Assembly: GCA_017552985.1 (NCBI GenBank)
Contig: JAFZNO010000136.1
Span: 1 to 46,943, forward strand
From: Lachnospiraceae bacterium
Lineage (GTDB): Bacteria; Bacillota; Clostridia; Lachnospirales; Lachnospiraceae
Reading direction: 5' to 3'
DNA length: 46,943 bases
Each line of letters begins with the position of its first letter. Within the stretch, counting starts at the first letter, position 1. The position numbers and the translations under genes are program-made. The notes under the pieces were generated by a model that made no database searches, was not told where the DNA came from, and was given only the letters and a program-made list of their open reading frames with translations. Below, piece by piece: positions 1-46,943 of this stretch.

Positions 1-305
1 CCGGGCATAGATGCTCTTGCACCGGAACGAACGGAAACGAGGAGGGGATTCTTAAGATCGCCAAACTTCTTGCCGTTAAGCTCCTCCATCTTTTTTACAT
101 ACTCCATGGTCTGACCCATGATCTCGTCGTTGATTTTGCGTCCGTCCTCATAGTACTGCGTACAAGCTTCCGTCGTGATCGTGAAGCCCTGGGGTACGGG
201 AAGTCCGATGCCGGTCATCTCAGCCAGGTTTGCACCCTTACCGCCAAGAAGATTACGCATGGTCATGTCGCCTTCGCTAAACATATAGACCCACTTTTTT
301 GCCAT
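1..305 (-). CDS. ppdK: Pyruvate, phosphate dikinase, N-terminal part (cut by window edge)
   Basis: PpdK interconverts pyruvate, ATP and phosphate with phosphoenolpyruvate, AMP and pyrophosphate; in anaerobes it works in PPi-linked glycolysis or gluconeogenesis. Only about 101 N-terminal codons lie in the window. The start [13 protein letters not shown] followed by [12 protein letters not shown] and [13 protein letters not shown] is the typical opening of the nucleotide-binding (ATP-grasp) domain, and [13 protein letters not shown] lies at the cut edge. The ATG at 305-303 has an AGGAGG-type site about 8 bases upstream. The full protein should be near 870 residues and continue beyond base 1. 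A promoter and a cre-like site lie upstream. Confidence 0.95.
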
Positions 306-416
306 TTGTTTCTTCCTCCTAGAATATAAATTTGAATATGAGAGACTCCCGAAATGGGACGGGATTCCCTTATAAACTGTACTTTTGCATGCCCTCTCGT
401 TAGAGCGCACATAATC

Positions 417-444
417 ATAATAACACAAACGGCAGAAAAAACAA
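417..444 (-). promoter_or_regulatory. Predicted sigma-A promoter of ppdK
   Basis: On the minus strand, TTGTTT (444-439) and TATTAT (422-417) are separated by 16 bases. The start point would be near 410, giving a leader of about 105 bases before the ppdK ATG. Confidence 0.5.
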
Positions 445-486
445 CCAAAATCTTTTAAATTTAGCTTTTTATTTCGACTTTTTCAG

Positions 487-500
487 CGTAAGCGCTTACA
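487..500 (-). promoter_or_regulatory. cre-like palindrome (CcpA operator candidate) upstream of ppdK
   Basis: TGTAAGCGCTTACG read on the minus strand contains the perfect 12-base palindrome GTAAGCGCTTAC and fits the catabolite-responsive element consensus (TGWAARCGYTWNCW) except at the last base. It lies about 43 bases upstream of the predicted ppdK -35, a position more typical of CcpA activation than of repression. It could instead be a weak stem after the stop of the 538-1554 gene, but no T-run follows it. Confidence 0.55.
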
Positions 501-537
501 ACCAGCATCTTCTTCCTTATTACTTCAAGGGCTCGTC

Positions 538-1554
538 CTAGAAGCTTCCCATCCATTTCCGGATGATCTCCTCCACTTCATCCGATTCCTCCTCATCAAA
601 CACGACCGTCAGCAGATAAATCACTCCATCCTCCAAACAAATGATGTTTTTTTGATAACTGGTCCGGGAAGCGTACTCTATCGGCTCCATGTTTTCATTA
701 AACTTTCTGGGCACAGGCGTTGTCGTACTTGCGGTGACCACTTGGAATTCCCTGTCATTTTCAATGACCACGTCCGTTTTGATCTCCGCGTTTTCCCCGT
801 CTTTAATGATAAGGAATGAACCGCTGTACTTCAAATCGGACAATGCCATTTCAGCTTCCAGATCATAATCATCTGATTCAACGTCCCTGCTTAATATCCC
901 GCCCGTGAGTCCCGGAGTGAAACTTGAATTCTCCGTATAAAGGAACGCTTGGCTCATCACGCACGGGCCATATACTTTTTCCTCATCAACCATATTTCCC
1001 GTCACGATTTCCACGCCGCATAGTTTCAGCTTCTTCTCATCCTCCGTTGACAGAATCACGAATGCCTTGTCTCCAGCAGACTCAAGCGGTGCAAGATTCA
1101 AGTTCTTGTATCCGATGAATCCGGCAGCGTCCTTTACGGAATCAAAACTTAGTTTTTGCATCAGCTCGTTCAGAACCTTGTGAGACTTGATCGCCGGATC
1201 TGACGCGGCGCCGGGATTCTTTTTATAGTTTTCCAAATACTGCGCTGCTTTTCCCGTGATCTTGCTCATGGGCACTTTTTTAAAGCTATCATCGATCTGA
1301 AATTGATAAACAACGTCATTTTCGGAATACGCAGTTCCCTCCTGCACCTTCAGCATGCCGGTAAGTTTGATCGCCGCGCATACGGTTATGGTGCCGATGA
1401 TCAGCGCGAGGCACGCCGCAAGCGGCGCAATCCCTAACCGCTTTAACACATGAATTCCCTTTGCCTGATTTACGGCATCCCGCTTTTCCCGGGTTTCATT
1501 AATGAGATCGTCGTCTAATAATCCAAACGCTTCCAAAACGTCTGCTCTATTCAT
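538..1554 (-). CDS. Membrane-anchored anti-sigma-like protein (DUF4179-like layout)
   Basis: Product of 338 residues, not assigned to a named enzyme. A short N-terminal cytosolic part (residues 1-40, rich in D/E/R/K) is followed by one hydrophobic segment (about 41-64) and a large extracytoplasmic region with no recognised catalytic motif. This layout, plus the 4-base ATGA overlap with the preceding sigma gene, is that of an anti-sigma factor or signal-sensing partner. It presumably holds the sigma factor at the membrane until an envelope signal releases it; that role is inference from position. The start ATG at 1554 overlaps the sigma stop, so translation is probably coupled. Confidence 0.7.
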   Translation of the reverse strand: MNRADVLEAFGLLDDDLINETREKRDAVNQAKGIHVLKRLGIAPLAACLALIIGTITVCAAIKLTGMLKVQEGTAYSENDVVYQFQIDDSFKKVPMSKITGKAAQYLENYKKNPGAASDPAIKSHKVLNELMQKLSFDSVKDAAGFIGYKNLNLAPLESAGDKAFVILSTEDEKKLKLCGVEIVTGNMVDEEKVYGPCVMSQAFLYTENSSFTPGLTGGILSRDVESDDYDLEAEMALSDLKYSGSFLIIKDGENAEIKTDVVIENDREFQVVTASTTTPVPRKFNENMEPIEYASRTSYQKNIICLEDGVIYLLTVVFDEEESDEVEEIIRKWMGSF

Positions 1555-2111
1555 ACTTCATACCCTTCCTTTTCCAAATATTCCTTGAGTTGCTTTCGCG
1601 TGCGGTGCAAAACGGTTTTTGCCTTGGCAACGCTGACGCCGTTGTATCTTGCGACCTCCCTGATGGGATCAAGATAATAGTATCTTCCGATGAAGATCGT
1701 CCTCACCTCCGGCTTTAGCGTGCGCAAGAAATCTCCGATCACCCGGCCTAACTCCGCCACGTCAAACGCCGTCTCCGGCGTGTTTCCGTCAGAGAAAACG
1801 TCTCCGAGTTCCTCCAGCGACAGGTCATATTCGGAAGACTTTCTCTTCTGTCTGTTCTTTTTGCGGATCAAGTCGATGGAGATTCTGCGCACCAGCTTTC
1901 CCAGATATGCCGACAATACCTCCGGCCGGTGGTCCGGCATGGAATTCCATGCGGCAAGGTACGTGTCGCTGACGCATTCCTCAACGTCTTCTTCATTAAA
2001 CAAAAACTGATACGCGATCTTGGACAGATATCGGTGATACTGATTTCTGGTCTCACTGATCGCAGCCTCGTCACGCTGCCAGTACATCTCAACTATTTCT
2101 TTATCAGTCAT
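1551..2111 (-). CDS. RNA polymerase sigma factor, ECF-like sigma-70 family
   Basis: Protein of 186 residues. Region 2 is seen around FNEEDVEECVSDTYLAAW and RRISIDLIRKKNRQKR, and a region 4 helix-turn-helix near the C-terminus (REVARYNGVSVAKAKTVLHRTRKQL is the recognition part). This two-region layout is that of ECF factors directing core polymerase to a small regulon. The reading frame is open upstream to 2195, but those extra codons are rich in G, R and W and look like untranslated leader; the ATG at 2111 has AAAGGGA about 8 bases ahead and starts the family-like MTDKEIVEMYW. The gene overlaps its downstream anti-sigma-like partner by 4 bases. The regulon cannot be read from the window. Confidence 0.88.
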   Translation of the reverse strand: MTDKEIVEMYWQRDEAAISETRNQYHRYLSKIAYQFLFNEEDVEECVSDTYLAAWNSMPDHRPEVLSAYLGKLVRRISIDLIRKKNRQKRKSSEYDLSLEELGDVFSDGNTPETAFDVAELGRVIGDFLRTLKPEVRTIFIGRYYYLDPIREVARYNGVSVAKAKTVLHRTRKQLKEYLEKEGYEV

Positions 2112-2241
2112 GTGTCCATTTCCCTTTCCCGTGCCGGATCCCGCATGCCATGGCGCGCGATCCCGTGCACCGTTCATTCCAAGGCGCCTTCGCATCTATA
2201 CTCGTCGTTCTTTGAAAAAGGTTACGAAATCAATTAAATTT

Positions 2242-2270
2242 ATTATAAATTTCCCACGGCAAGAATTCAA
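2242..2270 (-). promoter_or_regulatory. Predicted sigma-A promoter of the sigma/anti-sigma operon
   Basis: On the minus strand, TTGAAT (2270-2265), a 17-base spacer and a consensus TATAAT (2247-2242). The leader would be about 120 bases. It lies back to back with the ABC-F promoter. Confidence 0.65.
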
Positions 2271-2283
2271 TCTGCTTTGTCTC

Positions 2284-2311
2284 TTGCAAAACTGACATAT
2301 TATGGTATACT
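2284..2311 (+). promoter_or_regulatory. Predicted extended -10 promoter of the ABC-F gene
   Basis: TTGCAA (2284-2289), a 16-base spacer and TATACT (2306-2311) preceded by TGG, an extended -10 element. The leader is about 50 bases. Confidence 0.6.
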
Positions 2312-2370
2312 CTTGAAAGTGAAGGTTTAAAATCGGATGATTTAACAAGGAAAGGAAAAAGGAGTTCTAC

Positions 2371-4008
2371 ATGATCAGTGCAAACAACGTGACCTACCGC
2401 GTAGGCAAAAAGGCCCTCTTTGAGGACGTAAACATTAAATTTACGGAAGGGAACTGCTATGGCCTCATCGGCGCCAACGGCGCAGGCAAGTCCACCTTCT
2501 TGAAGATCCTCTCCGGCGATCTTGAGACCACCAAGGGCGACATCGTGATCACCCCCGGCCAACGTCTCTCCGTCTTGGAGCAGGACCATTTTAAGTATGA
2601 CGAATATCAGGTAATGGACACCGTCATCATGGGCAACCAGCGCCTCTATGAAGTGATGAAGGAAAAGGATGCCATTTACGCAAAGGAAGATTTCTCCGAA
2701 GAGGACGGCATCCGCGCCAGCGAACTTGAGGGCGAATTCGCCGAGATGGACGGCTGGGAGGCGGAATCCAACGCTGCCATGCTTTTAAACGGCCTCGGCA
2801 TTGACACGGAGTACCATTATTCCACCATGCGCGACTTGGACGGCAGCCTGAAGGTGAAGGTTCTGCTTGCGAAGGCACTCTTCGGCAACCCCGACATCCT
2901 GCTCCTCGACGAGCCTACCAACCACTTGGATCTCGACGCCATCGCATGGCTCGAGGATTTCCTGATCGATTTTGAAAATACCGTCATCGTGGTCAGCCAC
3001 GACCGTTATTTCCTCAATAAGGTCTGCACCCACACCGCAGACATTGACTACGGCAAGATCCAGCTCTATGCCGGCAACTACGATTTCTGGTATGAGTCCA
3101 GCCAGCTCCTCATCAAGCAGATGAAGGAAGCCAACAAGAAGAAGGAAGAAAAGATCAAGGAATTGCAGGAGTTCATCTCCCGTTTCTCCGCGAACGCTTC
3201 CAAATCCAAGCAGGCAACTTCCAGAAAGCGTGCTTTGGAGAAGATCGAGCTCGACGAGATCAAGCCCTCCAGCCGTAAGTATCCTTACATTGACTTCCGT
3301 CCTGACAGAGAGATTGGAAACGAGGTACTCACCGTGGAGCATCTCTCCAAGACCGTCAACGGCGAAAAGGTTTTGAACGATATCTCCTTCGTCATGGGCC
3401 GCGAGGACAAGATCGCGTTTGTTGGCAGCAATGAGCTTGCAAAGACCACGCTCTTCCAGATCCTTACCGGAGAAATTGAGCCCGACGAGGGCACTTATAA
3501 ATGGGGCGTGACCACCTCTCAGGCCTACTTTCCCAAGGACAGCACCGCTGAATTTGACAATGACCTGACCATCACGGACTGGCTGACCGGTTACTCTCCC
3601 ATCAAGGACGTAACCTACGTACGCGGGTTCCTCGGCAGAATGCTCTTCGCCGGCGAAGATGGCGTGAAAAAGGTAAAGATCCTCTCCGGAGGCGAGAAGG
3701 TTCGCTGCCTTCTCTCCAAGATGATGATCAGCGGCGCAAACTGCCTGCTCCTGGATGAGCCCACGAACCACCTTGACATGGAAAGCATCACGGCACTGAA
3801 CAATGGCCTCATCAAGTTCCCTGGCGTTGCCCTGTTCTCCTGCCATGACCATCAGTTCGTGCAGACCACGGCAAACCGCATCATGGAGATTCTGCCTGAC
3901 GGCAGCCTCATCGATAAGATCACGACCTACGACGAATATCTGGCAAACGACGAGATGGCCCGTAAGCGCACCGTCTTTACTGCCCAGAAGGAAGATGACG
4001 AAGATTAA
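2371..4008 (+). CDS. ABC-F family ATPase (YkpA/YbiT-like, translation-associated)
   Basis: Product of 545 residues with two ABC ATPase domains and no membrane segment, the layout of ABC-F proteins that act on the ribosome rather than in transport. Domain 1 has Walker A GANGAGKST (34-42) and Walker B ending LLLDEPTNHLD. A charged linker rich in K and E (about 245-300) matches the P-site tRNA interaction arm. Domain 2 has signature LSGGEKVR and a second LLLDEPTNHLD. Two sites are off consensus: the first signature reads LDGSLKVKV, and the second Walker A reads GSNELAKTT (352-360) with Ala for the Gly before Lys. I believe relatives of the YkpA subgroup share these changes but cannot check. GGAG lies 8 bases before ATG; a strong terminator follows. 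The exact role (housekeeping or antibiotic protection) is open. Confidence 0.9.
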   Translation: MISANNVTYRVGKKALFEDVNIKFTEGNCYGLIGANGAGKSTFLKILSGDLETTKGDIVITPGQRLSVLEQDHFKYDEYQVMDTVIMGNQRLYEVMKEKDAIYAKEDFSEEDGIRASELEGEFAEMDGWEAESNAAMLLNGLGIDTEYHYSTMRDLDGSLKVKVLLAKALFGNPDILLLDEPTNHLDLDAIAWLEDFLIDFENTVIVVSHDRYFLNKVCTHTADIDYGKIQLYAGNYDFWYESSQLLIKQMKEANKKKEEKIKELQEFISRFSANASKSKQATSRKRALEKIELDEIKPSSRKYPYIDFRPDREIGNEVLTVEHLSKTVNGEKVLNDISFVMGREDKIAFVGSNELAKTTLFQILTGEIEPDEGTYKWGVTTSQAYFPKDSTAEFDNDLTITDWLTGYSPIKDVTYVRGFLGRMLFAGEDGVKKVKILSGGEKVRCLLSKMMISGANCLLLDEPTNHLDMESITALNNGLIKFPGVALFSCHDHQFVQTTANRIMEILPDGSLIDKITTYDEYLANDEMARKRTVFTAQKEDDED

Positions 4009-4011
4009 TGC

Positions 4012-4047
4012 AAAAGCCCCGCAAGCACTTGCCCGCGGGGCTTTTTT
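4012..4047 (+). terminator. Rho-independent terminator after the ABC-F gene
   Basis: Perfect 11-bp stem AAAAGCCCCGC (4012-4022) / GCGGGGCTTTT (4035-4045) with the T-run at 4042-4047. The A-run on the 5' side would also let it act in the other direction. Confidence 0.9.
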
Positions 4048-4083
4048 CTCCCAATATTTTTATTTACCGGAAAGGAGCGCCAC

Positions 4084-4989
4084 ATGATCGATCTTCACGT
4101 ACATTCCGTCCGTTCCGACGGAACCCTGACCCCAACGGAATTGGTTGATTACGCCATAAAAAAAGGCCTCTCCGCCTTTGCCCTGACAGACCACGACACC
4201 ACGGACGGCCTGGCGGAGGCCATGGAATACGCCGATTGCCTTCGGAAAAAGCTTTCTGATCAAGTATCTGAAGGCACTGCTGACGAAAAGTCCGCCAACG
4301 CCGTTCCCGAGATCATCCCCGGGATCGAACTATCCACGGATGACAAGGGCACGGAGGTTCATATTGTCGGCCTGTTCATAGACCCGACCAATCCCACCTT
4401 TCGTGAGTATTTAACGGATTTCGTGAATTCCCGTGACGTCCGCAACCAGAAAATGTGCCTGAAATTGCAGGAACTGGGTCTCCCCGTGATCTACGAGGAA
4501 TTGCTGGAAAAGTATCCGGACTGTGTTCTCACCAGGGCTCATTTTGCCAGACACTTAAAGGATCTTGGCTTCGTAAAAAGCAATCAGGAAGCCTTTGACC
4601 GCTATCTCGGAAGCCGCCGTCCCGCCTACGTGCCGCGCGAAAAGATCACGCCCCGGAAGGCAGTGGAACTGGTGTTTACCGCCGGCGGACTGCCGATCCT
4701 GGCCCACCCCATTTTGTATCGCATGTCCGACGCAAGACTGGACGCCCTGACGGCAGACTTAAAGAGCGCAGGCCTCGTCGGCATTGAAGCCATCTACAGC
4801 ACCTACTCCTCTTCAGAGGAACGCCAGATCCGGCGCCTTGCCGAAAAGCATGACCTGCTCATCAGCGGCGGCTCTGATTTCCACGGCTCCAACAAGCCCA
4901 ACATTGATCTCGGCACCGGTCTTGGAAAGCTCTACGTACCCGACGAAGTTCTGACAAACTTAAAGGGACGCGTTCAGCGTCCCCTTTAG
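4084..4989 (+). CDS. PHP-domain metal-dependent phosphoesterase
   Basis: Product of 301 residues. The start MIDLHVHSVRSDGTLTP and FALTDHDTTDG carry the first PHP metal-binding motifs (HxH and TDHD). A conserved ELST follows, then LTRAHFARHL, ILAHPILYR and a late GSDFHG, completing the usual His/Asp metal set. Such proteins (TrpH/YciV-like) hydrolyse nucleoside 3',5'-bisphosphates or the 5' ends of short RNAs; the substrate here is not decided by sequence. AAAGGAG lies 8 bases before ATG. A strong terminator ends only 36 bases upstream and I see no clear promoter between, so expression may depend on read-through from the ABC-F gene. Confidence 0.88.
   Translation: MIDLHVHSVRSDGTLTPTELVDYAIKKGLSAFALTDHDTTDGLAEAMEYADCLRKKLSDQVSEGTADEKSANAVPEIIPGIELSTDDKGTEVHIVGLFIDPTNPTFREYLTDFVNSRDVRNQKMCLKLQELGLPVIYEELLEKYPDCVLTRAHFARHLKDLGFVKSNQEAFDRYLGSRRPAYVPREKITPRKAVELVFTAGGLPILAHPILYRMSDARLDALTADLKSAGLVGIEAIYSTYSSSEERQIRRLAEKHDLLISGGSDFHGSNKPNIDLGTGLGKLYVPDEVLTNLKGRVQRPL
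4963..4987 (+). terminator. Weak hairpin overlapping the PHP gene stop
   Basis: AAAGGGACGC / GCGTCCCCTTT with one bulged C. The stem runs into the TAG stop and is followed by a T-rich but interrupted tract. It is a possible weak terminator between convergent genes. Confidence 0.35.
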
Positions 4990-5087
4990 GATTTCTTCCA
5001 GCTTACTGCCTCACTGCGTGGAGCCAGGCATTTGTGCTTGACATTTGCATTTATCCTTTATGTTTACAATTACCCTTTGCGTTTGAC

Positions 5088-5543
5088 TTATCCTTTACGT
5101 TTTCCCTTCACTACGCGCTTCACTGCGGCAAGGGGTTTCATGATGCCCATGCGGAATGGGCGAAGTACAAGCCATCCCCGCGACAGGATCACGTAGAGTA
5201 CGTTCCCTGAACCAAAGCTTTTTCCCTTCCGGATGAAGGTGACGACCATGCCGATAAAGGCCTCCCTCGGAAGCGGTCCCTCGACTTGCGTCTGGTTGTC
5301 TCCCACCATGTAAATGCCGTCCTTACGCACCTTCCACACGCGGTGAAGCACCAACATGCCGCTTGGCCGGCGATAAAGCCAGACCTGCCCGCGACGGATC
5401 CTTTCGGGATCCGTTTTTTTGATGACGACCTGATCCCGACCGGGAACCATCAAAGGATACATGCTGTACCCTTCCGGCGTGATCTGCACCAATTCTTTTT
5501 CATTGATCAGCTTCTCCAGATTTTGCACTGCCACGGTTTTCAT
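5088..5543 (-). CDS. S24/S26-like serine peptidase (signal-peptidase-like)
   Basis: Product of 151 residues from ATG 5543. The SPase-like core shows EGYSMYPLM with the nucleophile-type Ser27, then VLHRVW with His67 where bacterial SPase I has Lys, and MVGDNQTQVEG (GDN box). A Ser/His arrangement is that of ER-type and SipW-type signal peptidases. There is no N-terminal anchor; one hydrophobic stretch lies near residues 116-128, and the C-terminus is strongly basic (KRVVKGKRKG). The frame is open upstream to a TTG at 5600, which falls inside a perfect inverted repeat; ATG codons at 5558 and 5543 are both possible, and 5543 has GGGGAG close ahead. Beside a PqqD-kinase fusion and an ABC exporter lacking its own peptidase, it is the natural candidate to cut the leader of the 8808-9260 product; that is inference. 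Confidence 0.75.
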   Translation of the reverse strand: MKTVAVQNLEKLINEKELVQITPEGYSMYPLMVPGRDQVVIKKTDPERIRRGQVWLYRRPSGMLVLHRVWKVRKDGIYMVGDNQTQVEGPLPREAFIGMVVTFIRKGKSFGSGNVLYVILSRGWLVLRPFRMGIMKPLAAVKRVVKGKRKG

Positions 5544-5580
5544 ACTCCCCAAATGCATTTCCTGCGGTTTTCTATATAGA

Positions 5581-5613
5581 ATGATAGCATTTTTATCCAA
5601 AAAATGCTATCAT
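5581..5613. promoter_or_regulatory. Perfect 14-bp inverted repeat between divergent genes (operator candidate)
   Basis: ATGATAGCATTTTT (5581-5594) and AAAAATGCTATCAT (5600-5613) are exact inverted copies around a 5-base centre. The repeat lies between the S26-like peptidase (minus) and the PqqD-kinase fusion (plus), and overlaps -10-like hexamers on both strands (TATATA at 5573-5578 for minus, TATCAT at 5608-5613 for plus). An operator for one repressor or activator serving both genes fits better than a terminator. Confidence 0.55.
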
Positions 5614-5644
5614 GTTTTTATCAGCACAAAGGAGCCCAGTCAAT

Positions 5645-6859
5645 ATGAGTGACAGACCACGCGTAAAAAAGACAATCCATTGCTATGAAATAAACGGGAC
5701 TTACCATCTCCTGCCCATCGGACAGGGCATCATGGACCATGAAAAGGGCCTTGCCACCAATGAGGTGGGAAAGCTCATCTGGGAAACCTTGGCAAGCGGC
5801 GGCGACCGGGAGGAAGCCCTTCGCGTTTTGATGCGCGAATATGAGGCCACCGAGGAAGACCGTCCCATTTTGGAAGCCGACGTGAATGCTTTTCTGGGAA
5901 CGCTTCAGCAGCACGGTTTTTTTGAATCCGCGTGGCATGAACCTGAAAACGGAACGCCTGCGCGCAAGGTCAAGATCGGTCCCCTGACCATGGAGCTTCG
6001 CATCCCGGATGCTTTGTTTGAGCGTTATTATGTATCATTTTCCACTCTGGCAGATGCGCCATCGGCCGCCCAGCCTGATACAATTCCTTCCGTCACGGCA
6101 CGTACCTCTGCCACGACGGGCGCGGATCAAACAGTCACGTTCTGCGCGCACCACCCTCTGACAAAGCAAAACGGCCAGGTCCTCGTCCGCAATGAGGAAG
6201 TGCTGATCATGGAAACGGAGGATTCCTTCGTGATCCTGCCGCTTCTTGGCCGCTATGTCTATGAAATTAGCTGTGCAAAGGACGGCCGTGAGGCATTCGT
6301 TTACGGGACGAATGACGGAACCTCCCCCTGCATGGAAGAACTCTTTTCCGCCCTCCGTTTTCCGTTCTTGATCCTGGCACAGGCAAGAGGCCTTTGCGTC
6401 ATGCATTCCGCCTCCCTTCTTTATCAGGGTAAGGCCTGGCTTTTCTCCGGGCATTCTGGTGCCGGGAAATCCACCCACGTCCAGCTTTGGCAGGACACCT
6501 TTGGAACTCCTTGGATCAACGGCGACCTAAATCTTCTTGGCATAAAAGAAGGACAGGCCGTCTGTTACGGTCTGCCCTGGTGTGGCACCTCCGGCATCTC
6601 CACTCCGGGAGAATTCCCCTTAGGAGGCATTACGTTCTTAACACAAGCGCCTTATGACAAGGTATCCGGTCTCGCTTCCGATGCGCTGGCGCTCTCTCTC
6701 GCAAAACGAATGATCACGCCCAACTGGACGGCTTCCATGATGCAGCAAAACATTGATGCGGCAATCAGCTTAAGCAGTCTCATCCATGGCTTCCGCCTGG
6801 AGTGCACCAAGGATCCAAATGCCGCGCGGGTCATGAAGTCTGCGATCGATCAGATCTAG
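5645..6859 (+). CDS. PqqD-like domain fused to an HPr-kinase-like domain
   Basis: Product of 404 residues from ATG 5645, with AGGAG 10 bases ahead; the frame is open to 5612 but without a ribosome site. Residues 1-95 are PqqD-like (LLPIGQGIMDHEKG, then TNEVGKLIWETL, acidic helices and FLGTLQQHGFF), the fold that binds leader peptides as a RiPP recognition element. Residues 170-404 resemble HPr kinase/phosphorylase: MHSASLL (254-260), Walker A GHSGAGKST (269-277) and NGDLNLLG (292-299). HPr-kinase-like proteins beside PqqD proteins are known from exosortase-linked sets (HprK-related) and from lasso-peptide clusters, where one phosphorylates the precursor. Here both functions sit in one chain, suggesting a kinase that recognises its peptide substrate itself. 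The stop overlaps that of the convergent ABC gene. Confidence 0.85.
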   Translation: MSDRPRVKKTIHCYEINGTYHLLPIGQGIMDHEKGLATNEVGKLIWETLASGGDREEALRVLMREYEATEEDRPILEADVNAFLGTLQQHGFFESAWHEPENGTPARKVKIGPLTMELRIPDALFERYYVSFSTLADAPSAAQPDTIPSVTARTSATTGADQTVTFCAHHPLTKQNGQVLVRNEEVLIMETEDSFVILPLLGRYVYEISCAKDGREAFVYGTNDGTSPCMEELFSALRFPFLILAQARGLCVMHSASLLYQGKAWLFSGHSGAGKSTHVQLWQDTFGTPWINGDLNLLGIKEGQAVCYGLPWCGTSGISTPGEFPLGGITFLTQAPYDKVSGLASDALALSLAKRMITPNWTASMMQQNIDAAISLSSLIHGFRLECTKDPNAARVMKSAIDQI

Positions 6860-8628
6860 AAATTATCGATCATCTCTTTAATCTCAGCATCATTTAATAT
6901 CGTGCACTGCTTGTTGCGGATTGCGTAAACCCGCTTACACATGCTAAGCACCGTGGGCCTGTGCGTCGTGACAATGCAGGTCTTCGGACGGGCTCCGCCC
7001 ATAATGTTCCGAAGAACTTGTCTTTCCGTCATGACGTCCAGGGCGGAAGTTGCCTCATCCAACAAGAGGATCGGCGTATCCCTAAGCAGTGCCCTGGCAA
7101 TGGAAAGTCGCTGCGCCTGTCCCTCGGAAAATCCGCCGCCACGCTCCTTGATCTGGCTGTTGATCCCTTCCGGAAGCTTTTCCACAAAGCTCCATGCGCA
7201 TGCCTGCTTGAGTACTTCGATGATCTCTTCGTCCGTTGCGTCTTCCTTTACGTTGCGCATGTTCTGCGCGATGGTACCCGAAAACATGGTGTTCCCCTGC
7301 GGGACGTAAGAAAACAACTGTCTGGTTGCCGGAGAGAGGTTGAAGCCTCTCTTTTCTTTTTGTTCGCCTGCCCAGAAATAAGCCTCTCCGCCCTGTGCGG
7401 GTACCAGGGAAAGCAGCAGACGCATCATGGTCGTCTTTCCTTCTCCAGAAGGTCCCACAAGGCCAACGATCTCATGCGGTCTGGCCTCCATGGATGCATC
7501 CTTGAAAACCGCCGTGCCATTTTTATAGGCATAATCCAAATGATCGATGGTAAGTCCGATACCGCGATCCAGATGCTCTTCCAGGAATTTCTGGACCTCT
7601 TCCCGCTTTCCGTCGTCCTCTCTTGGCATCTCCACGATGTCCATCAGTCTTCCTGCGGAGGTGGTAAGCCCAATGGCTCCCGGTACAAGGGACGTGAGAT
7701 TGTGCAGCGTTCCCGTCAACGTGCCGGAAAGGCCCAGGAACATTGTCATGGTACCGTAATCAATGGCTCCGCTCCATACGCGGTAGATTCCCCATCCGTA
7801 TGCCGCATAGGAGATCAAAAGACCTACCGTGGACATCAGGATCGAAGTCCAGATGGACATTTTCTGGAAATCCAGCCGCATGCTGATGTAATCCTTTTGT
7901 AGTTGCTTTAACCGCTTTACGTACAGTCCGATCAGGTCAAACGCCTTGATCGTCTGGATGTTGGAAAATGCCTCCTGGTTAAAGCCTGACATCTTCGCTC
8001 CCATGGCTGCACTTCTTTGATTGTTGTTCACCATGCGGTTCATCAAGGTCTTTGACAGGATCAGGCTGACCGGCATTCCCATAAAGGCGAAAACGGCAAA
8101 GCTTACGTCATTCACGACCACGACTGCAAATGCGCTGATAAAACGAAACAAATAAACAATTGCATTGGGCACGAAATTCAAAACGCCGTTTGAAATGTTG
8201 GATGCGTCTGAGCTCCATCTCGTGAGCAGGTCGCCCGTATGATAATTGGACAGGGATTCCCAATCCGTGATCAGGATTTTTTCAAAAATGTCCGACTTGA
8301 TCTCCGCATCCACCCGCATGCCAACCCACGCGGAAATATAGGAAGTGATCTGATTCATGATCGTGCTTCCGATTCCAAGTCCAATCATGATGCAAAAGGT
8401 CTGTACCAGTTTTCCCGGCTGATGACCCGTGATGATGTTGACCAGATCCCTTGACGCGAAACCAAGACCCAGGGACACCAAAGTCCCCACCACGCCCATG
8501 GCAGTATATATGATCATGGCGAGCCAGTGTTTCTTTCCATATCCGTAGATCCATACGGTCTGACGCCACATTTCCTTCAGACGCCCTTCCTTGACCCGCT
8601 TCCAATAAAACGCAATTCGCTCTTTCAT
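6856..8628 (-). CDS. ABC exporter, fused permease and ATPase (no peptidase domain)
   Basis: Product of 590 residues from ATG 8628 (AAGGGA ahead); the frame continues to 8769 but the added codons are not family-like. Six membrane segments span about residues 30-330. The ATPase domain has Walker A GPSGEGKTT, the Q-loop in VPQGNTMFSG, signature FSEGQAQRLSIARALL and Walker B ILLLDEATSALD. The FSEGQ form of the signature is common in peptide and bacteriocin exporters. It lacks the N-terminal C39 peptidase of double-glycine exporters, so leader cleavage must be done by another protein. It lies directly downstream of the leader-bearing gene 8808-9260, the likely cargo. Confidence 0.85.
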   Translation of the reverse strand: MKERIAFYWKRVKEGRLKEMWRQTVWIYGYGKKHWLAMIIYTAMGVVGTLVSLGLGFASRDLVNIITGHQPGKLVQTFCIMIGLGIGSTIMNQITSYISAWVGMRVDAEIKSDIFEKILITDWESLSNYHTGDLLTRWSSDASNISNGVLNFVPNAIVYLFRFISAFAVVVVNDVSFAVFAFMGMPVSLILSKTLMNRMVNNNQRSAAMGAKMSGFNQEAFSNIQTIKAFDLIGLYVKRLKQLQKDYISMRLDFQKMSIWTSILMSTVGLLISYAAYGWGIYRVWSGAIDYGTMTMFLGLSGTLTGTLHNLTSLVPGAIGLTTSAGRLMDIVEMPREDDGKREEVQKFLEEHLDRGIGLTIDHLDYAYKNGTAVFKDASMEARPHEIVGLVGPSGEGKTTMMRLLLSLVPAQGGEAYFWAGEQKEKRGFNLSPATRQLFSYVPQGNTMFSGTIAQNMRNVKEDATDEEIIEVLKQACAWSFVEKLPEGINSQIKERGGGFSEGQAQRLSIARALLRDTPILLLDEATSALDVMTERQVLRNIMGGARPKTCIVTTHRPTVLSMCKRVYAIRNKQCTILNDAEIKEMIDNF

Positions 8629-8690
8629 CCCTTGTTCCCTTTGTGATCTCAAAATGCTTATCGAGCATAAACGTAACGCATTCTTGTTAT

Positions 8691-8720
8691 AAGAGTACCA
8701 TGATTCCATGCAGAATTCAA
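8691..8720 (-). promoter_or_regulatory. Possible separate promoter of the ABC exporter
   Basis: On the minus strand, TTGAAT (8720-8715), 18 bases, then TACTCT (8696-8691) preceded by TGG. A modest match, lying after the terminator-like hairpin of the cargo gene. Confidence 0.35.
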
Positions 8721-8740
8721 TTGTGAGCGGCGTAAAAAAG

Positions 8741-8778
8741 CAAAAAGAAAAGCATGGCTGCATTTGCAACCATGCTTT
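8741..8778 (-). terminator. Terminator or attenuator between cargo gene and ABC exporter
   Basis: On the minus strand, AAAGCATGG (8778-8770) pairs with CCATGCTTT (8757-8749) and is followed by TCTTTTTG. A second small hairpin (GACTAAG / CTTAGTC, 8794-8813) includes the cargo gene stop. Partial termination here would give more cargo than exporter. Confidence 0.7.
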
Positions 8779-8807
8779 GATATCAAATTTAGGGACTAAG
8801 CTTTTTC

Positions 8808-9260
8808 TTAGTCGATTCCACCCTGAACGTTTACGTCATGTCTGCAGGAAATGGTCAGGTTAGTAATGCTGATTGCTTCAGTCGTAGCCTGATCACCGGT
8901 GGAAGCCCATACCTTGAAGGTGTAGTTGTCACCAGACTTATAGGAATCTCCAAGGAGCTCACGCGTAACGATCATGGTGTTACCATTGATCACGTAAGGG
9001 AACTCAGCTCTGGAACCATTCTCGCTCAAAGGTGCGGAGAAGGTTACGGTAACAATGGTACAACCGGAAATATGCACGTAATCACTGCTGTGATCCGCAC
9101 GAAGCTCAAACACGTGAGAGTCTCCTGCCCACTTCTGCTCTCCATTTACTTTAATGGTCCAGCAATCGGAAGACCAGTTGCTTCCGTCACCACTTGCCAT
9201 ATATACGCTTTCTGCAATTTCATCATTTGCAACAATTACGGGCTTAACGTAATTTTTCAT
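8808..9260 (-). CDS. Small leader-bearing beta-rich protein, putative exported cargo
   Basis: Product of 150 residues with no enzyme motif. Residues 1-24 form a leader-like start: MKNYVKPVIV, then NDEIAESVYMASG ending in a small-residue patch. It is not a Sec signal (no hydrophobic core). The rest (about 126 residues) is rich in V, T, S, N and G with alternating hydrophobic residues, as in a secreted beta-sandwich or adhesin-like domain, and has three Cys (C33, C67, C138). I recall similar openings (YVKP, then AEGVYxASG) in other gut clostridial proteins, not checked. AGGAGG lies 13 bases ahead of ATG. It has its own promoter and terminator directly upstream of the ABC exporter gene. The likely fate is recognition by a PqqD domain, export and cleavage after the leader (inference). 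Confidence 0.75.
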   Translation of the reverse strand: MKNYVKPVIVANDEIAESVYMASGDGSNWSSDCWTIKVNGEQKWAGDSHVFELRADHSSDYVHISGCTIVTVTFSAPLSENGSRAEFPYVINGNTMIVTRELLGDSYKSGDNYTFKVWASTGDQATTEAISITNLTISCRHDVNVQGGID

Positions 9261-9345
9261 TTTCTCTTCTTTTCCTCCTGTATCAATCTACTATTTTTTT
9301 AGGTCTAATTCTAAGAAGATGTTCTTCTCCTTATCTCATGACATC

Positions 9346-9374
9346 ATCCTACCATAGCCCTTGGGAAACAGCAA
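9346..9374 (-). promoter_or_regulatory. Predicted promoter of the leader-bearing cargo gene
   Basis: On the minus strand, TTGCTG (9374-9369), a 17-base spacer and TAGGAT (9351-9346) preceded by TGG. A small palindrome, TAACA-N4-TGTTA (9381-9394), lies just upstream of the -35 and overlaps the kinase stop; it may be a regulator site. Confidence 0.55.
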
Positions 9375-9391
9375 GCATTCTAACAGATTTG

Positions 9392-10204
9392 TTACGAATC
9401 CCCCGCCAGCATTGGTATTTCTAGGAAGAACTGACTTCCCTTTTCGGGAACGCTCGTCACCCAAATAGTTCCCCCATGTTTTTCCATAATGCTCTTTGCT
9501 ATGGCAAGCCCCAGTCCGTGCCCGCCGTCCCCCGGCGTTCTGGACCTGTCTGCCCGGTAGGAACGCTCAAACACGTGGGGCAAGTCCTCCGGCAGGATTC
9601 CCACTCCCGTGTCGCTTACGCAGATGATCAGCTTTCCGTCACGCGCCTCGGCCGAAAGCGTGATCTCATCACCTGGCCTTGAATATCTTAAGGCATTGGT
9701 GAACAGATTGTCAAGCACTCTGACCATTTTCTCGGGGTCCACGCGGACCATGCAGGACAGGTCCTCCGGCAGACGCAAATCCAATCGTCTTTCCGCATAT
9801 TTCACGTCCGCGTCGCAGGAATAAAAGAATTCCTCCAGCATGGCCACGGCGTCTATGGTCTCCAGCTCCAGTCTCTGCTCCGGATTCTCCATCCTTCCGA
9901 GCAAAAAGATCTCATCCAGCATGGAATTCAGGCTTCGAAGACGCCTGCTCATGAGATTTAGGAGTTCCTGATACTCTTCCTCCTCCATGTCCTTCTTCTC
10001 GCGAAGGAGTCCAAGGGCACTGACTAGGGCCGTCATCGGCGCGCGAAGGTCGTGGGATAGATTCCGGAACAATTCCATGCGTTCCCGTTCCTGCTGGTTT
10101 AATTTTTCATTTGCCCGCGACAATTCCTCATTCGCCAGCAACAAGGCTTTCTCCAAGTCCTCCCTGGAAATTGTCTGCGGTTTTGTATATCGCTTTTTTT
10201 CCAT
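9392..10204 (-). CDS. Cytosolic sensor histidine kinase (no membrane segment)
   Basis: Product of 270 residues. A short coiled-coil-like start (about 12-45) leads into the H-box NLSHDLRAP with His51, the dimerisation helices, the N-box DNLFTNALRYS, G1 DTGVGI and G2 GHGLGLAIAKS. No transmembrane segment, PAS or HAMP domain is present, so it must sense a cytosolic signal or a partner protein. It follows the response regulator by 18 bases and is surely its partner. It would phosphorylate the regulator and may control the cargo promoter immediately downstream. Confidence 0.88.
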   Translation of the reverse strand: MEKKRYTKPQTISREDLEKALLLANEELSRANEKLNQQERERMELFRNLSHDLRAPMTALVSALGLLREKKDMEEEEYQELLNLMSRRLRSLNSMLDEIFLLGRMENPEQRLELETIDAVAMLEEFFYSCDADVKYAERRLDLRLPEDLSCMVRVDPEKMVRVLDNLFTNALRYSRPGDEITLSAEARDGKLIICVSDTGVGILPEDLPHVFERSYRADRSRTPGDGGHGLGLAIAKSIMEKHGGTIWVTSVPEKGSQFFLEIPMLAGDS

Positions 10205-10222
10205 GCTCCGTGCTTCCTTCCG

Positions 10223-10900
10223 TCATCCCTTAAAGCAATACCCTTTCCCCCACACGGTCTCGATCATGTTTTCCAGACCGACAAAGCCTTCCATCTTTTT
10301 TCTCAGTCTGCTGGCATTCATCATAATGTTCCTGCGGTCAGCATCAATGTAGCCTCCCAGGAGCTCCTTGCCGATCTCCTCAAAGGTCATGACCTTGCGG
10401 TTATTGCGCGCCAGACATACCAAGAGCTCGTATTCCTTATTGGACAACAGGATCTCTTCACCGCTGCAGAACACGCGGTGATTTAAGAGCTCTATGCGAA
10501 GGGGCGGGAACTCCAGAATGCCCGTCTGTCCGGTGACGCCGCGGTATCTGGTGATGTGTACCTGAATGCGCAGGGACAGTTCTTCCAGACTGCAGGGCTT
10601 CACGATATAATCCACGGCCCCGGTGACAAGGCCCTGAATGCGGTCTGCCTCCTCCGTTCTGCCCGTCAGGAACAATACTGGCACCTGAGTGATCATCCGG
10701 ATCTGCTTCATGGCTTCAAAACCATCCATGCCAGGCATCATCACGTCGAGGACAATGCAGTGCGGCATAAATTCAGGCAACATGCCAATTGCCTCCTGCG
10801 CCGACTGCGCCGTTTTCACCTGATATCCCTTTCCCCTTAAGAATTCACCATTGACGTAAAGAACTTCGCTGTCATCATCCACCAACAAGATTCGGTCCAT
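10223..10900 (-). CDS. OmpR/PhoB-family response regulator
   Basis: Product of 225 residues from ATG 10900, with GGAGG 8 bases ahead; a TTG at 10918 overlapping the preceding stop is the alternative. The receiver domain shows VDDD (7-10), phospho-acceptor Asp52 in VLDVMMPG, the switch Thr in LFLTGR and Lys in VKPCS. The C-terminal winged helix holds LSNKEYELL, RRNIMMNASRLRKKM and the wing end TVWGKGYCF. It pairs with the kinase downstream and lies at the tail of the polysaccharide operon, behind a PqqD gene. Targets are unknown; the cargo gene promoter is nearest. Confidence 0.9.
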   Translation of the reverse strand: MDRILLVDDDSEVLYVNGEFLRGKGYQVKTAQSAQEAIGMLPEFMPHCIVLDVMMPGMDGFEAMKQIRMITQVPVLFLTGRTEEADRIQGLVTGAVDYIVKPCSLEELSLRIQVHITRYRGVTGQTGILEFPPLRIELLNHRVFCSGEEILLSNKEYELLVCLARNNRKVMTFEEIGKELLGGYIDADRRNIMMNASRLRKKMEGFVGLENMIETVWGKGYCFKG

Positions 10901-10914
10901 TTTTTGACCCTCCG

Positions 10915-11184
10915 TCAATCATTAACCAAAACACCCATTTTATCCAGTTGCTCCAAGAACTCTTCCACGTCCGCAAGGATCATTTGCTCTTCTTCCTGCT
11001 CCGCTTCATATTCCTGGCAAAGCTTTTTGTGAAGCTCATCCTTGGACAATCCCTCAAGGATCCCTTCCCAGAGAAGGGCTCCCGTCTCGTTCAAGGCAAA
11101 CACAATGCCCTGCTTCTCCCCGCGGCGTGCCACGACGTAATGCTCTCCGATCTTTCTCAGTTCATAACTATCTTTGATCTTCAC
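10915..11184 (-). CDS. Stand-alone PqqD-like peptide-binding protein
   Basis: Product of 89 residues, GTG start at 11184 with AGGTGA ahead. It has the PqqD pattern: a beta strand (ELRKIGEHYVVARR), the central LNETGALLWEGI motif, then helices with acidic residues ending in FLEQLDKMGVLV. PqqD proteins bind precursor leaders and present them to modifying enzymes. This is one of three PqqD domains in the window (others at 5645-6859 and 30257-30520). It sits between the nucleotidyltransferase fusion gene and the response regulator, with gaps of 14-18 bases. Confidence 0.85.
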   Translation of the reverse strand: MKIKDSYELRKIGEHYVVARRGEKQGIVFALNETGALLWEGILEGLSKDELHKKLCQEYEAEQEEEQMILADVEEFLEQLDKMGVLVND

Positions 11185-11202
11185 GTAATCACCTGCCTAA
11201 GT

Positions 11203-13518
11203 TTATTTAAATAATCTCATCTCTTCGACAACGCCCGCGCGTTCTCCCGCACTCTTTAGAATGCTGCGAAGGCTCCCGCGTCCAAGCTTTTTGTTATTCC
11301 GGAGGAACGTAACAAAGGTCTTGTACCAAAGCCACGGCCACTTCCAGACATGCTTGCTCTCCTTTGCGTGGTTCATCTTCATCTGATAGTGGAATTCCTT
11401 CGCATAACCCAGGATGCTGCGGTTCCGGAGCGCCACCATGCGGTTCTTGTCCGCCTTTCCGAATTCCTCCGCGCTGATCACTTCCATCAGGAACTGTTCG
11501 ACGTAACCTTTCGAAAATTCCGCTTCCAAACCATTTCCGTAGATATGGTTTTTGGTAAGACCCAGATACTTTTCACAGATCAGCGTTACCGCCTTAGCAA
11601 AGCCCGTGACGCCGCATTCCTCTGCCAGTTTACAAAAACGGGCCGCAGCTTCTTCATCATCCACCTGATTCCAGAATACCACCCAATCCGCCAAAAGCTT
11701 TAATCCAAAGCCGGCACGAAGAAAATGCTGGAGCATGTGAAGAAGGAGTTCCAATGCCTGCAACGGTTCGGAGGTTGTCGGTATGGACAAGCCCATGACC
11801 TCGGTCTCCCCCGCTTCCTCCAGATAGGTGGGAAGAAGTTCTTCCATTCTCTCGTTGATCCGCTCATCGTCAAAGGGCTCCGCAAGCATGGCGTGAAGCT
11901 CCACGTCGATCTCTTCCTTGCCCTGATAGACCAAGTGATGATTCGCATGCTGTTCTTCCTTCAGCTCGTAATGCATGGCCTCCAAGATCTTTCCAGCCGC
12001 CTGCGCGTCCTCCACGCTTTTGAACAGGAGGTCCACGTCACCTGACTTACGATATTCCGGCACGGGATAATAAGCTGCCACGCCACACCCCTTCAGCGCA
12101 ACCACGGGCACGTTCTTCGCCCGGATGGCTTCCGTTAGCTCCTTCGTCAAAAACAGAAGCCGGTAGCTTTGTTTTACAACGCTTTCCGTCGCCGGGCGCG
12201 CCGACTCCAAAACCCTTGGATCTTTTTCTTCAAAGAGCTCCTCCAGCACGTCCCACAGCATGGGCAGGACCTTGTGCTCCCGGGCTATGGAAATCACTTC
12301 CTCGATATTTACCCGCTCCAGAAGCTCCTTTTCCCGCCGTGAGGCTTCCTCACCCGTCAAGGCCCTTCTAAGTAGCAGGCACAGGCATTCAGCCTCTTTG
12401 GAGACAACGTTAGCCGCAGCGGCCTTCTTTCTTTTCCACCGGGACTGCTTCTCCGCCCGGTTTCTTTTCTCCGTAATCCGCCCGTCAATGTTCAAGGCCC
12501 TAAGAAGAACAATTCCCAGCGTGAACAGGAAATATCCATGCATGGAAAACAGCATGGACGCCACCCGGATCACAAATCTCCACGGCAGGCAGTGAAGTTG
12601 CTTTATGTACGCTCCTCCCGCCAATTCCCGGAATCTCTTTCTCACGAAAAGATTCCTTCCGTAATCCCGAAGCGCCGCCTTCGCCTTCCAGATGCCGTTC
12701 TTTGCCATGAGCTCTTGTTTCACCAGGAAAAAGCTGCCAAAGAAGACGTGAAACGCCGTAATGTCCTGATAGTGATCCTCGAGCCCTCTGTCCTCCAACT
12801 CCAGATGAAAATCCTCAGCGATGGCGACCCATATCTCGCTGAAATCCGGCTTATACTGAAACGTAACGGATTCATCGTGAACCCTGTATAAATACACGCT
12901 TTCGTCGATAAAGGAGTATTTCGGCCGGCATGCATAGCAAAGAATGTTGAACGCCTTATCCTGGGTATAGGGGTAATCCATGCTCCACACTTCATTTTCC
13001 AGCAGGAATTCCCTCCGGTAAAGCTTGCCCCAGTTATATGCCAGATGTCCGAAGCGATAAAATCCGTCAAAGCGGAAATCTTCCGTGTCAGGATCATCCT
13101 CCTTTTCCAGATGGTGCCGGTTCACGTCCCAGATGATTCCGTCCATGAATTTCCGGTAGTTACCCACGATCACGTCAGCGCCGCTTCGCATCGCTTCCTC
13201 AGCAAGATTGGCAATGGCCTCCGGCCCGTCCAGACAATCGTCGGAGTCCATCATAAAGACGTACTCGCCCTGCGCCTCCAGAACGCCGGTATTTCGCGCA
13301 ATGCCCTGCCCCTGGTTTTCCTGATGGATTGCGATCACCCGCTCGTATTTCTGCGCATAAAAGTCAACAATCTCCGGGCAACGGTCCGGCGAGCCGTCGT
13401 CCACCAGAATGATCTCCGTTGCGGGATAATGCTGGGTGAGCGCGCTCTGCACGCACTGAGCCAAATATTTTTCAGTTTTATAGACTGGAATTATGATGGA
13501 TACCAGCATCTCACTCAT
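11203..13518 (-). CDS. GT2 glycosyltransferase fused to a nucleotidyltransferase-like domain
   Basis: Product of 771 residues. Residues 1-330 are a family-2 glycosyltransferase: VSIIIPVYKTEKYL, VDDGSPD, NTGVLEAQGEYVFMMDSDD with the DxD-type acidic cluster near 91-94. A hydrophobic stretch and a basic linker (about 310-365) follow. Residues 370-740 look like the uncharacterised nucleotidyltransferase family PF14907: ALKGCG (474-479), then SGDVDLLF (492-499) with the metal-binding DxD, and a third acidic residue in IDVELH. This family occurs with PqqD and HPr-kinase-like genes in lasso-peptide and exosortase-linked sets. The fusion ties polymer synthesis to the peptide-modifying set. Next gene is PqqD, 18 bases on. 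Confidence 0.85.
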   Translation of the reverse strand: MSEMLVSIIIPVYKTEKYLAQCVQSALTQHYPATEIILVDDGSPDRCPEIVDFYAQKYERVIAIHQENQGQGIARNTGVLEAQGEYVFMMDSDDCLDGPEAIANLAEEAMRSGADVIVGNYRKFMDGIIWDVNRHHLEKEDDPDTEDFRFDGFYRFGHLAYNWGKLYRREFLLENEVWSMDYPYTQDKAFNILCYACRPKYSFIDESVYLYRVHDESVTFQYKPDFSEIWVAIAEDFHLELEDRGLEDHYQDITAFHVFFGSFFLVKQELMAKNGIWKAKAALRDYGRNLFVRKRFRELAGGAYIKQLHCLPWRFVIRVASMLFSMHGYFLFTLGIVLLRALNIDGRITEKRNRAEKQSRWKRKKAAAANVVSKEAECLCLLLRRALTGEEASRREKELLERVNIEEVISIAREHKVLPMLWDVLEELFEEKDPRVLESARPATESVVKQSYRLLFLTKELTEAIRAKNVPVVALKGCGVAAYYPVPEYRKSGDVDLLFKSVEDAQAAGKILEAMHYELKEEQHANHHLVYQGKEEIDVELHAMLAEPFDDERINERMEELLPTYLEEAGETEVMGLSIPTTSEPLQALELLLHMLQHFLRAGFGLKLLADWVVFWNQVDDEEAAARFCKLAEECGVTGFAKAVTLICEKYLGLTKNHIYGNGLEAEFSKGYVEQFLMEVISAEEFGKADKNRMVALRNRSILGYAKEFHYQMKMNHAKESKHVWKWPWLWYKTFVTFLRNNKKLGRGSLRSILKSAGERAGVVEEMRLFK

Positions 13519-13552
13519 GACAATTCCCCGATCATCCCGTAAACAATGGTCA

Positions 13553-15073
13553 TCACTCCCGTTTCAAGTATTTCTCCAAAAAGCGGAGGGACGCCTGAAA
13601 ACGGGCACTTCTAAAATACAAAAGAAGGTTAATGCCTGACGGCAACGCAACGCAAAGCATGACCGCCAGCATAAAACTTAAAATGGAAAAGCCCTGACAG
13701 ATCTTTCCCGTCAGGAACGCGCATAGCAGTGCCTCTCCTACGGACAGTACCACGTATTGGGCCATCTGCAGCACATAGCTTCCCATGGATTTTTCCATGT
13801 AAAAATGATAAAAGGCAAACGATTTTCCAAGAAACAAGATCACGTAAGCCACAAGCGTTCCAAGAAGCACGCCGTCGAGTCCCATGGGCCGGACCAATGC
13901 CAGCGAAATGACCAGATTCACTATGGCTGCCGTCATTGCGACCCGCTTCTCCGGCTGGAAAAGACCGCCCGCGCTGACGAACGTGCCAACCGGCAAGACC
14001 AGTACGTAAAGCAGGCAATTGAAGGCGATCAGCATCACCGTCACGCCCGGGAGCACAAACTCTTCACTCAGCCAGATCTCTCCGACAAAGAGTGAAGCCA
14101 ATGCCGTCACGCCGCTCAGAATAACGGCGCCAAGCAGAAAATAAACAAACGTAAAGGTCTGCAGCAGATCCCCGTCACGCTTTTTGTCCCCTTCCACGAT
14201 CAGGTTTCCAACCGTGGGCTGCAGCGCGCCGGACAGCGCCTGCATGACGTTGATCAGAGACTGGGTGATCAGGCAGTAATTGGAGTAAAATCCCACGACG
14301 CTCAAGCTGATAAAGCTCGACGTGATCAAATTATCCGTGCAGCCAAGGAGCTTTTGCGCGATCCTCGTGACAAAGAGGTTCCTTACGTCTGCAAACACGG
14401 AACTCACAAGCCCCCGATCCACCTTTTCCTTACGGTATTTTTTCAAGTACGGCCAGGTCTTGTCCACGTAGACCGCCAGGCCCAGATTCACAATGGCCTC
14501 GAACGTGATGCCAATTCCCAAGGCCCACTCGTAATTTCCCCAGATCATGACGATCACGATCACGGAAACGTAATTCAGGATCGAGACCGCCATGGTCGCG
14601 AGGCTCACTACATATTCCCGCTGATCCGCGATCACAATGGATCGCTTGTAGGATAACAGATATCCCAGGATCGTCTTTACCAGCCACAGTCCGTAGATCA
14701 AACGGACGTAGGACAGGGAGAAATGATTTTCCCGCAAAAACAAATGCACAAAGGGCAGAAAGGAAAAGCCCAGAATTGCGATCGCGCCGGCTACGGCATA
14801 ATAGGCCCTGCGGTACAGGTTCATCAGTGCGGCTTGCTTTTTCTCCGCTCCTTCCGCCATCGCCCGGTATAAGTGAAACACAATGGCAGTCGACAAGCCC
14901 AGTTCCGTGACGGAAAAGATGGCGATCACGTTGGACGCAACCCCGTTTAAGCCCACCAGCTCCGTGCCAAGCTTTAGATTTATGACTCTCTGGCTAAAAA
15001 AACCGGCCAGAATGATCAGCGCCTGCGCAAATACGCTGACAAAACTGTTTTTCCCTATGTTTTTAGCACGCAT
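13553..15073 (-). CDS. Wzx/MATE-like polysaccharide flippase
   Basis: Product of 506 residues with about 12-14 predicted membrane segments over its whole length and short polar loops. The beginning, FVSVFAQALIILAGFFSQRVINLKLG read in parts, fits oligosaccharide flippases of the MOP superfamily, which move lipid-linked sugar units across the membrane. ATG 15073 has GGAG 10 bases ahead, inside the end of the preceding glycosyltransferase gene. It is the second MOP-type protein of the locus besides PelG, suggesting that two kinds of glycan or two export steps are encoded. Confidence 0.85.
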   Translation of the reverse strand: MRAKNIGKNSFVSVFAQALIILAGFFSQRVINLKLGTELVGLNGVASNVIAIFSVTELGLSTAIVFHLYRAMAEGAEKKQAALMNLYRRAYYAVAGAIAILGFSFLPFVHLFLRENHFSLSYVRLIYGLWLVKTILGYLLSYKRSIVIADQREYVVSLATMAVSILNYVSVIVIVMIWGNYEWALGIGITFEAIVNLGLAVYVDKTWPYLKKYRKEKVDRGLVSSVFADVRNLFVTRIAQKLLGCTDNLITSSFISLSVVGFYSNYCLITQSLINVMQALSGALQPTVGNLIVEGDKKRDGDLLQTFTFVYFLLGAVILSGVTALASLFVGEIWLSEEFVLPGVTVMLIAFNCLLYVLVLPVGTFVSAGGLFQPEKRVAMTAAIVNLVISLALVRPMGLDGVLLGTLVAYVILFLGKSFAFYHFYMEKSMGSYVLQMAQYVVLSVGEALLCAFLTGKICQGFSILSFMLAVMLCVALPSGINLLLYFRSARFQASLRFLEKYLKRE

Positions 15074-15080
15074 CTAAGCA

Positions 15081-16166
15081 TCACTCCAAAAGCTGTCCTA
15101 GCAAGGCATTCCACTGCTCCATGACCTTCGGCAACAGGAACGGTCTTATGCCTTCCGGCGCTTTTTCCGCCATTTCCGTAAGCAAATCATCGTCTTCCAT
15201 GAGCAGCAAGAGCTTTTCCGCCATGGATTCGCAGTCAAACGGCTCGATGAGCCATCCGTTTACGCCGTCATGAATGATATCTGACGGTCCCGTAGGCACG
15301 TCAAAACTCACCGCCGGCAAACCGCAGGCCCCGGCTTCCAAAAGGCACATGGGAAAGCCTTCTGCCCTGGACGTCAGCACAAAGATCTTTGCCTGCGTCA
15401 GATACTCTTCCACCTTGGGGACGTATCCGACCAGTTCCAGTTGCCCCTGCAAGCCTTCCTTTTCGCGGAATGCTTCCAGCGCGGCCCTCTCTGGCCCTTC
15501 ACCGCAAAGGATCCACTTCCAGTTCCTGCGTTTCGAAAGGACCATCTTTGCCACCTGCATCAGCAGGTCATATCCCTTTTCCGGGACAAGCCTTGCGGCG
15601 GTGATCAGCCAGTTTTGCCGCTCACGCCTTGCCACGTCAGCCATCGTGGCAGGATTCGCAATGGCAACGATCCGGTCCTGTCTTCCAAAATGCTTTTGAA
15701 ACGCCTTCGCGTCTCCCGGCGTCAGCGTGACAATGGCATCCGTCTTTTTCGTAAAATGATTAAGAATGATCCTGCGATACCATCCTTCAGACAATTCAAA
15801 CGCACAGTTTGAATGCTCCCAGGAAATGACCTTGACGTTTAATCCCTTCGCCGCAGGCACGGAGAGGACGTCCAACACGATGTCTATGTCTATGATCAGA
15901 TCGATCTGCCGTTCTTTCAAAAACCTTCGCAGCTTCGGGATCAGCGGAAGGTAGGCCGGGCCCGGCGTCAGCCACTTCTTGCCGAGCGCGTGGCGGGACA
16001 CGTTCGAAGCGATCTCGTAGCAGGGCACTTCCTTTTGCTCCACAAGACTTAAAAAGCAAACCTCCGTCTCCGGTTCCTTCGCAAGTTCATTCGCTATGGT
16101 GACAGCGACGCGTTCCGTACCGCCGTTTCTTGTCACGTCTCCTGAAAAAAAACAGATTCTTTTCAA
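15081..16166 (-). CDS. GT4-family glycosyltransferase
   Basis: Product of 361 residues with the GT-B fold pattern: N-terminal GDVTRNGGTERVA, a second Rossmann domain beginning near LITAARLVPEKGYDLL, and the EX7E motif in AEGFPMCLLEAG followed by GLPAVSFDVPTGP. It transfers a sugar from a nucleotide donor with retention. The start codon is TTG at 16166, supported by GGGAGG 7 bases ahead. It follows the DUF4832-like gene by 15 bases and precedes the flippase by 7. Confidence 0.88.
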   Translation of the reverse strand: MKRICFFSGDVTRNGGTERVAVTIANELAKEPETEVCFLSLVEQKEVPCYEIASNVSRHALGKKWLTPGPAYLPLIPKLRRFLKERQIDLIIDIDIVLDVLSVPAAKGLNVKVISWEHSNCAFELSEGWYRRIILNHFTKKTDAIVTLTPGDAKAFQKHFGRQDRIVAIANPATMADVARRERQNWLITAARLVPEKGYDLLMQVAKMVLSKRRNWKWILCGEGPERAALEAFREKEGLQGQLELVGYVPKVEEYLTQAKIFVLTSRAEGFPMCLLEAGACGLPAVSFDVPTGPSDIIHDGVNGWLIEPFDCESMAEKLLLLMEDDDLLTEMAEKAPEGIRPFLLPKVMEQWNALLGQLLE

Positions 16167-16181
16167 GGCGAACCTCCCAAG

Positions 16182-17453
16182 TCATTTTATCGTGCCCAAC
16201 AATAAGTATCCGTCCTGGCTCTCCCTTGCGAAAGAGATCACCTTCCCGTCTCTTCTGCGAAGGATCCTGACGTAGAGGAAAAGTTCTTCCCCTTTTTCAA
16301 GTCCAGCGGTGCCTTCCCTCAAAAACGTGCCGCGAAGCTCCATTTGTGACCCAGACGGCATTCCCCGAAGGTTTCCCTCGAGCTTTCCCAGCTTTTCAAA
16401 ACCGGAAGTCTGTCCGTTCCGCTTTGCGAACACCCAGGCGTCTGCATCGTCATATAGCGTTCCAAATCCCTGATTGTCGATCTTAATCGTGATCCTCAAG
16501 TCATCTTTTTTGACCTTACAGTCCGCTTTCCGCAGGTCAAAACAGTATCCCAAACGGCGGCCAACGTAATCATATAAGCTCTGTCCGCCGTAGGGCATCT
16601 CTTTCCACTTCGTCAACAGCGCGACGTCATGGGTGGAATTCAAATAGCACGTGCCAAGGCGCCTTAGTTCCCCCGCAACCTGCTCCGCCGATAACGGGAC
16701 GGTGGCATCGATCACCTCCCCGCCGTACGGCACCTGCGCCGTGAAAGGCATCATAAAACGCGCCTCTTCCTCCGGGCTCCAGGCTTCCTTCCAGGTCGTT
16801 CTTCCGGCCGTTTCCGGTCCAAAGGTCCCAAGGTGTGAAGGCGACCCCAAAAGACCATCGTTGAAGAAACCTGTCATGCCTCGTTCCTCGCCCTCCGCAA
16901 AGGCCAGGCGCCACTGAACGGGCTTTCTTATGGCAAGCCGTATTTTCCCTTCCGTCTCGCGCAGAAACAATTCCATAAGTTCCCTTAGGCACTGCTCGCT
17001 CAAGAACTTAGAGTCATGCATCTCTCCCCAGCTCCCGATCAGCAGCCCCTGATAAACGTAAATGGAAGCTGCATGCTTTTTCAGAAGCGGTGCGATCTGC
17101 GTTACGTGTTTTTTGACGTGCGAAAAAAGGGAGGGCTCCCTGACCATCCCTTTTCCTTCCGTGTCGTAACATATTCTAAGGATCAGGTCAAAGCCTAATT
17201 GTTCAAAGCGTTGCAGGATCCCGTCCATTCTGTCAAGGGCCTGGGACGACAGATCCTCATCCTTGTACGCGCCCACGTTAAATAAAACTAACGCCAGGCT
17301 TTCTCCCGCATACCGGACCGGATCTTCCCACGTTTCCTCCTCCAGGCGGTAGGTATAGATGCGGTACCAGCCTCTCCCCGGATTATCCGCGGGATCCACG
17401 GATTTTGCAGAATCTGCGGGCGTGAACTTCGGTCCCTTAATAAAAGATAACAT
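16182..17453 (-). CDS. DUF4874/DUF4832-like protein (glycoside-hydrolase-like barrel)
   Basis: Product of 423 residues. The opening NPGRGWYRIYTY, a first domain with LVLFNVGAYKD and LILRICYDTEG, the middle QGLLIGSWGEMHDSKF and a later beta-rich part (about 310-420) resemble the DUF4874 plus DUF4832 pair, a TIM-barrel and beta-sandwich family often annotated near polysaccharide genes. Members are usually secreted, but no signal peptide is seen here, so it may act in the cytosol or leave by another route. ATG 17453 has AGAGGG ahead and overlaps the preceding gene by 17 bases. Activity is unknown. Confidence 0.7.
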   Translation of the reverse strand: MLSFIKGPKFTPADSAKSVDPADNPGRGWYRIYTYRLEEETWEDPVRYAGESLALVLFNVGAYKDEDLSSQALDRMDGILQRFEQLGFDLILRICYDTEGKGMVREPSLFSHVKKHVTQIAPLLKKHAASIYVYQGLLIGSWGEMHDSKFLSEQCLRELMELFLRETEGKIRLAIRKPVQWRLAFAEGEERGMTGFFNDGLLGSPSHLGTFGPETAGRTTWKEAWSPEEEARFMMPFTAQVPYGGEVIDATVPLSAEQVAGELRRLGTCYLNSTHDVALLTKWKEMPYGGQSLYDYVGRRLGYCFDLRKADCKVKKDDLRITIKIDNQGFGTLYDDADAWVFAKRNGQTSGFEKLGKLEGNLRGMPSGSQMELRGTFLREGTAGLEKGEELFLYVRILRRRDGKVISFARESQDGYLLLGTIK

Positions 17454-18222
17454 CCCTCTTCTCTCCTGCTTTCTTTTGCAAGATCTTGATGCGGAACACG
17501 ATGGCCAAAATGGAGAAGATCATGCGGATCATGTATAGGATTGGCTTAAAGCCGGAATGCATGCTTTCCCCGCCAACGCGATTGTGCATGACCGCAGGCA
17601 TCTCTTCCACGCGGTATCCCACGAGAAGCATCAAAATGATCATGTTGGCGTCCGGGTAACGGTCATCAAACCGGCCGTACTTTGAGTAATACAGCACGGC
17701 ACGGTTGCTGAGGCCCTGCAGGCCCGTGGTAGGATCTGCAATTCTTCTTCCCGTGAACAACTTGATCAAAAAACGAAAGATCATAAACGCAAACTGCTTT
17801 GCAGCGGAAACTTCAAATTCACTGCTTCCGTCCATAAAGCGCGATCCCAATACGATGTCGGGGTACTTTCCCTCCCGGTTCGGCGTCTTCAGTCTGTCAT
17901 ACAGCTTCACCACGTTACAGGCGTCATGCTGTCCGTCCGCGTCCATCTGGATCACGTACTTATACTTTCGCCGTATGGCATATTTATAGCCAAGCTGGAT
18001 CGTGCTCCCGTATCCCAGGTTAAAGATATTGGAGATCAGCGTAAATCCCGCATTTTTCACTATTCTGTTTGTTGCGTCGGAGGATGCGTCATTAATGACC
18101 AATACGTCCGCGATGTCCATGATCTCGGGCGTCTTTAACTCCTTCAACACAGCCAGTATGTTTTGCTCTTCATTATACGCCGGTATAATGATCAGCAAGT
18201 CCTTAGGCTTTGAATTCTGCAT
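17437..18222 (-). CDS. GT2-family glycosyltransferase, DPM1-like
   Basis: Product of 261 residues: LLIIIPAYNEEQNI, VINDASSD and the metal site MDADGQHD (about 93-100) of family 2. SRFMDGSS and DPTTGLQGLSNRA fit the dolichyl/polyprenyl-phosphate sugar synthase branch. A hydrophobic C-terminal stretch (about 225-248) could anchor it. A DUF2304 membrane protein is encoded two genes upstream; these two families are often neighbours. ATG 18222 follows the previous stop by one base. Confidence 0.88.
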   Translation of the reverse strand: MQNSKPKDLLIIIPAYNEEQNILAVLKELKTPEIMDIADVLVINDASSDATNRIVKNAGFTLISNIFNLGYGSTIQLGYKYAIRRKYKYVIQMDADGQHDACNVVKLYDRLKTPNREGKYPDIVLGSRFMDGSSEFEVSAAKQFAFMIFRFLIKLFTGRRIADPTTGLQGLSNRAVLYYSKYGRFDDRYPDANMIILMLLVGYRVEEMPAVMHNRVGGESMHSGFKPILYMIRMIFSILAIVFRIKILQKKAGEKRDVIFY

Positions 18223-18223
18223 T

Positions 18224-19438
18224 TTATTCCCTCGATGACGTTAAACTAAACAGTCCTTCCAAATCTTTTTCGTAGGAGAACTTGCGTTTTGCCGCATTCT
18301 CCCCAAGGCGCCTTGCCTTCTCAGGATCATTCAGTAGTTCCTGAATGGCCTTAGCAAGCGCCTCCGGTTTTTGTGCGATGACGAGGCCGTCCACCCCGTC
18401 CTCCACCTGTTGTCTGTTACTTATTATATCGGACGTTATGATGGGACAGGCAAGGGTTTGCGCCTCTTGGATCGCAATGCTTTTCCCCTCATAAGCCGTA
18501 GCATGCACGTAAAGGTCAGCCTGAGCGTAATACGGATACGGATTTCCCACCGCGCCCAGCAAAATAAAATCCTTTTCCAGACCGAGCTGACGGATCTTTT
18601 GTTCCAGGCGGCCTCGCTCGTCGCCCTCCCCCAGCACGTACCATCTTGCCTTTACGCCCGCGTCCTTCAGAAGCTTCATGGCGTCAATGGCCGTCGGAAA
18701 TGCTTTTTGCTTTGTCAGCCTCGCCACCGTAAGGATCCTGGCACCGTCATACTCATCGGTGAATCCCCCCGGAAGCATTGCCTTCTCGCGGATGACTTCC
18801 TGATTTACGATATTGTGGAACGTGGAGGTCTTTCCCTCACATTCCGGGTACGCTTCCAAAAAGCTTTTTTGCGTCTCCTCGGAAATTGGGAATATGTGAT
18901 CCATCTTTAGGAAACAATCCTTGTCCAGCTTTCTGTCATATCCGGACATTCCATAGTCCACGTGAATGAATGCCGCCTTCTTCTTCGCATTTACGTGATC
19001 TGCAACGTAATACGAGGAACCGCCTTCAATGTAGGCAACGGCCAGATCATACTCCTTGGAGAACCTCGGCGCTCCGTCCGAAAGGACGCGCCAACAAAGC
19101 TTATCCACCTTCAGTCCTCCCCGCCCCAGCATGCGGAACGCGCTGGAGACAAGATACGGGAACAGGCGGAACATGGTTCCCCTGCTGATGAGCGCCCGGC
19201 AGACCGTGAAAAACATCCGCACGCGCCCGCGCCCCGTCAGGACGGATTCTCTGGAAAAGCGTTTGTTAAGAAGCGTAACGTGTCTCGGAACAAGATCCAC
19301 AAGCTCTCCCTGTTCCAGGATTACGTATAAGTCCACCTTCCACTCAGGGCCAAAGAAACAAGGGAGAAGCTCCAGTAATGCCGTCTCCGCGCCGGCCCTG
19401 CTCAAAGTATTGATCACAAACAAGATGTTTTTAGGCAT
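18224..19438 (-). CDS. GT4-family glycosyltransferase
   Basis: Product of 404 residues with the GT-B layout. It starts NILFVINTLSRAGAETALLEL, has a second domain with ILTVARLTKQKAF and VLGEGDERGRLE, and the EX7E-type stretch AYEGKSIAIQEAQTLACPII. ATG 19438 has GGAG ahead and overlaps the DUF2304 gene by 8 bases. Sugar donor and acceptor are not evident. Confidence 0.88.
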   Translation of the reverse strand: MPKNILFVINTLSRAGAETALLELLPCFFGPEWKVDLYVILEQGELVDLVPRHVTLLNKRFSRESVLTGRGRVRMFFTVCRALISRGTMFRLFPYLVSSAFRMLGRGGLKVDKLCWRVLSDGAPRFSKEYDLAVAYIEGGSSYYVADHVNAKKKAAFIHVDYGMSGYDRKLDKDCFLKMDHIFPISEETQKSFLEAYPECEGKTSTFHNIVNQEVIREKAMLPGGFTDEYDGARILTVARLTKQKAFPTAIDAMKLLKDAGVKARWYVLGEGDERGRLEQKIRQLGLEKDFILLGAVGNPYPYYAQADLYVHATAYEGKSIAIQEAQTLACPIITSDIISNRQQVEDGVDGLVIAQKPEALAKAIQELLNDPEKARRLGENAAKRKFSYEKDLEGLFSLTSSRE

Positions 19439-19823
19439 CTTTCTCCGACTCCTTCAGTTTGTTGATCTGTTGCAACATACTGTCATTTTCCTGGTTCAAA
19501 AGTGCAACCTGCATGGCCAGCTCCCTCACCTTCATCATCAGTTCGGAAACCATACTGCTGACGACGAAGATCAAGATCAGTAAGAGCGCGCAGACCGTGG
19601 AAAGCACGGCCACGACCAGCCCCGAACTGTATCCGTTGACGATCAGGACGATGCCCAGCACAAGGACGATTATGGAGATCACAAACCAGATCAGCATAAA
19701 TCCGTCGCTCATCTTCTTCCGGGCATACCTCAAAAACGCAATGACGAACATAAGCGTTGAAACGCCCACCATTACGAGTCCAAGATAAAACCATACGTCC
19801 ACGATCGCGTCAAACCATTTCAT
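19431..19823 (-). CDS. DUF2304-like small membrane protein
   Basis: Product of 130 residues from ATG 19823; a GTG at 19835 is the alternative but lies inside the AGAGGTGA ribosome site. Three hydrophobic segments (about 8-29, 42-62, 66-88) are followed by a C-terminal coiled coil rich in E, Q, N and L. This is the layout of DUF2304 proteins next to polyprenyl-phosphate glycosyltransferases, where they may assist membrane placement of the enzyme or lipid sugar flipping. Function is not established. Confidence 0.78.
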   Translation of the reverse strand: MKWFDAIVDVWFYLGLVMVGVSTLMFVIAFLRYARKKMSDGFMLIWFVISIIVLVLGIVLIVNGYSSGLVVAVLSTVCALLLILIFVVSSMVSELMMKVRELAMQVALLNQENDSMLQQINKLKESEKDA

Positions 19824-19848
19824 CTGAAGTATCACCTCTCAATGCGTA

Positions 19849-21330
19849 CTAGCTCATCATTTTCTCATCCACGCCCCCGTTTACGTTGGGGTTTCTGCGG
19901 TCATAAACCAGCGTGGAAGGTTTCTTGGAAAGCTTTGTCGGGAATAACGTTCCCCGGCAGAAAATGTGCTCGTCCAGATGCTTTTCCACCCACCGAAGTC
20001 TCAGGTAGGCGATAACAAAGCCCGTAAGGCTTCCAACGATCACCCCAAGCCCATACCAGATGGGGGTAAGGCGCGTTGCAAAAATGCTAACGAGGAACGT
20101 GACCAGGCAGAATACCGCCGACGTGATCACTGCCCCGTCCAGATCGTTATAGTAGTAAAGAAGTATGATCTCAGAATACATGATAAACAGGATAAAGTAG
20201 CCTGCTGCCAGGGAAGGATAAATCTGAAGCACTAGTCCCGCAAATCCGAACCTTGGCAAGAAGATCAGCATGAGCAGGAAGATCACCACGGAAATGATGA
20301 ACTGCAGCCGCACCAGATTCATCAGCTCCGAGGAGAGCTGCCGGAACATGCGGTTTTTCGTGTTCTGCACGTCCATCCACCGTCCGCCGGTCACGGCCTC
20401 GGAATAGGCTTTGTAGCGGTCATGGAAATGCATCTCGATCCTGGCGATAAAGATCACCGTCGCGGAAATGTTCGTAAACATGGCGATACAGGTTGCCACG
20501 TCATATACGGGAGCCATGACAAAACTGTCCGCAACCACCATGCGAAGCTCCGTGTGCCAAAATACGAAGTTGTGTACGTACAGGCCCAGCGTATAACAAA
20601 AATTGATCACGATCAGCTTCCAATAGCGTTTGAAATATCCCAGCACCTTCTTGTAGCTGTTGTTGTTACTATGGAAGTAACGGCGTATGGTAGCCAGCTC
20701 CATGATGGCGGTCAGCGCAAAGCCGATGGTCAGGGCAAGCAGCATGCCGTAGGACACTTCAAAGTGAAAGCCCTTGACAAACAGGAACGACAAAAGAAAT
20801 GCCGCCAACATCCCACAGAAGAAAAAGATGGAAATCTTTGAATAATCCTTACAGATGGAAAGGTACAGCATGGAGTAAAAGACCAGCACCAACGCGATAT
20901 ACCCGCAAAACCCCGTAAATACGTAGTACAAAGCCACCTTTCCCACCACGCACTCCCAAATGCTGAAGGGAATGCCCATGAGGCAGGCCGTCAGGATGGT
21001 GACGGCAAGACCCGTGTAATAGCAAGGCAGGATGTCATCGTAGGTCTCGTCATAGATCACGTCGGACAAATACCGGGAAATGACTGCGTTATAGGGAGCT
21101 GCCGCCAAAAGCGAAAAGATGAAAATGTACAGGATCGTTGCGGCAAACAAATTTCTGCCTTTGTATCCCGTCACGTCATATCGCAAGAAGTAGCTCATCA
21201 GCAAAATATTGCCTATGACCACAAACATGGGGGCCACCGTCACCATGGTACTGTATCCGAAACCGATCAGGTTCGTGGTAACGGTCTCCTTGCCAAATAT
21301 TTTATTGAGCTTAATGCCTATTCCAGCCAT
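19849..21330 (-). CDS. pelG: PelG-like polysaccharide exporter of the inner membrane
   Basis: Product of 493 residues with about 12 membrane segments. The start MAGIGIKLNKIFGKE and the order directly after a PelF-type glycosyltransferase are typical of PelG, the MOP-superfamily membrane partner that moves Pel polymer across the membrane together with PelD, PelE and PelF. The C-terminus is polar (YDRRNPNVNGG region). AAAGGAAAAGAG lies ahead of ATG 21330. In Gram-positives no outer-membrane part (PelB, PelC) is needed, and none is seen. Confidence 0.87.
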   Translation of the reverse strand: MAGIGIKLNKIFGKETVTTNLIGFGYSTMVTVAPMFVVIGNILLMSYFLRYDVTGYKGRNLFAATILYIFIFSLLAAAPYNAVISRYLSDVIYDETYDDILPCYYTGLAVTILTACLMGIPFSIWECVVGKVALYYVFTGFCGYIALVLVFYSMLYLSICKDYSKISIFFFCGMLAAFLLSFLFVKGFHFEVSYGMLLALTIGFALTAIMELATIRRYFHSNNNSYKKVLGYFKRYWKLIVINFCYTLGLYVHNFVFWHTELRMVVADSFVMAPVYDVATCIAMFTNISATVIFIARIEMHFHDRYKAYSEAVTGGRWMDVQNTKNRMFRQLSSELMNLVRLQFIISVVIFLLMLIFLPRFGFAGLVLQIYPSLAAGYFILFIMYSEIILLYYYNDLDGAVITSAVFCLVTFLVSIFATRLTPIWYGLGVIVGSLTGFVIAYLRLRWVEKHLDEHIFCRGTLFPTKLSKKPSTLVYDRRNPNVNGGVDEKMMS

Positions 21331-21372
21331 TCTCTTTTCCTTTCCAGGTGATCAACATCCCGCCGCAGGCGC

Positions 21373-22797
21373 TTATTTCGTTTGCTGATCGAAGTAATTG
21401 TAGATATTCCGGTAGGTACCCTGCATGTCCGTCAATTTGTAGCGTCCCATCATTCTGCGGTACCCGTTTTCACCGAACTCAAGTCTTTTTTGCGGATTGG
21501 TTGCAAGCTCTACCATGGCCGCCGTGATCTCCTCCACGTTCATGACGTGGGTCAGGATGCCGGCAGGTCCGATTCCGTCATCCTCGCCAAAGATAAGACC
21601 CCGGCAGTTACCAACGTCCGTTGCGATCACGGGCTTGCGCGCCGCATAGGACTCCAGGATCGTGAGAGGCTGTCCCTCACTGATGCTGGTGAGGATCGTA
21701 AAGTCCATCTGCCATAAGTATTTCGTAACGTCAACCCTTCCCGTGAACGCCACGTCCCGTACGCCCATGGTTTCTACCAGTTCGTAACACTCGGCTGCGT
21801 ATCTCTCATCCTCTTCCGTCGGTCCCATAACCCAAAGCTTAAGGTTGGGAACGCGCTCCTTTGCAAATGCAAACGCGCGGATCATCGTCTTTACGTCCTT
21901 GATGGGCGTAACGCGCAGGACGGCGCCCACGTGGACCATGCCATCATCGGCAACCTTCTCTCCCGAAGGCGCCGCAAAACGGTTTTCGTCAATGCCGTTG
22001 GGCGTAACCATCGTGATTTCTTCATTACATCCCAGCTCTATCTGGAGCTTTCTCGCATGTTCATACAGACTGGTCACAAGATCTGCGCTGGAGTAAGCCA
22101 GCCTTGACATTTTCTTAAACTGATCGATCCAAACGTTTTTATAAATTCCCGCTACCCATTTCGCGCGGATCAGTTCCTCCTCACGCTCACGGGTGTAGAT
22201 GCCGTGTTCCGAGATCAGCAGCCCGCAACCGTATTTTTCCTTCGCCATAGCGCCAAGAACACCCGCATAACCCGTGGCAACGCAGTGATACAGGTCCGCC
22301 TCCGGGATCTCCGTGCTCAGTGCCAGGAACAGCGGCAGGTAAATGGATCTCATCGTCCACAGGAAATCCGAAAATACTGCTTCCGGGTAATTGATCTGAT
22401 AGCATTCCCGCACGGCCCTAAGGAACTCCGGCCCCATCAGGAATTCATTCAGTGAGAATTCCCTCTTTTGGAACAGATTAAACAAAACGCTCCACTTCAC
22501 GTTCTGGTTGATCAAAAGGCTCAAAACTGCCTCATATTCCTCAGTGCTCAATTGTTTTCTGCGTTTTCTGTCCGTCTTCTTACTGCACCAGTCATAATCC
22601 TCCAGATACACCTCATGCACCTGGCTAAGGTTCTCCGGAAGCTCATAGGCAAACTTCCCGCGAAAAGAGCGGTTCGCCAAAATGGCGAGCACCACAAACT
22701 CATGCTCGGGAAATGCCTTGATCAAACTATGGATCCAACTGGATACGCCGCCCACCACGTAAGGGTAGCAGCCTTCAGCAACGATACAAATCTTCAT
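21373..22797 (-). CDS. pelF: PelF-like GT4 glycosyltransferase
   Basis: Product of 474 residues from ATG 22797 (GGAG ahead); the frame extends to 22824 but overlaps the preceding gene without a ribosome site. The N-terminal MKICIVAEGCYPYVVGGVSSW is the hallmark of PelF. The second domain shows VGAVLRVTPIKDVKTMI and the EX7E motif in SEGQPLTILESYA. PelF is the cytosolic UDP-HexNAc-using polymerase of the Pel pathway. A length near 500 residues fits the family. The neighbours PelG, PelD and PelE support the call. Confidence 0.93.
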   Translation of the reverse strand: MKICIVAEGCYPYVVGGVSSWIHSLIKAFPEHEFVVLAILANRSFRGKFAYELPENLSQVHEVYLEDYDWCSKKTDRKRRKQLSTEEYEAVLSLLINQNVKWSVLFNLFQKREFSLNEFLMGPEFLRAVRECYQINYPEAVFSDFLWTMRSIYLPLFLALSTEIPEADLYHCVATGYAGVLGAMAKEKYGCGLLISEHGIYTREREEELIRAKWVAGIYKNVWIDQFKKMSRLAYSSADLVTSLYEHARKLQIELGCNEEITMVTPNGIDENRFAAPSGEKVADDGMVHVGAVLRVTPIKDVKTMIRAFAFAKERVPNLKLWVMGPTEEDERYAAECYELVETMGVRDVAFTGRVDVTKYLWQMDFTILTSISEGQPLTILESYAARKPVIATDVGNCRGLIFGEDDGIGPAGILTHVMNVEEITAAMVELATNPQKRLEFGENGYRRMMGRYKLTDMQGTYRNIYNYFDQQTK

Positions 22798-22820
22798 ATT
22801 GTCTCCATTCCCAACGGTTA

Positions 22821-24671
22821 TCAATAATAAAACAGGCGTCTCTCACGCACCTTGATCTTGACGTCCTCCTGGGAAACGTCAAGCAGGAAAAAGCCATTCT
22901 TTAAGTTCGTAACCTCCGCTCCCGTCACCTCGTCGATCTCGCCCTGATTCAGCTTCAGGATGAAGAACGCCTGGCTGTCAAACCCGTCTACGTGAAGCGT
23001 GATCTCATTGTCTTGCTTGTGATCGCTGTAATCCAGGGCGAAAAATCTGCGGATGCGCAGGTCACTCTCGGAAAGCGTCGTCTTGTCAAATCCGGCATAG
23101 GGCTTCCAGTACGTAAGGAAATTACTTGCCGTCTGTCTGGAAAAGCTTGCATAGTCTTCATCACCCTGCGGATGGGATACGAGGGACATGTCCATCACCA
23201 CGTTGGAGAAACCAAGCGCCGTCTCAAAGGCTTTCATCTTGATGTCCTCGGAAAACCTGTGGGTCATGAGCAGATTCGTGGTCTCCTGGCAGGTTACGGT
23301 GTCATCCACGTAGAACACAGGCTCGCCGTCGGTTGCATCCGTCACGATGGTTCTCAAGTCCGGCACGTACTGCTTTGCCTCGTCATATTTTGTAAAGTCG
23401 TGCAAATACAGGGATCTCAGGCTGTATTCGCCGGCTTCCTTCTCCCAGTAAACCCTGTCCTTCCCAAGCTTTTCGCGGATGGAAACCGTTGAGAACTGCT
23501 TCGTGGACAGGCCGGCTTCGCCATAGCCTTCATTCAAAAGCTTTAAGTAGTAAATAAGCAATCCTTCCTCAGGCTCCACGTCATCGGAATAATCCATCTG
23601 CGGAGAAACCATCAGGGAAAGCTTGTTTCCGGAACGCTCCGTCATGGAAATGATGGAGGGCCAAACCACGTCGCGGAACAAAGGGATCTGCTTCTGGTCA
23701 TACAAACGGTTTAGCGTCTCGGCATTCTCGTTCGAAACGCCGCCGTAATTGGCAAGCACAAGGTTCTGTGCGTTGATCACGGGATAAACGTCATAGGAAT
23801 CTTTTTCCCCGAGGCATGCCGTCAGGAAACCGATTCCCGTTTCCTTCGTCATAAAATCGCCGCCAATGCAAAAGACCTTACCGTATCCAAAGGCATGTCT
23901 CCAAACGATGGAGGGCAGCTCTTCACTCTCCTTGGAACCATCCTTCACCACGCCCATGACGTAGGTTTTGGAGCCCTCTCCCGTCACGTACCAGGGGATC
24001 ATCAGATCCAGATCCTGGCAGCCTTCCTTGCCGGGGCCTTCCACGTATTCTTCCTCCGTTCCCAAAAGGAATCCGGGGAACAGTCTGTATCCGTCCACGT
24101 GCTGATCCTCGCGGGAGACGGTCTTGATTCCCATCATCTCGCGAAGTCTCTGGTTATTTCGCATTTCCTCCGCGCTTGGCATGCGGGCAAAGATCACGCA
24201 GGCACCGCCGTGCGCCAGTCTAAGCGCCGCATCCGTCTCCTGAGTCCACTCCATGGCCTCGCCGTCTAAGATGATAACCTCAGGAAGTTTGGCAATCTGA
24301 TCCAAATCCAGATCCGTCAAGGTAGTGCTCCGGATCATGGGGCGCTTCATGTAGTTGCACCAGGAAGTAACCACCTTTGAAACCTCATTCGACGGATCCC
24401 TCGTGACAAAGAGAACTCTCTTCTCCCAGTCTCCCGTCTCCAGTTCAGCGGTATATGCCGTCGCATCCGCGCGAACGCCGTTCTTTACGGCCAGCTTTTC
24501 ACTGAGAGCATTGCTCTCTTCCTTCAGTGCCTTTTCATCCGCTTCCACTTCCGCATAAGAATTGGTACCGTATTCATTTAATTCCTGCTTGATCACGCCC
24601 GAAAACATGAACATGAAGATCATGATCAAAAGCAGGGTGAGAATTGTATAAAAATTTCTTCTGGATACCAT
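22821..24671 (-). CDS. DUF2194-like membrane-anchored extracytoplasmic protein
   Basis: Product of 616 residues with one N-terminal membrane segment (about 9-27), a short coiled coil (about 38-60) and a large outside domain. The stretch after residue 80 (FVTRD, VIILDGEAMEW, then GYGKVFCIGGDFMT) resembles the DUF2194 proteins encoded in clostridial Pel-like loci, where a polysaccharide deacetylase-type protein is usually expected (PelA-like). I see no clear NodB zinc triad, so deacetylase activity is not supported by sequence alone. GGAAAAGG lies before ATG. It may process or anchor the polymer outside the cell. Confidence 0.65.
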   Translation of the reverse strand: MVSRRNFYTILTLLLIMIFMFMFSGVIKQELNEYGTNSYAEVEADEKALKEESNALSEKLAVKNGVRADATAYTAELETGDWEKRVLFVTRDPSNEVSKVVTSWCNYMKRPMIRSTTLTDLDLDQIAKLPEVIILDGEAMEWTQETDAALRLAHGGACVIFARMPSAEEMRNNQRLREMMGIKTVSREDQHVDGYRLFPGFLLGTEEEYVEGPGKEGCQDLDLMIPWYVTGEGSKTYVMGVVKDGSKESEELPSIVWRHAFGYGKVFCIGGDFMTKETGIGFLTACLGEKDSYDVYPVINAQNLVLANYGGVSNENAETLNRLYDQKQIPLFRDVVWPSIISMTERSGNKLSLMVSPQMDYSDDVEPEEGLLIYYLKLLNEGYGEAGLSTKQFSTVSIREKLGKDRVYWEKEAGEYSLRSLYLHDFTKYDEAKQYVPDLRTIVTDATDGEPVFYVDDTVTCQETTNLLMTHRFSEDIKMKAFETALGFSNVVMDMSLVSHPQGDEDYASFSRQTASNFLTYWKPYAGFDKTTLSESDLRIRRFFALDYSDHKQDNEITLHVDGFDSQAFFILKLNQGEIDEVTGAEVTNLKNGFFLLDVSQEDVKIKVRERRLFYY

Positions 24672-24698
24672 TTCCTTTTCCTTCCGTGATGAAACAAC

Positions 24699-27005
24699 TT
24701 AATTGTTATATCCGTAATCAAATGACATGTCAAAAGGCCTGTCCACGCTCTGTCTGATCTCATAGCATACAAATTCATCATCCTCGTAATACACGGAGAT
24801 TTCGTTCTCGTACATGCTGGCAAAGATCTGCGCCCAGTAATAGAGCTTCGACATGACAACGTGACGGTTCTCACCCTTATACACGTCAATGCCCGATCCA
24901 AAGGGCAGCGGCTTTGACGCGCTCTCCCTCGAAAGAGGACGTCCGCTTCCCTCATAAGGAGCATCGTAGTCCCCGGGGATCTTCTCTATGAACACGTAAA
25001 CCCTTGACGAAGGAACAACAAGATAATTGTTTACGTTAAAGCCCATGTTCTGCAAAAGAAGCTCGTGTGCCTCGTAGTGATAACCATATTCCTCCGCCAT
25101 GCGGATCTCGTCGTTTGCGGAGATAATGTTGAACGTCTTCGGTTCGTTGTCCCGCAAAATGTTTGTCAGGCAGAGCACCGCGCCGTTTTTCTGGAAGGCT
25201 TCGATCTTCGCCGGCTGACGGATCCATCCTGCCAGTCCAAGGAACACAAAGCATACGACGGCAAAGATCGCCGGTGATATCTTCTTAAGAACGTCTCCTT
25301 CGATCATTCCAATTCCAAGATCGATAAAGAAATCCATGATCATTCCTAGCAAAATGATAAGGAAAAACGCGACGTAAATGGACGTACGGTTTTTATCCAT
25401 CAGCACTGGCAGGTGCAATTCCCTCGCCACCAAGAGGAGGGAGAAGAAAATCATGTTGACGGAAGCCGCAAGCAACATTCTGCCCTGCTCTTTTTCATCC
25501 CTAAACAGAGTGATCACTCCCAGAACGATGCCGACCACGATCAGGATCAGCGTGATCACGCCAAAGGAAGAGTGTTTGCTGATAAACACGTAACCTGCAA
25601 GATACGCCTGCATGGTATGAAAGATGCTTCCGGCGATCTTAACGCCTGCCTTTGAAGTATCCTGTCCCGCGTCATTGATCGTTGCCGTAACGGCTGCAGC
25701 AACGTTCGTGATCTGTTTTCTAAAGTCAGCCCCGGCCTGTTCCCAAAGCCCCTTGTCTTCATAGAGTCTGCTCTGGTCCGACATGACGTCGATCTGGTCA
25801 TCCTGATATCCCTTGTCCTCTATGACGTTGATGCCCCACCTAAGGGAACCCTGCATGGGCGTTCCTCCAATATAGGCGATCAGCATGGGAAGAATGGCGA
25901 TAACGAGTCCAATTGCGCCGGCATAAACGATTCTGCCAATATTCTCCTTCTTAAACACCACCCTGCAGAAAGCAAGGCCAATGGCCACGCAAAGGATTCC
26001 CAGTGCGATGGTGTCGTAAAAATGCACGGCCAGCGTCATGCTGACGCAGATGGAAAAGAGTCTGAGCATTCTCGTGCTTTCAACCTTGATCCCCTTGGTG
26101 CCCTCTTCCTCTTCGCGGCCCCGGAAGAACAGGATCAGGAAGAAAATGGCCGGCAAAATAAAGATCATGCCGTATTCCTGGGGCAACGTGCTGTAATATC
26201 TGACGTACGCGTTCTCGCCCCAAATGTTCAAAAGCAGGAAAAATCCGGTAGCAACGTAGGCTGCGGATTCCGTTTTGCAGACAAGACGAAGCAGGAACAA
26301 CAGCGTCATGTGGATCAACAGCGTCTGAACCAAAGAAAACAGGCGGAGAAGAACGTAAGTCTTAACGCCAAACACTGCATGGAAGAAATAAATGATGCAG
26401 TGAAAACCGTAAGGATAAACGCCTGAAGTAAAGATGTCATTGTTTCCCATGGCGTTGATCCACTGGTTGTGCACCAGCATGTCAGAGGTCGTGTATCCAA
26501 ACACTTCGAAAAGGTGTCCTCCGTACTGCCAGCAGATGACCGCGATGATCGCGATCGTTCCGATCCAGTCAAACCAACGGTTGATCAGGTTTTCCGCGAT
26601 AGCCTTGACCGTCGTGGTAAAAGCCTGTCCAACGTTTTGGAAGATGCGGACAAAGAAAAGACGGAAACCCATGGTATTCACCATGACGTTGTGCGTAGTC
26701 TCTCCCGCCGTCACGAGGGTCGCCTTCACCCACTCCTGCCAATGGAATGCCGCAATCCCGAGAAGCGCCGGAATGATGACGCCAAGGATCAGCGTGGTCC
26801 TGTTTGAGATCTTCAGAAGCTGCAGCACAAAAACCAAATTCATCAGGAAGAAATTACCAATGCACGTATATGCCATATATCTTACGTAAAAAGGATGATC
26901 TTCAAATTTGGAATGAAACACTGCCGCAGGGATCAGGATCACAACCCCAATGTACAAGACCAGAATGTATAGTAATTGTAACAGCGTCAATAATTGCATT
27001 GACAT
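24699..27005 (-). CDS. Large multi-spanning membrane protein in the Pel locus (GT-C-like?)
   Basis: Product of 768 residues with many predicted membrane segments over residues 1-590 and a soluble C-terminal domain of about 170 residues. An acidic/His loop around TSDMLVHNQWINAMG recalls the catalytic first loop of GT-C glycosyltransferases, which use lipid-phosphate sugars; this is a loose resemblance. The C-terminal part (DNEPKTFNIISANDEIRMAEEYGY in pieces) is probably outside the cell, as in GT-C enzymes. It lies between pelE and the DUF2194 gene (gaps 15 and 27 bases). Alternatively it is a structural part of the export complex. AGGAG precedes ATG. Confidence 0.7.
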   Translation of the reverse strand: MSMQLLTLLQLLYILVLYIGVVILIPAAVFHSKFEDHPFYVRYMAYTCIGNFFLMNLVFVLQLLKISNRTTLILGVIIPALLGIAAFHWQEWVKATLVTAGETTHNVMVNTMGFRLFFVRIFQNVGQAFTTTVKAIAENLINRWFDWIGTIAIIAVICWQYGGHLFEVFGYTTSDMLVHNQWINAMGNNDIFTSGVYPYGFHCIIYFFHAVFGVKTYVLLRLFSLVQTLLIHMTLLFLLRLVCKTESAAYVATGFFLLLNIWGENAYVRYYSTLPQEYGMIFILPAIFFLILFFRGREEEEGTKGIKVESTRMLRLFSICVSMTLAVHFYDTIALGILCVAIGLAFCRVVFKKENIGRIVYAGAIGLVIAILPMLIAYIGGTPMQGSLRWGINVIEDKGYQDDQIDVMSDQSRLYEDKGLWEQAGADFRKQITNVAAAVTATINDAGQDTSKAGVKIAGSIFHTMQAYLAGYVFISKHSSFGVITLILIVVGIVLGVITLFRDEKEQGRMLLAASVNMIFFSLLLVARELHLPVLMDKNRTSIYVAFFLIILLGMIMDFFIDLGIGMIEGDVLKKISPAIFAVVCFVFLGLAGWIRQPAKIEAFQKNGAVLCLTNILRDNEPKTFNIISANDEIRMAEEYGYHYEAHELLLQNMGFNVNNYLVVPSSRVYVFIEKIPGDYDAPYEGSGRPLSRESASKPLPFGSGIDVYKGENRHVVMSKLYYWAQIFASMYENEISVYYEDDEFVCYEIRQSVDRPFDMSFDYGYNN

Positions 27006-27020
27006 GAGCGGATTCTCCTC

Positions 27021-27965
27021 TTAGTTGAAAATACGGATCAATTCCAGCGTCTCGCGGTCGATGACCACGTCCGCCTTCTTCAGCTCGTCCATAACCTGGA
27101 AAAAGCTTTCCCTGTTCTCCATGCAAAAATACAGTTTCAGCTGCAGGGTATACGTTGAAAGCTCGTTCGGGAACAATTCCTTCGATGCGTTGCACCAATA
27201 TTTCACCCTGTCATAGTTACGCAGCTTTAATCGCAGGAGTCCAACCCATTCCACGTACTGCGGAAGGATCTTCTCGCGGTATTCCTCGTCAGAATACAGG
27301 AAATTGCAGGCTTCATCCATCTTATTCACAAATTCCCTCTGTTCCATCTCAGGGAACACTTCCTGCATCAAAATGTCATTCATGTATTCGATCAGTTCGC
27401 AGGCCTTCACCTCAGGCGCAACGTAATCCTCCTTGAAGGCCAGATATTTATATTGGCTGTTCTGCCGGAAGTCATTCAGGGAATCTCTCATGACCGTCGC
27501 CGCATAGTGGGACGTCTCAGAGTCCTCACTGTTCAAGGCGAGATTAATGGAGGCCAGGGATTTGCTCACGTCTCCGCGGACCACGTCAAGCATCAGGCTC
27601 CGCACGCTCTGTCTGTCAGATACGGCAAGCGCCTCCTCCAGTGGCACGCGGTTTCTCTCCACTTCCTCTTCCGCTTTTCTCGGCGCCTTCACCTTGTCTT
27701 TGCCAAAGATAACGTCAGCCAGGTCCGGTCCGTTCCGGAAAAAATAGGCATAGATGACCTGAGCCGTTATGAAGAACAAAGGACCAACAACGGGACAAAG
27801 GAACATGATCCCCGCCTGGATATAATATCCCTGCATGCTCATAAGCGCATGCTTTTGCTTTGCTTCCTCATCACGGAGCTGCTGAAAATGCCCCCAAACC
27901 ACAAACAGGACGCATATGATCGTATTTATGATCAAGATCAGGATAAACCAGATTGCTCCAGTCAT
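27021..27965 (-). CDS. pelE: PelE-like membrane scaffold protein
   Basis: Product of 314 residues from ATG 27965, which has GGAGGAGG 5 bases ahead and overlaps the PelD stop as ATGA. Two N-terminal membrane segments (about 3-25 and 47-72) are followed by a helical cytosolic region of TPR-like repeats (for example LFPNELSTYTLQLKLYFC). This is the layout of PelE, which links PelD and PelF in the synthase complex. Sequence identity of PelE is low between phyla, so the call leans on layout and position. Confidence 0.75.
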   Translation of the reverse strand: MTGAIWFILILIINTIICVLFVVWGHFQQLRDEEAKQKHALMSMQGYYIQAGIMFLCPVVGPLFFITAQVIYAYFFRNGPDLADVIFGKDKVKAPRKAEEEVERNRVPLEEALAVSDRQSVRSLMLDVVRGDVSKSLASINLALNSEDSETSHYAATVMRDSLNDFRQNSQYKYLAFKEDYVAPEVKACELIEYMNDILMQEVFPEMEQREFVNKMDEACNFLYSDEEYREKILPQYVEWVGLLRLKLRNYDRVKYWCNASKELFPNELSTYTLQLKLYFCMENRESFFQVMDELKKADVVIDRETLELIRIFN

Positions 27966-30235
27966 ACTGCCTCCTCCTCGTGATAACATTCAAAACCTGC
28001 GTTCTGAAGACGCTTGATCGCGAACTCCGCGTCAGCGGGTCCGGAATTCGCCAGAAGTACCTGTATGGTTCCTGCTGCCGTAAGACCTACGTAGTCCGTG
28101 TCTCTCAGGACGTTGTCAAGCTTTTTGTCCAGGTCTTCGATCGCATAACCCTGCGTATTGGTAACGTTGATCAGCGTACACTTGGTAAAGCCTTTTTCCC
28201 TTGCCCTTAAGAAGGCACTTACGAGCTGATCAAAGGCTTCCGCCTCCATGACGTGCGTGTTTCCAAGGTATCTCTGCGAACGGAGAACTTCCATGTACTT
28301 ATCCGCGCGCAGTACGGCGTTCTGGGTCAGATAGCTGGCAATGGCGAGCACGTTCGCCTGACCGAGCGTCATTCTCTCCCAGGAGATGCCCCAAACCATG
28401 ATGATGATCTGCATCTGGTCACCGCCAAAAATGGCGTTTGCCATCAGAGGATACTCTCCCGTCATGTTCTTGTTAATATAAACCTTTTTCTGACAGAGCA
28501 CTTCATACATCTGCTCCATCTTCTTGTAATGTACGGAATTGCCCAGGGACCTTGCCTTATCCGAAGTGGAGGACACGAGTCTCGCGTAAACCTCACCGGA
28601 GACGGAGTAAATCGCCACGTCCTTGCAGTGCATGATCTTGGCGATAACGTCAGCCGCGTAGAAAAGAACCTCCTCCGGCTCATACTGATCCAGGCTGGAA
28701 GTCACTTCGTAGATCTTTCCGATACTGTCGTTCTGGTTCACCAGCTGATCGGACAGCACGTCCTTCACGCGGACGTTACTCCCGTTGATGTCAGACATGT
28801 CCGCAAGCTGTCTTGACAGGAATTTCACCTCATTGTTACTCTCTTCCTTAACGGCCTTCAGCTTATCCTTCATGTAACCCACGACGAGGCCTAGGATCAA
28901 GAGCTGTGCCATCCATACGTAGGTACTGTAGTCCAACAGCACGTCAAAACCGGATCGCCAATACATCTGGCGGAAGAAATAACCTGCGATCGCAAGGAGA
29001 CAGGAAAAGATCGCCTGCTGCTGTCCATGCACGATCGCAAAGAGTAACACGTACAACAGGTAGAAATCCAAGTGCTTAAAGTATTCGTGATCCGTCGCAC
29101 GGTTATTGAGCATAAAGAAGGGAATAAACAAGATCAAGTTCTCGACAAAGGGAACTGCCGCACGGATCATCTCCTTGCCCTTGCGCACAAAGGCATCCCA
29201 CGCACTCTCCTGTCTGTCGGAGAGCCTTGAGAATCTTCCGGCGTGCTTTTTGATATAATCTGCCAGAATGGGCAGAGCCTTTCTGGGCGGGTTCATTTCA
29301 AACAGCCCAAATTCTTCGTCCGCCGTTTCCATGTCCAGCGTAACGTTGGTCCGGGAATCCAAAAGACTGTCCAAGATCACGGGCGCGTCTTCCTCCGGCT
29401 GATTCGTTCTCATGCCGGAAATGATCAGTTCCGCCATCTCCCTCTGGGTGATGAGGGTCTTTCCCGAAAACTGGTAAACGTCTGACTTGTGACCGCTTAC
29501 GGTCATCATCTTATAAATAAACTCAACCGCATCCATAACGTGGAGCAGCCGGTAACTCTTCTCTCCTTCCACAATCGTCAGGTCTTCCTCCTGCATTTCC
29601 ATCACAGGCTTTGCAGTCAAGGCACTGACGGTTCTGCCTGCGTGCAGCTTGATCTCGCCGAGATCGAGCGCATCCATGCACATCTGCGCGCAAACATTGT
29701 CCAATTCGGATGCGTCCTCCGGAATGCCGTAAAGGTTCCCAAGGCGAAGCACCATTACGTCTCCCATGGTCATCTTGCCGTAATCGAGACAGGTTTTCTC
29801 TCCCATGGCAATGCATTGCGCCTTTTCTGAGATATTTTTGCTGCGCTCCACGTAGCCGTCATCCGTCGCTTCAAAACCCTCCAAGGCTTCCTCGGAGGAA
29901 AGATAGATGAACCTGCCCTGGCGCAGCGCCGAAAAGGACATAAGCAAATTTAGAAGACTGGAGCTAAACTTTACGGGAGTATTCATGCCCGTCTTCCAGG
30001 GAAACGTTTTGTCATAAGCGCCCAAAAACAAGGTAACTTGCGGCTTAACGCTCACAAATACCTCGCGGATACATGCGTTGTCATATGCAAAACGATAGGT
30101 TTCAAAGACCCTCCGGTTAAAGAACGTGTCCTTGCCTTCCTCCGTCAGGACGAAAATCCTGTGTCCCTCCTTGTGGAGCTTTTCCACCATTTTCCGCATC
30201 AGGCTTCCCGTGCTCCCGATCAGTAAAATATCCAT
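27962..30235 (-). CDS. pelD: PelD-like c-di-GMP receptor fused to an N-terminal SDR/epimerase-like domain
   Basis: Product of 757 residues. Residues 1-330 are SDR/epimerase-like (LIGSTGSLMRKMV; LRLGNLYG at 164-171), but the YxxxK site is not found and the third glycine of GxxGxxG is Met13, so catalysis is doubtful. Residues 357-455 hold about four membrane segments. A coiled stretch (about 456-500), a GAF-like domain (about 510-640) and a degenerate GGDEF domain (about 650-757) follow. In the last, R711-x-x-D714 stands exactly five residues before A720-A-G-T-I in place of GGDEF: an intact inhibitory site on a dead cyclase, as in PelD, which activates Pel synthesis on binding c-di-GMP. First large gene of the operon; GGAAAG precedes ATG. 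Confidence 0.88.
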   Translation of the reverse strand: MDILLIGSTGSLMRKMVEKLHKEGHRIFVLTEEGKDTFFNRRVFETYRFAYDNACIREVFVSVKPQVTLFLGAYDKTFPWKTGMNTPVKFSSSLLNLLMSFSALRQGRFIYLSSEEALEGFEATDDGYVERSKNISEKAQCIAMGEKTCLDYGKMTMGDVMVLRLGNLYGIPEDASELDNVCAQMCMDALDLGEIKLHAGRTVSALTAKPVMEMQEEDLTIVEGEKSYRLLHVMDAVEFIYKMMTVSGHKSDVYQFSGKTLITQREMAELIISGMRTNQPEEDAPVILDSLLDSRTNVTLDMETADEEFGLFEMNPPRKALPILADYIKKHAGRFSRLSDRQESAWDAFVRKGKEMIRAAVPFVENLILFIPFFMLNNRATDHEYFKHLDFYLLYVLLFAIVHGQQQAIFSCLLAIAGYFFRQMYWRSGFDVLLDYSTYVWMAQLLILGLVVGYMKDKLKAVKEESNNEVKFLSRQLADMSDINGSNVRVKDVLSDQLVNQNDSIGKIYEVTSSLDQYEPEEVLFYAADVIAKIMHCKDVAIYSVSGEVYARLVSSTSDKARSLGNSVHYKKMEQMYEVLCQKKVYINKNMTGEYPLMANAIFGGDQMQIIIMVWGISWERMTLGQANVLAIASYLTQNAVLRADKYMEVLRSQRYLGNTHVMEAEAFDQLVSAFLRAREKGFTKCTLINVTNTQGYAIEDLDKKLDNVLRDTDYVGLTAAGTIQVLLANSGPADAEFAIKRLQNAGFECYHEEEAV

Positions 30236-30256
30236 CTTTCCATGCCCTTTCCAACT

Positions 30257-30520
30257 CTATAATGCAATGCCCTGGCGCTTCAGTTGTCCCAAGAATTCCG
30301 TCACGTCCGCGAGCGCTTCATCCATTCCGATCTCATACTCCTCACTTAATGCCTTGGCTGCCGCCTTCGGATCGCCCTGTTCCCAAAAGCTTTCCAGGAT
30401 CAGCGCGCCCGTTTCATTCAGCGCCATCGGCGCCTTGTACTTTCCCGGTTTTTGCTCCATGTCGAGCAGCCAGTACTGTCCAGCCGCATGCCGTATTTGA
30501 TATCGCTGCTTGCCGTTCAT
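30257..30520 (-). CDS. Stand-alone PqqD-like protein, first gene of the polysaccharide operon
   Basis: Product of 87 residues: beta strand QYWLLDMEQ, central LNETGALILESFWEQG, acidic helices and FLGQLKRQGIAL at the end. It closely follows the PqqD pattern of the 10915-11184 product (shared LNETGAL). AAGG lies before the ATG at 30520, and pelD begins 21 bases after its stop. A peptide-binding chaperone as first gene of a Pel operon is unexpected and links polymer synthesis with a peptide substrate. Confidence 0.85.
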   Translation of the reverse strand: MNGKQRYQIRHAAGQYWLLDMEQKPGKYKAPMALNETGALILESFWEQGDPKAAAKALSEEYEIGMDEALADVTEFLGQLKRQGIAL

Positions 30521-30582
30521 ATGCGCGCCTTTCCTTCAAAAATGCCGTATTTACAGGCAGAAAAACGATTCACCGAAATATC

Positions 30583-30588
30583 ATTATA
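30583..30588 (-). promoter_or_regulatory. -10 element of the polysaccharide operon promoter
   Basis: On the minus strand a consensus TATAAT preceded by TGA (extended -10). No good -35 stands 16-18 bases upstream (T-rich tract TTTAAT), so an activator may be needed. The leader is about 55 bases. Confidence 0.6.
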
Positions 30589-30620
30589 TCACCCGAGGTA
30601 AAAAAATTAAAGCATTTTTT

Positions 30621-30884
30621 TTACCCTTCAACGATCAGATACCTTCCGTCACCGACGTCAAAGATCTCGTCATTCTCCAAAACTTCTTCTCCTTCAGCGC
30701 CTTCCAGGTCAACGCCAACTTCCTCAAAATACTCCAAAACCTCTTCCAAAGAGTTAGCCACGACGGCCATGCAATCCTCCAAAAATTCCTCTGCCTCCTC
30801 CATGGTCTCTGCCACGGGCTCGGGATATAACTGTCCCTGATTCTTCAAAAAGCACTCCAATACGGCATCGTCATATTCTCTCAT
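30621..30884 (-). CDS. Small acidic conserved hypothetical protein
   Basis: Product of 87 residues with no recognised domain. It is very acidic (many E and D), starts MREYDDAVLECFLKNQ and ends DGRYLIVEG. I recall near-identical small proteins in Lachnospiraceae, sometimes labelled glyoxalase without clear basis. GGAGG lies 7 bases ahead of ATG. It stands alone between the Maf-HAD gene and the polysaccharide operon; no strong terminator follows. Confidence 0.75.
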   Translation of the reverse strand: MREYDDAVLECFLKNQGQLYPEPVAETMEEAEEFLEDCMAVVANSLEEVLEYFEEVGVDLEGAEGEEVLENDEIFDVGDGRYLIVEG

Positions 30885-30948
30885 CGCTTTACCTCCAACA
30901 AAGTTCTTGCAAATCGTTTTTCGTAACGAATTATCATTCCGTCAAGCA

Positions 30949-32190
30949 TTACTCCAAAAACGAGAGCGCCTCCAACGGATGGCTGATCAACGCGTCAGCA
31001 CCGTTTTCCAAAAGTTCCTCCCGCTCGCGGAAGCCCCAGAGAACGCCCACGGTAAATGCTCCCGCGCCGCGTCCCGTCAGCACGTCCGTGCCAGTGTCTC
31101 CCAAATACAGCACGTTCTCCGGCAGGATTTCCTCTCCGTCCGCCCGAAGCTTTTCCAGGATACGGAACACGCCGTCGGCACTAGGTTTCAGCGCAAGTCC
31201 GGGCTCTTGTCCCTGAAGCACGTCGAAGGTGCCCTTTCCAAACAGGGTTTCAACCACCCGAATGGTCTCCGCGTGCGGTTTATTCGAAAGCACGGCCAGC
31301 TTTAAGCCGCGCTTTTTCAGCTCGGCAACCAATTCCGTGATGCCGTCAAAAGGCTTTACGCCATCCATGCAATGGACGGCAAAGATCTCCTTATATCTGG
31401 GAAACGCCTTGTCAAAGGAGCGAAGCTCCATGTCTCCCGAAGCCCGCAGCGCCCGCTTTACCAGGTTTGCCGCACCGTCTCCCGCAAAGTATTGATAATC
31501 CTTTGCCTCAAAGGGGCCATAGCCCAATTCCTTTAGCATTTCATTTCCGCAGTACGTAAGGCTTTGGATCGTGTCAGAGAGCGTACCGTCAAGGTCAAAG
31601 ATGACCGCTTTCTTGGGTGCGCTGGCCCTCCCGATCCGCATTAATTCCTGATAGAGCCGCCCTGCGGGAAGGCCCACCACCGAATTATAATCCCCCTGAA
31701 TGCCTTTTACGTACTTTGCAAATTCTCCTTGGATGCCGTAAGCGCCCGCCTTGTCCAGCGGATCCCCCGTGGCCACGTAGGAGTCGATCTCCTCACGGCT
31801 CATGGGCGTGAACGTCACCTTTGTCCCTTCATGAAAGGTTACCCTCTTGCCCTCCTTCGTCAGGATGGTAACGCCGGTATAGACGTAATGTTCCCTTCCC
31901 TGAAGGCGCGTCAGCATCTCCTTTGCCTCGTCGGCATCCTTGGGCTTTCCAAGGATCTGATCCCCCAGTGCGACCACTGTATCCGCCCCGATCACGGTCT
32001 CTTTCTCCTGCAGTTCCTCCCATACGGCTTTTGCCTTCCGATAGGACAATTCCTCCACTGCCTGATGCGGTTTCGTTCCCGGCGCGATCTCCTCATCCGC
32101 CTCGCTCACCCTTACGTCAAATTTGATTCCAATCTGCTCCAGCAGTTCCCGCCTTCTCGGGGACCCCGAAGCCAAAACAACATACGTCAT
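30949..32190 (-). CDS. Maf-like nucleotide pyrophosphatase fused to a HAD phosphatase
   Basis: Product of 413 residues from ATG 32190; GTG 32199 is an alternative. Residues 1-190 are Maf/HAM1-type: LASGSPRRRELL (6-17), ELSYRKA, GADTVV (68-73) and GAYGIQGE; these hydrolyse dTTP/UTP and modified nucleotides and guard the pool. Residues 193-413 are a phosphoglycolate-phosphatase-like HAD: VFDLDGT-type motif FDLDGTLSDT with Asp199 and Asp201, LSNKPH (motif II), and LGDTGTD (motif IV). Both active sites look intact. The fusion may couple pyrophosphate release from odd nucleotides to removal of the remaining phosphate. Last gene after ppx and ppk. Confidence 0.88.
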   Translation of the reverse strand: MTYVVLASGSPRRRELLEQIGIKFDVRVSEADEEIAPGTKPHQAVEELSYRKAKAVWEELQEKETVIGADTVVALGDQILGKPKDADEAKEMLTRLQGREHYVYTGVTILTKEGKRVTFHEGTKVTFTPMSREEIDSYVATGDPLDKAGAYGIQGEFAKYVKGIQGDYNSVVGLPAGRLYQELMRIGRASAPKKAVIFDLDGTLSDTIQSLTYCGNEMLKELGYGPFEAKDYQYFAGDGAANLVKRALRASGDMELRSFDKAFPRYKEIFAVHCMDGVKPFDGITELVAELKKRGLKLAVLSNKPHAETIRVVETLFGKGTFDVLQGQEPGLALKPSADGVFRILEKLRADGEEILPENVLYLGDTGTDVLTGRGAGAFTVGVLWGFREREELLENGADALISHPLEALSFLE

Positions 32191-32216
32191 TCTTTCCACT
32201 CTCTTCCGTCCAAGTA

Positions 32217-34355
32217 TTAATTCGTCGGAGCCATCTTGGGCTTAAACGTGCGGCTCTCTCCCGCCGTCTTTGCAACCTTTGCCTTCTTTGCCGCCTCCTT
32301 GCAGAATACGTCCTGGGCAAGAACGGCCTTCTTTCCCCGGCCGTCCACCTTCTCGTAGGTTCCGTCAGGCTTAAGGATGCATGCCTTTACCGTGTCTGCG
32401 AGCTGTACGTCAAGCACGTGCCGCAGTTCTTCCTTCAGCTGGGGCTGATCGATGGGGAACAGGATCTCCACGCGCCTCTCCAGGTTTCTCGGCATCCAGT
32501 CCGCACTGGAACAATACACCTCCGGATGCTCGTCGTTTTCAAAGTAAAAGATTCTCGCGTGCTCCAGGAAATTGCCAACGATGGAGCGCACCGTAATGTT
32601 TTCGCTGACGCCGGGGATTCCAACGCGCAGGCAGCAGATGCCTCTCACGATCAGGTCGATCTTTACGCCGGCGGCGCTGGCCTCATAGAGGGCAACGATC
32701 ACGTCAGGATCACACAGGGAGTTCATCTTGGCGATGATCCTCGCCTTGCGTCCTTCCAACGCGTATTTCTTTTCCCGCTCGATCAGGAACAGGAATCGGT
32801 CCTTGAGCCAAAGGGGCGCAAGCGACAGCTTATTCCAGAACAGGGGCTCTGAATATCCCGAGAGCATGTTAAATACTGCCGTGGCATCCTCACCCACCGT
32901 CTCGGAGCAAGTGAGCAGGCCAACGTCAGTGTAGAGCTTTGCCGTGGCGTCATTATAGTTGCCGGTGCCAAGATGCACGTAGCGCTGAATGCCATTCTCC
33001 TCACGGCGTACCACCAAGGTGATCTTGGAATGGGTCTTTAATCCCAACAGACCATAGATCACGTGGCATCCGGCCTTCTCCAGCTTTCTCGCCCAGACAA
33101 TATTGTTTTCTTCGTCAAAACGGGCCTTCAGCTCCACAAGAACCGTCACCTGCTTCCCGTTTTCCGCCGCCTGTGCAAGTGCCGCGATGATCGGCGAATT
33201 TCCGCTGACGCGGTAGAGGGTCTGCTTGATGGCAAGAACCTTCGGATCCACTGCCGCCTGACGGATAAAGTCTACCACGGGCTCAAAGCTCTGATAGGGA
33301 TGCTGCATCAAAACGTCACCCTTGCGGATCTGCTCGAAAATGTTGCATCCCGCCGGGAGCTCCGGCACGGGCTTGGGTTCATGTTTGGGCGCCTTGAAGT
33401 CCTCAAAGCCATCCAGTCCGTATAACTTCATCAGCACGGTGAGGTCCAAGGGACCGTCGATCTCATATACGTAAGCGTCTGCGATGGACAATTCCTTCTT
33501 CAGGAAGGCCAGGAGATCTTTGTCCATGCCCTGCTCCACCTCAAGACGGATGCATTCGCCCCACTGACGCTTTTTGATCTGTTTTTCAATCTCCTTGAGC
33601 AGATCCTCCGCCTCGTCCTCCTCGATGGTAAGGTCCGCGTTACGCATGATGCGGAACGGATGAGCGCAGACGATGGTATAGTTCAAAAAGAGCTTGGAAA
33701 TGTTTCTTTCAATGATCTCCTCCAGGAGGATCACGCGCTTGATCTCCCCTTCCTTTATCGGCAGCTCGACCACGCGGTTTAACACGCTGGGAACCTGCAC
33801 GGTAACGAATTCCAGCTCACTTCCCTTTTTCTTCTTGCGCACCATGGCGCCAATGTTCAGGGTCTTATTCCGGATCAGCGGAAACGGTCTGGAGGAATCT
33901 ACCGCCATGGGTGTCAGAACGGGATAAACGTTTTCCTGGAAATAATGATCCACAAACGCTTCCTCTTCCTTGTCCAGATCCTCGTGGTGCGCAATGATAT
34001 GCAGACCATCCTTCAAGAGCTGGGGATTTAAGGATCTGCCCCAAGTGGAGTACTGCAGGTCCACAAGCTCATGCGTGGCCCTGCCGATGGCAGCCAACTG
34101 CGTCTTTGGCGTCATGCCGGCAATGTCCTTCTTGGTATATCCCGCATTCACCATGTCCTTGATCGAAGCAACGCGGACCATAAAGAATTCATCCAGGTTG
34201 GAGGCCGTGATGCTAAGAAACTTCAGTCTCTCGAACAAGGGATTGGACCGGTCCCTTGCCTCGCCAAGGATTCTGTGGTCAAAGAGAATCCAAGAAAGCT
34301 CGCGATTTTCAAAATACTTCGCATCCTTCATTACGACGTTTGATTTTTCTGCCAT
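32217..34355 (-). CDS. ppk1: Polyphosphate kinase, PPK1 type
   Basis: Product of 712 residues, usual PPK1 length. It polymerises the terminal phosphate of ATP into polyphosphate, reversibly. The N domain has FENRELSWILFDHRIL and ASNLDEFFMVRVASI, followed by the head domain and two PLD-like catalytic domains. The autophosphorylated His is His442 in KTHSKITLVVR, followed by HLGTGNYN; a second conserved His lies in FENDEHPEVYCSSADWM. AGGAG precedes ATG. It is preceded by the exopolyphosphatase gene with a 9-base gap, so synthesis and breakdown are co-expressed. Confidence 0.95.
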   Translation of the reverse strand: MAEKSNVVMKDAKYFENRELSWILFDHRILGEARDRSNPLFERLKFLSITASNLDEFFMVRVASIKDMVNAGYTKKDIAGMTPKTQLAAIGRATHELVDLQYSTWGRSLNPQLLKDGLHIIAHHEDLDKEEEAFVDHYFQENVYPVLTPMAVDSSRPFPLIRNKTLNIGAMVRKKKKGSELEFVTVQVPSVLNRVVELPIKEGEIKRVILLEEIIERNISKLFLNYTIVCAHPFRIMRNADLTIEEDEAEDLLKEIEKQIKKRQWGECIRLEVEQGMDKDLLAFLKKELSIADAYVYEIDGPLDLTVLMKLYGLDGFEDFKAPKHEPKPVPELPAGCNIFEQIRKGDVLMQHPYQSFEPVVDFIRQAAVDPKVLAIKQTLYRVSGNSPIIAALAQAAENGKQVTVLVELKARFDEENNIVWARKLEKAGCHVIYGLLGLKTHSKITLVVRREENGIQRYVHLGTGNYNDATAKLYTDVGLLTCSETVGEDATAVFNMLSGYSEPLFWNKLSLAPLWLKDRFLFLIEREKKYALEGRKARIIAKMNSLCDPDVIVALYEASAAGVKIDLIVRGICCLRVGIPGVSENITVRSIVGNFLEHARIFYFENDEHPEVYCSSADWMPRNLERRVEILFPIDQPQLKEELRHVLDVQLADTVKACILKPDGTYEKVDGRGKKAVLAQDVFCKEAAKKAKVAKTAGESRTFKPKMAPTN

Positions 34356-34364
34356 ATTCCGCTC

Positions 34365-35915
34365 CTAAAATTTCTTATTGGTTTTCAGTACGGGGACCAC
34401 GCTGTACACTTCCTGGAAAAACTCAGAGGAGGTGTCAAAGAAGCCCTTCTCAAGCGTGATGTCCTCCTGGGTGTCGATCATCAGTCTCAGTTCGCCTTCC
34501 AAAAGCTGTGCCTTTAGGCCGCGAAGCTTCTGTTTGTGGCTTCGGTCAAGGCTGTTTGCCAGCCGCAGGATCGCCGTGAGCTTCGCGATGGTAAGGTAGC
34601 TCTCCTTCCCCGCGAAATCGGAACCGCGGCTTTCGTTATAGCCATAATAAGTAAAGTCACTGTGATTGTACCGTACGACGCTCGCCACGATCTCGCGCTC
34701 CGCATGGGAGAGTCCGATGATCTCCGTTGCCATGATGATGTCGTAGGAAGTCTCCCCCACGTCCACGAGCGATACGTACTTTCCGCAGTCGTGAAGCAGC
34801 GCCGCGATCTGCAAGTACAGTCTCTCGCGCTTGCCCATGCCGTGGATCTTCTTCATGCTGTCGAAGATGGTGATGGCCAGATATTCCAGCGTCTCCGCGC
34901 GCTTCCGGCTTCCCATGTAGCGCTTGCTGATGCCGCCGGCGCAGGCAATGATGTCTCTTTCGAAATCATGCTCGCCGCGGAACATTTTGATCTCCTCCGC
35001 ATATTCATACGCCATGCCGTCGCAAAGCGTTACGCCCGGGGCCCAAACCTTTTTGGCCCCCATGACCTTCGCGATCCGCCTCGTCAGCACCGCGCTGATC
35101 AGCACCAGGGGAACCTTCTCTTCGGCCACGCCCAGTGCCTTGGCCGCCGCCATGGACCCGCTGGAGCGAAGGAGCGTCATCAGGCTGTCAAAATCCTCCA
35201 ACCCGATTGTGGATTTATCCGGATCATTTCCCGCGCGACGGATCGCCCACGGCGAAATGTAATCGTCCATGATAATGATGTTCTGGATCTCACGATCCTT
35301 CAGATACAGTTTCTTGTAGGTAGCGAGCTGCGCGTTTGCCAGTTCGTCCACCAGCGCCTCCATCTGGTCACGCCCGGCATTTAAGTGCGTCAGCATCTCC
35401 TGGAGCCTCAGCACGCCAAGACGAAGGTTCTGCGTGCTCATCAAGGCGTCATTGTCAAAGAGGGACAGCTGGATGCTGCCATTGCTGACGTCAACGATGG
35501 CCGTCTTCTCTTCAATGATCCTGCGGAAGCTCTCCCCCTTGGAAGCAACGGATTTGTAATCTAAAAAGCGCTGCTCGGAATTGCTCAGGATCTTGATCTC
35601 GATCCCCGTGCGCTGAGCGATCTGATCCAAAACGATCAGCGTATTCTTCGTCTCACGCAGGGCACTGGTGCCGTATGCCCGGAATGCATCCACCTTGTAA
35701 GTCTTCATGACTTCCTTGTAGTCCAGAAGCGTGCGGCAGAGCTCGTCGATCTTTTCCCTGCTCATCTTTCCCGTCGCATAGGTCTCGCTTCCCAGGTCGA
35801 GTCTCTGGCTGAGGCAGTCGATCTCCCGCATGGTGTTTTTGCCGGAAAACTCAAAAATCTTCATCGTCAGTTCAAAGCTGCCCACCGAAATGGCGGCGAA
35901 GGTTTTGAAGCTCAT
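34365..35915 (-). CDS. ppx: Ppx/GppA-family exopolyphosphatase with C-terminal HD domain
   Basis: Product of 516 residues. The N-terminal actin-like part has AAISVGSFELT (7-17), where the usual Asp of the first phosphate loop is Ser10, then YGTSALRE (81-88), NSEQRFLDY and VDVSNGSIQL (141-150), a variant of the DxGGGS loop. The C-terminal part carries an HD site in LLHDCGKYVSL (His375, Asp376). The family cleaves phosphate from polyphosphate ends or from pppGpp. The two off-consensus loops make activity less sure. ATG 35915 abuts the stop of the DUF815 gene, so translation is probably coupled. Confidence 0.87.
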   Translation of the reverse strand: MSFKTFAAISVGSFELTMKIFEFSGKNTMREIDCLSQRLDLGSETYATGKMSREKIDELCRTLLDYKEVMKTYKVDAFRAYGTSALRETKNTLIVLDQIAQRTGIEIKILSNSEQRFLDYKSVASKGESFRRIIEEKTAIVDVSNGSIQLSLFDNDALMSTQNLRLGVLRLQEMLTHLNAGRDQMEALVDELANAQLATYKKLYLKDREIQNIIIMDDYISPWAIRRAGNDPDKSTIGLEDFDSLMTLLRSSGSMAAAKALGVAEEKVPLVLISAVLTRRIAKVMGAKKVWAPGVTLCDGMAYEYAEEIKMFRGEHDFERDIIACAGGISKRYMGSRKRAETLEYLAITIFDSMKKIHGMGKRERLYLQIAALLHDCGKYVSLVDVGETSYDIIMATEIIGLSHAEREIVASVVRYNHSDFTYYGYNESRGSDFAGKESYLTIAKLTAILRLANSLDRSHKQKLRGLKAQLLEGELRLMIDTQEDITLEKGFFDTSSEFFQEVYSVVPVLKTNKKF

Positions 35916-37217
35916 TTACGTCGTCCCCCTTAAATAATCGATAAACTGGCTGGCAGTCCTGCCGGAAAGTCCGCCGTGTGACAGTTCCCATTTGTTCGCC
36001 TCAAGGAAGAGCTCTTCCTTGGGCAGGTCAATGCCATAGCGCTCTGCAAGTGTCTGTACGATCATCTGGAATTCTTTTTTGTCCGGTCTCCCAAAGTAAA
36101 TGGTCACGCCAAAGCGATACGCAAGGGAGAGCTTCTCCTGCACGGTATCACCGGTATGCATGTCCTCATCCTCCTTGTCGGAATAGTTTTCACGGATGAG
36201 GTGTCTGCGATTGGAAGTCGCGTAGATCAGCACGTTCTCCGGCTTTTTCTCCAATCCGCCTTCGATCACGGCCTTTAAGTATTTATAATCCGTCTCGTAA
36301 TCCTCAAAGCTTAGGTCATCCATGTAGATCACGAAGCGATACCCTCTGTTCTTGATCTGACTGATCACGGTGCTCAGGTACTGGAACTGATACTTGTTGA
36401 TCTCGATCACGCGAAGGCCGCGCTCATAATACTCATTCGTCATCGCCTTGATGCTGGAGGACTTTCCCGTTCCCGCATCGCCAAAGAGCAGGCAATTGTT
36501 TGCAGGCTTTCCGGCCACGAAGGCATCCGTGTTGTCGCGAAGCTTCTTCTTTGCTCCCTCGTAGCCCACGAGATCGTCAAACTTCACGTGCGCAATGTTG
36601 CGGATGGGCTCGATCTCCACGCCGCTTTCGCCGGGACAGATCCTAAAGGATTTGTGGAGTCCAAACTTTCCAACGCCAAATCGCTTGTAAAAACCTGCAA
36701 CGCACTGACGCATCTGCGTCGCATCCTCCGCCTTCGCCATTTTCCTTGCAAGGGTGCAGATGTGGCCGCTGATGCGGTGATTATATCTTCTTCCGCTTCG
36801 GTCATCCCGCTGATAGTTTAGGATCATCTCAAGCTCCGGCAGGGAAAGCGCCCTCGCCATACCCGCGAAATCCCAGTCATAATAATATTTGAGAACCTCA
36901 AAATCCTTGGAGACGGCCTCCGTGATCGTTCCCGTCGGCTCCTCCTTCAGCTCACACGCCAGGCTGTAAGCATTTTCCGCATTGACCAGAAGGTCCGTCA
37001 GGTAACAATGCCAGAGGTTTCCGTCGAAACCGCAACCTTCCGCCAGTTCGATCAGTTCGCGGACCATCTCACAGGTCTCGTCCGAAAGCAACTCCTTCTC
37101 TTCTTCCGATGCGGTGGCGAAACTGCCGGCGTCATACCGGCGGATCAGCTCCGTCATCTTTCCAAACAGCGTTTTCTTTGCCAGATCACGATACAAGATC
37201 AATTCCATGCGTCTCAT
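35916..37217 (-). CDS. DUF815-family AAA ATPase
   Basis: Product of 433 residues from ATG 37217 with GGAGAG 6 bases ahead; the open frame reaches 37247 without support. A helical N-terminal half is followed by an AAA module: Walker A GDAGTGKSS (246-254), Walker B in FVIYMDDLSFE, sensor-like YATSNRRHL and a C-terminal lid. This matches DUF815 ATPases, widespread and uncharacterised, sometimes likened to DnaC/RavA-type loaders. It lies between pheA and ppx in one apparent operon. Confidence 0.85.
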   Translation of the reverse strand: MRRMELILYRDLAKKTLFGKMTELIRRYDAGSFATASEEEKELLSDETCEMVRELIELAEGCGFDGNLWHCYLTDLLVNAENAYSLACELKEEPTGTITEAVSKDFEVLKYYYDWDFAGMARALSLPELEMILNYQRDDRSGRRYNHRISGHICTLARKMAKAEDATQMRQCVAGFYKRFGVGKFGLHKSFRICPGESGVEIEPIRNIAHVKFDDLVGYEGAKKKLRDNTDAFVAGKPANNCLLFGDAGTGKSSSIKAMTNEYYERGLRVIEINKYQFQYLSTVISQIKNRGYRFVIYMDDLSFEDYETDYKYLKAVIEGGLEKKPENVLIYATSNRRHLIRENYSDKEDEDMHTGDTVQEKLSLAYRFGVTIYFGRPDKKEFQMIVQTLAERYGIDLPKEELFLEANKWELSHGGLSGRTASQFIDYLRGTT

Positions 37218-37258
37218 GTTTTCTCTCCAAGTTCCTTTAGCGTTCAATGGTTACGTAA

Positions 37259-38386
37259 TCAATAATTTCCAAGGATCCGAAGGCCGATGGCCTCCTCGCG
37301 TATGCCTCTCAAGGCATTCTTTACGGCCTCGTCCGCCAGATTGCCGTCAAAGTCTACAAAGAACCGGTATTCCCAGCTTCTGTCTGGAATCGGCCGGCTT
37401 TCGATCCTTGTCATGTTCAGATCGTTATAAATAAAATGGGACAACACGTGATACAGCGATCCGCTCTCGTGGGGCACTTCAAAGCAAATGCTGATCTTTT
37501 TTGCGTCCTTCAAAAAGATTCTCTGATTCGTCACGATGATGAATCTCGTAGAATTGGCGCCGCTTTGGTTCACGCCCTTCTTCAGCACCTCCAGTCCGTA
37601 GACGTCTGCCGCATGTTCGCTGGCGATGGCCGCCTGGTCCATCCTTCCGTCCCCTGCCACCTTCTTTGCGGCGAAGGCATTGTTCTGCATGCTGATCTGC
37701 TGCCAGTCATGCTCCGAAAGGAATTTTGCGCTCTGCATCAGCGACTGGGGATGGGAATACACGGTCTTGATCTCTTCCATCTTCGTTCCCGGAAGTCCCA
37801 TCAGGCAATGCTCGATCTTGATGATCTGCTCTCCCACGATATAATCCTCAAACTCTGCGAGGAGATCATAGTTCTCGCTGACGATCCCCGCCGTGGAATT
37901 CTCGATGGGAAGCACCGCAAAATCGGCTGCCCCTTCGTCAATGGCTTCCATGGCCTCGCGGAACGTGTCCACGTGGAAGCTCTTTACCGCATTTCCAAAG
38001 TACTTCATCATTGCCGCCTGGGAATAAGCGCCGTCCGCTCCCTGGAACACGACTCTTGCCTTCGTCTTCTCAAGCTCATCGACGCCGATAAAGGGAAGTC
38101 TCCCCTGCACGCCGCTCTCCGTCAGCATTTTGTACTGTAGCTTTCTGCTGACGGACATGATCTGCTCGAAAAGTTCTTCCACGCCGCGCCCGTAAAACTC
38201 ATCATGGGTCAGCGACTTCACCTTCGCAAGCTTTTCCTGCTCGCGCACCCTGTCGAACACCTTCTTTCCAGTGTCGATCTTATACCGCGCGACCTCCTTG
38301 CAGACGTCCATGCGCTTTTCATAAAGCGCAACGATCTCAGCGTCTATTTCATCCAATTGTCCCCGAAGTTCCGTTAAATCCGCCAT
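37259..38386 (-). CDS. pheA: Bifunctional chorismate mutase / prephenate dehydratase (P-protein)
   Basis: Product of 375 residues. Residues 1-90 are an AroQ chorismate mutase (LRGQLDEIDAEIVALYEKRM, VCKEVARYK, DRVREQE). Residues 110-285 are the dehydratase: FQGADGAYSQAAM, LPIENSTAG and NSTRFIIV with the TRF catalytic motif. Residues 295-375 form the ACT domain with the ESRP motif in RIESRPIPDRSWEYRF, so phenylalanine feedback is expected. It makes phenylpyruvate from chorismate. No leader peptide or T-box is visible ahead; it follows the ArsR-family gene by 46 bases. Confidence 0.95.
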   Translation of the reverse strand: MADLTELRGQLDEIDAEIVALYEKRMDVCKEVARYKIDTGKKVFDRVREQEKLAKVKSLTHDEFYGRGVEELFEQIMSVSRKLQYKMLTESGVQGRLPFIGVDELEKTKARVVFQGADGAYSQAAMMKYFGNAVKSFHVDTFREAMEAIDEGAADFAVLPIENSTAGIVSENYDLLAEFEDYIVGEQIIKIEHCLMGLPGTKMEEIKTVYSHPQSLMQSAKFLSEHDWQQISMQNNAFAAKKVAGDGRMDQAAIASEHAADVYGLEVLKKGVNQSGANSTRFIIVTNQRIFLKDAKKISICFEVPHESGSLYHVLSHFIYNDLNMTRIESRPIPDRSWEYRFFVDFDGNLADEAVKNALRGIREEAIGLRILGNY

Positions 38387-38432
38387 TGTTCTCTAACTAG
38401 TTCCTTTCCGTGTTTCTTATCGGTTTGCCACT

Positions 38433-38786
38433 TTATTCTTCAATGTGATCCAAGCCCTGGCTCAAAATGGACACGATGTGCGCGTCCGCGGGCGCATAGA
38501 GGATTGTTTTCCCCTCCCTGCGGTTCTTTACGAGATCCATCTGTTTCAGGATCCTAAGCTGGTGGGAAATGGCCGACTGCGTCATGCCGAGAAGAAGCGC
38601 AATGTCATTGACGCACATCTCCCTGCAGAGCAGCGCAAGCAAAATCTTTAATCTCGTGGAATCGCCAAACACCTTAAAAAACTCCGCCAGATCCTGCATT
38701 TCCTCCGCGGGCGGAAGCTTTTCCTCCACCTTTGCAGCTTCCTGCGGCGTCAAAATAAGATATCCGTTTTCCTGCCGTTCTTCCAT
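38433..38786 (-). CDS. ArsR/SmtB-family zinc-type repressor
   Basis: Product of 117 residues with a winged helix: VFGDSTRLKILLALL, recognition helix MTQSAISHQLRIL and the wing. The last helix carries Asp101-x-His103-x10-His114-x2-Glu117, the alpha-5 metal site of SmtB (D-x-H-x10-H-x2-E), pointing to Zn(II) sensing. The alpha-3 site of CadC/SmtB has only one of its Cys here (EMCVND). When metal is bound, such proteins leave DNA. No metal transporter is in the window, so it is odd that its apparent operon holds pheA and polyphosphate genes. AGGAGG lies 11 bases before ATG. Confidence 0.9.
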   Translation of the reverse strand: MEERQENGYLILTPQEAAKVEEKLPPAEEMQDLAEFFKVFGDSTRLKILLALLCREMCVNDIALLLGMTQSAISHQLRILKQMDLVKNRREGKTILYAPADAHIVSILSQGLDHIEE

Positions 38787-38871
38787 CTCCTCTACCTCCT
38801 GCGGAAATTCCGTTTTCGCACGCTAAATCCTAATTACGTCCCATAATATCCCACATTAACCCATTTTATCT

Positions 38872-38900
38872 ATTTTACACCTTTTCCCTATATTTCTCAA
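38872..38900 (-). promoter_or_regulatory. Predicted promoter of the arsR-like gene and following operon
   Basis: On the minus strand, TTGAGA (38900-38895), a 17-base spacer and TAAAAT (38877-38872). The -35 overlaps the stop of apbE. The AT-rich stretch from -10 to the start is a likely repressor site, but I see no clean palindrome. Confidence 0.6.
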
Positions 38901-40048
38901 GGCTTCCTTTCATTTGCAACAGAAAAGATACTTTTTAATCCGTCACTCATGCTGATCCCTCCGTCCTCGTCAACAAAAAGGACTTCCGCCTCATATTTTT
39001 TTGCCAGTTCCATTCCTTTTTCCTTCCCGAGAACAAAGCAGGCCGTGGACAGCGCGTCGCTTAAAAATCCGCTCTTGCAAAGGATGGTGACGGAGTGAAC
39101 CCCGCTCCTTGCGGGATATCCGGATGCCGGATCCAGCAGGTGATGGTATCTTACGCCGTCCCGCAAAAAGTATCTTTCATAATCACCGGAGGTGGACACG
39201 CACCACTGTCCCTTTAGGGATAAGGTTCCCAGGATCTGATCCGGCTGCAGCGGATCCGTCACTCCCACCTTCCATGCCGTCCCGTCCGGCTTCTCCCCGT
39301 AGGTTAGAATGCTTCCCCCAAGGGAGAAGGTTCCGGCCAGTTCCTTTCCCTCCAGAAACGCGGCGATCTCATCCAACGCGGCCCCTTTTCCGACGCTTCC
39401 AAGCTCTAATTTCACGCCTTCCTCCAGGAAAATGTGGTCCTCCTGAAGCCGGATCTTGGAACTGCCGCAATGGGAAAGTGCTTCTCTTAATTCCTCCTCA
39501 GAGGGGAGGTCTCCGCTTTCCTCTCCTGCAGCGCGTTCATCCATTTTCCAAAGCACCGTCAGCGCGCCGATCGATACGTCAAAGGCCCCTTCCGAATCCA
39601 CCCGCATTTTCCCGCAGGCATCCAGTAGTTCCGAAAGCTCTTTGGAAATGGTGCTTCCCTGTGCATTACCCGCATTTTGGTTGATCTGGTATAGCTCCGA
39701 CGTTTCCAGCTTCCGGGACAGCCGGTTTTCCTCGAGTTCCCTCACCAGCTTTAACGCATCCTTCAAACGTACCTCCGCCTCTTGGCGGCTCATCCCGTTT
39801 CCCGGATAAGCGGTAAAATTCACGACGGTACCCATGGCCACGTCCGTAAGGCTTACCTTTTCCATTCCGGCCTGCCCCTTCCCTCGCACGGCACAGGAAC
39901 AACAGAGAAGCAAAAACAAAGCACAAAAAAAGGCAAGGAAAAACCGTGCAAACGATTTCCCCTTTGCTTTGTTTCCCGCTTCTGTTATACTGTAATCAGA
40001 GCGCCTTTGTCCGTTGCCCGGCGCCACTTGAAAAGAGGTTTTTTTCAT
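38897..40048 (-). CDS. apbE: ApbE-family FAD:protein FMN transferase (lipoprotein-like)
   Basis: Product of 383 residues from ATG 40048 with GGGAG 8 bases ahead; the open frame to 40153 runs into the opposite gene. A basic start and a hydrophobic segment (about 34-48) end in a Cys cluster (CCSC, 49-52), a signal peptide with a likely lipid-attached Cys. The ApbE core shows AMGTVVNFTAYPG, DVSIGALTVLW, GSVGKGAALDEIA and a C-terminal ALSTACFVLG. The enzyme attaches FMN to a Thr of target flavoproteins outside the membrane. The divergent NusG-II and Gx-transporter genes suggest a role in a membrane electron chain. Confidence 0.92.
   Translation of the reverse strand: MKKTSFQVAPGNGQRRSDYSITEAGNKAKGKSFARFFLAFFCALFLLLCCSCAVRGKGQAGMEKVSLTDVAMGTVVNFTAYPGNGMSRQEAEVRLKDALKLVRELEENRLSRKLETSELYQINQNAGNAQGSTISKELSELLDACGKMRVDSEGAFDVSIGALTVLWKMDERAAGEESGDLPSEEELREALSHCGSSKIRLQEDHIFLEEGVKLELGSVGKGAALDEIAAFLEGKELAGTFSLGGSILTYGEKPDGTAWKVGVTDPLQPDQILGTLSLKGQWCVSTSGDYERYFLRDGVRYHHLLDPASGYPARSGVHSVTILCKSGFLSDALSTACFVLGKEKGMELAKKYEAEVLFVDEDGGISMSDGLKSIFSVANERKP
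39964..39991 (+). promoter_or_regulatory. Predicted promoter of the NusG-II/Gx-transporter operon, inside apbE
   Basis: TTGCTT (39964-39969), a 16-base spacer and TATACT (39986-39991). The start point near 39998 lies within the opposite-strand apbE signal-peptide codons, so the transcripts overlap in antisense. Confidence 0.5.
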
Positions 40049-40460
40049 GAATAAGCTCCCTTCCCACAAAAAAAATGCCATGATCCTCTCGGCCCTGATC
40101 GCCCTGCTCCTTCTCGTCTGCCTTGGCAGCATTGCGATAATCGCTGCCCGCACAAAGAAACAAGCCCTGGTCGCCGAGGTTTATCAAAACGGAACGCTGA
40201 TCAAGACCATTCCGCTCTATCTGGTGACGGAGAATCAAACCTTCACTGTCACCGGTGAAAATGGCGCGGAAAACGTCATTGAAGTCAGGCCTGGCAGCAT
40301 CGCGGTCATCTCAGCCAGCTGTCCCGACAAGATCTGCGTGCACCAAGGTTTTCGTTCCGACAGCCTGCTTCCCATCACCTGCCTGCCAAACCATCTGGTC
40401 ATTAAACTCCGGCTGGCAAAGGATTCTGACGCATCAGGCATCGATGCCTTAACTTACTGA
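40047..40460 (+). CDS. NusG domain II-containing membrane-anchored protein (EetA-like?)
   Basis: Product of 137 residues: one N-terminal membrane segment (about 12-33) and an extracytoplasmic beta domain of the NusG_II type with SCPDKICVHQG and a later ITCLPNHLVIKL, which has conserved Cys residues. Such proteins are usually followed by a Gx transporter, as here (17-base gap). This pair resembles the eetA/eetB genes of flavin-based extracellular electron transfer loci, from memory. AGAGG lies 9 bases before ATG 40047. That ATG shares CATG with the start of apbE on the other strand. Confidence 0.82.
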   Translation: MNKLPSHKKNAMILSALIALLLLVCLGSIAIIAARTKKQALVAEVYQNGTLIKTIPLYLVTENQTFTVTGENGAENVIEVRPGSIAVISASCPDKICVHQGFRSDSLLPITCLPNHLVIKLRLAKDSDASGIDALTY

Positions 40461-40477
40461 TCCCAAGAGGTATCTTC

Positions 40478-41014
40478 ATGAATGATTCTAAAAAAAATAA
40501 CGGCGGCCTTTCCGTTCAAAGGCTTACCGCCTTATCCCTGCTGACGGCAGCCGCCCTGATGATCTATGCCATAGAAAGCATGCTGCCAACCTTGGTACCC
40601 ATTCCCGGGATCAAGCTTGGCCTTGCAAACGTCGTGACGCTCATCGTCTTAAAACGCTGCGGCGCGCGGGACGCGCTTCTCGTTCTGTTGGCGAGGATCC
40701 TGTTGTCCGCCTGCTTTTTCGGGAGTCTTTTAAGTCTCACGTACAGCCTCTGCGGCGGACTCTTTTGTCTTCTGGTCCTGTGGCTGGTCAACCGCCTGCT
40801 CTCCGGGCATTATCTGTTCCTTACAAGCATTTCGGGCGCCATCGCCCATAATCTCGCCCAGATCACGGTCGCCTTTTTCCTGACGAACGTTGGCGGCGTT
40901 TTCGTCTATCTGCCCTTTTTGATGATCAGCGCGTGTCTTACGGGCCTTTTCACAGGGCTGTGCGCCCACTTTACGTTAAAATATCTGCCCCATTTTGAAA
41001 GCGGGCGTTTCTAA
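40478..41014 (+). CDS. Gx transporter family protein (Hpre_diP_synt_I; EetB-like?)
   Basis: Product of 178 residues with about five hydrophobic segments. The family mark is seen in ESMLPTLVPIPGIKLGLANVV (in parts) and RCGARDALLVLLARILLS, resembling ECF substrate-binding subunits and the old heptaprenyl-diphosphate-synthase component I label. It is probably a small membrane carrier; the substrate is unknown. AGAGG precedes ATG. It forms an operon with the NusG-II gene and sits opposite apbE. Confidence 0.85.
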   Translation: MNDSKKNNGGLSVQRLTALSLLTAAALMIYAIESMLPTLVPIPGIKLGLANVVTLIVLKRCGARDALLVLLARILLSACFFGSLLSLTYSLCGGLFCLLVLWLVNRLLSGHYLFLTSISGAIAHNLAQITVAFFLTNVGGVFVYLPFLMISACLTGLFTGLCAHFTLKYLPHFESGRF

Positions 41015-41031
41015 ACGTTCTTGTCTTGAAA

Positions 41032-41061
41032 AAAGGCTCCGGCAATCGTACCGGAGCCTTT
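41032..41061. terminator. Bidirectional terminator between convergent operons
   Basis: Perfect 11-bp stem AAAGGCTCCGG (41032-41042) / CCGGAGCCTTT (41051-41061). On the minus strand it is followed by a T-run (41033-41028 region), ending the folate operon; the plus side has a weaker T tract. Confidence 0.85.
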
Positions 41062-41070
41062 CATGCATTT

Positions 41071-41898
41071 CTAAAGTATTTCCCTTTTCCTAAGATCCTC
41101 CAGCATTTGCGTGACCGTCCTTCCCAAAATGGGATGTCTGTAGTTGGGGGCGATCTCGCTTAAAGGCTCCAAAACAAATTCCCGGTTCTCCAGATCCACG
41201 TGCGGAATGATCAGGTCATCATCCTCATACGTCATCTTGTCATAAAACAAAATATCCATGTCCAAAGTTCTAGGGCCCCAATGGATCTCTCTCTTGCGAT
41301 CGGCTTTTTTCTCGATCTGATGAAGGAGTTCCAATAATTCCAAGGGCGAAAGCGTCGTCTCTAGTCCGACGGCCGCGTTCAGGAAATCGTCCTGCTCCAC
41401 GCCGCCGTAAGGCTCCGTCTCCAAAAATGAACTCACCTTGACGCCGCGGATCGCCTTTTCTTCCTCCAAAGCTTCGATCGCATCCTCAAGATACGCCTCC
41501 CGGTCTCCCATGTTGGATCCAATGGAAAGATAGGCCTGATGCCAGCCCCTGCGGATCTTTACGGACACGCTCTCAAAGGGAAGCCCTATGGGTGCTTCCG
41601 GTTTTCGGATCTCCAAACCCACCTCACGGAGCAAGGAATACTCATTCAAAAGCCGTGACGCAAGCTCCTCCGCCACCGTCTCCAAGAGATCGTATTTTTT
41701 CTCCTTCATCCATTCCGTGATCTTGTGACAAACTGCGCCATAGTCCACGGATAGCGTGAGCTCATCCGAGATTCCCGCGGGCTTTACGTCCAGGAACAAA
41801 ACGGCATTGACGTAAAACCTCTGTCCCTTTTCTTTCTCCTCGGGATAGACGCCGTGGTAAGCGTAAACCTCCAGATTGTCGATCCTGATCTCGTCCAT
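41071..41898 (-). CDS. folK: Fused dihydroneopterin aldolase / HPPK
   Basis: Product of 275 residues. Residues 1-118 are FolB (IDNLEVYAYHGVYPEEKEKG; VDYGAVCHKI; ETVAEELASRLL; IRKPEAPIG), splitting dihydroneopterin. Residues 122-275 are FolK (AYLSIGSNMGDRE; FLETEPYGG; FLNAAVGLET; GPRTLDMDILFYD with the metal Asp pair; IPHVDLENREFVLEPL), adding pyrophosphate to the pterin. Both active parts look complete. The ATG at 41898 shares its A with the folP stop (TGATG). A fused FolB-FolK is common in Firmicutes. Confidence 0.95.
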   Translation of the reverse strand: MDEIRIDNLEVYAYHGVYPEEKEKGQRFYVNAVLFLDVKPAGISDELTLSVDYGAVCHKITEWMKEKKYDLLETVAEELASRLLNEYSLLREVGLEIRKPEAPIGLPFESVSVKIRRGWHQAYLSIGSNMGDREAYLEDAIEALEEEKAIRGVKVSSFLETEPYGGVEQDDFLNAAVGLETTLSPLELLELLHQIEKKADRKREIHWGPRTLDMDILFYDKMTYEDDDLIIPHVDLENREFVLEPLSEIAPNYRHPILGRTVTQMLEDLRKREIL

Positions 41899-42713
41899 CA
41901 AAGGATGCTCCTTTCACGAATGGCCTCAGCCATTTTGATCGCCCGGACGCTCTTTTCCACGTCATGCACGCGGACAAAGGAAATGCCTTTCATCACGGCC
42001 AGCACGGTGGTGACCAAGGTTCCTTCCTCCCTCTGGTCCGCCGGCAGGTCCAACGTCAGTCCGATCACGGATTTGCGGCTTGTCCCCAAAAGGACCGGAA
42101 GCCCAAATACCTTAAAGTCTTCCATTCTCGCCAACACGTCCAAATTCTGTTCATAGGTCTTTCCGAAGCCAACGCCCGGATCGACCATGATCTTCTCTTT
42201 GGGAATTCCTGCCTCTTTTGCAAGGCGCAGGCACTCCTCCAAATCCTTCAGCACGTCCGGCATAAAGTCATGGTAGCTTGCCTCCGCGCGATTATGCATC
42301 AGACAACAGGCCGCACCGCCGTTCGCGATCACGTCCGCCATGCGCCTGTCGGCCTTTAATCCCCAAATGTCATTGATCAGATCCGCGCCGGCGGCAATGC
42401 CCTCCATTGCCACGTCTGCCTTGTAGGTATCCAGGGAGATCGGAACGTCAAAACGCTCCTTTACGGCACGGATCACGGGAAGCACCCGTTCCATTTCCTC
42501 CTCCGAGGAGATCCTTTGATATCCAGGCCTCGTGGACTCTCCGCCGACGTCAAGCACGTCCATGCCCTGCGCGAGCATCGTCTCCACGTGCTTCAGCGCG
42601 CCGTCTACGCCCTTCCACTTTCCTCCGTCGGAAAAGGAGTCCGGCGTTGCGTTCAATATTCCAAACACGTAAGTATGATTTTTTACGTCAAATTCCCGGT
42701 TGCCAATTTGCAT
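41898..42713 (-). CDS. folP: Dihydropteroate synthase
   Basis: Product of 271 residues, a TIM barrel joining pterin pyrophosphate and p-aminobenzoate; the target of sulfonamides. The motifs are FGILNATPDSFSDGGKW, LDVGGESTRPGYQ, PISLDTYKADVA, LINDIWG, VDPGVGFGKT and GTSRKSVIG. It sits between the HD-domain gene and folBK with tight spacing. Confidence 0.96.
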   Translation of the reverse strand: MQIGNREFDVKNHTYVFGILNATPDSFSDGGKWKGVDGALKHVETMLAQGMDVLDVGGESTRPGYQRISSEEEMERVLPVIRAVKERFDVPISLDTYKADVAMEGIAAGADLINDIWGLKADRRMADVIANGGAACCLMHNRAEASYHDFMPDVLKDLEECLRLAKEAGIPKEKIMVDPGVGFGKTYEQNLDVLARMEDFKVFGLPVLLGTSRKSVIGLTLDLPADQREEGTLVTTVLAVMKGISFVRVHDVEKSVRAIKMAEAIRERSIL

Positions 42714-42726
42714 ATTCTTACTCCCG

Positions 42727-43209
42727 TTAGTAAATCACGTGATTATTTTTCTTTTCTTCCGGCCAGTTGCATTCCTTCGAAGTCTTGCAGATAAAACAGG
42801 GTCTGCTGGCCTTGTCCGCGCGATAGATCACGCCGCGCAGGTTCTTGTCATTCTTTACCGCCGGATCGCGATGACTTAAGATGGCTCTCTTGATCCGGAA
42901 GATCTCATCCTCCGAGAATCCGCAGTCAGCCAGGATCTGCGGAGCGATCTCTCCTCCGGCGATCTCATGCGCAATGCCTTCCGCATACTGTCTGCCCTTA
43001 CCAATGTCATGAAGCAGGGCCGTCGCATAAATCAGCTCCTGATCCAGGCCGATCCCTTCCTCCAGATTGATGATCCAGGCAATCCTTGCCACGTCCATCA
43101 AATGCTCTAAGTCATGATTACAAAAACATCTTGTCCGCTCTGCCTCGATGATGATGCCCAGTTGCCGCTTGAACTCTTCATGTTGCAAAATATCGTCAAT
43201 TCGTTTCAT
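42727..43209 (-). CDS. HD-domain phosphohydrolase in the folate operon
   Basis: Product of 160 residues from ATG 43209 with AGGAGG ahead. The metal-binding set is seen in NHDLEHLMDVARIAW, ALLHDIGKGRQY (His67, Asp68) and LSHRDPA. The C-terminal tail has a Cys cluster (CFICKTSKEC) that may bind a metal. HD proteins of this kind hydrolyse phosphate esters of nucleotides or their analogues. Its place between folE and folP suggests removal of phosphate from dihydroneopterin triphosphate, a step with no fixed enzyme; this is inference. Confidence 0.85.
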   Translation of the reverse strand: MKRIDDILQHEEFKRQLGIIIEAERTRCFCNHDLEHLMDVARIAWIINLEEGIGLDQELIYATALLHDIGKGRQYAEGIAHEIAGGEIAPQILADCGFSEDEIFRIKRAILSHRDPAVKNDKNLRGVIYRADKASRPCFICKTSKECNWPEEKKNNHVIY

Positions 43210-43242
43210 ATGGTATCCTCCCTTTCCCACGGAAAACAACGA

Positions 43243-43800
43243 CTACTTCCCCAACATTTGAAAAAAACTGGTCTGCAATGCTTCATTATCTTGAAAAATG
43301 CCTCTTGTGGCAATTGTCACGGTTTTGCTTCCCGGCTTCTTGATCCCCCGGGCGGTCATGCAGGTATGCTCTGCTTCGATCACTACCATGGCTCCCTTGG
43401 GCGACAGGTATTCCATCAAGGCGTCCGCGATCTGACCCGTCATCTGTTCCTGGATCTGCAGCCTTCTTGCGAAAACCTCCACGGTTCTCGCCAGTTTGCT
43501 CAGTCCGACCACTTTCCCGTCTGGCACGTATGCCACGTGCGCCTTTCCGTAAAACGGCATCAGATGGTGCTCACAAGTGGAGTAAAAGGTAATGTCCTTC
43601 TCCAATACCATCTCGCCGTTTTCCACGGGGAACACCCTGGAAAGCGGTTCCTCCGCGGTCTGCTCCATTCCTGCGGCAAGCTCCTGCCACATTCTGGCCA
43701 CCCTGTCAGGCGTGTCCTTCAGTCCTGCCCTGCCAGGATCCTCTCCGATCCCCTCCAGCAAAAGCCGGACTGCCTCTTTTATCTTTTCCTGATCCACCAT
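43243..43800 (-). CDS. folE: GTP cyclohydrolase I, type IA
   Basis: Product of 185 residues from ATG 43800 (AGAGGA ahead); an upstream codon at 43824 overlaps folC without good support. It makes dihydroneopterin triphosphate from GTP. Zinc ligands Cys76 and His79 ([20 protein letters not shown]) and Cys147 (HTCMTARG) are present, with the substrate loop [17 protein letters not shown]. First step of the pathway encoded here. Confidence 0.96.
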
Positions 43801-43824
43801 TTCTTTATCCTCTCTTGTTCCCAC

Positions 43825-45120
43825 TCAGGTTTTCCCCGCTTGATACCCCTTCACGTCCATTAGTTTCCCCAAATAGGACAGCGAGCCAAAGGCCAGGATC
43901 ACGTCATCCTTCCCCGCAAGGAGCTCTGCCATTTCCACGGCTTCCTCAACGCTCCCCGCCACCGTCACCGCCGGATGCACCTCCGCGATCTTTTTGGCAA
44001 GTTCCAATGCCGTTAAGGCTCTTGGATTCTCGGGCGGCGTGATCGTAATGATCTGATCGGCATAGGAATGCGTAAGCTCTATGATCCTGCCATAATCTTT
44101 GTCTCTTAATACCCCCATTATATAAATAATTCTGCGATTTGTAAAATAAAATTCAATGGATTTGGCAAGTTTTTCCGCCGCATCCTCATTGTGCGCCCCA
44201 TCCACGAGAAAGAGCGGCTTCTTTTGGATCACCGTAAGCCTTCCCGGCCACTGCGTTTCCGCAAGTCCCTCACGGACCGCCGAATCGCTGATCCGATAAC
44301 CAAGCTTTGCAATCTCACCGCAGGCATCGATGGCCAGAATTGCATTTGTGATCTGGAACTGACCCGCCAGGCGTATCTCCAATTTCCCGTAGTTTCCGTA
44401 GCAAAAGCTTTGTTTTTCAATGCCGTAGCGGATTTTCGAAGCCTCGCCTGCCTTCGAGACAACCATCTTTGCTCCGGCCTCGGCTGCCTTCTTCCGAACG
44501 ACTTCCAGAACCTCCGGCTTTTGATCCATGCAGACGACCGTCGAACCTGGTTTGATGATTCCCGCCTTTTGCGCCGCGATCTCTTCCAGGCTGTTTCCAA
44601 GGAATTTCATATGATCCATGCCGATCGAAGCAATGACTTCAACCAACGTTCCCTCGATCAGGTTGGTCGCGTCCATAAGTCCGCCCATGCCAACCTCCAG
44701 CACGCCAAAATCACATTTTTTCTCGCGAAAGTAACAAAAGCCCAAGGCCGTCTCCACCTCGAAGGGCGTCGGCTGCGGGAATCCGTCAGCCACCATCCCG
44801 TCGCAGGCTTCCTTCACGCGCTCCATCCACTCCGCAAGACTCTTTTGCGAGATCATCCTGCCATTCACCTGGATGCGCTCACGGTACTCCCGGATCGTGG
44901 GAGAAACGTATCTCCCGACGCGATAGCCCGCCTTTGTGAGGATATTGGAAATAAAGGCAACCGTGGATCCCTTTCCGTTAGTGCCTGCCACGTGGATCCA
45001 CTTGACGCACTTCTGCGGATCCCCCAGCCTTTTACAGAGCTCCCTGATGGAGCCAAGCCCCGGCACGATTCCCCGCCCAGTGATCTCCTCGATATATTCC
45101 ATTGCCTGTCTGTAATTCAT
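43825..45120 (-). CDS. folC: Folylpolyglutamate / dihydrofolate synthase
   Basis: Product of 431 residues from ATG 45120, with GGAGG ahead; an in-frame TTG at 45129 is less likely. It adds glutamate to folates. Mur-ligase motifs: P-loop GTNGKGSTVAFI, the loop around LGNSLEEIAAQKAGIIKPG, DGAHNEDA and a C-terminal domain with GVLRDKDY. First gene of the folate operon; no clear promoter is seen in the 60 bases ahead. Confidence 0.95.
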   Translation of the reverse strand: MNYRQAMEYIEEITGRGIVPGLGSIRELCKRLGDPQKCVKWIHVAGTNGKGSTVAFISNILTKAGYRVGRYVSPTIREYRERIQVNGRMISQKSLAEWMERVKEACDGMVADGFPQPTPFEVETALGFCYFREKKCDFGVLEVGMGGLMDATNLIEGTLVEVIASIGMDHMKFLGNSLEEIAAQKAGIIKPGSTVVCMDQKPEVLEVVRKKAAEAGAKMVVSKAGEASKIRYGIEKQSFCYGNYGKLEIRLAGQFQITNAILAIDACGEIAKLGYRISDSAVREGLAETQWPGRLTVIQKKPLFLVDGAHNEDAAEKLAKSIEFYFTNRRIIYIMGVLRDKDYGRIIELTHSYADQIITITPPENPRALTALELAKKIAEVHPAVTVAGSVEEAVEMAELLAGKDDVILAFGSLSYLGKLMDVKGYQAGKT

Positions 45121-45183
45121 GGAAAACAACCTCCAAACTAGCTAAAAACCTTCCGTCCGCTCTCTCACGGCAAAATAAACGAA

Positions 45184-45211
45184 AGGGAAACGCCCAAAAA
45201 GACGTTTCCCA
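45184..45211 (-). terminator. Terminator after the PH-domain gene
   Basis: On the minus strand, GGGAAACG (45210-45203) pairs with CGTTTCCC (45192-45185), followed by TTTCGTTTATTTT. It separates the PH-domain gene from the folate operon. Confidence 0.8.
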
Positions 45212-45216
45212 TTTTC

Positions 45217-45594
45217 TTAGCCCATAATGTCATCAATGTCGGCAAGATCCCCGGAACCGATGTCAAGCATGTTCACGGTTCTTCTCTTCAGTCTCGCTTC
45301 CTCAGAGGTTTTCAGAATGTAATTCTTGATCTCCTTGGAGTTCTTGATGTGTAAAAGCACGAGCTTCGGATGCGTCGTGTCACCGGTAAAGCAGACAACG
45401 GTACCAAGCCCGAAGATGCGCTCAAACAGCGTTGCTTCGTGCTGCACGTCCTGAATCTTATACATGTAACAGTCGTTTTCAATGACCTTTAACAGACCGG
45501 ACCTGATGGTCAGCACGTCCTCTTCAACGATATATTTGGTAAAGGTAAAAGGTAATGCAAAGAAGACCCATCTTTTTCTTTCCGTATATCCCAC
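45217..45594 (-). CDS. Bacterial PH-domain protein (bPH2-like)
   Basis: Product of 125 residues from GTG 45594, which has AGGGGA 6 bases ahead. An ATG at 45627 is the longer choice, but the predicted -10 would put the transcript start only about 12 bases before it. The sequence YTERKRWVFFALPFTFTKYIV, DVLTIRSGLL and VEND-type strands fit the bacterial PH fold, with a polar C-terminal tail. No membrane anchor is seen. The role is unknown. Confidence 0.75.
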   Translation of the reverse strand: MGYTERKRWVFFALPFTFTKYIVEEDVLTIRSGLLKVIENDCYMYKIQDVQHEATLFERIFGLGTVVCFTGDTTHPKLVLLHIKNSKEIKNYILKTSEEARLKRRTVNMLDIGSGDLADIDDIMG

Positions 45595-45644
45595 GTTAAT
45601 CCCCTGCCTTTCCTTGATCCATTCCATGGTTCAATCTTACTATC

Positions 45645-45673
45645 ATTATACAAAATCTGACGCGGAAGCACAA
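45645..45673 (-). promoter_or_regulatory. Predicted promoter of the PH-domain gene
   Basis: On the minus strand, TTGTGC (45673-45668), a 17-base spacer and consensus TATAAT (45650-45645). Confidence 0.65.
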
Positions 45674-45732
45674 GCTTTTTTTCTATTCCGGTTTCCCCTC
45701 CAAAAATTCTTTTTCAAAACCAGAAAAATACA

Positions 45733-45761
45733 TTGCGAAAGACCCCCAAAAATGATATGAT
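45733..45761 (+). promoter_or_regulatory. Predicted promoter of the nitroreductase gene
   Basis: TTGCGA (45733-45738), a 17-base spacer and TATGAT (45756-45761) preceded by TGA. Confidence 0.65.
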
Positions 45762-45795
45762 GTCATAAGAGTGATGCAAAAAAGGAGGAACCGCC

Positions 45796-46335
45796 ATGAC
45801 AGCTAAGGAATGTATTGTTGGACGCAGAAGCATTCGTCAGTTTACGGATCAGCCCGTGCCCCACGAGCTTTTGGAGGAGATCGTTTCCACCGCCTCCTAT
45901 GCTCCCAGTTGGAAGAACACCCAGATCACCCGTTATACCGCAGTGGAAGGCGAAATGAAAGAGAAGCTCTCCAAGCTGACCTCCATTTTCCCCGGCAACT
46001 CCTCCCGTATGGAGAGTGCTCCCATGGTTGTTGCGGTAAGCGTTGTGAAAGGCCGTTGCGGATATGAGCGAGACGGCTCCTTCTCCACCATAAAGGGTGA
46101 TGGCTGGCAGATGTTCGACGCAGGCATCGCCAGTGAAGCATTTTGTCTGGCAGCATATGAAAAGGGTCTCGGCACCGTGATCCTTGGACTCTTTGACGTG
46201 GCGGAAGCAACCGCTTTGTTAGAGATTCCCGAAACCCAGGAACTCGTTGCACTGATCTGCATTGGATTTCCCGCTGAAAATCCCGATGCTCCCAAGCGCA
46301 AGACCGTTGCTGATTTATTAACCTATAAAAACTGA
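45796..46335 (+). CDS. Nitroreductase-family flavoprotein
   Basis: Product of 179 residues. GRRSIRQFTDQPV and APSWKNTQ carry the FMN phosphate contacts of the family, and GLGTVILGLFD is the conserved late glycine stretch. Such enzymes use NAD(P)H and FMN to reduce nitro compounds, quinones or similar acceptors; the natural substrate is not evident. AGGAGG lies 7 bases before ATG. A terminator-like hairpin follows, then pyrB. Confidence 0.9.
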   Translation: MTAKECIVGRRSIRQFTDQPVPHELLEEIVSTASYAPSWKNTQITRYTAVEGEMKEKLSKLTSIFPGNSSRMESAPMVVAVSVVKGRCGYERDGSFSTIKGDGWQMFDAGIASEAFCLAAYEKGLGTVILGLFDVAEATALLEIPETQELVALICIGFPAENPDAPKRKTVADLLTYKN

Positions 46336-46342
46336 TCAATGA

Positions 46343-46372
46343 GGGTCGAAGATTTTTATCTTCGGCCTTTTC
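46343..46372 (+). terminator. Terminator or attenuator hairpin just upstream of pyrB
   Basis: Stem GGTCGAAGAT / ATCTTCGGCC (one G-T pair) around a TTTT loop, followed by TTTTCTT. The pyrB ribosome site begins at about 46375, directly after the T tract. Confidence 0.7.
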
Positions 46373-46388
46373 TTAGGAGGACAATCTA

Positions 46389-46943
46389 ATGAGACACTTA
46401 ATGAATCCCCTCGATTTTTCCGTGGAGGAATTGGACAGGCTCTTCGACCTGGCCAACGAAATTGAAAAGAATCCGGCAAAATATGCCCACGTCTGCGACG
46501 GAAAAATCCTGGCCACCTGCTTCTACGAGCCCAGCACCAGAACGAGACTTAGCTTTGAATCAGCAATGACAAGGCTCGGCGGCAGGGTGATCGGCTTTGC
46601 CGACGCCAACTCCTCTTCCGCTGCCAAGGGCGAGAGCGTATCTGACACCATCCGGGTCATCTCCTGCTACGCAGACATTTGCGCAATGCGTCATCCCAAG
46701 GAAGGCGCACCCATGGTTGCCAGCGAGAAATCCCGCATTCCCGTGATCAATGCCGGTGACGGCGGTCACTATCATCCGACCCAGACCCTGACGGACCTCT
46801 TGACCATCCGGAGTCTCAAGGGCCATCTGGACGGCTTTACCATCGGTCTTTGCGGCGACTTAAAGTTCGGCCGTACCGTGCACTCCTTGATCAATGCGCT
46901 GGTCCGCTATCCCGGGACCAGATTTATCTTCATCTCTCCCGAA
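46389..46943 (+). CDS. pyrB: Aspartate carbamoyltransferase catalytic chain, N-terminal part (cut by window edge)
   Basis: The 185 codons present start [22 protein letters not shown] lies 8 bases ahead of the ATG at 46389. The carbamoyl-phosphate site STRTRLSFE (49-57) and the SSSAAKGES loop, which brings a Ser and Lys from the neighbouring subunit, identify PyrB. The second domain begins near [15 protein letters not shown]. It makes carbamoyl aspartate in pyrimidine synthesis. The C-terminal third lies beyond the window. Confidence 0.96.

Follow-up and report, generated by a model that had tools for sequence, protein, structure and literature searches.

Gene content of the window

The window, as the whole analyzed stretch of 46,943 nucleotides is called here, comprises positions 1–46,943 of the forward strand of contig JAFZNO010000136.1 from a Lachnospiraceae bacterium (GCA_017552985.1). 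Every gene that an earlier sequence-only reading had named between positions 5088 and 11184 was found by ORF analysis and Pfam/NCBIfam domain scans. The first encodes an S26/SipW-type, LppS-like leader peptidase (5088–5600, reverse strand), whose real start is probably internal to the ORF, at 5558 or 5543 as judged by eye. Its best model is TIGR02228 (archaeal-type SpI), with scores for both TIGR02228 and sod_Ni_protease under the curated cut-offs, and the Ser46/His86/Asp101 triad is unchanged in all 19 aligned peptidases. A 14-bp inverted repeat with identical arms (5581–5613), an operator or terminator, lies between this gene and the divergent gene for a fusion of an RRE (PqqD) to an HPrK-like kinase (5612–6859, forward strand; likely start 5645, MSDRPRV). 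Pfam PqqD covers residues 41–103 of the fusion (E 7e-10), and the kinase, with the motif GHSGAGKST, is C-terminal to it. In an alignment of 70 fusion ORFs longer than 360 aa, all 70 retain the P-loop Lys, His265, and the Asp of the NGD motif; Asn, Asp, and Phe stand at the places of LppB N33, D70, and F74 in 67/70 each, these positions being set by motif and spacing rather than by alignment to LppB.

The ABC exporter (6856–8769, reverse strand) has ABC_membrane and ABC_tran domains and an FSEGQ signature, and the Pfam scan found no C39 domain in it, as the earlier reading had described. Its coding part is likely 6856–8628, since homology begins near residue 48. Between it and the next gene lies a terminator-like hairpin (8749–8778, reverse strand); across loci, a hairpin lies within 110 nt of 84 of 121 leader genes, against 12 of 200 stretches drawn at random from these loci. 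This next gene (8808–9260, reverse strand; AGGAGG precedes its ATG) encodes the putative substrate, a protein of 150 aa consisting of a 24-aa leader, MKNYVKPVIVANDEIAESVYMASG, and a beta-rich cargo. Also on the reverse strand are a soluble histidine kinase (9392–10204; HisKA and HATPase by Pfam), an OmpR/PhoB-type response regulator (10223–10918), and a discrete PqqD/RRE protein (10915–11184; Pfam-type domain scan). The histidine kinase had been read as lacking membrane segments, and its highest 19-residue hydropathy of 0.99 bears this out; it has no membrane sensor domain. Its N-terminus carries a leader-like YTKP motif that the earlier reading did not mention.

Just beyond the span of that reading, and absent from it, is a GT2 glycosyltransferase–NTP_transf_5 fusion (11203–13518, reverse strand; LppN-like), which belongs to the same kit of genes. 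A Pel-type polysaccharide cluster adjoins the kit (13553–24671, reverse strand), with genes for a flippase-like protein (identified by eye, without a Pfam match), GT4, DUF4874/DUF4832, GT2, GT4, PelG, PelF, and DUF2194. Many kit loci adjoin polysaccharide genes, and NTP_transf_5, fused to a glycosyltransferase in the window, is fused to a flippase-like protein at other loci.

Linkage, leaders, and cargos in related genomes

Linkage in relatives, on which the earlier reading had staked its proposal in advance, is kept: leader, fusion, and peptidase co-occur across the genus. Among 138 genomes of one genus, leader and fusion are found together in 62, the leader alone in one, and the fusion alone in three, two of which have a variant leader (Fisher p 2e-34 for co-occurrence). 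Because the two co-occur so often and are rarely apart, the gene set is no chance cluster. The leader is thus present in 63 of the 138 species-genomes, with up to four matches per genome, and the peptidase is present in all 63; two genomes holding the fusion, exporter, and a variant leader (G708 and G032) gave no peptidase match. When 93 regions were compared (92 around leader matches, and the window), 78 had the exporter, and within the region compared these 78 included a leader ORF in 77, the fusion in 71, the peptidase in 68, and NTP_transf_5 in 56, the 22 loci where the last was unseen including some at contig ends. Thirteen leader ORFs lie away from any exporter. A profile search of the genome contigs with the exporter alignment returned 80 mostly unrelated exporters, drawn in by search patterns that included the generic DEATSALD; only those at L176 and L179 also matched other kit models.

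The leader consensus spans 22–24 residues (YxKPxVLxNEELAEGVYxASG). The pattern [YW]xxPx[LVIFA] fits 117 of 122 leaders, Px12[YF]x[AGST] occurs in 116 of 122, and the junction Ser is kept. A search of the leader peptide against PDB gave no match. The leader region of the window's own protein has no strongly hydrophobic stretch by hydropathy, in keeping with the earlier description of a non-Sec leader. What follows the leader is highly variable: in 29 same-locus paralog pairs from different cargo clusters (defined at E 1e-4), identity is 75% between leaders, 20% between cargos, and 19% between shuffled cargos. One 24-residue leader is therefore common to cargos as dissimilar as shuffled sequence.

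These cargos belong to several unlike families, one of which matches CBM_2 in nine of nine members at E 0.01. Small Cys-rich cargos also occur; a profile search with their family gave no Pfam match and two PDB matches at E 0.33 or worse. The window's own leader protein has no Pfam or NCBIfam match at E 0.1, and a profile search with its cargo family recovered one PDB match (E 0.24) and two single-member Pfam matches near 0.005, none of them convincing. A single-sequence structure model of this cargo has a mean pLDDT of 57, and the first rows of a fold search with it include, next to other entries, CBM86 and CBM2 modules that bind xylan and cellulose, at E of at least 0.0096 and none at 0.001, which is at most a hint of a carbohydrate-binding fold.

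The two-component pair is optional to the kit, since the histidine kinase is present at only 14 of 78 exporter loci (15 if L164 is counted at a lower threshold). The earlier reading had placed the system under two-component control; the pair is indeed in the window, but control by a pair found at a minority of loci can only be surmised. The window has a discrete RRE, as do 12 of 13 loci bearing a response regulator, and 11 of 12 discrete RREs show the RRE residue pattern by regular expression, a method that undercounts (it missed the window's own fusion), so that alignment counts were used for the fused RREs. Against PDB, the discrete RRE weakly matched the paeninodin-type RRE 9x90 (E 0.009); LppB 9x8z was not listed up to E 1 in the searched copy, which may not include it. 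A leader-like YxxP motif is conserved in the histidine-kinase N-termini. The leader profile matches these N-termini weakly: whole proteins score −2.5 to 5.2 bits, compared with a best score of 0.7 among 23 other kinases, and 0 to 46 of 3000 shuffles (2192 shuffles scored) reached the 45-residue histidine-kinase scores; it is therefore the YxxP motif alone that makes the histidine kinase leader-like. This conserved motif, and the extra RRE that travels with the kinase, suggest that the histidine kinase may sense precursor supply.

A predicted pathway and its alternatives

The earlier reading regarded this gene set as undescribed and outside any known RiPP class, a claim overtaken by its publication in May 2026 as the Linear Polyphosphorylated Peptides (LPP), from lppA-K-B-S-D-N of Paenibacillus alginolyticus (Popov et al., May 2026; PMC13381572). 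In that report, which gives the family no known role, the leader carries a YxxP motif to which an RRE binds; polyphosphorylation of a core serine is the work of an HprK-like kinase, and leader removal that of an S26/SipW-type peptidase (PMC13381572). The steps of recognition, phosphorylation, export, and S26 cleavage proposed by the earlier reading fit these experiments, and for the present locus they would hold by analogy.

The best overall explanation, and in our judgment a probable one, is a protein-sized LPP variant: a kit that recognizes, phosphorylates, cuts, and exports small proteins, one machine serving several substrates that bear a single 22–24-residue leader. By analogy with LPP, the fused RRE would bind the YxxP part of the leader and present the protein to the kinase, which would phosphorylate a serine near the leader/core junction, the best candidate being Ser23 of ...A-S-G; the S26 peptidase would cleave at the motif Yx[A/G/S/T], with the cut probably following residue 22, and the exporter would carry the small protein, beta-rich or cysteine-rich, out of the cell. 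NTP_transf_5 might then put a sugar onto the phosphate, and the exported protein might act in or on the neighboring exopolysaccharide; both steps are guesses, as is the order of cutting and export. In pseudomycoidin, a kinase and an NTase add hexoses to phospho-Ser (PMC8498205). The pairing of kinase and NTP_transf_5 in the kit suggests that together they may connect protein to polysaccharide through a phospho-sugar. A broader proposal, tentative and as a whole unlikely, is a general pathway that would produce phospho-linked glycoproteins and sense its own supply: the RRE-kinase would phosphorylate the junction Ser of a cargo that binds carbohydrate, NTP_transf_5 and the glycosyltransferase or flippase fused to it would join a sugar or polysaccharide to this phosphate, and the protein would anchor a Pel-like matrix. 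At loci with the HK–RR–RRE module, the histidine-kinase YxKP would hold the discrete RRE until free precursor competed for it, reporting the amount of unexported substrate.

It is also conceivable, if distinctly unlikely, that the kit performs plain leader-directed secretion, with a kinase domain that serves regulation or ATP-driven presentation, and a cargo that is exported and trimmed but never phosphorylated. Unlike cargo families that by eye share no residue past the leader beyond SG would suit such a role. However, LppK, the homolog of this kinase, does phosphorylate, and LppA lacking phosphate was cleaved poorly (PMC13381572). The invariant catalytic motifs of the kinase and the retained junction Ser argue likewise for phosphorylation.

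Secretion of an antimicrobial or signaling, bacteriocin-like protein, with the two-component pair as quorum sensor, is very unlikely. Bacteriocin loci show a precursor/exporter/HK/RR arrangement that the order here resembles, and the terminator-like hairpin after the precursor gene and the Cys-rich cargos would be in keeping with it; but the histidine kinase has no membrane sensor domain and is missing from most loci, no immunity-type gene was apparent by eye, one cargo family is CBM_2-like, and many loci adjoin polysaccharide genes. A surface-anchoring system of the exosortase/HPr-rel-A kind is highly improbable. An HPrK-like kinase, a PqqD, and an NTase close to polysaccharide genes are reminiscent of one, but membership is ruled out by scores below the curated cut-offs (HprK_rel_A, 12.3 versus 200 bits; PqqD_rel_X, 20.2 versus 35), and inspection by eye showed neither a sorting tag nor a sortase.

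If the kit is indeed a protein-sized LPP variant, a RiPP-type kit is here attached to small protein domains; RiPP tailoring kits have mostly been viewed as makers of short peptides. This poses a testable question, namely whether LPP chemistry attaches proteins to extracellular polysaccharide. A sensor kinase with a leader-like motif, if that motif binds an RRE, would represent an unusual coupling of secretion load to transcription, and the leader, peptidase, and exporter could become a tag-based secretion tool.

Comparison with known systems

C39 double-glycine exporters (PCAT) combine leader-directed ABC export with a small residue at the cut. The kit shares leader-directed ABC export, and a small residue at the predicted cut, but relies on a separate serine peptidase, and the absence of an N-terminal C39 domain from its exporter excludes membership. 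The kinase/NTase lasso peptides (paeninodin, pseudomycoidin) share with the kit PqqD/RRE, an HPrK-like kinase, a nucleotidyltransferase, and an ABC exporter (PMC8498205). The kit differs in its protein-sized core, and the paeninodin type is ruled out because neither an Asn-synthase-like macrolactam synthase nor a B2 protease is found among the eight kit proteins and the ten next genes.

Compared with LPP (PMC13381572), the kit appears to be a divergent LPP-like variant, a kinship to LppA/B/S/K judged from gene content, motif, and the pattern of residues. Both have an S26/SipW-type (SpI) peptidase with a Ser/His/Asp triad, an RRE, a YxxP leader followed by a variable C-terminus, one to three precursors per locus, and a polysaccharide locus; as in LPP, an HprK-like kinase, an NTP transferase, and an MsbA-like exporter lie in one locus in the window. 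The kit differs in that its main RRE and the kinase form one protein, its cores are protein-sized and of several families, its substrates also occur away from the locus, and it has an optional HK–RR–RRE module. The leaders differ as well: the LPP motif Px9Fx[T/A] (with FETxxS) is found in 0 of 122 kit leaders, which have the longer Px12[YF]x[AGST] spacing (...EGVYAASG), and the LPP cut site and phospho-site are therefore not simply transferable.

A locus on plasmid pNP243 of Butyrivibrio fibrisolvens D1 (NZ_CP146964.1) has counterparts of the S26 peptidase (41% identity over aligned parts), kinase (36%), exporter (40%), response regulator (47%), and histidine kinase (38%). Its kinase and PqqD are separate genes, its core is short, lasso genes lie alongside, and its exporter is annotated in two pieces, but its likely precursor, a 57-aa ORF, carries YVKP...EGVYA, as in the kit.

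Organization and recurrence of the kit

The kit occupies positions 5088-13518 of the window, where the genes named in the sequence-only reading are all found. In minus-strand order, it begins at 13518 with a GT2 glycosyltransferase fused to NTP_transf_5, followed by a discrete PqqD/RRE protein, a response regulator (four-base overlap with the preceding gene), a soluble histidine kinase, the leader protein gene (8808-9260), a strong terminator-like hairpin and, last, a C39-free ABC exporter. The PqqD-HPrK fusion lies on the plus strand and is convergent toward this series; the S26-type peptidase gene is oriented divergently from the fusion. Between these two genes sits a 14-bp inverted repeat whose arms are identical (ATGATAGCATTTTT, window 5581-5613); its remaining three window matches carry two mismatches apiece. 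A polysaccharide cluster upstream of the kit includes PelF (over the curated cut-off) and PelG.

Among 61 genomes (that of the window plus 60 relatives), a protein search found the leader protein in 14. A leader profile (A1) was built from 17 aligned leaders and then used as query. At E 0.001 it matched 63 of 138 genus genomes and 24 of 397 genomes sampled from the family; at E 0.01 it matched 10 of 294 sampled from the order, every one of them within the same family and one of them weakly (E 0.0096). Regions fetched in three sets (13, 20 and 59) brought the annotated total to 93 including the window; the annotation used profiles derived from the first relatives. An exporter was present in 78 of the 93, and these 78 loci carried a leader ORF in 77 cases, the fusion in 71, the peptidase in 68 and NTP_transf_5 in 56, some absences being due to contig ends; leader and exporter were at most 330 bases apart in 72/77.

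Because these regions had been selected by leader, a kinase search was run in the opposite direction. It matched 69 of the 138 genus genomes, four with a stand-alone kinase only; 62 of the remaining 65 (a few split over contig ends) carry the leader. Two of the three exceptions, G708 and G032, have a variant leader beside the exporter, and the third, G012, meets a contig edge. One leader genome (G001) gave no fusion match. The peptidase was present in 63/63 leader genomes and five others, with no match in G708 or G032 in the genus search. The kit is a real unit, and its genes, as the sequence-only reading had proposed checking, are linked in relatives.

Unfused kits also occur in the same genus. 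Two such loci (L260:4154-12425 and L261:6619-15148) are a further relative of the kit. They hold an HprK-like kinase, PqqD and an S26 peptidase together with a distant exporter, and a radical-SAM-like protein was recognized by eye (CNMSCDMC in L260); L260 also encodes a 139-aa ORF, MGEFIMKKLYVKPMM..., precursor-like in appearance. The genome of the window, in which the window itself is contig 34, has two more partial kits on contigs 134 and 122 (L253, L254), one with a stand-alone kinase, a 370-aa protein and PqqD, the other with PqqD, S26, glycosyltransferases and a weak NTP_transf_5 match. In a Christensenella locus (L179, sp. UBA3792) the kinase is likewise unfused, and kinase, PqqD, S26 and exporter genes follow the order K-B-S-D, with no precursor recognized on the short contig. 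NTP_transf_5 forms one ORF with a flippase-like protein in several loci (L017, L023, L027 and others) and with the S26 peptidase in L144 (1841 onward).

Leaders and their cargos

Near the start, 117 of 122 leader proteins carry [YW]xxPx[LVIFA]. A junction pattern that requires V/I/F/M at -4 and Y/F/M/L/V at -3, followed by Ser-Gly (positions counted from Ser), fits 120 of 123 sequences, comprising the 122 plus one variant; in these fits Glu -6, Val/Ile -4 and Tyr/Phe -3 each occur in 119 and Ala/Gly/Ser -1 in 118. The misses are L166/L167 (VYMTGSG, SG retained) and L113, a cargo singleton that is probably not a member. The small residue two after the aromatic agrees with the Fx[T/A] cut of Linear Polyphosphorylated Peptides (LPP), and by this analogy cleavage would fall between residues 22 and 23; it may instead follow ASG or VYA.

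With leaders removed, the 122 proteins form 15 cargo clusters (BLAST, E 1e-4; sizes 74, 17, 9, 4, 3, 3, 3, 2 and seven singletons). Single linkage at a loose E 1e-2 merges these to nine (95, 17, 3, 2 and five singletons), so that some of the clusters may be distantly related. For the 29 pairs that share a locus but belong to different clusters, leader identity averages 75% (46-96%) and cargo identity 20% (15-26%), against 19% for shuffled cargos. Sharing one leader among unlike cargos is characteristic of a targeting signal.

The window cargo belongs to the largest cluster (74 at E 1e-4) and has no convincing relative in Pfam or PDB. All nine members of the 9-member cluster match CBM_2 at E 0.01; the score of the single member inspected, 25, passes the curated cut-off of 24. 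Cellulose-binding domains head the PDB matches of this cluster (E 0.002). Cysteine-rich cargos make up the 17-member cluster (15/17 aligned). At least two leader proteins occur at 24 loci. Thirteen leader ORFs lie apart from any exporter, nine of them in genomes with a kit elsewhere (hand count), and a fourteenth, L028, is at a contig end. A terminator-like hairpin lies within 110 nt after 84/121 leader genes, compared with 12/200 random stretches from the same loci.

The histidine kinase and the discrete RRE

A [YF]xxP motif lies close to the N-terminus of all 15 histidine kinase ORFs at system loci (at least 190 bits; 14 YxKP, one FNSP; for three ORFs an internal start is taken as the N-terminus), which is conservation and not 15 independent events, because the kinases are homologous. 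YDAPSL is found in a homologue from a Butyrivibrio plasmid (38% identity). Of the 24 HisKA matches in the window's genome, each taken from its earliest possible start, only the kit's kinase has the motif, and the histidine kinase N-termini match the leader profile weakly. A discrete RRE (at least 45 bits) occurs in 12 of 13 loci with a response regulator and in 0/65 other exporter loci; weaker discrete RRE ORFs occur at L099, L101, L105 and L109. We propose as a lead that the discrete RRE would dock on the histidine kinase; RRE-coupled sensing is a testable idea.

Comparison with LPP

Popov et al. (PMC13381572, Nat Commun, May 2026) described the LPP system from capsule loci of Bacilli, where SpI and RRE occur with an HprK-like kinase, an NTP transferase and an MsbA-like exporter; the kit holds every one of these gene types. 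The sequence-only reading, in which the small protein is recognized, perhaps phosphorylated, exported and cut by the S26-like enzyme, is thus partly supported; its placement outside any known RiPP class does not stand, since the gene set matches LPP. As described there, precursors of 35-200 residues have a constant N-terminus and variable C-terminus, leader Tyr and Pro contact the RRE, cutting by SpI (Ser/His/Asp triad) depends on the RRE, and core Ser3 is polyphosphorylated in a kinase-dependent manner (PMC13381572). In the fused RRE, Asn, Asp and Phe at the places of LppB N33, D70 and F74, located by motif and spacing, are each kept in 67/70. The main text of the LPP paper contains zero occurrences of "Lachnospir-" (PMC13381572).

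The NTP transferase [GS]Dx[DEH] motif is kept in 56/57 NTP_transf_5 ORFs. Removing this enzyme in the LPP test host produced no detected change, and the authors take it as inactive there (PMC13381572); for pseudomycoidin, a review describes a kinase that phosphorylates serine and a nucleotidyltransferase that then puts one or two hexoses on the phosphate (PMC8498205). Phospho-sugar linkage of secreted domains is a testable idea.

Unlike LPP, the kit has its RRE fused to the kinase, protein-sized cores, substrates that may sit elsewhere in the genome, and a leader in which Pro and the aromatic stand three residues further apart: Px12[YF]x[AGST] fits 116/122 leader proteins, whereas the LPP spacing, Px9Fx[T/A], fits 0/122. 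The kit is most likely a new variant of LPP, a kind described in May 2026.
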